Shown: positions 1 through 35,353, numbered from the stretch's first letter. The stretch is 35,353 nucleotides of DNA from a virus (IMGVR_UViG_3300045747_000070:1-35353); one strand, 5' to 3'. Translations and numbers: made by a program. Notes: a model not told the origin generated them from the sequence alone.

Positions 1-556
1 GATTGAATGGATCGAACTTTAGAAATTCTTCATCCATAGAATCGCAGGTTTCATAGGTACCATCGGACTTCTTCTTTGGAAAACGTTCCGCAAGCTTGTC
101 AAAGATCTTCTTACCATACTTGTAAAGGAAAACCTTTCCTTCATTTTCTGGATGTGCTGGATCCTTGACAACTACGATGTTTGAAATATAGTTCAGCTTA
201 CGCTTGCGCTGACGAACGATATCCTTGTTCGCTTCTACGCCACTATTCCAAAGTTTTGTGTTTTCTTCGCAGACAGGGCACTTGCTACCCTGACCAAGTG
301 TGGTCAAACATGTATCAATGAACCAGCCGCCCGGTCCCTGAAATCCATGTCCGAAAACTTGTACCCAAGGTGAACCATCATCACCATCGGCTTGTGGAGC
401 ATCAAGGAATCGGATAACGGCTTGACCGTTTCCTGCCTTGTCTACTTCTGGTTGCCAAAAGCGGCTATCTGCACCACCACTCTTGTTATTGATCTTCTCA
501 AGTTCTTTGTTGAGCTTGTCGAAAGATGACTTCTTCTTTAGATTGTTAAAATTCAT
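1..556 (-). CDS. 32: Single-stranded DNA-binding protein gp32 (C-terminal part outside window)
   Basis: Helix-destabilising protein that coats single-stranded DNA during phage replication, recombination and repair. The 185 visible residues match the T4 gp32 core: a basic N-terminal region (NFNNLKKKSSF), the zinc-finger stretch KCPVCEEN, and the strongly conserved run VVVKDPAHPENEGKVF followed by GKKIFDKL. These are known signatures of the gp32 family. It starts with ATG at 556-554 and runs off the window's left edge, so the acidic tail that recruits partner proteins is not visible. It lies directly downstream of gene 59, as in T4, and has its own promoter at 620-648 inside the end of gene 59, which suggests independent strong expression. 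Confidence 0.95.
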   Translation of the reverse strand, partial: MNFNNLKKKSSFDKLNKELEKINNKSGGADSRFWQPEVDKAGNGQAVIRFLDAPQADGDDGSPWVQVFGHGFQGPGGWFIDTCLTTLGQGSKCPVCEENTKLWNSGVEANKDIVRQRKRKLNYISNIVVVKDPAHPENEGKVFLYKYGKKIFDKLAERFPKKKSDGTYETCDSMDEEFLKFDPFN

Positions 557-619
557 ATTTTGTATTTCCTGTATTACGGTGTATTAATTTATCCACGAAA
601 CATATCATAATATAACTAT

Positions 620-648
620 AGTATATAGTATTCTTAGGTCTTTGTCAA
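620..648 (-). promoter_or_regulatory. Sigma70-like promoter for gene 32
   Basis: On the minus strand there is a perfect -35 TTGACA (648-643), a 17-nt spacer and -10 TATACT (625-620). It sits in the last codons of gene 59, about 65 nt before the gene 32 start. Confidence 0.7.
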
Positions 649-1236
649 GCTGTCCACAACGATCTTTTTGTAAGAGTCATCGATGCCAGCGTAACTAGTA
701 AAGAACGGTCTATACTTTTGGAACTTTTTATAAAACGTATCCCAAATAAAGTCACCTTGCAGTTTCTTATTCCAAGCGTCCGTTAGATTCATAAAATGAT
801 CCAGTATAACTAGACTGTCGTATCCTATTTCCTCTTGATAAACAAGATTCAATAACTCTGGTGCCTGACCATCTTTACAGACAATCAAACTTCCAAAATC
901 CTTTTCTGCTAACTTATCCAAGTCTTCTTTGAGACGGTAAGTTCTGGACTGTTGCCAGTTGAGCCAATCTTTATAGACGTTGGCAGCGTCATTTCCTATC
1001 AGATTTCCTACCCAAGTTTTACCATCACCTTTTAAGAAATTAACAGCAAGAAAGTATGGTAATTCCTGTTCGTTGTAAAGGCGACCAATCTTGTGAAACT
1101 GATATTTGTCCTTTCTTTTATTAAATGTATCGACGGAAGCCTTAGTTTTCCCACCATATTTGAAGTAGTCAAAAGACTCGGTTGTGAAATGTAGCTTTAC
1201 TGCCTGATAGGCTAGGTAGGCATCGTATCCGTTCAT
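634..1236 (-). CDS. 59: Loader of gp41 DNA helicase, gp59
   Basis: gp59 binds replication forks and loads the gp41 helicase onto gp32-coated DNA. The 200 residues (T4 gp59 has 217) match the family pattern: FNKRKDKYQFHKIGRLY near residues 39-55, an aromatic WVGNLIGND segment, and LVILDHFMNLTDAWNKK followed by FIWDTFYKKFQKYR in the C-terminal half. It has the T4 position between genes 33 and 32. The ATG overlaps the stop of the small membrane protein gene upstream by 3 nt, so the two are translationally coupled. The call rests on motif similarity from memory plus conserved gene order. Confidence 0.85.
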   Translation of the reverse strand: MNGYDAYLAYQAVKLHFTTESFDYFKYGGKTKASVDTFNKRKDKYQFHKIGRLYNEQELPYFLAVNFLKGDGKTWVGNLIGNDAANVYKDWLNWQQSRTYRLKEDLDKLAEKDFGSLIVCKDGQAPELLNLVYQEEIGYDSLVILDHFMNLTDAWNKKLQGDFIWDTFYKKFQKYRPFFTSYAGIDDSYKKIVVDSLTKT

Positions 1237-1385
1237 TCTTCGCTTTCTTCTTCCACTCTATATTTTGGGATAGATGTTAATAAAATAGTTACGATAAGGA
1301 ATGCGGGTGAAAGTACGAAAACCTTAATAGCAATTCCACTGAGAATCCATAGTGCTACATTGTAGCCAAATACACCATTACTCAT
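1233..1385 (-). CDS. Small single-pass membrane protein, 50 aa
   Basis: A short open frame linking genes 33 and 59. It begins with an ATGA overlap at the gene 33 stop (ATG 1385-1383) and ends overlapping the gene 59 start. Residues 10-40 are hydrophobic (ALWILSGIAIK, then SPAFLIVTILL), predicting one or two membrane helices, and the tail is acidic (VEEESEE). The double overlap is the main evidence that it is real. Function unknown; I know of no counterpart in T4 at this place. Confidence 0.7.
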   Translation of the reverse strand: MSNGVFGYNVALWILSGIAIKVFVLSPAFLIVTILLTSIPKYRVEEESEE

Positions 1386-1684
1386 AGTGGTAACTTTGAA
1401 CCTCTTGGAAGATAACGAAGATCCTGTGCTTCTGCTTCGATCTTGGATTTCAAACCATCGTTTACCAATCCTGCTGCCATTTCAATTTCCAATCCAGTCT
1501 CTTCACAATGCATAGTGATAGCTTCAATGTGCGAAACACGGTATTGAAGTGCCATCGTTTCAATGGTCATAGAGAAAGCATTACGTTCATCCTTAGTAGC
1601 CATGAACTTCTTCTCTAATTTCCTGCGCTTGCGAATATTGGGGATTTCATTAGTATCACAATCAAGTAACGTTGCTAGCGACAT
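1382..1684 (-). CDS. 33: Late promoter transcription accessory protein gp33
   Basis: gp33 bridges host RNA polymerase and the sliding clamp so that sigma gp55 can drive late transcription. The C-terminal half reads ITMHCEETGLEIEMAAGLV, then LKSKIEAEAQDLRYLPRG and SKLPL, a pattern I recognise from gp33 of T4-like phages; the hydrophobic end fits clamp binding. A longer frame starts at a TTG at 1699, but GGAG seven nt before the ATG at 1684 supports that start (an ATG at 1687 is the alternative), giving 100 residues. It lies upstream of genes 59 and 32, as in T4. Confidence 0.8.
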   Translation of the reverse strand: MSLATLLDCDTNEIPNIRKRRKLEKKFMATKDERNAFSMTIETMALQYRVSHIEAITMHCEETGLEIEMAAGLVNDGLKSKIEAEAQDLRYLPRGSKLPL

Positions 1685-1847
1685 CATTATTCTCCACAAC
1701 CATTCGGCACAATTCTTTAAAATATTGCTCTGTAAAATCTCTTTTCATCATGTTTATATCTCTATGTACCCATTGAACGTTATCTATTGTATAGTCTTTG
1801 TTTGAATCAATTCTATCTAAAGAAGCAGTAGTTCCACCATGATCTCT
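1662..1847 (-). pseudogene. Decayed HNH homing endonuclease, C-terminal fragment
   Basis: A minus-strand frame bounded by stops at 1848-1850 and 1662-1664, with no start codon of its own. It encodes ASLDRIDSNK, then YTIDNVQWVHRDINMMKRDF, the hallmark C-terminal part of phage HNH homing endonucleases: the N-containing segment after the metal-binding His. The intact HNH gene at 3895-4455 has the equivalent LASLDRIDSSKGYVKGNVQF. The N-terminal half is missing: guaC ends 16 nt upstream. The fragment's end overlaps the gene 33 start. I infer a homing endonuclease that once sat between guaC and gene 33 and has been mostly deleted. Confidence 0.75.
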
Positions 1848-1862
1848 TTACCTATAGGCAAA

Positions 1863-2897
1863 TCATGTCCCGAAAACATTGTTTATTTGTCTGTTGACTC
1901 TTATAAATTTACATTTTCTGTGGAATTCTTCGATAGATTCTGCTCCAATATAAGTCGCAGCACTACGAATACCCCCAAGTAGATCCTTGATTGTGTGTTC
2001 TACGTTTCCGCGATATGGAACTAGAACTTCCTTTCCTTCCGAAGCACGATATTCGGCAACTCCACCATTGTGCTTGTGCTGTGCTTCCTTGGATGCCATT
2101 CCATAGAACTTACGGAAATGTTGGTGTCCAACTAGAATGTTTTCCCCACCACCCTCTTCGTGTCCAGCTAGCATTCCACCCAACATCACAAGATCTGCAC
2201 CAGCACCAAATGCCTTTGCGACATCACCGGGACACGTACAACCACCATCAGAGATTAACTTTCCACCAGCATCGCGAGCGACCTGTGAACATTCAATGAC
2301 GGCAGAAAGTTGTGGATAACCGATACCAGTAAGTCTACGTGTTGTGCAGACTGAGCCGGGACCGATACCAATCTTGACAACATTGACACCACATTCGTAT
2401 AGTTGTTCGACACGTTCTGGTGTTACTACGTTTCCAGCAATCAAAACATATTCTGGAAACTCTTCGGCAATGTGAAGACACTGATCTTCGAAGTGTGTTG
2501 TATACCCATTAGCAACATCCACGCATACTGCAAATGGTTTGGTAACACCATTATCATCACACATTTCATTGAAAAGAACGAACTTCTCAATGTCTTCGGT
2601 GGAAGTTCCCATAGAGTAAATGGCATAACGTGCGGCATCAGCACTGACATCAAAGAAGTCTAAAAGTTCTTGAACGGTATAATGCTTTACCAATGCTGTC
2701 AGAATCTTGTATTCCGACAATGCCTCTACCATTTCAAAGGTACCAACACCATCCATATTTGCTGCCACAATTGGTGTGATCTCTCTATCGAAGAATTCCA
2801 CTGTGGTAGACACTTGACTTCTGGATCGTAATGAAGATCTATTGGGTACCATCAGAACATCAGAAAAATCCAATTTGGGTTCATTATCAATTATCAC
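1863..2897 (-). CDS. guaC: GMP reductase
   Basis: Reduces GMP to IMP with release of ammonia (NADPH-dependent), redirecting purine nucleotides. The sequence has the IMPDH/GMPR barrel with the catalytic-loop motif GIGPGSVCTTRRLTG, the phosphate-binding ISDGGCTCPGDVAKAFGAG and VMLGGMLAGHEE. What separates GMP reductase from IMP dehydrogenase is the FYGMAS...GGVAEYRASEGKEV region and the VEHTIKDLLGGIRSAATYIG end, both GMPR-like; no CBS domains are present. A longer frame starts at TTG 2930, but GGAGAG just before a GTG at 2897 gives a better start (344 aa). It overlaps the hydrolase gene upstream by 11 nt. Likely used to balance purine pools during phage DNA synthesis. Confidence 0.88.
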   Translation of the reverse strand: MIIDNEPKLDFSDVLMVPNRSSLRSRSQVSTTVEFFDREITPIVAANMDGVGTFEMVEALSEYKILTALVKHYTVQELLDFFDVSADAARYAIYSMGTSTEDIEKFVLFNEMCDDNGVTKPFAVCVDVANGYTTHFEDQCLHIAEEFPEYVLIAGNVVTPERVEQLYECGVNVVKIGIGPGSVCTTRRLTGIGYPQLSAVIECSQVARDAGGKLISDGGCTCPGDVAKAFGAGADLVMLGGMLAGHEEGGGENILVGHQHFRKFYGMASKEAQHKHNGGVAEYRASEGKEVLVPYRGNVEHTIKDLLGGIRSAATYIGAESIEEFHRKCKFIRVNRQINNVFGT

Positions 2898-3528
2898 TAG
2901 TTCTCTCCGAATAAAAAATGTGGTGTCCAATCTGCGTTATATAATTCTTACTTTCAGCCCATCTTGGGGTTACGTAATCCGCATGAAAGTAAAGCGCAGT
3001 ATTCATTGTACTATCTGCGACACCTTTTGTCAAGCTTTTTCGAGCGATTTCTACAGCATGTACGAAAACATTTGCCTTTGGTGGATCGTGTGACTGACAC
3101 ACCCAAGAAAACTGGCAAGTATTACCACTCTTTTGCTTGACAACACCACATATGCTGTTTGCAAAGTGCATACGCTTTCTATTAAGAGTTACCTGTGCGA
3201 CTGCTCTCGCACCCTCTTCATCCTTTGCACCAGTTTCATAATAGATATTCTCAGCCAAACATGTGACTTCGGATTCTGCTGCCATTTCCTTGTGATATCT
3301 CTTATTGAAACTTTCTACCTGCTTTGATAGATCCTCAATAGTTTGATTTGCATTATTTGCAAATTGTGCGTGTGTCGCTCTTTCCTGTTTTAATTGTGTA
3401 CTCAGATGGTATACTGAGGTTGCTGGAACATAGATTCCAAGAAATAGTGCTGATGCCAGCACCCCTACGCGAAGCATGAGTGTCATGTGTTTGTTCACCC
3501 AAGCGTCTATTTTGTCTACTGCGTTCAT
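2887..3528 (-). CDS. SleB/CwlJ-type cell wall hydrolase with N-terminal membrane anchor
   Basis: Predicted peptidoglycan hydrolase of the Hydrolase_2 (SleB/CwlJ) family. Residues about 15-40 (LRVGVLASALFLGIYVPA) form a signal-anchor helix, followed by a short coiled-coil-like linker. The catalytic domain from about residue 85 has LAENIYYETGAKDEEGARAVAQVTLNR, where the first Glu is the family's likely catalytic residue, then the Cys-containing QFSWVC and the YFHADYVTPRW stretch. A GGAGG nine nt before the ATG supports the start. The anchor suggests a signal-arrest-release type lysin or an envelope-acting enzyme; no holin is recognisable next to it. Confidence 0.8.
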   Translation of the reverse strand: MNAVDKIDAWVNKHMTLMLRVGVLASALFLGIYVPATSVYHLSTQLKQERATHAQFANNANQTIEDLSKQVESFNKRYHKEMAAESEVTCLAENIYYETGAKDEEGARAVAQVTLNRKRMHFANSICGVVKQKSGNTCQFSWVCQSHDPPKANVFVHAVEIARKSLTKGVADSTMNTALYFHADYVTPRWAESKNYITQIGHHIFYSERTSDN

Positions 3529-3557
3529 GTGTATTTTACCTCCATTATGCAGCGGCT

Positions 3558-3591
3558 AAAAGAAAGGGGTGGGAGGTTTCCCTCCCACCCC
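3558..3591 (-). terminator. Rho-independent terminator after tmRNA
   Basis: Perfect 11-bp GC-rich hairpin (3566-3576 with 3581-3591, loop of 4) followed on the minus strand by TTTCTTTT. It ends the tmRNA transcript just upstream of the hydrolase gene. Confidence 0.9.
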
Positions 3592-3823
3592 GTTGCCCGT
3601 TCTGTTTCCAAGTGGGCTAATCTCATTGTACAAAAGTGCGATTAAGCAGCAATTGCCATAGGTGTAAATGAATTATCGTTTGCATTTACTGATTTACTGA
3701 CACTACGATCTTTCTATCTCTCGGAGTCGAAACTATTCACCCCCATAGATGGCAACTCATTGGTGGAGTTGCCTATATAATATGGTGGAGGTGGGGAACA
3801 TCGCAGATCCCGTGTTCCAAGCC
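3592..3823 (-). ncRNA. ssrA: Circularly permuted, two-piece tmRNA
   Basis: tmRNA rescues stalled ribosomes and tags the nascent peptide. The coding piece starts at 3744 with GGGGGUGAAUAGUUUCGACU, the conserved tmRNA 5' end. It holds a tag frame at 3683-3642 reading ANDNSFTPMAIAA then TAA, and a later GCCC/GGGC pairing (3594-3597 with 3613-3616). No T-arm follows. Instead, the acceptor piece lies upstream and ends CACCUCC-A-CCA (CCA at 3785-3783). Its 7-nt acceptor strand (3793-3787) pairs fully with GGGGGUG at 3744-3738 with one G-U. A second helix pairs 3720-3725 (UCCGAG) with 3816-3821 (CUUGGA). The pieces are separated by a hairpin linker (GGCAACTC/GAGTTGCC, 3751-3774). The T-arm is irregular. 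The 3' end of the coding piece is approximate. Confidence 0.87.
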
Positions 3824-3872
3824 TTACTAAAGTTCATTCAGATAATTGCTTATCAACGTACCAGTCTATTAT

Positions 3873-3901
3873 ATAGTAACATAGGAAATTCTTAATGTCA
3901 A
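3873..3901 (-). promoter_or_regulatory. Sigma70-like promoter for tmRNA
   Basis: Minus-strand TTGACA (3901-3896), 17-nt spacer, TACTAT (3878-3873), about 50 nt before the tmRNA acceptor piece. Its -35 overlaps the start codon of the divergent HNH gene on the other strand. Confidence 0.7.
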
Positions 3902-4455
3902 GACCAACTATCGCGTTAAATTGTATGCACTGTAATAAAGAATTTGAAAAGGATCGTAGAGAACATGATCGTCAAATTCGCAATGGGAAAATTAATTTCT
4001 TTTGTTCTTTATCGTGTACGGCTACATTCAATAACTACAAATTAGATAAAGGTAACAAGATGAAGGGAAATTTAAGAATTGGTGGTGAAAAATTACCAAG
4101 GACGTTAGATAGAAAACTTAAATATTATATCAGAAAAGCTAAAAGTCGCGCTAAAGATAAAAATATAGAAACCAATATTGATGTAGAATATTTGAAATAT
4201 TTGTGGGAATCACAAAATGGGAAGTGTGTATATAGTGGAATAGAATTAAAAATTACAGACTATCATTTTGATAAAGGAAGACAAGACCAGATACATTTAG
4301 CATCTTTAGACAGAATAGATTCATCGAAAGGATATGTAAAAGGAAATGTACAATTTATATCAGCGTCATTAAATTACGCCAAAAATGACATGGACGATAA
4401 TATGTTTAGAGAAGGATTAAAGGAGTTATTCAAAGCATATTCAAATAACTCCTAA
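3895..4455 (+). CDS. HNH homing endonuclease
   Basis: Free-standing phage HNH endonuclease, 186 aa, and the only convincing plus-strand gene in the window. The N-terminus has a zinc-finger-like pair, CMHCNKEF and then FCSLSC (residues about 11-41). The HNH core is in the C-terminal half: GKCVYSGIELKITDYHFDKG, LASLDRIDSSKGYVKGN and VQFISASLNYAKNDM. AGGAAA seven nt upstream supports the ATG. It is AT-richer than its neighbours and divergent from them, both signs of a mobile gene, and is inserted next to the tmRNA gene. Homing activity is inferred from the family. Confidence 0.88.
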   Translation: MSRPTIALNCMHCNKEFEKDRREHDRQIRNGKINFFCSLSCTATFNNYKLDKGNKMKGNLRIGGEKLPRTLDRKLKYYIRKAKSRAKDKNIETNIDVEYLKYLWESQNGKCVYSGIELKITDYHFDKGRQDQIHLASLDRIDSSKGYVKGNVQFISASLNYAKNDMDDNMFREGLKELFKAYSNNS

Positions 4456-4481
4456 TCGTTAAACAAGTTATCAAACCTCTA

Positions 4482-4892
4482 TTATGGAGTTACTGTTGGA
4501 TCAGCAACAGGAGCAACTGGTGCTTCTACTACTGGATCTGCTACCACTGGAACTTCAACTGGTGCTTCTACAACAGGAACTTCCACCACTGGTGCTTCAA
4601 CTACTGGAACTTCAACTACTGGTGGAACTACAACTGGAGCAACAACCACTGGTGCTTCTACGACCGCATCTGTAGTAGTAAAATCGTAACCATGATAGTT
4701 AACAATAGAATTCTGAGATAGAAGTGAACCTTCACTTAGAACCTGATCTTCTGTTCCTACCAAGTATAAACGACGACCCTGATCATCATAGAACTTTGTT
4801 GCATATGCATCAGTTGGTAGATACCATTCTTCGACCTGATTGATTCCAGTGCGTGTTTCATTTCCGAGATATTTGATTACTACTAGTGACAT
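4482..4892 (-). CDS. Hypothetical protein with Val/Pro/Glu/Ala repeat tail
   Basis: 136 aa in two parts. Residues 1-73 are an ordinary folded region (SLVVIKYLGNE, WYLPTDAYATKFYDDQGRRL, NSIVNYHGYDF). Residues 74-136 are a low-complexity tail built from units such as VVEAP, VVEVP and VVADP, about twelve in tandem. The DNA repeats accordingly (ACTGGTGCTTCTAC-like units, 4500-4670). The tail resembles extended spacer or stalk sequences on structural proteins. No homologue recognised; a virion or surface role is only a guess. Confidence 0.75.
   Translation of the reverse strand: MSLVVIKYLGNETRTGINQVEEWYLPTDAYATKFYDDQGRRLYLVGTEDQVLSEGSLLSQNSIVNYHGYDFTTTDAVVEAPVVVAPVVVPPVVEVPVVEAPVVEVPVVEAPVEVPVVADPVVEAPVAPVADPTVTP
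4500..4672. repeat. Tandem degenerate 15-24 nt coding repeat
   Basis: Imperfect tandem units built on GGTGCTTCTAC / GGAACTTCAAC / GGATCTGC on the plus strand, encoding the VVEAP/VVEVP tail of the minus-strand protein. Unit number is likely to vary between relatives through slippage. Confidence 0.75.
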
Positions 4893-4920
4893 TTCATTAT
4901 CCTTTGTTTAAATTAGTTGA

Positions 4921-6252
4921 TTACAGGTGCCCATGAATGTGTGCAACGCCCTTATGTGCATCCACAGCAAATTCTGTATGCTCTAGATCCTTCTTTGTAT
5001 TACCCTTGAAGGTAAGACCCGAAACATGTCCTGCACCACGTTGAATGTGTGGATTCGCTGCAAGGAACTTGTGATGTTCTGGAGAACCACCAGCATGATG
5101 TTCCGCATCATTATAACGATCATCACGAACGTTTGCATTATGAACTGGATGACCTGTTTGAGTACCATTTGGATGGTGAACAACTAGAGTGTGTGGAAGT
5201 TCATTATGTTCGCGTGTTCTGAATACAACTGCGGCATTTCCACCAGCATGTAGATGCTTTGAAACATCCTTATCATTACTCTCTGCGTGACCAGTACCAG
5301 TCGAAGATAGTGTTAGATGATAACCTTTCTTTGCAAGATTCTCACGCTTTGCAGGTGAAGACATACGACCGGCAACCTTGGTATAGTCATAATGCTTGAC
5401 TTCGTGCTGACCACCCTTACCGAACTTATTCCAATATTGATGTGGAAGAATGTGTTCGATGTTCAAATCTGAGTTTGCATTCAGACGTACAGCAGGTTCG
5501 AAGCCTTTCTTCTTGGCACCAGTACCATGACGTTGAATCTCATGTGAGAGCATACGAACAGCGTGTTCTGGATGCTTCTGTAGAAACTGAGTACGTGCAA
5601 CCTTCAAGTGATAGTTACGCTCTTCACCTTGGTTCATACCAGCATGAAGTGCTAGACATGTGGACTTGCATCCCTTGGTTGCCTTTGGGCAAACATTGTT
5701 GCCACCGCCGATTGTGTGTGGTGCCAGAGCAAGACCAAGAATCTTAACCTTCTTACCGTGTGCCTCTGCTCCAACATGCTTCTCTGGATCATACTTTCCA
5801 TTCGATGACATTAGGTTGCTACCGTGTCCTAGTGAAAGCTTCTTTGGATGACCAATTGTTGCACGGCGAGCATTCTCAGACTTTTCGTAATTACTCTTGA
5901 AATTGTTCCAATGAGTGACTGCTTCCTTGTGCTTTGCTACTCTAACGTGTTCATGTTCACCTTCTGGAAAGGCAGCTTCCGCGCCTCTACGCATGTGATG
6001 AAGAATGTTACCACCAGACTTATCGTGTTCTGGATGTTGCTGTAAATATTCATGTGCAGATGGAAGATGACTTAGATCTGCTTCTGCCATCAATGCTTCA
6101 TTGACCGCATGTTTAAGTGGATCATAAACATGATATGGCATAATGAGGTTTTCCATAAACTCACGGGCATTATCCCCATGACCTACGAAATTACGTTCAC
6201 CACCCCAATTCGGTTCAGCGGCTTCTGATAAGAATGTTTTAAATGAAAGCAT
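4921..6252 (-). CDS. Gp88-domain protein with T4-like capsid-targeting leader
   Basis: 443 aa. The core has CPKATKGCKSTCLALHAG (residues about 190-207) and later VRLNANSDLNIEH and STGTGHAESND, the layout of the Gp88 domain known from mycobacteriophages (function unknown, three clustered Cys suggesting metal or an iron-sulfur cluster). The start is placed at ATG 6252, eight nt after AAGGA, rather than at 6285. This exposes the N-terminus MLSFKTFLSEAA, which fits the T4 capsid-targeting sequence pattern (MKTYQEFIAEA in T4 IPIII) with a gp21-type cleavage site after SE. I infer it is packaged in the head and cleaved. His is very abundant throughout. Confidence 0.75.
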   Translation of the reverse strand: MLSFKTFLSEAAEPNWGGERNFVGHGDNAREFMENLIMPYHVYDPLKHAVNEALMAEADLSHLPSAHEYLQQHPEHDKSGGNILHHMRRGAEAAFPEGEHEHVRVAKHKEAVTHWNNFKSNYEKSENARRATIGHPKKLSLGHGSNLMSSNGKYDPEKHVGAEAHGKKVKILGLALAPHTIGGGNNVCPKATKGCKSTCLALHAGMNQGEERNYHLKVARTQFLQKHPEHAVRMLSHEIQRHGTGAKKKGFEPAVRLNANSDLNIEHILPHQYWNKFGKGGQHEVKHYDYTKVAGRMSSPAKRENLAKKGYHLTLSSTGTGHAESNDKDVSKHLHAGGNAAVVFRTREHNELPHTLVVHHPNGTQTGHPVHNANVRDDRYNDAEHHAGGSPEHHKFLAANPHIQRGAGHVSGLTFKGNTKKDLEHTEFAVDAHKGVAHIHGHL

Positions 6253-6270
6253 TGGTGTATCCTTTATATG

Positions 6271-6348
6271 TTTGCTGGTAGTCACGCATGGCTTCTCTTA
6301 GCTAACCACCCCTATGTCATTAGGTGACTTACGGTTAGTGCCAGCAAA
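6271..6348 (-). ncRNA. Structured leader RNA upstream of the Gp88-domain gene
   Basis: A 78-nt segment closed by a perfect 8-bp helix (TTTGCTGG 6271-6278 with CCAGCAAA 6341-6348). Inside are a GTCA/TGAC hairpin and a CTAACC/GGTTAG helix. It ends 19 nt before the start codon and could be a regulatory leader or a tRNA-like fold. No known class recognised. Confidence 0.45.
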
Positions 6349-6354
6349 TCTGTT

Positions 6355-6465
6355 TTATAGCTTCGCCTTAGCAGCGTCAGTCTTAGCCTTGACCCAATTG
6401 TAGACGGCAGGAACTAGAACGGTAACAACCGAGCCAGCGACAAAACCTAGAATAAATTCAAACAT
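6355..6465 (-). CDS. Small membrane protein, 36 aa
   Basis: Frame from ATG 6465 to TAA 6355, preceded by AGGAG at good spacing. Residues 3-22 (EFILGFVAGSVVTVLVPAVY) form one membrane helix, followed by a basic/alanine tail (KAKTDAAKAKL). Typical of small phage membrane proteins; function unknown. Confidence 0.7.
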   Translation of the reverse strand: MFEFILGFVAGSVVTVLVPAVYNWVKAKTDAAKAKL

Positions 6466-6495
6466 ATTGATCTCCTAAAGTGATGGTTCGACACT

Positions 6496-7164
6496 TTATT
6501 TAGCTTTCGCCAGATTCCTCATGAACTCACGGAGCATTTTAATACATTTTTCGTATGGTTCGATATAAACCAGTGGATATGGGGTGTCTTCGACAGACAG
6601 CATGATAACGACCTTTTCTGGTGTTACCCCAAACAATTCTTCATACATTCTACCATAGGCACCACCCTGCATAAAGTAATCGTCAATATCTTCCTTTTTC
6701 TTGGCGCGAGTGGCAGTCTTGAAGTCTACTACGGAAAGATCATCGTAATAGTCAGCCACGCAGTCTGTGGTTCCTGCCAATTCCAAATCGTCACTATACA
6801 TCTGACCTTCGATCACCTTGAGATTGTCGAGACGATCAAGAAGGGGTACAATCTTATAGAACATGGATTTGTTCAATGGGTCGCCTTCCAGCAACATATT
6901 GACTGGCTTGTTGTGCAAGTAGTTTTCAATAGTGTTGTGTAGTGCAGTTCCACGCGCCTTTGCACGATTAGAAATCTTATCGGCAGCAGCCTCACCAATC
7001 TTGGCACGCCACTTGGCAATGCTAGCAGCCTTCACCTGACCAGTCAATGTTGTGACTGACTGGTAGTGATTACCTTCTGGTGTAACATAGTGACGCTTAC
7101 CATCGGCTTGCGTCACTTGTTGTAAAATTGGCAACTTCACGAAATCATGAACAAATGTTTTCAA
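6496..7164 (-). CDS. PD-(D/E)XK superfamily exonuclease
   Basis: 222-aa predicted nuclease of the RecB/Cas4-like PD-(D/E)XK group found in many phages. Visible motifs are ARGTALHNTIENYL (helix with the conserved His/Glu, about residues 70-83), GTTDCVADYYDD (the metal-binding Asp region, about 131-142) and SVVDFKTATR (the D-x-K active site, about 144-152), then a Gln-containing YFMQGGAYG helix. The start is a TTG eight nt after GAGG; no ATG lies nearby. Preceded by a promoter at 7192-7220. Likely functions in DNA recombination or host DNA degradation. Confidence 0.8.
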   Translation of the reverse strand: MKTFVHDFVKLPILQQVTQADGKRHYVTPEGNHYQSVTTLTGQVKAASIAKWRAKIGEAAADKISNRAKARGTALHNTIENYLHNKPVNMLLEGDPLNKSMFYKIVPLLDRLDNLKVIEGQMYSDDLELAGTTDCVADYYDDLSVVDFKTATRAKKKEDIDDYFMQGGAYGRMYEELFGVTPEKVVIMLSVEDTPYPLVYIEPYEKCIKMLREFMRNLAKAK

Positions 7165-7191
7165 AATAATACCTCATAATAATGTCCATAC

Positions 7192-7220
7192 ATTATATCA
7201 CAGATTTTCTTAATACACAA
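7192..7220 (-). promoter_or_regulatory. Sigma70-like promoter for the exonuclease gene
   Basis: Minus strand TTGTGT, spacer of 17 beginning ATTAAGAAAA, TATAAT (7197-7192), 28 nt before the TTG start. Confidence 0.6.
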
Positions 7221-7223
7221 CTA

Positions 7224-7919
7224 TTAAGCAAACTGAATATTCATTCGATCCTTTTCGATGATATATTCTTTAACAAGTCCAGAACGAACAATGTCTTCTA
7301 CACCAAATTCGATGAATGCAAAACTGTTCAGATTATGAAGAACATTAGAAAACTGTAGAAATCCTTCACGATCCCTTCTTTGAAGATCCGTCTGTTTGAA
7401 GTCTCCACAGAATACGATCTTGGAATTATCACCAACGCGAGTGATGACGGTATCACATTCATGACCAGTAAGATTCTGACATTCATCAACAATCACAATG
7501 GCATCACGAAATGTAATGCCACGAAGAAATGATGTAGTAGTGAATTCTACTAGATTCTTCATTCTTAGAATATCATACCCATCTCCGCGACCAAATAGAT
7601 CATCACAGATTTCACGATATGGCTCTTCATAAACTTTTGCCTTTTCCTTGGAATTTCCTGGCAAGAAACCCATGTCACGCGAAGGCACTACGCTACGAAT
7701 AACGACTATTCGATTATAGTAACTATTCTTTCTGAGAATTTCCTCTAAAGCAAGATACATTGAAATAAACGTTTTCCCCGTTCCAGCCGCTCCATGCAGC
7801 ATTAGGTTTTTCCCCGCATCGTATTCTTGAAATGCTTTCTCCTGATTGACGGTCATTGGCTGGATGTTTCTTAGTGAGAAGTGTTGTTGTACATTTTGCT
7901 TCTTCTTTAATTTTGCCAT
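7224..7919 (-). CDS. phoH: PhoH-like ATPase
   Basis: P-loop ATPase of the PhoH family, common in T4-like and marine phages; the phage role is uncertain (RNA metabolism or phosphate-stress related). Walker A is GAAGTGKT and Walker B is AIVIVDECQN, with the PhoH-typical RSVVPSRDMGFLPG and IVFCGDFKQTDL between and after. The frame is open to 7961, but ATG 7919 (MAKLKKKQ) is taken as the start because the N-terminal extension overlaps the terminator's flank and is not family-like. It gives 231 aa. Confidence 0.88.
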   Translation of the reverse strand: MAKLKKKQNVQQHFSLRNIQPMTVNQEKAFQEYDAGKNLMLHGAAGTGKTFISMYLALEEILRKNSYYNRIVVIRSVVPSRDMGFLPGNSKEKAKVYEEPYREICDDLFGRGDGYDILRMKNLVEFTTTSFLRGITFRDAIVIVDECQNLTGHECDTVITRVGDNSKIVFCGDFKQTDLQRRDREGFLQFSNVLHNLNSFAFIEFGVEDIVRSGLVKEYIIEKDRMNIQFA

Positions 7920-7949
7920 TGTATCTCTCTTCGTTTTGTTTTTGACAAT

Positions 7950-7990
7950 AAAAAAGGGCAACGGACCACGAAGACCCGTTACCCTCTTTT
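7950..7990 (-). terminator. Bidirectional rho-independent terminator
   Basis: Nine-bp stem (7956-7964 with 7976-7984, one mismatch). There is a T run on each side: TTTTTT at 7987-7992 on the plus strand, and the complement of 7949-7955 on the minus strand. It would end transcripts from the 8065-8900 genes before phoH. Confidence 0.75.
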
Positions 7991-8064
7991 TTCCCCCACA
8001 AGTCGCTCATGGCTATTGTGATTTCTTATTTACAGACTTGAATACTTCGAACAGAAAAATTCTC

Positions 8065-8391
8065 CTATTTTTGTTTATTAGTGAGTAACTTCTTAACTTT
8101 CTCTTTATGCTTATTGACGATGTTCTTCGACTTGACTTCTTTGATAGATCTCTGATAATACTGATCTGCAAGTGGGCTTGCTGGATTCTGTTGACCAATC
8201 TTGGAAAGGACTTCCTTCCATGTATTGTCTGTTCCAGAAATGAACGTCTTGCCATTGTAGGCAACTGCTGGAGGGGATTCCAGATATCGTTCCAAATGCG
8301 GATTGTTTTTCTTGAATTCATCATACTCCGAAATTTTGATATCGCGAGTTACAATCTTTCCAGTCTTCTTGTTTTTGAATGTATATTCCAT
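8065..8391 (-). CDS. Conserved T4-like phage hypothetical protein
   Basis: 108 aa. The N-terminus YTFKNKKTGKIVTRDIKISEYDEFKKNNPHLERYL resembles small proteins common in T4-like cyanophages that look like FmdB-type zinc ribbons which have lost their cysteines; the middle VLSKIGQQNP and a very basic C-terminus (KEVKSKN...KEKVKKLLTNKQK) follow. No catalytic motif. It ends upstream of the 7950-7990 terminator. Function unknown. Confidence 0.75.
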   Translation of the reverse strand: MEYTFKNKKTGKIVTRDIKISEYDEFKKNNPHLERYLESPPAVAYNGKTFISGTDNTWKEVLSKIGQQNPASPLADQYYQRSIKEVKSKNIVNKHKEKVKKLLTNKQK

Positions 8392-8399
8392 GATTTTAT

Positions 8400-8900
8400 T
8401 TATGCACTCTCAGTGGGTTTTAACGAATACCACGAAGGAATATTTCTTACAGTCCATTTCGCAAGATGCGATTTGTGTGCTATATAGTAGTTTCTGTAAG
8501 CCTCTACCGCATTCCCTTCGACCTTACATTCATCAGGCATACACTGTGGAGGTTCAGTCCACGGAGCATCATAATCAATGTTCATAGGGTTATTTATGAG
8601 AACTGGAATAAGACGTTCGCACGCATGAGGTTTCATATATCTGTAATGATATTCATCGATAAGATGACCAAATAGATTAAAACCCCAACGATACTGATCC
8701 ACACCAGAACGAATCCAAATAGAACTAGGATGGTTCTTGTGAGTAGGCTTATAGATTCCATGTATGGCATTTGTACCATCTAAAATATGATGTGCCGTTG
8801 AAAGTAATTGGGCTGTCTCTAATATAAGTTTTACTACATGTTTGTCGTTATGATATACAGCAGCCAGTCTAGTATCTTTGTCGAGATAGAAGATATTCAT
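8400..8900 (-). CDS. Conserved phage protein, MNIFYLD family
   Basis: 166 aa. It opens MNIFYLDKDTRLAAVYHNDKHVVKLILE and continues AQLLSTAHHILDG, NHPSSIWIRSG and HLIDEYHYRY. I recognise the pattern as widespread in tailed phages, with several invariant His residues (DKHVVK, AHH, THKNHPS). The His pattern would suit metal binding or nucleic-acid processing, but I cannot assign an activity. It ends 8 nt before the next gene. Confidence 0.78.
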   Translation of the reverse strand: MNIFYLDKDTRLAAVYHNDKHVVKLILETAQLLSTAHHILDGTNAIHGIYKPTHKNHPSSIWIRSGVDQYRWGFNLFGHLIDEYHYRYMKPHACERLIPVLINNPMNIDYDAPWTEPPQCMPDECKVEGNAVEAYRNYYIAHKSHLAKWTVRNIPSWYSLKPTESA

Positions 8901-8901
8901 A

Positions 8902-9165
8902 TTACTTCTTGAGTAGTTCGATTTGCTTCTCTAGTTCATCGATATGCTTGGTGAATGCTTCGATGAGATTTTGAGTAACTTCTGCGTATTGTCTATTGAC
9001 GCATTCTAGCCAGAAAGATCCAATAATCCAGAATGCTGCTATTACTGACCACCAACAAGCATCACTATTACCATTGCGATAGTAACCATATCCACAAACT
9101 AGAGCGAAAATAATATTGACAACAAAGATGCCAGTATTCAAAAAGTTTCGAGTTTCATCACTCAT
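8902..9165 (-). CDS. Small membrane protein with C-terminal coiled coil
   Basis: 87 aa. Two membrane helices (residues about 10-27 NTGIFVVNIIFALVCGYGY and 36-53 CWWSVIAAFWIIGSFWL), then an amphipathic helix (EAFTKHIDELEKQIELLKK) likely to form a coiled coil. The start overlaps the end of the upstream gene by 8 nt and the stop is 1 nt before the downstream gene, so it is part of one operon. Function unknown. Confidence 0.72.
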   Translation of the reverse strand: MSDETRNFLNTGIFVVNIIFALVCGYGYYRNGNSDACWWSVIAAFWIIGSFWLECVNRQYAEVTQNLIEAFTKHIDELEKQIELLKK

Positions 9166-9589
9166 TTTCTTGAGCCTTCGCGTAAAGCTTGATTGCTAGA
9201 TCCATTCCAGATGGTGGAACTGAGAAAAGAAGCTTGCGCTTACCATGAAAAGAATAAGCATTGACTCTAAAATCGTGCTTATCATAATCACCACTGATTA
9301 CAATATCATATTCAAATTCTTGATCGTGATCTGAACCCTTCTTACTTGGAACGATATAGAAGCCACCAACATCCTTCTTGAAGTATGCGATCAATTGTGC
9401 AGCAAGACAGCCAGCACCATTTGCAATCTTTCCAGTTTCATTACCACTGATGCCATTAATCAACTTCATTGGCTTTAGAAACTTAGCAAGATCCTTACCA
9501 TGTCCAGTTGGATATCCACCCATCTGACGATACAGTGTAACGAGAGTCTTACCATTCTCAATAACGCGAGTTAAGCTACGTGTGCCCAT
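9158..9589 (-). CDS. Conserved phage hypothetical, MGTRSLTRV family
   Basis: 143 aa. The start MGTRSLTRVIENGKTLVTLYRQMGGYPTGHG is a pattern seen in many phage and bacterial proteins of unknown function; IVPSKKGSDHDQEFEYDIVI and FSVPPSGMDLAI follow. Soluble, no membrane segment. Followed upstream by a strong terminator, so it probably heads its transcription unit. Confidence 0.75.
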   Translation of the reverse strand: MGTRSLTRVIENGKTLVTLYRQMGGYPTGHGKDLAKFLKPMKLINGISGNETGKIANGAGCLAAQLIAYFKKDVGGFYIVPSKKGSDHDQEFEYDIVISGDYDKHDFRVNAYSFHGKRKLLFSVPPSGMDLAIKLYAKAQENE

Positions 9590-9604
9590 TTCAAATACTC
9601 CATA

Positions 9605-9636
9605 ATAAAAAAGGGAACACCATTGCGGTGTTCCCT
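9605..9636 (-). terminator. Rho-independent terminator
   Basis: Perfect 10-bp stem (9612-9621 with 9627-9636, loop ATTGC) followed on the minus strand by TTTTTT. Ends transcription from the 9713-10153 gene. Confidence 0.9.
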
Positions 9637-9712
9637 GTACGATCCATTAGGTAGATCTAATTTCCATTGAATTGCCCTGTTTTAGATTCGGGGCATTCTG
9701 CTTGTGACTGTC

Positions 9713-10153
9713 TTACAGACCAAGCGAAGTACGGATATCGTTAAACTCTGAATCGCTAAACTCAGTGATTTCCATATCTGCATCCAGAACTGGAACCTCA
9801 CCAGTAGTTGCAGGTGTAACAACCTTTGGCTTTGCGACCTTTGCAGTCTTGACAGTCTTCGAAGCCTTCTTCTTGAGAGTCTTAGTGACTGACTTTACCA
9901 CACCCTTCGCGTTCCTGCGGAGTTGTGGAATCTTTACTTCATCGGCATTCGCAAGCTTGTAAGCAACGATCTGACGACCATTCTTGATAACTTCGAACTT
10001 TGCCTTATACGCCTTCTTCATATTGAAGATGTAAACGGGAACTGACGATTCCTTGACACCGAGGACTTTAGCAATATCGGACTTTGAAACGCCCTTCTTG
10101 CCAGCAGCCTTAAGTGTATTGAAAAGTGTGAAAGCTTGTACATTCTTTGACAT
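9713..10153 (-). CDS. Winged-helix DNA-binding protein with lysine-rich tail
   Basis: 146 aa. Residues 1-68 look like a winged helix (FTLFNTLKAAGKKGVSKSDIAKVLGV, then VPVYIFNMKKAY, IVAYKL). Residues 80-115 are lysine/alanine/valine rich like a histone tail (VKSVTKTLKKKASKTVKTAK), and the C-terminus is acidic. It has its own promoter (10212-10240) and terminator, so is expressed alone. A role in gene regulation or DNA coating is plausible; not assigned. Confidence 0.75.
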   Translation of the reverse strand: MSKNVQAFTLFNTLKAAGKKGVSKSDIAKVLGVKESSVPVYIFNMKKAYKAKFEVIKNGRQIVAYKLANADEVKIPQLRRNAKGVVKSVTKTLKKKASKTVKTAKVAKPKVVTPATTGEVPVLDADMEITEFSDSEFNDIRTSLGL

Positions 10154-10211
10154 AGATTAAACCTCATAACAAATTAACAAAACATACCAACATTATTTGC
10201 GGCATACATTC

Positions 10212-10240
10212 ATTATACCAAAACATTCCATAATAGTCAA
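10212..10240 (-). promoter_or_regulatory. Sigma70-like promoter
   Basis: Minus strand TTGACT (10240-10235), 17-nt spacer ending TTGG, TATAAT (10217-10212). Drives the winged-helix gene. Confidence 0.75.
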
Positions 10241-10269
10241 GCCAGAATTTCGTAATAGAATCAATAACT

Positions 10270-10446
10270 TACGAAAACCCTTATAAATCAAGCACTTAGT
10301 CTAGCCTCTATAAGCGTCTCTATTGGCTTGAATCCTAACCCTCGGACCTTGTTCCGTTCCTACTCGAAAAGCCCGTAGCGACCCTCTCAGCGGCTCGGAT
10401 GGGAACGGTCATCCTTGACCGAACCCATCCAAACTGACCAGATGCG
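10270..10446 (-). ncRNA. Structured noncoding stretch after the nicotinamide phosphoribosyltransferase gene
   Basis: The interval 10241-10454 has no gene. Next to the upstream gene's end is a long hairpin, GGATGGG-TT-CGGTCA-AGGA-TGACCG-TT-CCCATCC (about 10400-10431). Farther on, TCAAGC/GCTTGA and AGCC/GGCT pairings enclose 10285-10335. It could be a 3' UTR stabiliser or an independent RNA; no known class recognised. Confidence 0.4.
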
Positions 10447-10454
10447 AATGATTC

Positions 10455-11831
10455 TTATTGCGAATTAGCTAGATCGCGAATTGCACCTAGACTCTGGAAA
10501 CGCACAAGTTCACCGTTTTCGTATACAGTCTCCAACTGTGGATAATGAACATGATCACTACTTTCAAGTTCTGTAGTATATGTGTTACTCATGTGATTGA
10601 AGTATAGTTCAAGACGACCCTTCTTCGAACGCTTACCGAAGTCGGTAACTGGATCCTTGAATACGTCTCTCCATTCACCATTGACCTTCGCAGCAGATGC
10701 CTTCATGGCAAACTTCTGTGTATCACGGTTCATGTGCTGTAGTAGCGCACCACCCATACCGAATGCAACGTTGTCCGCAGAATAACCAGCAATGACAAGT
10801 CGAGCAAGAATATCCTTGATGCTCTGTTCATTGATGCCATCACCCTGAATGATACGGACATTATTGAGAACCTTATAACCCTTGGAATTCACAACGCTTC
10901 CGAACTTCTCGTCCAGAAGAATTGCTGCACGGACTACAACATCCGCAGGGTTTCCTGAGTCTGGACGAATTACGATAGTCGCACCAGAATCAATTACCTT
11001 CTGCTTTAGCGCAGTACCCCAAATGTTGGTGATTGCATTCCAGAGATCATAAGAGTCGGAAACAACCGCAACAATCGAGCCACTCTTGGCAAACTGCTTG
11101 ATCATATTATCATACGCATCAATTTCATGAGTCTTACCCCAAGAAGTGATGGTGCTGTGTTCAGCCGCAGGAATCGAAAATCCTGCCATGTGTTCATCGT
11201 AATACTTACGTGCGAACATGAGTGCCGGAACGTTATCAGTTCCAAGGAAGTTTACAAGATGGGCTGTTCCACCAATCCCTGCACTTTCGTATGAACTTAC
11301 TCCACGCGCACCGAAGTCATGAAGCTTGAATCCAAGTCCATCAAGACTATCGGCAGTATCTGCCAGTGCCTTACGAATCACCTTCTTGATTGAATGTGAA
11401 ATGGTGGCAACAGTTGTTGGATACCAAATTGCACGAAGAAGTGCAGTCTCAACATAACTGGTCAACCAAGGAAGTGCAGGATCTGTGTTCTCGACTGTTA
11501 CGAGAACGTTGTGTGTTGGAACAATTGTTCCTTCACGGACTGCCTTGATCTTGATAGGCAGAAATCCCTTGTGTCTGTAGTAAATGCGTTCCCAACCTGC
11601 CTTGTTGAACGGAACACCGTGAAGCTTATAAACCTGTTCTGCTTCGCTGATATCAGCAAGTGTGATTGGCTTCATCAGGTATTCCTTTACGAATGCCTGT
11701 AGCCCAAAGAATAGTGTGTGATCATATTCACCACCGCGAGACTCAATGTAACTGAATACATTGGTTGTACCTTCTGGATACTGTAGGTAGTGGCTGGTCT
11801 TGTAGCTGTCTGTGTTTAGAATCATGTTCAT
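10455..11831 (-). CDS. nadV: Nicotinamide phosphoribosyltransferase
   Basis: Joins nicotinamide and PRPP to make NMN, the first step of NAD rebuilding from nicotinamide. The 458 residues match NAMPT along their length: LNTDSYKTSHYLQYPEGT at the start, SYIESRGG, FHDFG-type KLHDFGARGVSSYESAG around residues 170-185, AAEHSTITSWG, and the phosphate-site IRPDSGNPADVV with IQGDGINEQSI. The ATG at 11831 sits eight nt after AGGAGA. The next gene upstream makes NMN into NAD, so the pair forms a complete two-step route. Confidence 0.95.
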   Translation of the reverse strand: MNMILNTDSYKTSHYLQYPEGTTNVFSYIESRGGEYDHTLFFGLQAFVKEYLMKPITLADISEAEQVYKLHGVPFNKAGWERIYYRHKGFLPIKIKAVREGTIVPTHNVLVTVENTDPALPWLTSYVETALLRAIWYPTTVATISHSIKKVIRKALADTADSLDGLGFKLHDFGARGVSSYESAGIGGTAHLVNFLGTDNVPALMFARKYYDEHMAGFSIPAAEHSTITSWGKTHEIDAYDNMIKQFAKSGSIVAVVSDSYDLWNAITNIWGTALKQKVIDSGATIVIRPDSGNPADVVVRAAILLDEKFGSVVNSKGYKVLNNVRIIQGDGINEQSIKDILARLVIAGYSADNVAFGMGGALLQHMNRDTQKFAMKASAAKVNGEWRDVFKDPVTDFGKRSKKGRLELYFNHMSNTYTTELESSDHVHYPQLETVYENGELVRFQSLGAIRDLANSQ

Positions 11832-11876
11832 GGATCTTCTCCTAGTTAAAAATGTGCTGGTCTACCCTGCACTGTG

Positions 11877-12962
11877 TTATGCACGATTAATCATGTAAGT
11901 TGCGATACTATAATGATCTTCGTACATCTTATCAGACATCTGATAAAATTCTGAAATTGGAAACCACTTGGCACGTTCCGCATCGTCGCCGCCACGTACC
12001 TTGGGAAGCTTCGTTTCGTGAAGTACAATCAGGTATGCCTGAGTGATGGTACGTCCACGCTCCGAACGGTTTGGTGAATCGAATGTGTGTTCTCCGCGAA
12101 TGTGATTGCGTAGATGTTCACGCGAAACCTTGATACGTGTCTCTTCTTCAAGTTCACGCAGCATTGAATCCTGTAGACGTTCCTTGATTCCTACGAATCC
12201 TCCGGGGAGTGCCCACAGACCCTTCCCCGGCGACATGCGACGCTTCACAAGTAGAATATATCCATTGTTGATCACAACCGCATCAGTTGTGCTAAAGATT
12301 GGTGGAAATGGCGAGTGTGACCACTGTGCCTGATAACTCTTTAGGAAGTTGTATTCTTCACAAAGATTCAACCACGTAATAGTTGGCTTGGAATGTGCAT
12401 CAACTGAAAAATCCTTCATGAACGATTCGATTGCCTTCGGCATCACATCCTTTGGAATCATACCCTTTCCAAAATAAATGTCGCGAATGGTTGTCGAGTC
12501 CAGAACCTGAGTTAGTGGAACTTCATATGTGGTATACTTTGGAAAAATGTCAAGGTAATAAGAACTATCATCCTTGTGGTGCCCTACGATGACTACGCGG
12601 GCAATGCTTGGGTCTAGAAAGTCCGCAAGTGCATTATCGATCTCATTCTGAACTGCTACGATCCATTGCTGATCGTTGTAAAGATCATCTACTACGGGAG
12701 CGCAGTGAACCCCCTTGATGCCAGCCTCTTCGGCTGCGGCAAGAATCATCGATTCACGTTCATCGAATGTGAATGGATTCTTGATGTTACGTGCAATAAA
12801 AGAACTGCCGACAATCACCAGAACGTTATCTGAGATTTCGGCAGCGGTCTTTAGAATCGAAAGGTGTCCGTTATGAAACGGCTGAAAACGTCCAATGACA
12901 ACAGCAAGATCTGCCTTTGGCAGACTGATATCTGTATCGGACCATGATTGTGACTTACTCAT
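11877..12962 (-). CDS. nadM: Bifunctional NMN adenylyltransferase / NUDIX hydrolase
   Basis: 361 aa in two domains. Residues 16-185 are a nucleotidyltransferase with VIGRFQPFHNGHLSIL (the HxGH-type site) and IARNIKNPFTFDERESMI, making NAD from NMN and ATP. Residues about 215-361 are a NUDIX domain with GGFVGIKERLQDSMLREL followed by EEET, the NUDIX box with Thr at the last Gly position, preceded by GLWALPGG. The fusion resembles the bacterial NadM-NUDIX and NatV of vibriophage KVP40. It is followed by nadV after 45 nt. Promoter at 13028-13056. Confidence 0.93.
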   Translation of the reverse strand: MSKSQSWSDTDISLPKADLAVVIGRFQPFHNGHLSILKTAAEISDNVLVIVGSSFIARNIKNPFTFDERESMILAAAEEAGIKGVHCAPVVDDLYNDQQWIVAVQNEIDNALADFLDPSIARVVIVGHHKDDSSYYLDIFPKYTTYEVPLTQVLDSTTIRDIYFGKGMIPKDVMPKAIESFMKDFSVDAHSKPTITWLNLCEEYNFLKSYQAQWSHSPFPPIFSTTDAVVINNGYILLVKRRMSPGKGLWALPGGFVGIKERLQDSMLRELEEETRIKVSREHLRNHIRGEHTFDSPNRSERGRTITQAYLIVLHETKLPKVRGGDDAERAKWFPISEFYQMSDKMYEDHYSIATYMINRA

Positions 12963-13027
12963 ATGGATCTACTCCTGTTATCGTCTAGTAGCTGGTCTAC
13001 CCTGCTACTTTCTCTACTCTTATTTAT

Positions 13028-13056
13028 ATAGTATCAAACTTTACCTTAAAAGTCAA
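13028..13056 (-). promoter_or_regulatory. Sigma70-like promoter for the NAD operon
   Basis: Minus strand TTGACT (13056-13051), 17-nt spacer beginning TTTAAGG, TACTAT (13033-13028). TATAAATA, the T4 late-promoter hexanucleotide-like element, directly overlaps the -10 (13022-13029), so late use is also possible. Confidence 0.65.
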
Positions 13057-13586
13057 GTTTTTCGGGCATAAGAATTGCCCATCTTAATATCTCTCATTTT
13101 CTTAATAGTTTCTTCGCCATGCTTTTTGCCAAAGTGTGGAGCAGATTCACCAAATCTTTTTATTCCAAACATTGGATTTCCAGAACCTTTTAATCTTTCA
13201 GACCAAGCTTTCTTTCTTTCGTCAGACCACTTTGTTCCTACTTTTCTGTTAGTTCCATTCTTTGCTCTAGTTTCAGCAGCCTTCTTACCAGATTCTGGTG
13301 TCATCTTTGGTGGAACATATCCACCAATTGTCATATTATAATTCCAATCTTCTACTACAAAAGATTTTGTAACTATTTCAGATTCTTTTCTAAAAGCATC
13401 TTCTTCATTGTAAAAATAGAATAAAGTTTCTCTTGTGAAATTTTCGATTCCATGATGCTTTATTGAATCTTTTAATCTTTTACCACTACCAAGATATCCG
13501 TCAAATTCGTATGGTGTTTCTTGTTCATGAACACCAATATAAATTTTATCAGTTATCTTGTTAGTGGTAATATAGACTATGAACAT
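13053..13586 (-). CDS. GIY-YIG homing endonuclease
   Basis: 177 aa, Seg-like. The GIY-YIG module is FIVYITTNKITDKIYIGVHEQ at the start (VYI...YIG form), with the catalytic-region helix GSGKRLKDSIKHHGIENF and the Glu-containing FRKESEIV. The C-terminal part has NUMOD3-like repeats (TPESGKKAAETR, SDERKKAWSERLKGSGNPMFG, GKKHGEETIKKM), DNA-binding units of homing endonucleases. It overlaps the HNH gene upstream by 10 nt. AT-rich relative to its neighbours. Confidence 0.88.
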   Translation of the reverse strand: MFIVYITTNKITDKIYIGVHEQETPYEFDGYLGSGKRLKDSIKHHGIENFTRETLFYFYNEEDAFRKESEIVTKSFVVEDWNYNMTIGGYVPPKMTPESGKKAAETRAKNGTNRKVGTKWSDERKKAWSERLKGSGNPMFGIKRFGESAPHFGKKHGEETIKKMRDIKMGNSYARKT

Positions 13587-14164
13587 TGCTTTTTATAATC
13601 TAACCAGATTCTGGAACTCTTTGAAACCTTAGCAACAAGGAATTCCATCTGATCTGCAAGAATCTTACGATTCTTAAGAATCATCTTTTCGAAAACCGAA
13701 GGAGCATATGGAACATAACGAAGATGCATTCTTGCTTCTTCTGGAGTCTTGTTACCCTTGGCAGTGTTACATGGCTTACATGCAGTTACACAGTTAACCC
13801 AAGTGTTCTTTCCTTTACGAGACTTTGGAAGAACGTGATCGATGGTAAGATGCTTGTTGTCATATACCTGACCACAGTACGCACAAAGGTTCCTGTCCCT
13901 TGCGTAAAGAATGCTACGTTCTGCGTAGACAGTTTCACGCATATAGAAGTCATGTCCAAAGATTGGACCAGAGACACCTACGATAGACGAAATAACAATC
14001 TGTGACTGTTCTCCAGTTTCGGATGATGTTCCACCGTGAAAGGTGCGAACAGAGTTACCGTTTTCCCAAAGAACCTTGCCACGCGCATAATAGCAAGCTG
14101 CTATTTGGTGGTCAGCCCAAGACTTTGGGGTTCCTGCCGAATCGGTTATTAGTACTAGAGACAC
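13577..14164 (-). CDS. HNH endonuclease family protein
   Basis: 195 aa. The C-terminal HNH domain has two zinc-binding Cys pairs, LCAYCGQVYDNKHLTIDHVLP and CVTACKPCNTAKGNKTPEEA. The N-terminal half (LITDSAGTPKSWADHQIAACYYARGKVLW) is typical of a phage/bacterial HNH family rather than small homing enzymes. The frame opens at GTG 14173, but AGGAG abuts that codon; the GTG at 14164 is eight nt away and is taken as the start. Just downstream of tRNA-Cys on the same strand. Confidence 0.85.
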   Translation of the reverse strand: MSLVLITDSAGTPKSWADHQIAACYYARGKVLWENGNSVRTFHGGTSSETGEQSQIVISSIVGVSGPIFGHDFYMRETVYAERSILYARDRNLCAYCGQVYDNKHLTIDHVLPKSRKGKNTWVNCVTACKPCNTAKGNKTPEEARMHLRYVPYAPSVFEKMILKNRKILADQMEFLVAKVSKSSRIWLDYKKQCS

Positions 14165-14219
14165 AACACACACTCCTATATTGAAGGAAAAATATTAACA
14201 ACATAACGTATATTTATAC

Positions 14220-14295
14220 TGGAGCTACGGACAGGATTTGAACCTGCATAAAACTGGGTTGCAATCAGTTGCCTAGCCTTTCGGACCACCGTAGC
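14220..14295 (-). tRNA. tRNA-Cys(GCA)
   Basis: Acceptor GCTACGG/CCGTAGC, T-loop TTCAAAT, anticodon loop TTGCAAC (one A-C mismatch closes the stem), CCA encoded. First gene of the array by position, last by transcription. Confidence 0.85.
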
Positions 14296-14297
14296 AT

Positions 14298-14870
14298 TTA
14301 AACTTTACTCTTGGCGTGTTCATCGCACAAAGTGCGAACCCAACCACCGCCGCGAGTCTTACCTACACTTCCACAAACCTCACAAGTTACTCCACTCATG
14401 GATTCTGCCATTTCAACCATGCCTGAGATTTCTTCATTACCACCTCGGTAATAGAAACGGAGAGTTCCATACTTCTCCTTGACTTGTTCTGCAACTACTT
14501 GTGGAATTTCTTCCTTTGGATGTCTGAAAGATTCAACTCCATCGATATCTGCTTTTAGCACTTCTTGACGATAGTGTTCAAGTGTTTCTCCATCACCACC
14601 AGCAGCCCAATGGTAGTATTCATTGAATAACGTGAAATCTCCGCTTTGTGCTGATCTCACCATTGCGACATACTTTGCGTCACGTTCGTTATTTTCGATA
14701 CGTTGATCGATAGTATGTTGAATATTGGAACATAGCATGTCAATGATATTGTACCATCCGTCACCGTGATCAAAACCCCAACACATGCAAGTTTGATTCA
14801 TTGGAAGATTTCGCTCTACGAAAATCTTCGGATACTTTGCACAAAGGGCATTATCAAGTTCATTATTCAT
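14298..14870 (-). CDS. Conserved hypothetical protein with C-terminal zinc finger
   Basis: 190 aa. The C-terminal third is a recognisable phage/bacterial pattern: VKEKYGTLRFYYRGGNEEISGMVEMAESMS, then CEVCGSVGKTR and LCDEH, giving a CxxC...CxxH zinc site. The N-terminal half (MCWGFDHGDGWYNIIDMLC) is rich in Cys and Trp. Found widely in phages but without known activity. It lies between tRNA-Cys and tRNA-Ser within the tRNA array and ends 2 nt before the tRNA-Cys 5' end. Confidence 0.78.
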   Translation of the reverse strand: MNNELDNALCAKYPKIFVERNLPMNQTCMCWGFDHGDGWYNIIDMLCSNIQHTIDQRIENNERDAKYVAMVRSAQSGDFTLFNEYYHWAAGGDGETLEHYRQEVLKADIDGVESFRHPKEEIPQVVAEQVKEKYGTLRFYYRGGNEEISGMVEMAESMSGVTCEVCGSVGKTRGGGWVRTLCDEHAKSKV

Positions 14871-14890
14871 AAATCCTCATAATCAAAAAT

Positions 14891-14978
14891 TGGCGGAAGA
14901 AGGAGGTAACGATCCCCAACAGGTTTCCCCGTCCAGATGTTTAGCAAACATCGTTGCACCCTGTGCAAGTCATCTTCC
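14891..14978 (-). tRNA. tRNA-Ser(GCT)
   Basis: Class II with long variable arm, anticodon arm GATGT-TTGCTAA-ACATC, acceptor GGAAGAT/TTCTTCC, CCA encoded. T-loop is ATCGTTA, with A at position 54. Confidence 0.88.
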
Positions 14979-14989
14979 ATGTAATATCT

Positions 14990-15018
14990 ATTATACCACA
15001 CTATTTCTTAATAGTAAA
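14990..15018 (-). promoter_or_regulatory. Sigma70-like promoter inside the tRNA array
   Basis: Minus strand TTTACT, spacer ATTAAGAAATAGTGTGG (17), TATAAT (14995-14990), 12 nt before tRNA-Ser(GCT). Confidence 0.65.
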
Positions 15019-15030
15019 GTATTTTGAAAC

Positions 15031-15106
15031 TGGCGCGGCAGACAGGATTCGAACCTGCATATATTCGCTTAGGACGCGAAGCTATCTCCATTCTAGTCAC
15101 TGCCGC
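15031..15106 (-). tRNA. tRNA-Arg(CCT)
   Basis: Acceptor GCGGCAG/CTGCCGC, anticodon arm TTCGC-GTCCTAA-GCGAA, T-loop TTCGAAT, CCA encoded. Confidence 0.9.
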
Positions 15107-15110
15107 AAAT

Positions 15111-15186
15111 TGGTGCCCCGATTTCGGAATCGAACCGAATTCACTAGATTACGAAACTAGTACATCGCCAGCAATGCTTATGGGGC
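15111..15186 (-). tRNA. tRNA-Thr(CGT)
   Basis: Anticodon loop TTCGTAA, T-arm TTCGG-TTCGATT-CCGAA, CCA encoded. The acceptor pairs GCCCC with GGGGC but has an extra unpaired base before the T-arm. Confidence 0.8.
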
Positions 15187-15190
15187 GTAT

Positions 15191-15269
15191 TGGCACGCTT
15201 GCTGAGAATCGAACTCAGACTAGATCCTGCCTTCGGAAGACAGTGCCTTATCCATTAGGCTACAAGCGT
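15191..15269 (-). tRNA. tRNA-Arg(CCG)
   Basis: Acceptor ACGCTTG/CAAGCGT, anticodon arm CTGTC-TTCCGAA-GGCAG, T-loop TTCGATT, CCA encoded. Confidence 0.9.
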
Positions 15270-15273
15270 ATAT

Positions 15274-15348
15274 TGGTAGTCCATACAGGTGCTGCCCCTG
15301 TTACCTCTTCAATGTCAATGAAGCATTCTACTGATGAACTAATGGACT
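15274..15348 (-). tRNA. tRNA-Val(GAC)
   Basis: Acceptor AGTCCAT/ATGGACT, anticodon arm CTTCA-TTGACAT-TGAAG, CCA encoded. T-loop is GGCAGCA, lacking the usual TTC. Confidence 0.82.
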
Positions 15349-15355
15349 ATAAAAT

Positions 15356-15441
15356 TGGAGGAAGATTGAGGTATCGATCCCCATCAGTTTCCCGACCCAT
15401 CGCTTTCGAAGCGAGTCTGCACCCTGTACAGTTAATCTTCC
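15356..15441 (-). tRNA. tRNA-Ser(CGA)
   Basis: Class II, acceptor GGAAGAT/ATCTTCC, anticodon loop TTCGAAA, T-loop ATCGATA (A54), CCA encoded. Confidence 0.85.
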
Positions 15442-15444
15442 AAT

Positions 15445-15921
15445 TTAAAACTTTGGTTTCTTTTCTAGATAAGCCACATCCAATTTCTTGGATAACTTTT
15501 CACGTTCAACTTTAGCAACTTCAAATTTGTTAAGTGCTGAAAGTCCAACTGATGGTATGTTTGATATACCAGAAGCATCTGCTTCCACAACCACAACAAC
15601 TGGTTTAGCTTTTGCTTTAGGTGCATCAGGAGTGATGACTTTCTTCACCACAAGTTTACTATTGATTTCGACAAGGGACGCCTGAATGGCATCAACCTGA
15701 TCGTCAAGCAATTTGAACTCGGCAGCAGTCACTGGTCTTTGACTTGGATCTAATTTTTGTCTAACCCAAGTATAGTCTCCAATGATTCCTATTGTACCAG
15801 ATACTACTGGTTCAATGATGAATACTATGGCAATAACAACTGCTAGTGGACTTTTGTTAATCCACACATTAGCATTCTTTAGTATGCTCCATTTGTTGTT
15901 CCAAAGATACTTTATGTTCAT
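15445..15921 (-). CDS. Membrane-anchored hypothetical protein
   Basis: 158 aa. One helix at residues 26-47 (LAVVIAIVFIIEPVVSGTIGII) anchors it. It is followed by a helical region (VTAAEFKLLDDQVDAIQASLVEINSKL) likely to be a coiled coil, an Ala/Lys/Pro/Val linker (PDAPKAKAKPVVVVVEADA) and a charged end. No homologue recognised. It sits in the tRNA array, ending 3 nt before the tRNA-Ser(CGA) 5' end, so is probably on the same transcript. Confidence 0.7.
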   Translation of the reverse strand: MNIKYLWNNKWSILKNANVWINKSPLAVVIAIVFIIEPVVSGTIGIIGDYTWVRQKLDPSQRPVTAAEFKLLDDQVDAIQASLVEINSKLVVKKVITPDAPKAKAKPVVVVVEADASGISNIPSVGLSALNKFEVAKVEREKLSKKLDVAYLEKKPKF

Positions 15922-15959
15922 AGTCGATTCCTTTCGAATGGTATCAACTATTTAGAATT

Positions 15960-16036
15960 TGGTGCATCTGGTGGGATTTGAACCCACAGAATTTACCCTC
16001 TCAAGGTAACACGTTTGCCAATTACGTCACAGATGC
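15960..16036 (-). tRNA. tRNA-Leu(GAG), short variable loop
   Basis: Acceptor GCATCTG/CAGATGC, anticodon arm TTACC-TTGAGAG-GGTAA, T-loop TTCAAAT, CCA encoded. The variable region is only about 5 nt, unusual for leucine. Confidence 0.82.
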
Positions 16037-16040
16037 AAAG

Positions 16041-16128
16041 CGGGATCATCGACCAACCTTTGGTCATAACTCTCCGAATCGGAAAATATAGGAATCGAAC
16101 CTATTGTTTGATTTGCTGAATTGATCCC
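16041..16128 (-). tRNA. Candidate circularly permuted tRNA (1)
   Basis: The 3' half precedes the 5' half. In transcription order: GGGATCA (16128-16122), a T-arm ATAGG-TTCGATT-CCTAT (16104-16088), acceptor strand ATTTTCC (16087-16081), G, a 4-nt linker ATTC, acceptor strand GGAGAGT (16075-16069), a D-arm GACC-AAAGGTT-GGTC (16065-16051), then TGATCCC (16048-16042). The two acceptor strands pair 7/7 with G-U pairs. GGGATCA and TGATCCC pair as the anticodon stem, so the gene is opened in the anticodon loop. No CCA is encoded. The anticodon cannot be read. An ordinary split reading using the 5'-half-like sequence at 16157-16180 pairs worse (5 of 7). Confidence 0.55.
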
Positions 16129-16145
16129 AAAGAAAACAGGAATGT

Positions 16146-16277
16146 TTTTATTTACTGTGCTACCATTACACTAAAGCCCCATCAGAAACACACTGCTCAT
16201 TGCTTTTATGATCACTATTACAATGGGTTGCACTTTGTTCGTGTGTGCCATGCAACTAGCCCCTCACAATGTGTTTT
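16146..16277 (-). other. Unassigned stretch with an isolated tRNA 5'-half-like sequence
   Basis: GGGGCTT plus a D-arm-like TAGTGTAATGGTAGCAC at 16180-16157, but no convincing 3' half. Upstream, a GTTGCA/TGCAAC helix lies within 16200-16265. No gene seen. Confidence 0.3.
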
Positions 16278-16349
16278 TGGTGGAACCTTGAGGAATCGAA
16301 CCTCAACCAGTCCTTTATCATAGGAATTTTTGGTTTGCTGTAACATTCC
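16278..16349 (-). tRNA. D-arm-less tRNA-like gene, loop ATGATAA
   Basis: 72 nt with encoded CCA. Acceptor GGAATGT/AGGTTCC (one mismatch), T-arm TGAGG-TTCGATT-CCTCA, anticodon arm TCCT-ATGATAA-AGGA (GAT by position). The region after the acceptor, TACAGCAAACC, forms no D stem. Confidence 0.45.
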
Positions 16350-16358
16350 TTAAAACGA

Positions 16359-16587
16359 TATATCAAGTCCATAGCCGCGATTCTGTTCTATGCAATCATT
16401 TGTCTATGCACCAACCCGTCCGTTACGTTAAGGCTTGACTAGGACTGTTTGGCTTGTACACCCCTTTCCGTATTCAGTAGTATAACGTCTTTCGACTTCT
16501 ACCAGCCTTGGGTGTATCGCGAACTTACCTCCATTATACTAAGGTATTATTGAACCTAGTATAACAGCGATTGCTCGACTTGATATA
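16359..16587 (-). ncRNA. Structured RNA, 229 nt, closed by an 11-bp helix
   Basis: TATATCAAGTC (on the minus strand at the 16587 end) pairs perfectly with GACTTGATATA at the 16359 end. Inside are a TTATACTA/TAGTATAA hairpin, TACACCC/GGGTGTA and GTC-GAAA-GAC. It lies between two tRNA-like genes. It is not a class I recognise: no RNase P core, and no clear group I intron P, Q, R or S elements. Confidence 0.5.
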
Positions 16588-16592
16588 AAATT

Positions 16593-16653
16593 GGGCGCGG
16601 CGTATGGAGTTTTACCCTAGACGTTTGTAATGGATTTTATAAGCCCCACCGCT
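16593..16653 (-). tRNA. Degenerate or minimal tRNA-like element
   Basis: A 3' end CGCCGCG-C-CCA pairs with AGCGGTG (6/7) only 61 nt away. An alternative start farther upstream gives a D-arm GAGCC...GGGCT but a poor acceptor. Anticodon not readable. Confidence 0.3.
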
Positions 16654-16701
16654 TTAGGCTCACCATCGTCTCTTATCATTCTGAGTGCGACTCAGACTAT
16701 T

Positions 16702-16778
16702 TGGTGCGAATGAAGAGATTCAAACTCTTAGGCTACTCGTTCTAAGCGAGCAAGGTATGCCAATTCCGTCACACGGGC
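16702..16778 (-). tRNA. tRNA-Leu(TAG), short variable loop
   Basis: Anticodon arm GCTCG-CTTAGAA-CGAGT, T-arm AAGAG-TTTGAAT-CTCTT, CCA encoded. The acceptor GCCCGTG/CATTCGC has two mismatches. Confidence 0.75.
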
Positions 16779-16880
16779 AAAAACTAAAAATGGATTGCAG
16801 TTTGTTTATTTGTCGCATTCCAAGCAATGTATCCTCTATGATACATGCATTCGATCAGCACATATGTCCAACCGAGGTAG
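16779..16880 (-). other. Noncoding stretch with a strong hairpin
   Basis: Holds a hairpin GCATGTATC/GATACAT-TGC (about 16822-16848). No tRNA or gene recognised. Confidence 0.35.
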
Positions 16881-16970
16881 TGGCAGAGAGTAAGGGATTT
16901 GAACCCTTGTGTAGCTTTCGCCACCATCACCTTTCCAAGATGCGCCAATAGACCACTCTGGCAACTCTCT
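16881..16970 (-). tRNA. tRNA-Ser(GGA)
   Basis: Class II, acceptor AGAGAGT/ACTCTCT, anticodon loop TTGGAAA, T-loop TTCAAAT, CCA encoded. Confidence 0.88.
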
Positions 16971-16976
16971 ATAAAA

Positions 16977-17068
16977 TGTTTCTACTAGGATTCGAACCTA
17001 GACATTGCGCCGATCAATAGAATCGGTGCTAAGTATACCAATTCCTCACGTTATGCAAACATAGAAAC
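16977..17068 (-). tRNA. tRNA-like gene without CCA and with extended D region
   Basis: Perfect acceptor GTTTCTA/TAGAAAC, T-arm CTAGG-TTCGAAT-CCTAG, anticodon stem CCGAT/ATCGG with loop TCTATTG. About 10 extra nt sit before the D-arm. Position 33 is C if the loop is 7 nt (anticodon TAT); identity unclear. No CCA follows. Confidence 0.5.
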
Positions 17069-17073
17069 AAAAA

Positions 17074-17164
17074 TGGCGGAAGACGGAGGTATCGATCCCC
17101 AACTGGCTCATCACCAGTCCCACTGCGTTCAAAACAGGTCCAGTGCCTCACTGGATCATCTTCC
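17074..17164 (-). tRNA. tRNA-Ser(TGA)
   Basis: Class II, acceptor GGAAGAT/GTCTTCC, anticodon loop TTTGAAC, T-loop ATCGATA (A54), CCA encoded. Confidence 0.85.
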
Positions 17165-17165
17165 G

Positions 17166-17669
17166 TTAAAATCTTGCACGAACTTCTTCAATGCTGATAG
17201 GAGCGTAATCAATTTGCTCCACACTTACATTTATATATCTCTTATCCTTCAACGTATTTGCGTGAAGGTGTCCGTGAACGTTATGAAAGAATCTTTCCGT
17301 GATACATTCTGGATGTAGTGGAATGTGAGAAAGAATCATATCCTCTAGGACACGAACTCCATACACTTCCTTGAATCCAGCATCGATGTATTCCTTCGTC
17401 TTGAATATATCGTGATTGCCACGGACAAGTCTCTTGTTACCGTTTAGTTGAGAAACGATCCAAAGATACTTCTTGTTGATTACGACATCCCCAAGATGGT
17501 AAACCTTGTCGTCAGGACGCACTCTTGCATTCCAACGCTTGATCATTTCCGCATTCATTTCTTCTGCATTCTTGAAAGGTCGCAGGGGAGAACCATCTTC
17601 TCTCTTGAACCTAGTGCAGCAATTTTCGTGACCGAAATGAGTGTCACTTATGAGCCATGTAGCTCCCAT
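17166..17669 (-). CDS. Calcineurin-like metallophosphoesterase
   Basis: 167-aa dinuclear metal phosphoesterase. All family motifs are present: ISDTHFGHEN (residues 7-16), YHLGDVV (57-63), RGNHD, and in the C-terminal part LSHIPLHP and VHGHLHAN. Substrate not predictable; relatives include phosphodiesterases acting on nucleotides. An AAGGAGG five nt before the ATG is a strong ribosome binding site. It lies within the tRNA array and ends 1 nt before the tRNA-Ser(TGA) 5' end, raising the possibility of an RNA-end or tRNA-repair role, which is inference only. Confidence 0.9.
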   Translation of the reverse strand: MGATWLISDTHFGHENCCTRFKREDGSPLRPFKNAEEMNAEMIKRWNARVRPDDKVYHLGDVVINKKYLWIVSQLNGNKRLVRGNHDIFKTKEYIDAGFKEVYGVRVLEDMILSHIPLHPECITERFFHNVHGHLHANTLKDKRYINVSVEQIDYAPISIEEVRARF

Positions 17670-17699
17670 AATAACCTCCTTTTTCGGTTACATGTAAAT

Positions 17700-17774
17700 T
17701 GGCTCTCCCTCAAGGATTCGAACCTCAATTCGCTGATTCAAAGTCAGATGTCCTGCCAGTTAGACGAAGGGAGA
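17700..17774 (-). tRNA. tRNA-Gln(TTG)
   Basis: Acceptor TCTCCCT/AGGGAGA, anticodon arm TCTGA-CTTTGAA-TCAGC, T-loop TTCGAAT, CCA encoded. Confidence 0.9.
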
Positions 17775-17849
17775 ATAGACGGTTTTTCACTACTGTCATA
17801 CAGCACCATTTCTTAACGAATGGCAGTCATTACACCGTTGACTGATAAT

Positions 17850-17923
17850 TGGATCTTCCCCGTGGATTCGAACCACGATAGCAAACTTCAGAGGATTGCG
17901 TCCTGCCGTTAGACGAGGGAAGA
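17850..17923 (-). tRNA. tRNA-Gln(CTG)
   Basis: Acceptor TCTTCCC/GGGAAGA, anticodon loop CTCTGAA (stem with one T-T mismatch), T-arm GTGG-TTCGAAT-CCAC, CCA encoded. Confidence 0.85.
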
Positions 17924-17932
17924 ATAAAAACT

Positions 17933-18010
17933 TGGGGTGATTGACGAGAGTTGAACTCGCATAATCCCGATTCACAGTCGGGGTCATTAACCAATTATGA
18001 TACAATCACC
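17933..18010 (-). tRNA. tRNA-His(GTG)
   Basis: Anticodon arm CCGAC-TGTGAAT-CGGG region gives GTG. An extra 5' G at 18010 opposes C73, the His hallmark. T-loop TTCAACT, CCA encoded. Confidence 0.9.
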
Positions 18011-18023
18011 ATAGAAACTAAAC

Positions 18024-18127
18024 AGGATGAATAGTGCTATTAAGGAGGGATTCGAACCCTAGCGCACCGTCCCCATTGGACTCCCACTCAAGTTTGGCGA
18101 GTTAAATTGAGTTGCTGTAATCATCCT
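18024..18127 (-). other. tRNA-like element with a 7-bp closing helix
   Basis: AGGATGA (18127-18121) pairs with TCATCCT (18030-18024). A canonical T-arm AGGG-TTCGAAT-CCCT is internal, with ACTCAA/TTGAGT and GTCC/GGAC hairpins before it. No CCA. TTACAGCAA follows the first strand, a motif also seen after the acceptor at 16349. Not resolvable as a normal cloverleaf. Confidence 0.35.
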
Positions 18128-18131
18128 AAAC

Positions 18132-18209
18132 TGGCGCTCCTAGCGGGATTCGAACCCACGTACCAAGGTTGAGAACCTTGTGTCCTGAGCCTATCTAGAC
18201 GATAGGAGC
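18132..18209 (-). tRNA. tRNA-Glu(CTC)
   Basis: Acceptor GCTCCTA/TAGGAGC, anticodon arm CAAGG-TTCTCAA-CCTTG, T-loop TTCGAAT, CCA encoded. Confidence 0.92.
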
Positions 18210-18216
18210 ATAAAAT

Positions 18217-18293
18217 TGGTGCTAGTGATAGGAGTCGAACCTACAACATTGTGCTTCTAAGGCACACGCGACTGCCAATTGCGCCACACTAGC
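18217..18293 (-). tRNA. tRNA-Leu(TAG), short variable loop
   Basis: Acceptor GCTAGTG/CACTAGC, anticodon arm TGTGC-CTTAGAA-GCACA, T-loop TTCGACT, CCA encoded. Second TAG gene; variable region about 5 nt. Confidence 0.88.
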
Positions 18294-18364
18294 AAAACTC
18301 TCGGGGTGCTGTATTCACCCCTTCCCACAAAAGACGAAGATACAGTATCTTAAGTGGAGTACTC

Positions 18365-18439
18365 TGGTCGCGAAGGATGGAATTTAACCACCGACCAACT
18401 ACTTAAATGGTAGACGCCCTTTCACCGAGCAGCTTCGCG
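18365..18439 (-). tRNA. tRNA with atypical anticodon loop CATTTAA
   Basis: Perfect acceptor CGCGAAG/CTTCGCG, D-stem GCTC/GGGC, T-arm GGTGG-TTAAATT-CCATC, CCA encoded. Anticodon by position TTT (Lys), but position 33 would be A. Identity uncertain. Confidence 0.6.
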
Positions 18440-18444
18440 AAATT

Positions 18445-18516
18445 TGGTGGAATCGGAGTAACCTAATACTCTAAGGTTTAATTTCGCAGGAGCATCTGCT
18501 GCAAAACCCCGACCCC
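18445..18516 (-). other. tRNA-like structure lacking D and normal anticodon arms
   Basis: 72 nt with encoded CCA. Acceptor GGGGTCG/CGATTCC pairs 7/7, and a T-arm-like GAGTA-TTAGGT-TACTC directly adjoins it. The remainder folds as one long arm: GGTTT/AAACC enclosing TTGCAG/CTGCGA. More like a tRNA mimic than a decoding tRNA. Confidence 0.45.
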
Positions 18517-18522
18517 GTTGAT

Positions 18523-18601
18523 TGGTGCAAAGTCCAAGAATCGAACTTGGTTATCACGCTCTTCAGGCGTGCGCTGAAATGACCACACTAGCTCACTTTG
18601 C
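18523..18601 (-). tRNA. tRNA-Phe(GAA)
   Basis: Acceptor GCAAAGT/ACTTTGC, anticodon arm CACGC-CTGAAGA-GCGTG, T-loop TTCGATT, CCA encoded. Confidence 0.92.
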
Positions 18602-18605
18602 AAAT

Positions 18606-18680
18606 TGGAGCGGGGAATGGGAATCGAACCCACGAACAAATGCTTGGCAAGCATTGGCACTACCATTATGCGATCCCCGC
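18606..18680 (-). tRNA. tRNA-Gly(GCC)
   Basis: Acceptor GCGGGGA/TCCCCGC, anticodon arm AATGC-TTGCCAA-GCATT, T-loop TTCGATT, CCA encoded. Confidence 0.93.
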
Positions 18681-18686
18681 ATAAAA

Positions 18687-19064
18687 CTATTTAATCTTCT
18701 CTACCTTATGAACACCTTGAAGAGTTCCATACTTGACGGCTTCTTCTTCGGTTTCAAAAATCATTCTTTCGTTGGTTGCAAGATCAGTTAGATAGATCCA
18801 TTCATCTTCATCTACTGGCACTTTAACAATCCAACCACCTTTCTTCTTTTTAGCAACCTTTGGATTTTTTTGCTTTTCCAAAACTTCGTATTTCTTTTGA
18901 AGTTCATTTAGTTGCTTTTGAAGAAGAGCATTTCTTTCTTCTAACTTTGTCTTCTCTCCAAATAGAACATCATAATCACTCGCCTGAATTATATAGCCGT
19001 TGGCTTGTTCTAGAAGTCCATGTCGGTGAGAAACATGACAAGGCATTGTAAATCTTTTAACCAT
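18687..19064 (-). CDS. Hypothetical protein with central coiled coil
   Basis: 125 aa. A short N-terminal region (MPCHVSHRHGLLEQANGYIIQASDYDVLF) precedes a strong heptad stretch, residues 38-68 (LEERNALLQKQLNELQKKYEVLEKQ region). Then comes a lysine cluster and a compact C-terminal domain (WIVKVPVDEDEWIYLTDLA, FETEEEAVKYG). The C-terminal pattern resembles small phage domains displayed on coiled coils, but I cannot name it. It lies between tRNA genes on the same strand. Confidence 0.72.
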   Translation of the reverse strand: MVKRFTMPCHVSHRHGLLEQANGYIIQASDYDVLFGEKTKLEERNALLQKQLNELQKKYEVLEKQKNPKVAKKKKGGWIVKVPVDEDEWIYLTDLATNERMIFETEEEAVKYGTLQGVHKVEKIK

Positions 19065-19082
19065 AATCTTATCCTCAAATTT

Positions 19083-19157
19083 TGGTGCCCCAACAAAGAA
19101 TTGAACTTTGATTTCATCATTACCAATGATGCGTACTTGCCATTGTACTATAAGGGC
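19083..19157 (-). tRNA. tRNA-Thr(GGT)
   Basis: Anticodon arm CATCA-TTGGTAA-TGATG, T-arm CAAAG-TTCAATT-CTTTG, CCA encoded. Acceptor GCCCTTA/TTGGGGC has a mismatch. Confidence 0.86.
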
Positions 19158-19160
19158 GAA

Positions 19161-19649
19161 TCAGTATAAAAACGATGCTAGGACATGAAAGATTGTCGTT
19201 ACAATTAACATACCTAGAAACGGAAGGTGAACTGCGTGCCACCAAGAAAACAGTTTCTTAATTAGCGCACTTCTATCCACTCTAATATATAGATACCTTC
19301 CAATTACACCACTTGCGACCACGGCGATCATTGAATACAATGCGACATTGCTATTCGTTGCTCCAAGCCTGTAACCACAGTGATACATAATCATTATCGG
19401 TCCAAAGATTCCGAAGATTATGTGGACATCGAAAACCATTCTATGGTTTCCAATCCAATCAAACAATCTATGAAACCTTTTTCTCAGTGCATAAGAAGAT
19501 GCCAGCATCATTCCAATTGCACCGATCCATCCTAGTGCGTAACCTACACCCTCTCTTGGAGTGATGTAACTATGCAGAGGAAGAAACCAACCAATCGTAA
19601 ATAACACTAATGCGATAACTGCTACTATGAGTGTGTTGATTCTTCTCAT
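19161..19649 (-). CDS. Five-helix membrane protein with conserved His, possible heme binder
   Basis: 162 aa. Start set at ATG 19649 (MRRINTLIV) after GAAGG, rather than at the TTG at 19667. Five membrane helices: about residues 3-23, 34-56, 72-95, 102-125 and 137-160. His residues lie in HIIFGIFGPIMIMYHCGY and in WWHAVHLPFLG followed by IFHVLASF. This spacing, with the SNVALYSMIAVVASGVIGRYLY helix, resembles bacterial cytochrome b561/ferric-reductase-like membrane proteins. Heme binding is inferred from His placement. An odd cargo inside a phage tRNA array, probably host-derived. Confidence 0.75.
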   Translation of the reverse strand: MRRINTLIVAVIALVLFTIGWFLPLHSYITPREGVGYALGWIGAIGMMLASSYALRKRFHRLFDWIGNHRMVFDVHIIFGIFGPIMIMYHCGYRLGATNSNVALYSMIAVVASGVIGRYLYIRVDRSALIKKLFSWWHAVHLPFLGMLIVTTIFHVLASFLY

Positions 19650-19718
19650 GAATACCTTCTTAAACAAAAGGTATTTAGGTAGACAAAGTACGTTTTTGTT
19701 TAATACTTTGTCTGTTGT

Positions 19719-19795
19719 TGGCGACTGGTACGGGATTCGAACCCGTGATATCTACCGTGACAGGGTAGTGAATTAAGCCACTATTCTAACCAGCC
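19719..19795 (-). tRNA. tRNA-Asp(GTC)
   Basis: Acceptor GGCTGGT/ACCAGTC, anticodon arm CTACC-CTGTCAC-GGTAG, T-loop TTCGAAT, CCA encoded. Confidence 0.92.
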
Positions 19796-19802
19796 ATAAA
19801 TT

Positions 19803-19970
19803 AGGTGCATTCTTTCTATCGGTGGTAATTCGGCTTGAACCGTCACCCCACTTCACGACACAGAAAGACTATCGTGCTGCTAACGCTAGTAAGGCTTGAC
19901 TAGAACCGTCCCGTAGATGTCACTCTACTTCTCATCGTGTGGGCACACTATCCGCTAACAACGGAACGTT
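19803..19970 (-). other. Noncoding structured stretch, possible T-arm-less tRNA-like fold
   Basis: TCTTTCT/AGAAAGA (about 19868 and 19812) enclose a D-arm-like GTC...GAC loop with GG, and a CGG/CCG hairpin. The sequence TAGTCAAGCCTTA in it recurs in the 16359-16587 RNA (AAGGCTTGACTAG on the plus strand in both). Confidence 0.35.
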
Positions 19971-19973
19971 AAA

Positions 19974-20122
19974 TTTGATGTGGTTTGCTATTGAACAAAG
20001 AACTCGTTGAAGCCTCTGTTCCCCGAATTTACGAAGTTTAGCCTGAATGAAAGTACTAGTATACATTCAGAGCATCACAACAAAGCGTCATGTCCGCTAA
20101 GACTTACGCGAGCCACATCAAA
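19974..20122 (-). ncRNA. Structured RNA, 149 nt, closed by a 10-bp helix
   Basis: TTTGATGTGG (20122 end) pairs perfectly with CCACATCAAA (19974 end). Inside there is a 7-bp CTGAATG/CATTCAG hairpin. A T-loop-like TTTG-TTCAATAG-CAAA lies next to the closing strand, so it may be a tRNA-derived RNA with an insertion. Confidence 0.5.
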
Positions 20123-20125
20123 ACT

Positions 20126-20200
20126 TGGTGCTTGTACAAGGATTCGAACCCTGATAAATCTCTAATCGGGAGATCGTATTAGCCGTTATACGATACAAGC
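20126..20200 (-). tRNA. tRNA, probable Ile(GAT), with C33
   Basis: Perfect acceptor GCTTGTA/TACAAGC, anticodon arm ATCTC-CCGATTA-GAGAT, T-loop TTCGAAT, CCA encoded. Position 33 is C instead of T. Confidence 0.72.
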
Positions 20201-20206
20201 AAAAAT

Positions 20207-20280
20207 TGGTAGGACCAGAAGGTAACGCTCCTTCGTCTATGCATTATCAGTACATTGCTCTACTTTTGAGCTACGGTCCT
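20207..20280 (-). tRNA. tRNA-Ile(GAT)
   Basis: Anticodon arm ATGTA-CTGATAA-TGCAT, T-arm GAAGG-AGCGTTA-CCTTC (A54), acceptor AGGACC/GGTCCT, CCA encoded. Confidence 0.85.
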
Positions 20281-20473
20281 ATAAAAAGTTGGGATGGCTA
20301 ATTGTTCTCATTTTTAAGGTGAGTGTTTGCGCCGTCCTCCGTGCGGTGATCTCTCCGCTCAGTGTTGTAAAATTGTAGTAGGCTGAACACAATCTATTTA
20401 AACTGCGCTTCGATGTTTATCGGTATTTCTACCCGCAGTGCCTTTTACCTTGCCTCGCGCAAGACTACAAAAA
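20281..20473 (-). other. Noncoding stretch with tRNA-like fragments
   Basis: Contains TTGTAGT/ACTACAA (7 bp) enclosing 20373-20471, a GCGG/CCGC hairpin near 20340, and GGACGGC/GCCATCC near 20292-20336 around a CTCA/TGAG arm. No standard cloverleaf found. Confidence 0.35.
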
Positions 20474-20548
20474 TGGTCGCCTTTGTGGATTTCATACCAC
20501 ACTGTTCACTGATCAGGTGACTAGTCTATATCGTTAACTTATCAGGCG
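20474..20548 (-). tRNA. tRNA, probable Ile(GAT), atypical arms
   Basis: Anticodon loop CTGATCA in stem TCAC/GTGA, T-stem TGTGG/CCACA with loop TATGAAAT, CCA encoded. The acceptor pairs only 5 bp and the D-arm lacks a clear stem. Confidence 0.55.
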
Positions 20549-20555
20549 TTAAAAT

Positions 20556-20628
20556 TGGTAGCGGGATGATGAGTCTCACATCCTCTCTGCGGTATGAACG
20601 CAGCGTAGCAATCGTCTACTTACCCGCT
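20556..20628 (-). tRNA. tRNA-Met(CAT)
   Basis: Acceptor AGCGGGT/ATCCCGCT region, anticodon arm CTGCG-TTCATAC-CGCAG, T-loop TGAGACT, CCA encoded. Could be elongator Met or lysidine-type Ile2. Confidence 0.8.
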
Positions 20629-20635
20629 ATAAAAT

Positions 20636-20702
20636 TGGTGGAGACTCTCCCCCTGTCAAGTCTAGATTCGACCGACTTTCTCTATCCATCTTTTCAATGG
20701 CA
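20636..20702 (-). other. Degenerate tRNA-like remnant
   Basis: Ends with CTCC-A-CCA and has a GGTCGAATC T-loop-like core, but no acceptor partner pairs well. Confidence 0.3.
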
Positions 20703-20705
20703 ATT

Positions 20706-20779
20706 TGGTACGCCCTGACGGTAATGCTCCGCCTTCTTTGGTATGTAAAACCAAGGTAATGCTTCTATACGAAGGGCGC
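20706..20779 (-). tRNA. tRNA-Val(TAC)
   Basis: Acceptor GCGCCCT/AGGGCGT, anticodon arm TTGGT-TTTACAT-ACCAA, T-loop AGCATTA (A54), CCA encoded. Confidence 0.85.
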
Positions 20780-20786
20780 ATAAAAC

Positions 20787-20864
20787 TGGAGGATACGATT
20801 GGAATTGAACCAATACCATTTCACTTTATGAGAGTGACGCACAAGCCATTTATGCTACGTATCC
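20787..20864 (-). tRNA. tRNA-Met(CAT)
   Basis: Acceptor GGATACG/CGTATCC, anticodon arm TCACT-CTCATAA-AGTGA, T-loop TTCAATT, CCA encoded. Confidence 0.9.
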
Positions 20865-20869
20865 GAAAT

Positions 20870-20944
20870 TGGTAGTCCCAAGGGGAATCGAACCCCTGTC
20901 AAAAGATTGAAAGTCTCTTATCCTTACCGCTAGACGATGGGACC
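20870..20944 (-). tRNA. tRNA-Glu(TTC)
   Basis: Acceptor GGTCCCA/TGGGACT, anticodon arm AGAGA-CTTTCAA-TCTTT, T-loop TTCGATT, CCA encoded. Confidence 0.9.
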
Positions 20945-20953
20945 ATATAAAAC

Positions 20954-21052
20954 ATTGAGTCATGTGGAATCGAACCACTCTTGGCATTTGGATGCCTACT
21001 CCGCAGATTATGCGTCTCGGACTTCCCGTGCAACCACTACACTTCTGACTCA
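20954..21052 (-). tRNA. Class II-like tRNA gene without CCA, extended anticodon stem
   Basis: Acceptor TGAGTCA/TGACTCA perfect, T-arm GTGG-TTCGATT-CCAC, variable arm GGCAT-CCAA-ATGCC. The anticodon arm is about 12 nt too long (TCCGAGA/TCT-G-CGGA around CGCATAA). Identity unclear; no CCA follows. Confidence 0.5.
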
Positions 21053-21056
21053 AATT

Positions 21057-21131
21057 TGGTGCTCTCACTCGGAGTCGAACTGAGTTATCAGGCTTACAAA
21101 ACCCGCGCATCGCCGTCAATGCTTTGAGAGC
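21057..21131 (-). tRNA. tRNA-Thr(TGT)
   Basis: Acceptor GCTCTCA/TGAGAGC, anticodon loop TTTGTAA, T-loop TTCGACT, CCA encoded. Confidence 0.9.
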
Positions 21132-21141
21132 AAATTTAGCG

Positions 21142-21262
21142 CAGGACGCTCTTCCACTAAGCTACAGCATAGTTTTGTCGATCAACTCGCGCTTCCGCTT
21201 ACACTGTGCGTCCACAGAGGTTTGATCACTATGCCAGTTGGATTCGAACCAACGTCTTCCTA
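21142..21262 (-). tRNA. Candidate circularly permuted tRNA (2)
   Basis: Transcription order is: anticodon-stem strand TAGGA (21262-21258), AGAC, T-arm GTTGG-TTCGAAT-CCAAC (21253-21237), acceptor strand TGGCATAGT (21236-21228), a 54-nt linker, acceptor strand ACTATGCTG (21173-21165), a canonical D-arm GCTT-AGTGGAA-GAGC with GG (21162-21148), G, then TCCTG (21146-21142). The acceptor strands pair over 9 bp (two G-U) and TCCTG pairs with TAGGA. No 5' half lies upstream of the T-arm: the previous tRNA's CCA is 35 nt away. No 3' half lies downstream: tRNA-Thr starts 10 nt on. The break is in the anticodon loop. The linker itself folds (GATCAA/TTGATC). Confidence 0.65.
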
Positions 21263-21297
21263 CTAATCGATACGTCGATGTTGAAACCGACGATGTT

Positions 21298-21374
21298 TGG
21301 CACGCCTAACAGGATTCGAACCTGTAATAAGAGTTTCGTAGACTCTTGTGATAATTCCATTTCACTATAGGCGC
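21298..21374 (-). tRNA. tRNA-Arg(ACG)
   Basis: Acceptor GCGCCTA/TAGGCGT, anticodon arm AGAGT-CTACGAA-ACTCT, T-loop TTCGAAT, CCA encoded. Confidence 0.9.
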
Positions 21375-21381
21375 ATAAAAT

Positions 21382-21459
21382 TGGTGCGTTCGCAGGGATT
21401 CGAACCCTGATCAGCCTGAGTAAGAGTCAGGTATAATTTGCCAGTTATACGACAAACGC
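21382..21459 (-). tRNA. tRNA-Lys(CTT)
   Basis: Acceptor GCGTTTG/CGAACGC, anticodon arm CCTGA-CTCTTAC-TCAGG, T-loop TTCGAAT, CCA encoded. Confidence 0.9.
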
Positions 21460-21590
21460 ATTGAAAACTATGTGTGGTTTTTCGAAACACCACAAAACGG
21501 TGGAAGCTTGATCCACTATCACTGTAGTCGATTTACACCCTTCGGTGCCATCCCGTAATTTAATACAGACCAGACAGCGATACTATCATT
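21460..21590 (-). ncRNA. Noncoding stretch with a 66-nt element closed by a 9-bp helix
   Basis: TATCGCTGT (21582-21574) pairs with ACAGTGATA (21525-21517), one G-U. A CACC-GAAG-GGTG hairpin lies inside. No cloverleaf recognised. Confidence 0.4.
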
Positions 21591-21665
21591 TGGCGGGCAG
21601 ACAAGGATTCGAACCCTGACCGTGCAGATTTGGAGGCTGCTGTACTACCATTATACTATCCACCC
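21591..21665 (-). tRNA. tRNA-Trp(CCA)
   Basis: Acceptor GGGTGGA/TCTGCCC, anticodon loop CTCCAAA, T-loop TTCGAAT, CCA encoded. Its 5' end overlaps the end of the methyltransferase gene by 10 nt. Confidence 0.87.
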
Positions 21666-22327
21666 ATTAAAACATTTGCAATCTGCTCTCTAGACCAGAC
21701 GCACATTTCGCGTCTCGGAAACCCTACAAGAGCATCAGCAATTCTATAAAGCGGTTCTGGAAAATTGTATGGCTTATCAAACAAATTGAGAAGCCTGAAT
21801 CCACCAGTTACAATATCAAAATTCCCATTGTAACTACCGCCAGTGATATTGTTTATCGAATCACTGAAGTGTGTCGAAGTTAGAATATATTTGATATCTG
21901 ACTTCACAAAGTTGTTCAGTGCCATGAAGATTTCTTCTTCACACAGATGAAACAAACAATCTCGACACATCCAAAGATCTGCTGATGGAAGAGCGTCGCG
22001 ACAAATATCCAAATGTTGGAACTTAGTTCTTTCATTTGCATACTGTGCGGTATGCTGTTCAATCATGTTTCCGACAATATCTCCACCAATATAATTGATG
22101 TTTGATTCTTTCAATACTAGTGGCATCCATGTCATGTCGCCACAAGGCGCATCTAGAAATGTCTGCACACCGAACTTTCCAAATACAAGCGGAAGTTCTT
22201 TCCTTAGGTTTTCAGTGTATCTGATCGTGGATCCGTCTCCACTCTTCACTGGTCCCCAAGTACCGTGATTAAAAATGTCTGTGAATGTTCTTTCAGTATT
22301 GTTCATACCACTTTTATATACAAACAT
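21656..22327 (-). CDS. Class I SAM-dependent methyltransferase-like protein
   Basis: 223 aa. Motif I is FLDAPCGDMTWMP (residues about 57-69), followed by YIGGDIVGNMI (motif II-like acidic turn) and later SADLWMCRDCLFHL with EEEIFMAL. This is a Rossmann methyltransferase pattern; the DAPCGD form occurs in phage and surface-polysaccharide associated enzymes. Substrate unknown. The frame starts with ATG at 22327; ATG at 22306 is an alternative. The gene follows tRNA-Pro and its stop lies inside the tRNA-Trp 5' end, showing tight packing. Confidence 0.8.
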   Translation of the reverse strand: MFVYKSGMNNTERTFTDIFNHGTWGPVKSGDGSTIRYTENLRKELPLVFGKFGVQTFLDAPCGDMTWMPLVLKESNINYIGGDIVGNMIEQHTAQYANERTKFQHLDICRDALPSADLWMCRDCLFHLCEEEIFMALNNFVKSDIKYILTSTHFSDSINNITGGSYNGNFDIVTGGFRLLNLFDKPYNFPEPLYRIADALVGFPRREMCVWSREQIANVLMGG

Positions 22328-22344
22328 AATTTCTCACTTTAAAT

Positions 22345-22420
22345 TGGTCAGGATGAAGGGACTCGAACTCTTAACATCAACGCCCCAAACGTTGCGCTCT
22401 ACCAATTGAGCTACACCCTG
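22345..22420 (-). tRNA. tRNA-Pro(TGG)
   Basis: Acceptor CAGGGTG/CATCCTG, anticodon arm CAACG-TTTGGGG-CGTTG, T-loop TTCGAGT, CCA encoded. Confidence 0.9.
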
Positions 22421-22429
22421 ATATGATCT

Positions 22430-22458
22430 ATTATATAGGACATTTCTTTAAATGTCAA
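22430..22458 (-). promoter_or_regulatory. Sigma70-like promoter inside the tRNA array
   Basis: Minus strand TTGACA (22458-22453), spacer of 17 starting TTTAAAGAAA, TATAAT (22435-22430), 10 nt before tRNA-Pro. Confidence 0.72.
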
Positions 22459-22464
22459 ATAATT

Positions 22465-22560
22465 TGGTCCCCGATGAAGGTAACGATCCTTCCCGTTGTC
22501 GCTAATCTGGCAACTCTCGCGGGTTTATAAAACCCACCCGCACGCCTGTGCTATCGGGGA
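22465..22560 (-). tRNA. Class II tRNA, anticodon loop TTTATAA
   Basis: Acceptor CCCCGAT/ATCGGGG, T-arm GAAGG-ATCGTTA-CCTTC (A54), long variable region, CCA encoded. Anticodon TAT by position, unexpected in a class II tRNA; identity uncertain. A GCGGGT/ACCCGC pairing could lengthen the anticodon stem. Confidence 0.6.
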
Positions 22561-22567
22561 TAAAACT

Positions 22568-22670
22568 TGGAGCATCAGGTAGGATTTGAACCTACAGAAA
22601 GATACCTTTCACATTGGATCCATGTTACTTGGTTTGAGCACACCTAAATTGCCCTCTCACTTGCCGACGC
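22568..22670 (-). tRNA. Long tRNA-like gene, identity unknown
   Basis: 103 nt. Acceptor GCGTCGG/CTGATGC pairs 7/7 with G-U, T-arm GTAGG-TTCAAAT-CCTAC, a variable-arm-like ACAT...ATGT hairpin, CCA encoded. The anticodon arm is not clear. Confidence 0.5.
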
Positions 22671-22675
22671 AAAAT

Positions 22676-22754
22676 TGGTCTGAATGGTAGGACTTGAACC
22701 TACATGATGTCCTGACTCCAAATCAGGTAGCTTTGCCAATTAGCCCACACTCAG
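22676..22754 (-). tRNA. tRNA-Pro(TGG), second copy
   Basis: Acceptor CTGAGTG/CATTCAG, anticodon arm CCTGA-TTTGGAG-TCAGG, T-loop TTCAAGT, CCA encoded. Confidence 0.85.
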
Positions 22755-22764
22755 ATAAAATAAA

Positions 22765-22939
22765 TTTGTTGAGACGTTTCGCCACCTATATTCGAAACCA
22801 TTTTTCCCTTGTAATAAAGCGCGCAGGGTTAGTGGTACGCAGTAATAGTCAATACTTGATGCAGCCGATCCCACTGGGAAACCTCATCTTTCTTGCCGCT
22901 AATTAGGCGACAGATTTCTCGACATCTACTCTCAACAAA
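22765..22939 (-). ncRNA. Structured RNA, 175 nt, closed by a 10-bp helix
   Basis: TTTGTTGAGA (22939 end) pairs perfectly with TCTCAACAAA (22765 end). It contains a D-arm-like AGAT/ATCT, an anticodon-like GTCGC-CTAATTA-GCGGC and a GTTTCG/CGAAAC hairpin beside the closing strand, with about 90 nt of extra sequence between them. It reads as a tRNA-like frame with a large insertion. Confidence 0.5.
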
Positions 22940-22942
22940 ACT

Positions 22943-23019
22943 TGGTGGGTCCAGTGGGGTACGATCCCACAGCCTTCAGATTAAAAGTCTGCTGCTCTGT
23001 CCATTTGAGCTACGGACCC
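22943..23019 (-). tRNA. tRNA-Lys(TTT)
   Basis: Acceptor GGGTCCG/TGGACCC, anticodon arm GCAGA-CTTTTAA-TCTGA, T-loop ATCGTAC (A54), CCA encoded. Confidence 0.9.
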
Positions 23020-23027
23020 AAGTAAAT

Positions 23028-23102
23028 TGGTGGAGAATATCGGTTACGCTCCGATCTGGCAATCTGCTTGCAAGGCAAATCCGTGTTCCTAGCACATTCC
23101 CC
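23028..23102 (-). tRNA. tRNA-Ala(TGC)
   Basis: Acceptor GGGGAAT/ATTCTCC, anticodon arm TTTGC-CTTGCAA-GCAGA, T-loop AGCGTAA (A54), CCA encoded. Confidence 0.87.
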
Positions 23103-23204
23103 GAAAAGGCGAGAAGGGTATCGGTGCCCTCTCAAACGGCTGACTTGGAGTAATTCTACAAGAGACACTTCCTTACACAGCAGGGCAAGCCCTGTTTTTC
23201 ATAT
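23103..23204 (-). other. Noncoding stretch with hairpins
   Basis: Contains a hairpin GAGAGGG/CCC-TTCTC region near 23110-23137 and the plus-strand terminator at 23181-23199. No minus-strand tRNA recognised. Confidence 0.35.
23181..23199 (+). terminator. Plus-strand rho-independent terminator within the array
   Basis: CAGGGC-AA-GCCCTG followed by TTTTT on the plus strand. It is opposite to all neighbouring genes, so it would block antisense transcription. Confidence 0.6.
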
Positions 23205-23290
23205 TGGTGGGTGAAGTAGGATTCGAACCTACTGAGCCGGAGGCATCAGATTTACAGTCTGGTGTAACTCGCCGTCGTTACCGTTCACCC
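23205..23290 (-). tRNA. tRNA-Tyr(GTA)
   Basis: Class II, acceptor GGGTGAA/TTCACCC, anticodon loop CTGTAAA, T-loop TTCGAAT, CCA encoded. Confidence 0.92.
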
Positions 23291-23296
23291 GAAAAT

Positions 23297-23371
23297 TGGT
23301 GGAGAATGAGGGAGTCGAACCCTCGTCAATGCGTTGCAAACGCACAGTAATAGCCATTATACTAATTCCCC
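23297..23371 (-). tRNA. tRNA-Ala(TGC), second copy
   Basis: Acceptor GGGGAAT/ATTCTCC, anticodon arm GTGCG-TTTGCAA-CGCAT, T-loop TTCGACT, CCA encoded. Confidence 0.88.
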
Positions 23372-23675
23372 GAAAACTTCCAGTTGATGCCGTTTTGAAC
23401 TGACTGGATCAGTCCCTCTTCCGTAGGCAACTACGATCATGGTTAGACTCTCGTTCATTTCGCAGCGAGTCAATCGATACATTTCTCATTGTGATAGGGG
23501 ATTTCCCTCGTATCACTACCTTATGTATCTTCTGCGCCGTGGGTCATTGCTATCGCACGGACGGGTTGCTTTTTTATTGATGGAATGCCCTTCCTCCATC
23601 ATACACGCCCCACAATTTAGTGTAATCAGTGGGATATCGTTTGACTCGCGATTACTCAGCGTAGTCGAATAAATG
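23372..23675 (-). ncRNA. Structured noncoding region of about 300 nt
   Basis: No gene. Clear helices include GATACAT/ATGTATC (about 23475-23530) enclosing a GGG-ATTT-CCC stem, GATGGA/TCCATC near 23578-23601, and CAGTT/AACTG near 23381-23402. Located just downstream of candidate permuted tRNA 3. Class unknown. Confidence 0.4.
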
Positions 23676-23746
23676 GATGGAGTCTTAGTCTTTAGACCAT
23701 CAAGCAGTATAGTTGCCCTTGCGGGATTTTAACCCACATTTCCATC
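23676..23746 (-). tRNA. Candidate circularly permuted tRNA (3)
   Basis: Transcription order is: GATGG (23746-23742), AAAT, T-arm GTGGG-TTAAAAT-CCCGC (23737-23721), acceptor strand AAGGGCA (23720-23714), A73, a 6-nt linker CTATAC, acceptor strand TGCTTGA (23706-23700), TG, D-arm GTCT-AAAGACTA-AGAC (23697-23682), T26, CCATC (23680-23676). Residue counts match standard numbering exactly at every junction, and CCATC pairs with GATGG perfectly. The acceptor pairs 5 of 7 (two G-U, inner two mismatched). The break is in the anticodon loop. The preceding tRNA's CCA ends 9 nt before the 3' half, leaving no room for a normal 5' half. Confidence 0.55.
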
Positions 23747-23755
23747 ACGTTAAAT

Positions 23756-23831
23756 TGGCTGGTAGGACAGGGATCGAACCTGTGAATACGCGATTAACAG
23801 TCGCGGCTATTACCACTCTAGTCACCTACCA
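23756..23831 (-). tRNA. tRNA-Asn(GTT)
   Basis: Acceptor TGGTAGG/CCTACCA, anticodon arm CGCGA-CTGTTAA-TCGCG, T-loop TTCGATC, CCA encoded. Confidence 0.93.
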
Positions 23832-23838
23832 ATAAACT

Positions 23839-23913
23839 TGGAGCGTCCAGCGAGAATCGAACTCGCATCATGTGCTTGGAAGGCACTCATAATAGCCTTT
23901 ATACTATGGACGC
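23839..23913 (-). tRNA. tRNA-Gly(TCC)
   Basis: Acceptor GCGTCCA/TGGACGC, anticodon loop CTTCCAA, T-loop TTCGATT, CCA encoded. Confidence 0.9.
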
Positions 23914-24465
23914 ATTAAAATGCGTGGTTCGTTCGTTGGATGCCTACACGCACTTGGTACCAATGCTATCGGATATGTCTAACCTCGGAACACCGTCGAT
24001 TTTCGGTTACTCTGCGATTCGCATCGTGAAGTTTCCAACAACTCGACCAACTCCCAATACCGCACCACTAGGTAGTATTGGCGTCTGACACCGACTGGCG
24101 AGAATACTTTGACTCTCAGCACAGCCGCATGTTTCGCCAGAATTTCACTGGCTCGTCAGAGACGTTTAAATAATGACTAGCACTTACCAAGTCGCTATGC
24201 GTCTTGGAGAACACACCCGATGGGCATGATCTAGTCTGTAGCAGAATGCTGATAGACTGGCGGCTAGTTAGCCGAATTATACGTTATGTTGTTAAAAAGC
24301 TGATCTGGAAAACTAGTTCGCAGATACCTGATATTTTAATCCCATCAGGTAGGGATAACTATTCCCTCCTTGTATGGCGGGAATAAAATAACTATGTGTA
24401 TCTCGTTTGAACATTTTCCTAATCATTTCCTAACAGTTTGAACCTAAAAATTACTCAGTCTATAC
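23914..24465 (-). ncRNA. Structured leader region of the tRNA array transcript
   Basis: About 550 nt between the promoter at 24466 and the first tRNA, with no convincing gene. It holds several strong hairpins: CCAATAC/GTATTGG (24054-24081), GCCAG-TGAAATT-CTGGC (24136-24152, T-arm-like), GGGA/TCCC near 24352-24368 and CCTGAT/ATCAGG near 24328-24350. It could contain one or more further permuted or degenerate tRNAs or a large structured RNA; no known class recognised. Confidence 0.45.
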
Positions 24466-24494
24466 ATTATATAGCAAACTTTTGTAAAAGTCAA
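24466..24494 (-). promoter_or_regulatory. Sigma70-like promoter heading the tRNA array
   Basis: Minus strand TTGACT (24494-24489), 17-nt spacer, TATAAT (24471-24466). First promoter upstream of the whole array. Confidence 0.75.
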
Positions 24495-24501
24495 GCAAAT
24501 T

Positions 24502-24723
24502 TCAGTGAAGAGTTATCTCTTTTTGTGAAATATTTGCAATTCCTAACATCATCTGTGTAGATAGGTAGACACCGAATTCATCGATGTTCAATAACTCCAG
24601 CGTCTTTGGTGCAATGTAGACAATCACATCGTCAATCATTACTTGCCATAGGCGAAGCGTATCGTTGAATCTATACAGTATCTCGTTCTCTTCTAAAACC
24701 TCTTTCAGTTCTTCAACCTTCAT
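24502..24723 (-). CDS. Hypothetical protein, 73 aa
   Basis: Small soluble protein: an acidic helical start (KVEELKEVLEENEILYRF) and a mixed C-terminus (MIDDVIVYIAPKTLELLNIDEFG). It has its own promoter at 24749-24777 and precedes the tRNA array promoter. No homologue recognised. Confidence 0.65.
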   Translation of the reverse strand: MKVEELKEVLEENEILYRFNDTLRLWQVMIDDVIVYIAPKTLELLNIDEFGVYLSTQMMLGIANISQKEITLH

Positions 24724-24748
24724 TCGATTTCCTCAACCGACAAGAATC

Positions 24749-24777
24749 ATTCTACGTGATCCTACCTTAAAAGTCAA
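24749..24777 (-). promoter_or_regulatory. Sigma70-like promoter
   Basis: Minus strand TTGACT (24777-24772), 17-nt spacer starting TTTAAGG, TAGAAT (24754-24749), 26 nt before the 73-aa gene. Confidence 0.65.
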
Positions 24778-24841
24778 GTGCCAAAAATCCTTAATATTTC
24801 AAGCACTTACAGGACCACCCTTTTCTATCAAGTACTTAGCG

Positions 24842-25195
24842 TTACTGTTCTAGATCGATATCGTCCAGATCATCATCAAAATTCACTGGTGGACGATTTT
24901 CACCACTCGCTCTATACCCGCGAATGTATCCACCCTTATCACTCTCAATCTCTTCCAGTCTGTTTCTTAATTCGTAGTAGTCCTTTAGGAACGCTTCGAA
25001 ATTACGGAAACACTTGTCGAACTTTAGATTGTATAGTTCTGTCACACCCATCAGGACATTCGAAATCTTATCCTTGTCAAAATCTGGATGTTCGATGACT
25101 GCCTCTAATAGAGTATCAAGATCTTCTGTAATGTCCCAACAATCCATGATAGATTGCTCAAGATCAAATTGCTTCATGCTTTCTTCATCACTCAT
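24842..25195 (-). CDS. Conserved phage hypothetical, acidic helical protein
   Basis: 117 aa from ATG 25195, which overlaps the upstream stop as ATGA; a longer frame starting at TTG 25258 is rejected. Predicted all-helical: LEQSIMDCWDITEDLDTLLEAVIEHPDF, then LMGVTELYNLKFDKCFRNFEAFLKDYYELR, and an acidic tail (DDDLDDIDLEQ). The first segment resembles small proteins common in T4-like cyanophages. Function unknown. Confidence 0.75.
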   Translation of the reverse strand: MSDEESMKQFDLEQSIMDCWDITEDLDTLLEAVIEHPDFDKDKISNVLMGVTELYNLKFDKCFRNFEAFLKDYYELRNRLEEIESDKGGYIRGYRASGENRPPVNFDDDLDDIDLEQ

Positions 25196-25425
25196 GACTT
25201 TACTCCAAATCCAATATCGGACGCTTCTCTGTACTTCTGTACAATCCTTTCCTTGCAAACGTAAAATTCACCATCTGGAAAGGTAAATACACCATCTTCG
25301 CTTTCGACAACATTCTTCAAAAGCCACTGGAATCTATCGTAGAGTTCATCATACGACTTAGAAAGACTATCGTACTTACGATTCTTAGATTCAATGATCT
25401 CTACAAACTCACTTACACAATTCAT
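25192..25425 (-). CDS. Hypothetical protein, 77 aa
   Basis: Start at ATG 25425 (MNCVSEFVEIIESKN), not the TTG two codons earlier. Helical N-terminal half (SKNRKYDSLSKSYDELYDRFQWLL) followed by VFTFPDGEFYVCKERIVQKY. It is translationally coupled to the next gene by ATGA overlap. No function recognised. Confidence 0.7.
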   Translation of the reverse strand: MNCVSEFVEIIESKNRKYDSLSKSYDELYDRFQWLLKNVVESEDGVFTFPDGEFYVCKERIVQKYREASDIGFGVKS

Positions 25426-25427
25426 AA

Positions 25428-25535
25428 TCAAATCCTCTTAAAGAATCCATAAATCAATATAATTACCGCAACAAGCATTGCGAATCCCAATATTACGTCC
25501 AGATGCTTCTGATACTTCTCTTTGTAATGAAACAT
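25428..25535 (-). CDS. Small membrane protein, 35 aa
   Basis: ATG 25535 to TGA 25428. A charged start (FHYKEKYQKHLD) and one membrane helix (VILGFAMLVAVIILIYGFF) ending KRI. The stop is 2 nt before the next gene's start. The promoter at 25556-25584 is immediately upstream. Confidence 0.65.
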   Translation of the reverse strand: MFHYKEKYQKHLDVILGFAMLVAVIILIYGFFKRI

Positions 25536-25555
25536 TATCTACCTCTCTGTGTAAC

Positions 25556-25584
25556 AGTATACCATACTAGTTTCTTAATAGCAA
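25556..25584 (-). promoter_or_regulatory. Sigma70-like promoter
   Basis: Minus strand TTGCTA, spacer TTAAGAAACTAGTATGG (17), TATACT (25561-25556). Confidence 0.6.
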
Positions 25585-25588
25585 GCTA

Positions 25589-26320
25589 TTAAAGAACCGG
25601 ATTTCCGCGTAGGCTGGATTCCATTGGAAAACGCTTGATCTTGAATCCATATCTTTCTAAATGCCTTCTGATGATCGATTCTGGATGAAGTCCAAATTCA
25701 CATTGGCGAACATAAAAGTTCAGATGATTGTATAGGTCACAATAGTATGACATTTCATTCTGTCCTCCTATTGCCATCAAGTCGCGAATGCCGCCATAGT
25801 GGTATTCTGGACTATCCACATTTGGACCTGTTGGAATCCAAATTTCATTATTCTCTGGTTCTATGATTGGAAATGTATGAATGTCTAAATCAAACCTGCT
25901 CAGAATAACACGCTCATAGCACACATCATTATCATTGGAGTAATTGTGTAAAAGTTCAAACCCTTGTGCCCTTCTGAAATTCTGTAAGAACACATTCTCT
26001 ATGTTCGTCTCTTCTACCCAAGTTCCATCATACGCAGTTTTGTTATTGTAAACATCGATATTCAGTCGCAGCTTTCTAAGCATTGGCAGTGTGTCGAATT
26101 CTTCTATGATACATGCCTTTGGTCTGTACATATCAAACATTTCATCCATAGAAATGTCATTGGTAAATGCATTACCCAATGCAGCAACGACATTCGATGT
26201 TGGAGTCCATGTGGAAATGAATACATCAGCATTATACTGATCTATTAAATACTTTTTTGTGTTCGCGTAGCAATCTCTTGCGCTGCGAATCTGCCCACTC
26301 AATATTAATGCTGTTCTCAT
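25589..26320 (-). CDS. Glycosyltransferase-like protein
   Basis: 243 aa, last gene of the RuBisCO-like operon. The start MRTALILSGQIRSARDCYANTKKYL and NADVFISTW are typical of a family found in capsule and lipopolysaccharide clusters. The central VILSRFDLDIHTF contains a DxD-like site (FDLD) for nucleotide-sugar and metal binding; GGIRDLMAIGGQNEM and LHPESIIRRHLE follow. It starts in an ATGA overlap with the GDPD-like gene. The donor and acceptor are unknown; it is likely to transfer the sugar made by the upstream enzymes. Confidence 0.75.
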   Translation of the reverse strand: MRTALILSGQIRSARDCYANTKKYLIDQYNADVFISTWTPTSNVVAALGNAFTNDISMDEMFDMYRPKACIIEEFDTLPMLRKLRLNIDVYNNKTAYDGTWVEETNIENVFLQNFRRAQGFELLHNYSNDNDVCYERVILSRFDLDIHTFPIIEPENNEIWIPTGPNVDSPEYHYGGIRDLMAIGGQNEMSYYCDLYNHLNFYVRQCEFGLHPESIIRRHLERYGFKIKRFPMESSLRGNPVL

Positions 26321-26751
26321 TCGTAATTTTCTGGAAAGTCAGTGCAGACACCTAATGCTTGGCTTACATCATCATCATACAATTCTGGCATGACCGCAAT
26401 GCTATTGCGAATCGGCTGATTCCCCGGAAACACCCACATATATCTTAGAGACGTAAATGTGACTGTATCAGCCTCATGCCAGAAGTAATTGAAGACAAAT
26501 GGGAATTGATAGAAGTAAAGAAGTGCGGCAACGTTCTTACAATGAATCCAGAGATTCTGCTTTCTCTTATTGAAGAATTCAAAATCTACTAGATAGTCTG
26601 GACCATCATGCCCAAGAAACAATCCATCGTCAATATACCACACATCAATTTCAACATCGTAGCCAGCAGCTAATGCTTTATCAATCTGCTCGGGTGAATT
26701 TTCAGTTTCCTTATTTCTTCCACCCATATTTCCACGATGCGAAATGACCAT
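26317..26751 (-). CDS. Glycerophosphodiester phosphodiesterase-like protein (compact)
   Basis: 144 aa from ATG 26751 (the frame is open to a TTG at 26784). It has the GDPD/PI-PLC barrel signatures ISHRGNMGG, a pair of acidic residues in YDVEIDVWYI and LFLGHDGPDY, then LWIHCKN. It is about 100 residues shorter than classical GDPDs but matches a compact family often placed in polysaccharide loci. It may hydrolyse or transfer a phosphodiester-linked group. Start lies 2 nt after the methyltransferase stop. Confidence 0.8.
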   Translation of the reverse strand: MVISHRGNMGGRNKETENSPEQIDKALAAGYDVEIDVWYIDDGLFLGHDGPDYLVDFEFFNKRKQNLWIHCKNVAALLYFYQFPFVFNYFWHEADTVTFTSLRYMWVFPGNQPIRNSIAVMPELYDDDVSQALGVCTDFPENYE

Positions 26752-26753
26752 TT

Positions 26754-27350
26754 TTATTTCTTCCACACAAATCCAACACCCCAATCGTCAGGGCAACGCT
26801 TGTCTATTACCCACTTTTCACTATCCAAGGCAGCAATGAAATCCTTTGGACCCGGATGATGATTGATATCATGCAAGCCCACAACTCCACCATCTGCAAG
26901 TAAGTTTGTGTATTCCCAATCATCCAGAACCTGATTTATCGAATGCCAACCGTCAATGAAAATAAAGTCAAACTTCTCGACACCAAAAGACTTGATAAGC
27001 CCCACATTCTTCTCGTAATCCGAGGAAGAATTTTTAATTGTGAAAACGTTCTTTTCCTTGTTGTCCAGATAGGTCTTATCATCGATGTCAATACCGACAT
27101 AGATTGTAGAGTCTAGCTTACCCTTTAAGAATGCCTGTGTAATGGAACGATCACCATTACGTGAAATACCGATTTCAAGAATTGCCTTTGCGCGATCCTT
27201 CATTTCATGAAACTTATTATCTACACCATAGTAGTTGCAGTAAGTCACTTCATCCCATGTGCAATAAAGACCCTGATCTGGATGATCTTGATCGTCATGT
27301 GTCGTGAAGCTACGAATGTCTTCCACTAAATCCTGTTGCCACTTCTTCAT
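26754..27350 (-). CDS. Class I SAM-dependent methyltransferase
   Basis: 198 aa from ATG 27350, which overlaps the RuBisCO-like stop as ATGA; the upstream ATG at 27365 is less likely. Motif I is AILEIGISRNGDRS (residues about 52-65), the acidic end of strand 2 is VGIDIDDKTY, and FDFIFIDGWHS with GGVVGLHDINH are motif IV/VI-like. The GWHS and HDI pattern fits small-molecule or sugar O-methyltransferases. I infer methylation of the operon's sugar product. Confidence 0.82.
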   Translation of the reverse strand: MKKWQQDLVEDIRSFTTHDDQDHPDQGLYCTWDEVTYCNYYGVDNKFHEMKDRAKAILEIGISRNGDRSITQAFLKGKLDSTIYVGIDIDDKTYLDNKEKNVFTIKNSSSDYEKNVGLIKSFGVEKFDFIFIDGWHSINQVLDDWEYTNLLADGGVVGLHDINHHPGPKDFIAALDSEKWVIDKRCPDDWGVGFVWKK

Positions 27351-28543
27351 TGTGCTAAACCCCATTTTTGAATTGCTTGTTGATATTCTATCCCGTGCGT
27401 GCCGTCGATTGCCTGTCGCATTGCTCTGGCACCACCGATTGTTCCCATTGGATGTCCGTGAACTGCTCCACCAACATTTGCCATATAATTCTTTCCTACT
27501 AGACCCGTAACCTTATCGACTAATCCGGGGTGAAATCCACAACTGAGTACTGGTGTTACGTTATGCTTCAATAGAATCTTCATTGCCTTCTTAAGTTCTA
27601 CTTCATCATCATCACTATAGCCACCACCAATCATTCCAGTCTGGATTGTATCTACGCCCATCAGCCCCGCGAGCATACAGACTACTGACCATGAAATACT
27701 GTACTTATTCTTCTTATCCGTAAAGACTCTATCACCACTCTTCTGAAAGTGTAGGAACATTGGAAGATCTAGCTTGCGAATGCTGTTATAGACTCCAAGA
27801 CCAGACCAGACGTTGATGTGTACTCCTGTGCCACCAGCATTATATACAGACTTGACACGATCTACTATTACATGTGGATCCGCATTAATTGTGTGACAGA
27901 ATACAACCTTGCGACTTTGATTTGCGAGATAGTTTGAAATCATACCAACGCGCTTTTCTAGTGGGCAGAAAACAGGATTACTCATAATCTCGTCTTCTTT
28001 AATAAAATCCACACCACCGTCTACCATCTGCTTTACCATATCCAAAAGTTTATCTGGTGTAAGACCAATCTTTGGTTTTACGATACTTCCGAATAGTGGT
28101 TTGTCATACTGACCAGTATACTTACGGAATCCTGAGATACCGTACTTTGGTCCGAGGAAATTCTTGGTAACACTCTTTGGAAGCTTCAATCCTACAAGTC
28201 TACAGGACTTAATAATTTCGATGTCTACATGTCCACCCATTAGCTGGCAAAGTAGATGACTAATGCCATCAGTCTGCCAATCAGTATTGATCACTGGAAA
28301 GGCAATCTTTACCTTACCATTCTTGACTGTACTAAGCTTGGCTTCATCACCAATGATCTTGCAGCTATAGTTTTCAAAGAGTTCATCAGATTCCCATTCG
28401 TTTCTGACGTTAGGATTTCCTACGCTCTGACCAATAGCAATATTCCATGCAGCGTCTCTCAGAGTAGTTGTACTCTTGACTTTGTATTCTGCTATGAAGT
28501 ATTTGCTCTTGTCTATATCACTCAGGTTTCTAAATAAATTCAT
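27347..28543 (-). CDS. RuBisCO-like protein (form IV)
   Basis: 398 aa, full two-domain RuBisCO large-subunit fold. It keeps GSIVKPKIGL (K156, K158, equivalent to spinach K175/K177), GGVDFIKEDEIMSNP with the carbamylated Lys and metal ligands (K182, D184, E185) and the phosphate loop NVGGAVHGHP. It has lost residues needed for CO2 fixation: LHFQKSGDR has Q267, K268 and D271 where RuBisCO has His294, Arg295 and His298. TIQTGMIGGG has Q301 for His327 and G308 for Lys334. LSCGF keeps Ser379 only. It therefore cannot be a carboxylase and is likely to act by enolisation or decarboxylation of a phosphorylated sugar. It lies in an overlapping operon with a sugar nucleotidyltransferase, cupin and methyltransferase. 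Confidence 0.93.
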   Translation of the reverse strand: MNLFRNLSDIDKSKYFIAEYKVKSTTTLRDAAWNIAIGQSVGNPNVRNEWESDELFENYSCKIIGDEAKLSTVKNGKVKIAFPVINTDWQTDGISHLLCQLMGGHVDIEIIKSCRLVGLKLPKSVTKNFLGPKYGISGFRKYTGQYDKPLFGSIVKPKIGLTPDKLLDMVKQMVDGGVDFIKEDEIMSNPVFCPLEKRVGMISNYLANQSRKVVFCHTINADPHVIVDRVKSVYNAGGTGVHINVWSGLGVYNSIRKLDLPMFLHFQKSGDRVFTDKKNKYSISWSVVCMLAGLMGVDTIQTGMIGGGYSDDDEVELKKAMKILLKHNVTPVLSCGFHPGLVDKVTGLVGKNYMANVGGAVHGHPMGTIGGARAMRQAIDGTHGIEYQQAIQKWGLAQ

Positions 28544-28546
28544 AGT

Positions 28547-28870
28547 TTACTCCACATTGTATTTGTCTTTTGGCAAGGATGGTACCTTGACCACAATCAA
28601 TTCACAATCTTCAAGGAATTCTGGATTTGCAATTTCGCCTTTTTCAAACACGAAAACATCACCAGCATTCAACTCGACATTCTGAATAACCATCTTGCCT
28701 CTAATGAGGTAATTCATTTCCACGCTTTCTTTATGGAAGTGTGGTGCCCAATATTCACCTTTCGCGTGTCTCAGGTACCCAACTTCAAAGTCTGCTGTTT
28801 TATATATGGAGGGTTCAAAGTCGCCTATGAACCAGCCGCGAACAAAGTCGCTTCCTTTATAGGTCTGCAT
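28547..28870 (-). CDS. Cupin-domain protein
   Basis: 107 aa, one small beta-barrel. Metal-binding motif 1 reads EYWAPHFHKESVEMNYLI (His, His, Glu) and motif 2 is GDVFVFEKGEIANPEFLED, in which the usual His is replaced, so metal binding may be weak. Such cupins act as sugar isomerases, epimerases or dioxygenases in carbohydrate pathways. It overlaps the nucleotidyltransferase by 14 nt and lies 3 nt before the RuBisCO-like gene. Confidence 0.85.
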   Translation of the reverse strand: MQTYKGSDFVRGWFIGDFEPSIYKTADFEVGYLRHAKGEYWAPHFHKESVEMNYLIRGKMVIQNVELNAGDVFVFEKGEIANPEFLEDCELIVVKVPSLPKDKYNVE

Positions 28871-29576
28871 GGTATTCCTTGATGTAACGTTCTAGATCTG
28901 CTGGAACGCCAACTGGATGATGCTGCTCATTTGGAATATGAAAGATTCCAACATTCTTACCTTCATCAATCATGTAATTAAACGATGGTCCGATATAGAA
29001 CTCGCCATTATATGCACGATCATTATTTTCGATCATTCTATTGGCACTGTGAACGAAATGCTTTCCCTTAGCCCAATAGTGAATGCCATTCAATGAAACA
29101 TTGCTAATGACTTCCTTCTCACGAATCTCGGCTACGTAACCATGTTTGTCCAATCTGGCATAACTGTTCTTTTCAGTATCAGAATGATATGTGACTACTG
29201 CACCGTCATAGAGGCGCACGTTATAAAGAAACAAACTGGAATCCCATGACATAATTTGGTCACAATTGGCAATGATCAATTCTTCATCATTAGCGATTTC
29301 ATCCGCAAAGAGTAATGCAGAACATGCTGGACCTTCTGTTATGTAATCGATAACTTTGATATTTGCAAATGGAACTGTTCCCTTAATAGCATACTCTATG
29401 TCTTTTAAGTATTCACTGTCTCTTAATAGAAAATGATAATGACCATCGACATCTAGGGTTTCTATTGCCCTTTGAATCATTGGTTTGCCGCCAATATCAA
29501 TCAGAGGCTTTGGTAATTTGTAATGGTCCGTGAAGAATCGCGAACCTAATCCAGCCATAGGAATAATTACATTCAT
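28857..29576 (-). CDS. Sugar-phosphate nucleotidyltransferase
   Basis: 239 aa, NTP_transferase family. The signature is at the N-terminus: MNVIIPMAGLGSRFFTDHYK and LPKPLIDIGGKPMIQRAIE, binding the nucleotide and sugar phosphate. ITEGPACSALLF, LIIANCDQIM (metal-binding D) and YNGEFYIGPSFNYM follow. It would activate a sugar or polyol phosphate as an NDP derivative. First gene of the operon, 46 nt after the promoter at 29622-29650. Confidence 0.88.
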   Translation of the reverse strand: MNVIIPMAGLGSRFFTDHYKLPKPLIDIGGKPMIQRAIETLDVDGHYHFLLRDSEYLKDIEYAIKGTVPFANIKVIDYITEGPACSALLFADEIANDEELIIANCDQIMSWDSSLFLYNVRLYDGAVVTYHSDTEKNSYARLDKHGYVAEIREKEVISNVSLNGIHYWAKGKHFVHSANRMIENNDRAYNGEFYIGPSFNYMIDEGKNVGIFHIPNEQHHPVGVPADLERYIKEYHADL

Positions 29577-29621
29577 TTAGAAATAACTCCAATCAATAAC
29601 ATGAGAATATCTATCTCAGTT

Positions 29622-29650
29622 ATTATAACCTAAACCATTAGACTTGTCAA
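29622..29650 (-). promoter_or_regulatory. Sigma70-like promoter of the RuBisCO-like operon
   Basis: Minus strand TTGACA (29650-29645), 17-nt spacer, TATAAT (29627-29622). It lies in the last codons of the DNA methyltransferase gene. Confidence 0.75.
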
Positions 29651-30487
29651 GCCGTTACTAACTCGCTTTCGAGCAATTTCAGCAAATTCTGGATTCAGTT
29701 CAATAAGAGTTGCATCACAACACAAATTTTGTGCAACTATGCCTGTAGTTCCAGAACCAGCAAATGGATCAAGGACAAAACCACCCGTTGGAGAACCAGC
29801 AGCAATACATGATATTACTAATTCCTCTGGATAAGTCGCATAGTGTTCTACACCGGAAGAGCGAGTTGGAACAGTCCACACGGAACGCTTATTCTTAAGA
29901 TCACCACCACTTACTGTAGGTTCACGAATAGCCTCATAATCGAAATAGTACTTTTCAGACTTCGAAAGAAGAAAAATATACTCATGTGACTTAGTGCAAC
30001 GATCCTTTATGGATTCTGGCATTGGATTTGGCTTCGACCAGATGATATCTTGACGTAGATACCAACCATCCTCCTGTAGTGCGAATGCCACCTTCCAAGG
30101 TATTCCAATCAGATCCTTATGCTTTAATCCGATTGCAGAAGCATTACGGTGTGCCGGTCTACGCTTTGTTCCACCAGTACCACGATGGTTTCCATTTGAA
30201 AGTGTTTGTGCTGGCATATGTGTACCAGATCGTTGTGCTGCATAGGTATCACCTAGATTCAGCCAGAGTGTTCCATTGTCTCTTAGAGTCTCGCGGACCT
30301 CACGAAAAATCTCCACTAGTTTATCTACGTACTCTTTTGGAGTACTTTCCATTCCAACCTGATCTTCCATTTCATAATCTCTGAGTGAGAAGTATGGAGG
30401 GGAAGTCACACAGCAGTTGAAATAATTACGCGGAAGCGTTTTTAGGACTTCCGCGCAGTTGCCGACTAGCACATTCACTTTATTCAT
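29630..30487 (-). CDS. DNA methyltransferase (N4-cytosine or N6-adenine type)
   Basis: 285 aa, beta-class order. The catalytic motif CVTSPPYFSLRDYE comes first (residues about 27-40) and the SAM-binding motif FVLDPFAGSGTTGIVAQ near residue 240. Between are TLWLNLGDTYAAQ and DIIWSKPNPMPE. TSPPY is commonest in N4-cytosine enzymes, but some N6-adenine enzymes use it. No partner restriction gene is next to it, so it is probably an orphan that protects phage DNA or alters expression. Confidence 0.9.
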   Translation of the reverse strand: MNKVNVLVGNCAEVLKTLPRNYFNCCVTSPPYFSLRDYEMEDQVGMESTPKEYVDKLVEIFREVRETLRDNGTLWLNLGDTYAAQRSGTHMPAQTLSNGNHRGTGGTKRRPAHRNASAIGLKHKDLIGIPWKVAFALQEDGWYLRQDIIWSKPNPMPESIKDRCTKSHEYIFLLSKSEKYYFDYEAIREPTVSGGDLKNKRSVWTVPTRSSGVEHYATYPEELVISCIAAGSPTGGFVLDPFAGSGTTGIVAQNLCCDATLIELNPEFAEIARKRVSNGLTSLMV

Positions 30488-30498
30488 AATGATTACAC

Positions 30499-31080
30499 TT
30501 ACAGGTATTTAACCCAACACTTACAGCCCCAAGGGTCTGAGTAATTTCCTTTACCGAAAATTTGATCACATGCATCACGTACACCAACCCAATACGCACC
30601 ATCATAGTAGTAATCATGACCAGACAGTAATCCACCCTTTTTCACTTTCGGCAACCATGCGTTTATATCTTTATACACACTGTCATATTCATGATCCGCA
30701 TCGATGAAAACGAAGTCAAGAGAATTGTCCTTATATAAATTCGCAGTTTCCCAAGAGTTACCTTTGATGACGTTGATTCTATCTCTTACTGGACTGATGT
30801 TTCTTACGAAGTTTTTATAGACACCATCACCAAGACCTTCTTCCTGAGAATTCCAGTATCTTTTGAAATCTTCGTTATCCCAAGAATCAATACAGTCTAG
30901 TTTGATATTCTTTCCTGAATTGACGATTTCAACTGCCAGATATGAGGACGATCTTCCTTTGTATGCACCTATTTCGACAAAATGACTTCCAGAAGGAAAA
31001 TTCTCTACGGCAGCTTCGTACAGAGCGGCATATGTAAAATAATCTTCACCCATATGGGGTGCATTATAAAAATGTTCCAT
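30499..31080 (-). CDS. Class I SAM-dependent methyltransferase (Methyltransf_24-like)
   Basis: 193 aa from ATG 31080 (MEHFYNAPHMGEDYF); the frame is open to 31125. Motif I is FVEIGAYKGRSSSYLA (about residues 34-49), then LDCIDSWDN, LDFVFIDADHEYDSVYKDI and GGLLSGHDYYY. The pattern is shared with sugar and small-molecule methyltransferases. It lies 11 nt upstream of the DNA methyltransferase, in the same direction as the glycan operon, and may serve it. Confidence 0.82.
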   Translation of the reverse strand: MEHFYNAPHMGEDYFTYAALYEAAVENFPSGSHFVEIGAYKGRSSSYLAVEIVNSGKNIKLDCIDSWDNEDFKRYWNSQEEGLGDGVYKNFVRNISPVRDRINVIKGNSWETANLYKDNSLDFVFIDADHEYDSVYKDINAWLPKVKKGGLLSGHDYYYDGAYWVGVRDACDQIFGKGNYSDPWGCKCWVKYL

Positions 31081-31088
31081 GATATTCC

Positions 31089-31448
31089 TTATGGTTGGAC
31101 TGTATGCCAGTTTCCGTATACACAATGGACAAGTTCGTGTCCGATAAATTCTGGCTGATAACTCAACTTAGGATCTATCATATAAATCGTGCATCGTGGC
31201 TCAACTGGTGAATATGTGGAGAATGCGGCTACTTCATTTCCGGCAACTGGCTGTCTTCCGTGTTCCTTTAGAAGCTGAGTCATTTCAGCCTGATCTTTTA
31301 CAAGAACAACATGCAAAGCAAGATCTGTTCTGGTAAGTGTTTCCTTTTCGAAGTAATAACCATCCCCGCCTACACTGCTTGGCGACTTACCGCAGCTAGC
31401 CAATAAACTGACTAGCATAAACCCAACAACTATTAATTTCTTATACAT
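31089..31448 (-). CDS. Lipoprotein with HExxH motif
   Basis: 119 aa. A signal peptide with lipobox LLASC (cleavage before Cys19) predicts a lipid-anchored periplasmic protein. Near the C-terminus FIGHELVHCVYGNWH contains HELVH, the zincin HExxH signature, with a further His. It is short for a metalloprotease, so activity is uncertain. A phage lipoprotein could act in superinfection exclusion or lysis. Confidence 0.78.
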   Translation of the reverse strand: MYKKLIVVGFMLVSLLASCGKSPSSVGGDGYYFEKETLTRTDLALHVVLVKDQAEMTQLLKEHGRQPVAGNEVAAFSTYSPVEPRCTIYMIDPKLSYQPEFIGHELVHCVYGNWHTVQP

Positions 31449-31486
31449 TGAAATACTCCTGTGACCTAAGAGTATTTATTGGGCTT

Positions 31487-31732
31487 TTACCAACTTGAAT
31501 CTGAACCGCCACCAGAGAAGTCGCCACCACCACCAGAAAACGAATCACTCTTGTCGTCGCTGGAAGTGTCAGTGAACCCATCATCAGATGAAGTCCATGT
31601 GCTGTTGTTGAAAAATGAATTGTCTTCTACTACAGAAGACTTTGAGAATAGTTCATCGTCACTGCGACGACACGTACTAGAACAATGACGCTCACACTTT
31701 CGTGCGGTCTTAGGACACTTCTTTTCATTCAT
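31487..31732 (-). CDS. Small Cys-motif protein with Ser/Gly-rich tail
   Basis: 81 aa. The N-terminus carries CPKTARKCERHCSSTCRR (four Cys), the same CPxTxxKCxxxCxxxC pattern as the 26-aa gene at 32187-32267. The middle is Asp/Ser rich and the end is FSGGGGDFSGGGSDSSW. The Cys cluster could bind zinc or form disulfides. Function unknown. Confidence 0.68.
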   Translation of the reverse strand: MNEKKCPKTARKCERHCSSTCRRSDDELFSKSSVVEDNSFFNNSTWTSSDDGFTDTSSDDKSDSFSGGGGDFSGGGSDSSW

Positions 31733-32149
31733 TTAAATAACCTCCGCGTTTCCACGCTCATTTGTAAAATAGACATTGCGAATACCGAACTCGGCAATCG
31801 CTCGCATACAGCCATCACAAGGCTTTGCCATTGCACGCTTACCATCTTCATTACGGACGCGCAAAACGTAAAGATCTGCCTTACGCAGATCATCTACTTC
31901 AACCTTCTTGAGAGCATTCTTGATAGCGTGAATTTCAGCGTGCATGTAGATGCAGTCCTTATTCTTCGCATACTTGGCTTGCATCGGATCAGTCTTCATT
32001 CGATTGACACCAAATGAAATGATGCTATTTCGCAGCGTGATTGCCGCAGCCAGAAAATAACGTTCGTGGTCGCTGGACAGAGCGACCTTTTCCAACAGAC
32101 CGAAAATGTAGTCAGATTTAATCATATGATTATTATAGCATTTTTTCAT
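31733..32149 (-). CDS. Zinc-dependent nucleoside/nucleotide deaminase (CMP/dCMP type)
   Basis: 130-138 aa. The zinc and catalytic motif is IYMHAEIHAI (HAE) with PCDGCMRAI (PCxxC) about 50 residues later, the cytidine/deoxycytidylate deaminase pattern, and AITLRNSIISFGVNR precedes. ATG codons at 32149 and 32125 are both possible. The promoter at 32132-32161 would favour the inner one with almost no leader. Substrate could be dCMP, cytidine or a modified base; T4 cd makes dUMP this way. Confidence 0.85.
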   Translation of the reverse strand: MKKCYNNHMIKSDYIFGLLEKVALSSDHERYFLAAAITLRNSIISFGVNRMKTDPMQAKYAKNKDCIYMHAEIHAIKNALKKVEVDDLRKADLYVLRVRNEDGKRAMAKPCDGCMRAIAEFGIRNVYFTNERGNAEVI

Positions 32150-32161
32150 GATCTAAGTCAA
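32132..32161 (-). promoter_or_regulatory. Sigma70-like promoter at the deaminase start
   Basis: Minus strand TTGACT (32161-32156), 18-nt spacer, TATAAT (32137-32132). Confidence 0.5.
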
Positions 32162-32186
32162 ACTGCCAATAATCTATATAAATCAA

Positions 32187-32267
32187 TCACTTAGAAGGGG
32201 GTGGTGTCTTCTTGCACTTGTTTTTACAGGACATCCAACATTTGGTGTGTGTAACTGGACATTTCAT
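32187..32267 (-). CDS. 26-aa Cys-rich peptide
   Basis: ATG 32267 overlaps the upstream stop as ATGA; stop TGA at 32189-32187. It contains CPVTHTKCWMSCKNKCKK, four Cys with spacing CPxTxxKCxxxCxxxC, then KTPPPSK. The pattern matches the start of the 81-aa protein at 31487-31732. The coupling and shared motif support its reality. Function unknown. Confidence 0.65.
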   Translation of the reverse strand: MKCPVTHTKCWMSCKNKCKKTPPPSK

Positions 32268-32458
32268 GCGAATAATTTTACATCCTGATGGTCAATGTGA
32301 ATGGTCTGATTGTTGTATTTGAATGTGATCTTATGATCATCTTCTGATTGATACTGGTGTTCTTCGAATATTAGTGGAGTAGTAACTCTCATTGATTTCC
32401 AGTGGTTGTTGGCATTTAGAATGATTTCAGCACCGTAGTTCACAGAGTATAACTTCAT
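32264..32458 (-). CDS. Hypothetical protein, 64 aa
   Basis: Beta-rich small protein (KLYSVNYGAEIILNANNHW, then HKITFKYNNQTIHIDHQDVKLF). Coupled to the Cys-rich peptide by ATGA overlap and 2 nt after the upstream gene. No homologue recognised. Confidence 0.65.
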   Translation of the reverse strand: MKLYSVNYGAEIILNANNHWKSMRVTTPLIFEEHQYQSEDDHKITFKYNNQTIHIDHQDVKLFA

Positions 32459-32460
32459 TG

Positions 32461-32706
32461 CTATTCCTTATTCTTTTTAGTACTATCTACGATAGAATCA
32501 AATTTTAGAGTGTTACAGAATAACTCAATTTCCTCGACAGTAACATCTGTGCGCGGATCGTGCATAATGCGAGTCTTATAGTGACCACCCTGATATGAAC
32601 GTTTCTTATCCTCATGAATCAAGTGGATTGTACTTAGAAAGAAATGCTTAATTCTGTCAAAGTATGATGTATGTTCCATCTGAACCTCGTTGTTAGAATC
32701 CATCAT
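32461..32706 (-). CDS. Hypothetical protein, 81 aa
   Basis: Soluble, charged: HTSYFDRIKHFFLSTIHLIH, then a basic stretch (EDKKRSYQGGHYKTRIMHDPRTD) and VEEIELFCNTLKFDSIVDS. Two adjacent ATG codons start it. Function unknown. Confidence 0.65.
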   Translation of the reverse strand: MMDSNNEVQMEHTSYFDRIKHFFLSTIHLIHEDKKRSYQGGHYKTRIMHDPRTDVTVEEIELFCNTLKFDSIVDSTKKNKE

Positions 32707-32751
32707 CCATGATCTCCAGAAATAAGTATCTCTTATACTTATGCGTGTAAA

Positions 32752-32859
32752 TTAATCGCCTTTCCAGATATTATAGATCAGATCAAGGACGCAACAAGTT
32801 ATGACTATCAGTGAACTGCCGAATACTAGTCCGAGACATATCTTTTCATAGAAACTCAT
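32752..32859 (-). CDS. Small membrane protein, 35 aa
   Basis: ATG 32859, stop 32752. One helix (ICLGLVFGSSLIVITCCVLDLI) with three Cys, charged ends. It overlaps the upstream gene by 14 nt. Confidence 0.6.
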   Translation of the reverse strand: MSFYEKICLGLVFGSSLIVITCCVLDLIYNIWKGD

Positions 32860-33127
32860 TTAAATTCTCTCCTAATACTTTTTCACAAATGGGAAGAACT
32901 CTGCGAAATGCACGATCTTCGGCAAGGTGGAGTCTGAGGACTATCCACGAAATATCATTTGGATTTCTTCCAATCTTATTTTCCCATCTGCGTCGCAGTC
33001 GAATCTTTATCAACTCTGCAATTTCCCATGCCGCATGATTAGCATTCGTATATCGTCTTTCGTTCACAATCATGCAAGGTGAAACGATAGCAAGTTTCTT
33101 ACGGGTAATCGTCAAAATCATCACCAT
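32846..33127 (-). CDS. Hypothetical basic protein, 93 aa
   Basis: Helical, Arg-rich middle (HAAWEIAELIKIRLRRRWENKIGRNPNDISWIVLRLHLAEDRAF). An ATG two codons inside is an alternative start. Overlaps both neighbours. Possibly nucleic-acid binding; no family recognised. Confidence 0.62.
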   Translation of the reverse strand: MVMILTITRKKLAIVSPCMIVNERRYTNANHAAWEIAELIKIRLRRRWENKIGRNPNDISWIVLRLHLAEDRAFRRVLPICEKVLGENLNEFL

Positions 33128-33305
33128 CGTGAATCTTTAATGTAGTGTAAATTGTATTGTATAAGATGATTGCGAGACAAGCCATGATAAAATAAACAAA
33201 AATCATAGGATGGAATCTCAATATGAAAACTGTGAGTGTTACTCCAGCAGCAAATCCTAGAAGGATGATACTCGTTCGAACATGTAAATTTAAATTACGA
33301 AACAT
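33099..33305 (-). CDS. Two-helix membrane protein, 68 aa
   Basis: Start at ATG 33305 (MFRNLNLHVRTS); the frame is open to 33398. Two membrane helices (SIILLGFAAGVTLTVFIL and PMIFVYFIMACLAIILYNTIY) and an acidic end (HDGDDFDDYP). Function unknown. Confidence 0.65.
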   Translation of the reverse strand: MFRNLNLHVRTSIILLGFAAGVTLTVFILRFHPMIFVYFIMACLAIILYNTIYTTLKIHDGDDFDDYP

Positions 33306-33315
33306 TTGATATTCC

Positions 33316-33432
33316 TCACCAGAACCTAGAAATCCACAGACCAGCCAAAAATGCACATGCCATGACAGGATTGCCGCACCAGAATGCTGTGAATGCACAA
33401 CCTAGTATAAAACTAGTTCCATCGATTCGCAT
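33316..33432 (-). CDS. Small membrane protein, 38 aa
   Basis: ATG 33432, stop TGA 33316. Hydrophobic throughout (FILGCAFTAFWCGNPVMACAFLAGLWI), with three Cys. It begins 28 nt after the promoter at 33460-33488. Function unknown. Confidence 0.55.
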   Translation of the reverse strand: MRIDGTSFILGCAFTAFWCGNPVMACAFLAGLWISRFW

Positions 33433-33459
33433 ATTCAAAACTCCATAACAATAGACTAC

Positions 33460-33488
33460 ATTATACCATCATTCTTTCTTAATATCAA
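33460..33488 (-). promoter_or_regulatory. Sigma70-like promoter
   Basis: Minus strand TTGATA, spacer TTAAGAAAGAATGATGG (17), TATAAT (33465-33460). Confidence 0.65.
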
Positions 33489-33675
33489 GTGCCGGATTGT
33501 TTCTGGCATGGACGATACATTCCAGTTCCAAATTCTTACGAATATGAACTTCACAGAACATTGTTTTCGTAAGATTGAGTGCTTCTGTAAAATTGCGATA
33601 GGCACCCATGACACGATCAGCGGCAGGAATGTAGACTTCAAAAAGATCTTTGTTAACCATGTGAGTATTTTCCAT
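33469..33675 (-). CDS. Hypothetical protein, 68 aa
   Basis: Preceded by AGGAG at good spacing. Mixed alpha/beta (LFEVYIPAADRVMGAYRNFTEAL, then MFCEVHIRKNLELECIVHARNN). Its end overlaps the promoter at 33460-33488. No homologue recognised. Confidence 0.68.
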   Translation of the reverse strand: MENTHMVNKDLFEVYIPAADRVMGAYRNFTEALNLTKTMFCEVHIRKNLELECIVHARNNPALDIKKE

Positions 33676-33717
33676 AGAGGGACACTCCTTTACTTATATG
33701 TCGCGAAATGGCGACTC

Positions 33718-34047
33718 TTAGGCTCTCTTGTATAGACTGATGAATGTATCGAGTTCCAGTGAATCTCTTTTTTCCCATCGGCAATCGGGCTTATCATAAA
33801 GAACCCAACCATCCTTTAATTCTACAATGACCGCATGATGTCCCATGTCACTCCAAGGATCATCAACCACACAAGCCCACTTCTCACCAACTTCTGGCTT
33901 CCACCTGAACGTCATGACTCTCCATAGACTGGTGCGATACGATCTCCATACAAATTTAGCAGCCGCAAGACCAATGAATGCTCCTAATGATAAACTAGAT
34001 GGAACAATGACCAAAAGTAAAAAAAGACCAAGAATCCAATTACTCAT
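33718..34047 (-). CDS. Membrane-anchored hypothetical protein, 109 aa
   Basis: Start at ATG 34047 (MSNWILGLF), just after the upstream stop. Two N-terminal hydrophobic stretches (WILGLFLLLVIVPSSLSLGAF and LAAAKFVW). Then a soluble domain: GEKWACVVDDPWSDMGHHAVIVELKDGWVLY. Function unknown. Confidence 0.68.
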   Translation of the reverse strand: MSNWILGLFLLLVIVPSSLSLGAFIGLAAAKFVWRSYRTSLWRVMTFRWKPEVGEKWACVVDDPWSDMGHHAVIVELKDGWVLYDKPDCRWEKRDSLELDTFISLYKRA

Positions 34048-34048
34048 T

Positions 34049-34348
34049 TTAGCAACCCTCAAATAGATCGGCAGGAGCACCTAGAGCATCACGCAGACGT
34101 TCCAGAATATCCTGACGATAAGAATAGTGTCCGAGATACTGTAGCAGAGTGAACTGACCAGAATCAGTCACAGACCAATCGCGCATGAACTTGTCATAGG
34201 CAGGAGGATTGGCTGCTACCCAATCGAACAGACGCATCGACGCATTTCCATAATAACTCACCATACTTCTCCCCACATTAGTTCCAGATGCAATGATGAC
34301 CATTTCGCCCTTTGGAATTCCACTATTACACCATTCGTCAATCTTCAT
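34049..34348 (-). CDS. Hypothetical protein with P-loop-like start
   Basis: 99 aa. The start KIDEWCNSGIPKGEMVIIASGTNVGRSMVSYYG looks like the strand-loop region of RecA/DnaB-type ATPases, but the loop reads GTNVGRS, lacking the Walker Lys, and no Walker B follows. It may be a decayed or re-used ATPase fragment. The C-terminus is GQFTLLQYLGHYSYRQDILERLRDAL. Confidence 0.65.
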   Translation of the reverse strand: MKIDEWCNSGIPKGEMVIIASGTNVGRSMVSYYGNASMRLFDWVAANPPAYDKFMRDWSVTDSGQFTLLQYLGHYSYRQDILERLRDALGAPADLFEGC

Positions 34349-34349
34349 G

Positions 34350-34700
34350 TCATACTCCCATCATCTTCTTGACAACTCTGGTGATTCTACGCTTCGCACG
34401 CTTTTCATATGACTTCTTGCGTTCCTTGTAGAACTTAGTCAGATTTGGAGTCGGAGCAGGAACCATATACGCACCAAAACGATCCATTCTATTTTGATAT
34501 TCTGGTGAAATAGGAATAGCGGCATCCAGATCTCGCATCTTGTTTGCTTGCTTATTGACCATATGAGTAACAATGTTATTTACCGCTACTCCTAGCTTTC
34601 GATAAGTCTTCTTATAACCCGGAGCATACTCAATTTCAAGAACGGTGATTGTTCTGACTTTCTTTGAAAGAGAAAGTTTTTGATATTCTTCCCAACTCAT
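34350..34700 (-). CDS. Hypothetical basic protein, 116 aa
   Basis: Soluble, with a very basic C-terminal helix (KFYKERKKSYEKRAKRRITRVVKKMM). The N-terminal half includes VLEIEYAPGYKKTYRKLGVAVNNI. Nucleic-acid binding is plausible. One nt from each neighbour, so operonic. Confidence 0.68.
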   Translation of the reverse strand: MSWEEYQKLSLSKKVRTITVLEIEYAPGYKKTYRKLGVAVNNIVTHMVNKQANKMRDLDAAIPISPEYQNRMDRFGAYMVPAPTPNLTKFYKERKKSYEKRAKRRITRVVKKMMGV

Positions 34701-34928
34701 TTACTTGATCCTCTCTATTTGACCAGTTCTATCATTCTCGCGATACTGTCCAATCAACTTGGGCTTGTTGCTTTCTGAAAGAGCATAAATTCGCCCTTCG
34801 AATTCTCCATCTTCCACCAGTTGGATTGCGTATTCGACTGCCGAAAGTTCATCATCAAATGCTCGCATATGTCCGATATTCAGGGCAGTGCGCCAATGCG
34901 AAGTTGTCAGATATGTAATTCCACTCAT
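34701..34928 (-). CDS. Hypothetical protein, 75 aa
   Basis: GGGAGGT eight nt before ATG 34928 (MSGITYLTTSH) sets the start; the ATG at 34943 overlaps that site. Compact alpha/beta: FDDELSAVEYAIQLVEDGEFEGRIYALSES. Resembles small phage proteins with a WR..LNIGHM start; no function known. Confidence 0.68.
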   Translation of the reverse strand: MSGITYLTTSHWRTALNIGHMRAFDDELSAVEYAIQLVEDGEFEGRIYALSESNKPKLIGQYRENDRTGQIERIK

Positions 34929-34944
34929 AATTAAACCTCCCATT

Positions 34945-35325
34945 TTACTTCACTCGACTCTTTTCATAATCATTGAAGATATCGTTATAGTCCTGTGAAC
35001 GATAGTAACTATCACCGACTCTCAGGAGTTTCTGGTCGTCAGAAACGATTTCATATCCATCAATATACTCGGCATTTTCCTGTAGGACGTAGGTGACGGG
35101 ATCCATTTCACGAACTCTGACATCAATATCCAGAAAGATTCTGCCATCGACATATCGACCATCCCATGCTCCATTGATCACATGGAAAATGAAATCTGTT
35201 TCAGAGAAACGTTTTCGCACTTCAACCAAAAGTGATGCCGTTCCATTGTGTCCTAGCATCAGGCGTTCGTAGCTATCAGAATACCCTTCATCTTCTTCCG
35301 TCAAATCATATACATTATAAGTCAT
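34945..35325 (-). CDS. Hypothetical acidic protein, 126 aa
   Basis: Starts TYNVYDLTEEDEGYSDSYERLML after AGAGGATC. Mixed fold, many Asp/Tyr: FIFHVINGAWDGRYVDGRIFLDI and YYRSQDYNDIFNDYEKSR. No homologue recognised. The remaining 28 nt to the window edge hold no start. Confidence 0.68.
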   Translation of the reverse strand: MTYNVYDLTEEDEGYSDSYERLMLGHNGTASLLVEVRKRFSETDFIFHVINGAWDGRYVDGRIFLDIDVRVREMDPVTYVLQENAEYIDGYEIVSDDQKLLRVGDSYYRSQDYNDIFNDYEKSRVK

Positions 35326-35353
35326 AGTTTCTGATCCTCTTTGTGCTTCTTCA

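Follow-up and report, generated by a model that had tools for sequence, protein, structure and literature searches.

The locus described here raises the question of what a protein with a RuBisCO domain does among the tightly packed genes of a phage operon. The window, by which we mean the whole stretch of DNA analysed, is an IMG/VR virus record of 35,353 bases that contains phage genes for a helicase loader, an endolysin, a PhoH-like protein, an exonuclease and a homing endonuclease, along with 29 tRNA genes.

Operon layout and viral setting

A first-pass annotation had placed a full-length RuBisCO-like protein (RLP, 27347-28543) in a tightly packed set of six genes. All six ORFs were found on the minus strand, with borders refined as follows:

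28857..29576, minus strand: nucleotidyltransferase-like protein (NT), 239 aa; NTP_transf_3 1.2e-5, PDB 4evw 2.3e-9; near-constant companion of the RLP across loci
28547..28870, minus strand: small cupin, 107 aa; phrog_24762 6e-34, first motif kept
27347..28543, minus strand: RLP of a separate form-IV-type clade, 398 aa; PF00016, tree and AF2 fold
26754..27350, minus strand: class I SAM-dependent methyltransferase (MT), a variable accessory; Methyltransf_24 6.1e-6
26317..26751, minus strand: compact GDPD-fold protein, about 145 aa; phrog_34507 1.3e-30, AF2 fold and signature
25589..26320, minus strand: putative glycosyltransferase, a variable accessory; phrog_13607, weak WavE and DUF7796 matches in relatives
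29621..29628, minus strand: TTATAATA box, candidate promoter from a reading of the sequence

Neighbouring ORFs overlap by 4-14 nt or lie 2-3 nt apart. NT (to 28857) and the cupin (from 28870) share 14 nt, and a 3-nt gap separates the cupin (to 28547) from the RLP (from 28543). The ATG at 27350, which is most likely the MT start as the sequence reads, overlaps the RLP stop in a 4-nt ATGA, a 2-nt gap leads to ATG 26751, most likely the GDPD start, and the last ORF (from 26320) overlaps the GDPD gene by 4 nt. Immediately upstream of NT comes a gene for a DNA methylase (29630-30487), and the TTATAATA box, a possible promoter, is found within the 53-nt gap upstream of NT. When the operon region was searched at the DNA level, only the upstream DNA methylase was covered among the matches listed.

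Of 20 viral contigs that carry the RLP, 6 have T4-type portal genes, among them those of 400, 187 and 151 kb; contamination was rejected as an explanation on this ground, and at least these carriers are tailed phages. The RLP dN/dS in close gene pairs is 0.03-0.23, as for a constrained protein, and since the neighbouring genes also recur in dozens of diverged loci, the operon is not a product of chance.

Fold, phylogeny and active site of the RuBisCO-like protein

The window RLP is a member of the RuBisCO superfamily, both by domain (Pfam RuBisCO_large, PF00016, 6.4e-39) and by fold. Its AF2 model (pLDDT 94.5, 47 sequences in the alignment) matches form III RuBisCO 2cwx (Z 44.9, rmsd 2.0 Å over 380 residues) and the Geobacillus DK-MTP-1P enolase 2oem (Z 44.5, 2.2 Å over 368 residues) with tied scores, so that the fold alone assigns no subfamily; the IV-Photo structures 1tel, 1ykw and 2qyg (Z about 42) do not discriminate between subfamilies either.

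Maximum-likelihood trees took in forms I, II and III, OiaX/NonPhoto-like proteins, MtnW and DeepYkr and left out IV-Photo and the GOS-derived environmental groups (IV-GOS / IV-EnvOnly); among the groups sampled, the RLP family forms a single clade of its own (support 100/100), apart from all of them. A further branch (100/99) splits the carboxylases of forms I, II and III from the RLP side, on which the window family lies. RuBisCO homologue groups without placement have been reported in the GOS data (PMC1821046). The family is also well delimited by its HMM, where full-length members score at least 460 bits and the nearest non-members at most 248 bits. None of the NCBIfam equivalogs matches the window RLP at its cut-off, and the scores for MtnW and OiaX fall far short (155.7 vs 409 and 155.8 vs 700, respectively), which together with the separate clades excludes membership of either family; DeepYkr is excluded by its separate clade in the tree. 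Judged by tree and residues, the window family is form IV (RLP) in the broad sense and predicted to be non-carboxylating. The form IV-type label of the first-pass annotation is borne out by the tree, which does not place the protein with true carboxylases.

The active site was tabulated for 74 family members (60 viral, 14 cellular) in spinach numbering. K175, K177, K201, D203, E204, S379, G381 and G403 are invariant throughout the 74, and G404 is nearly so, while E60 to Gly, S61 to Gln, T65 to Asn, N123 to Gly, H294 to Gln, K334 to Tyr and G380 to Cys are replacements common to all 74. In the window protein, the metal site is kept (K182/D184/E185), and H294, R295, H298, H327 and K334 are replaced by Q267, K268, D271, Q301 and Y309. 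These residues had been called correctly for the window protein before, with two amendments: retention extends beyond the metal site to K175 and K177, and the H327 change is no family trait, as the 14 cellular relatives all have His there, as do 29 of the 60 viral ones, and the change is hence not diagnostic. K177 is lost in the sampled MtnW, OiaX and DeepYkr proteins, so the window family retains more of the RuBisCO metal and base site than they do.

Because E60, N123, H294 and K334 are changed in every member, carboxylation by the family is very unlikely as far as residues can tell, and these changes and the side of the tree exclude a carboxylating RuBisCO of forms I-III. A virus-encoded RuBisCO for carbon fixation, that is, rbcL as an auxiliary metabolic gene, has precedent in viral rbcL genes reported as such (PMC12615777, PMC8506154), and retention of the metal site, K175 and K177 would suit it. 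With the four residues lost in 74/74, a tree position outside forms I-III, a glycan context, and no rbcS or phosphoribulokinase noticed near the RLP, we nonetheless regard this explanation as extremely improbable. A landfill study describes viral rbcL grouping with "RbcL-like" proteins, also in random IMG/VR viruses (PMC12607003), and the window family may include some viral "rbcL" genes that were published as carbon-fixation genes. When we scanned viral contigs for forms I, II and III, OiaX and MtnW, none was confirmed, although each scan relied on two short peptide patterns and lacked a positive control from the collection, so that this absence is not proof. The substitutions E60G, N123G, H294Q and K334Y offer residue rules that flag viral RuBisCO homologues not to be counted as carbon fixation.

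Partner genes, distribution and glycan context

The NTP_transf_3 match of NT is just under the Pfam cut-off but rises above it in cyanophage relatives, and there are weak matches to archaeal GlmU/RmlA/HddC-like proteins. With a GxGxRF..PKPLI loop in addition to the NTP-transferase domain, NT is, on sequence grounds, classed as a sugar-1-phosphate nucleotidyltransferase. The cupin matches Cupin_7 (3.4e-5) and Cupin_2 (6.4e-5), both under the Pfam cut-off; it has the canonical first motif HxHx4Ex6G, and its usual second motif is without His. The Methyltransf_24 match of MT is above the Pfam cut-off.

For the GDPD and the last ORF, Pfam and NCBIfam gave no call, and a weak DUF6179 match (0.097) was set aside. 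The AF2 model of the compact protein (pLDDT 96.2) has GDPD or PLD-type chains as its best structural matches (Z up to 10.9, 3.2 Å over 138 residues), ahead of the highest-ranked unrelated fold (Z 6.5), and the HR..EN..E.D..HD signature is kept and aligns with canonical GDPDs found near the RLP in two other loci (L076, L077). By modelled fold and catalytic signature, the protein is assigned to the GDPD family; the earlier label holds despite the lack of a Pfam or NCBIfam match. The same compact domain is contained in a Homavirus giant-virus protein annotated as FkbM methyltransferase, and genes for an FkbM methyltransferase and the compact GDPD are adjacent, next to the RLP, in L003. The last ORF belongs to a phrog of unknown function. 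Among its 12 relatives, one has a weak WavE match (0.0013) and three match DUF7796 (best 0.00037), and neither the ORF nor these relatives match a glycosyltransferase family above cut-off; we refer to it as a putative glycosyltransferase.

Successive scans of viral contigs recovered first 4 loci, then 62 by alignment, and finally, by tblastn, at least 332 IMG/VR contigs with the RLP family, redundancy not removed. A tblastn search with the RLP in 50,697 GenBank phage records gave no match. Cellular relatives are found in SAR11 single cells and genomes, Nanoarchaeia/Pacearchaeota, Verrucomicrobia, Elusimicrobia, Azospirillum and three Legionella species, some of them on contigs of more than 100 kb. 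Three short contigs (L064, L074, L084) and a fourth (L080) could be viral DNA binned wrongly, and the case for cellular carriers leans little on them. In the SAR11 order, a profile search was positive for 2 of 247 sampled genomes, indicating that the RLP is sporadic there.

The 76 nonredundant loci include 51 viral and 10 cellular loci with at least 2.5 kb of flank on both sides. In the viral set, NT is present in 49/51, the cupin in 43/51 and the GDPD in 42/51, whereas the families of the window MT (24/51) and the putative glycosyltransferase (31/51) vary across loci and are accessories, MT being replaced by an FkbM-type gene or absent elsewhere. The cellular loci have NT in 10/10, the GDPD in 8/10 and the cupin in 3/10. 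NT-cupin-RLP-GDPD is the commonest order (28 of 61 full-flank loci). Of 20 viral records taken whole, 17 contain the compact GDPD and 17 the cupin, nearly always beside the RLP and in one copy, except for one weak second cupin match; on one contig (L051), the GDPD lies about 30 kb away from the RLP. The six-gene unit proposed earlier is consequently narrowed to NT, cupin, RLP and GDPD, which do recur together elsewhere as that proposal called for, and the notion of a phage-specific pathway falls with the cassettes of SAR11, nanoarchaea, Verrucomicrobia, Elusimicrobia, Azospirillum and Legionella.

These partners bear on two explanations that do without a glycan. In the first, GDPD and RLP would degrade glycerophosphodiesters and sugar phosphates and free phosphate or carbon during infection, in keeping with the GDPD fold and the PhoH-like gene elsewhere in the window. 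The most constant partner is NT, however, which fits activation and not breakdown, and phosphatases or transporters are missing among the recurrent neighbours, making such scavenging quite unlikely. The second is sulfur or methionine salvage, where RLP and cupin would act like the DeepYkr RLP and its cupin methylsulfurylase (methylthioribulose-1-P to methylthioxylulose-5-P to DXP). The window RLP does adjoin a cupin, and such activities are described for an RLP-cupin pair of Rhodopseudomonas palustris and Rhodospirillum rubrum (PMC5893883). A search around sampled DeepYkr loci with the profile of the window cupin was negative, yet is uninformative, as these loci showed no ORF with a cupin motif at all. 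As the window RLP differs from DeepYkr in clade and at many catalytic positions, and is surrounded by NT, GDPD and glycan genes, we consider salvage very unlikely.

Cellular copies of the RLP often lie in surface-glycan loci. In SAR11 locus L066, the cassette sits among O-antigen-type flippase, polymerase-like, epimerase and glycosyltransferase-like genes, and in L068 beside rmlB, rmlA, aminotransferase and flippase-like genes, all named by eye except the epimerase. In the three Legionella species, a LicD gene (Pfam 1e-42) adjoins RLP-NT; no LicD was found near the RLP in the remaining loci examined. Within the operons of 75 loci, genes for extended SDR epimerases/dehydratases occur in 26 and glycosyltransferase-like genes in 33. 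The first-pass annotation had pictured a sugar made and activated for the decoration of DNA, virion or host envelope. Of this, sugar activation and the glycan link stand, while decoration of DNA is less favoured, the cellular copies pointing to surface glycan. Many phages do glycosylate their DNA, and the DNA methylase gene directly upstream of NT would also suit a hypermodification of phage DNA with the activated sugar of the cassette. This gene is outside the conserved set, though, and the same cassette resides in surface-glycan loci of cellular genomes; on balance, we judge attachment to phage DNA unlikely.

Relatives of NT (28-41% identity) also occur in cultured Kyanoviridae and S-SKS1, which are without the RLP. 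There, NT is fused to HAD phosphatase (S-CAM9, B23), RpiB/LacAB isomerase (SynMITS9220M01) or DHBP synthase (S-SKS1), all of which act on sugar or pentose phosphates, within clusters that hold epimerases and glycosyltransferases. Most of these cyanophages have the compact GDPD, and several the compact GDPD and/or the cupin. The fusions suggest that NT is paired with exchangeable enzymes of small sugar phosphates, a place that the RLP would take in the window, and that such interchangeable enzymes feed one activating enzyme.

A proposed activated-sugar cassette and known systems

Taken together, NT-cupin-RLP-GDPD is likely to be a mobile cassette for a nucleotide-activated sugar or sugar phosphate, probably C4-C5, of a host or virion surface glycan. 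Computational support comes from the clade, residue conservation, fold, gene linkage and glycan-locus context, and we infer the chemical steps, substrate, product and place of attachment as follows. The RLP would bind Mg2+ at a carbamylated Lys182 with Asp184 and Glu185, and Lys156 would serve as the base that forms an enediol(ate) from a phosphorylated keto-sugar, with isomerisation, epimerisation or elimination following in place of carboxylation. The resulting sugar phosphate would then be nucleotide-activated by NT. The cupin would probably act on an intermediate as an isomerase or epimerase, the GDPD may hydrolyse a phosphodiester, either to supply substrate or to trim the donor, and the variable MT and transferase genes could tailor and attach the product. 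The cupin is absent near the Legionella, SAR11 and nanoarchaeal RLPs, and the GDPD near the Legionella RLP, so neither step is universal; among the neighbours of the cassette, there is no conserved reductase or kinase to complete one defined pathway.

More broadly, and more tentatively, the RLP clade, common in tailed phages and sporadic in cells, might represent a dedicated biosynthetic enzyme for an activated sugar not described so far, one of several exchangeable sugar-phosphate modules that feed a common NT-cupin-GDPD core, with many viral "rbcL" genes that currently count as carbon-fixation genes belonging to it, a reading that we find plausible but slightly doubtful. To our knowledge, the functions of RLPs so far are in salvage or catabolism; if true, our proposal would provide the first RLP linked to making an activated sugar, in a testable four-gene pathway of phages and some abundant ocean bacteria. 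The earlier impression that no phage pathway of this composition had been described agrees with the open-licence literature on RLPs of viruses or of polysaccharide loci and on the EnvOnly/IV-GOS groups, where we found no description of the cassette.

Several known systems share features with the cassette. LicC/LicD-type systems activate and transfer phospho-alcohols, and the resemblance lies in the LicD-family gene beside RLP-NT in the three Legionella genomes; we know of no RLP in the Lic system itself. MtnW, the form IV-YkrW enolase of 2,3-diketo-5-methylthiopentyl-1-phosphate, has the RuBisCO fold, the carbamate Lys/Asp/Glu site and a position on the RLP side of the tree in common with the window RLP, but belongs to another clade, lacks K177 in the sampled proteins and has a different gene context. 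OiaX (3-oxo-isoapionate-4-phosphate decarboxylase) and IV-NonPhoto (3nwr-like) are likewise RLPs that act on phosphates of sugar acids or sugars, although their sampled members keep K334, R295 and H294 and their neighbours are of a catabolic type (ABC transporter, aldo/keto reductases or four-carbon acid sugar kinase). In the MTA-isoprenoid shunt, the DeepYkr RLP also adjoins a cupin, a methylsulfurylase (PMC5893883), yet its clade is separate, and it serves sulfur salvage instead of sugar activation. The cyanophage NT fusions of SynMITS9220M01, S-SKS1 and S-CAM9, although they lack the RLP and have other sugar-phosphate enzymes in its stead, resemble the cassette in an NT that is 33-41% identical over nearly its full length and in the joining of that NT to a sugar-phosphate partner.

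Genes outside the operon in the window

Beyond the operon encoding the RuBisCO-like protein, the window carries the following genes:

10455-12962, minus strand: nicotinamide phosphoribosyltransferase and an adjoining cytidyltransferase/Nudix-type protein
14220-23913, minus strand: 29 tRNA genes
29630-30487, minus strand: DNA methylase (N6/N4), located upstream of the six-gene operon

Among the tRNA genes, tRNA-Pro(tgg) is predicted three times. In the first pair, the phosphoribosyltransferase matches phrog_448 (6.6e-167) and its neighbor phrog_395 (2.6e-74); together they appear to serve NAD+ salvage in the phage. The DNA methylase resembles those of cyanophages.

Relatives of the operon proteins in cells and a giant virus

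In the superfamily tree, two RuBisCO homologues of alphaproteobacterial genomes (L145 and L146) are placed with form I, and in both the KDDE metal motif is missing. In SAR11 and one nanoarchaeon, the GDPD occurs together with a second nucleotidyltransferase-like protein, which is degenerate and has changes in its GxGxRF/PK loop:

L072 7226-7963, L075 7231-7971 and L076 11283-11903: second nucleotidyltransferase-like protein

The compact GDPD domain also occurs within a Homavirus giant-virus protein (BFVD A0A3G5A5B5), which is 37% identical to the window protein (26317-26751) and is annotated as an FkbM methyltransferase.

Nucleotidyltransferase fusions in cyanophages

Cultured cyanophages without the RuBisCO-like protein encode nucleotidyltransferase (NT) fusions, annotated in their records as phosphatase, DHBP synthase or pyrophosphorylase:

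L230 4826-5983: NT-RpiB
L234 5001-6428: NT-DHBP synthase
L229 5341-6726: HAD-NT
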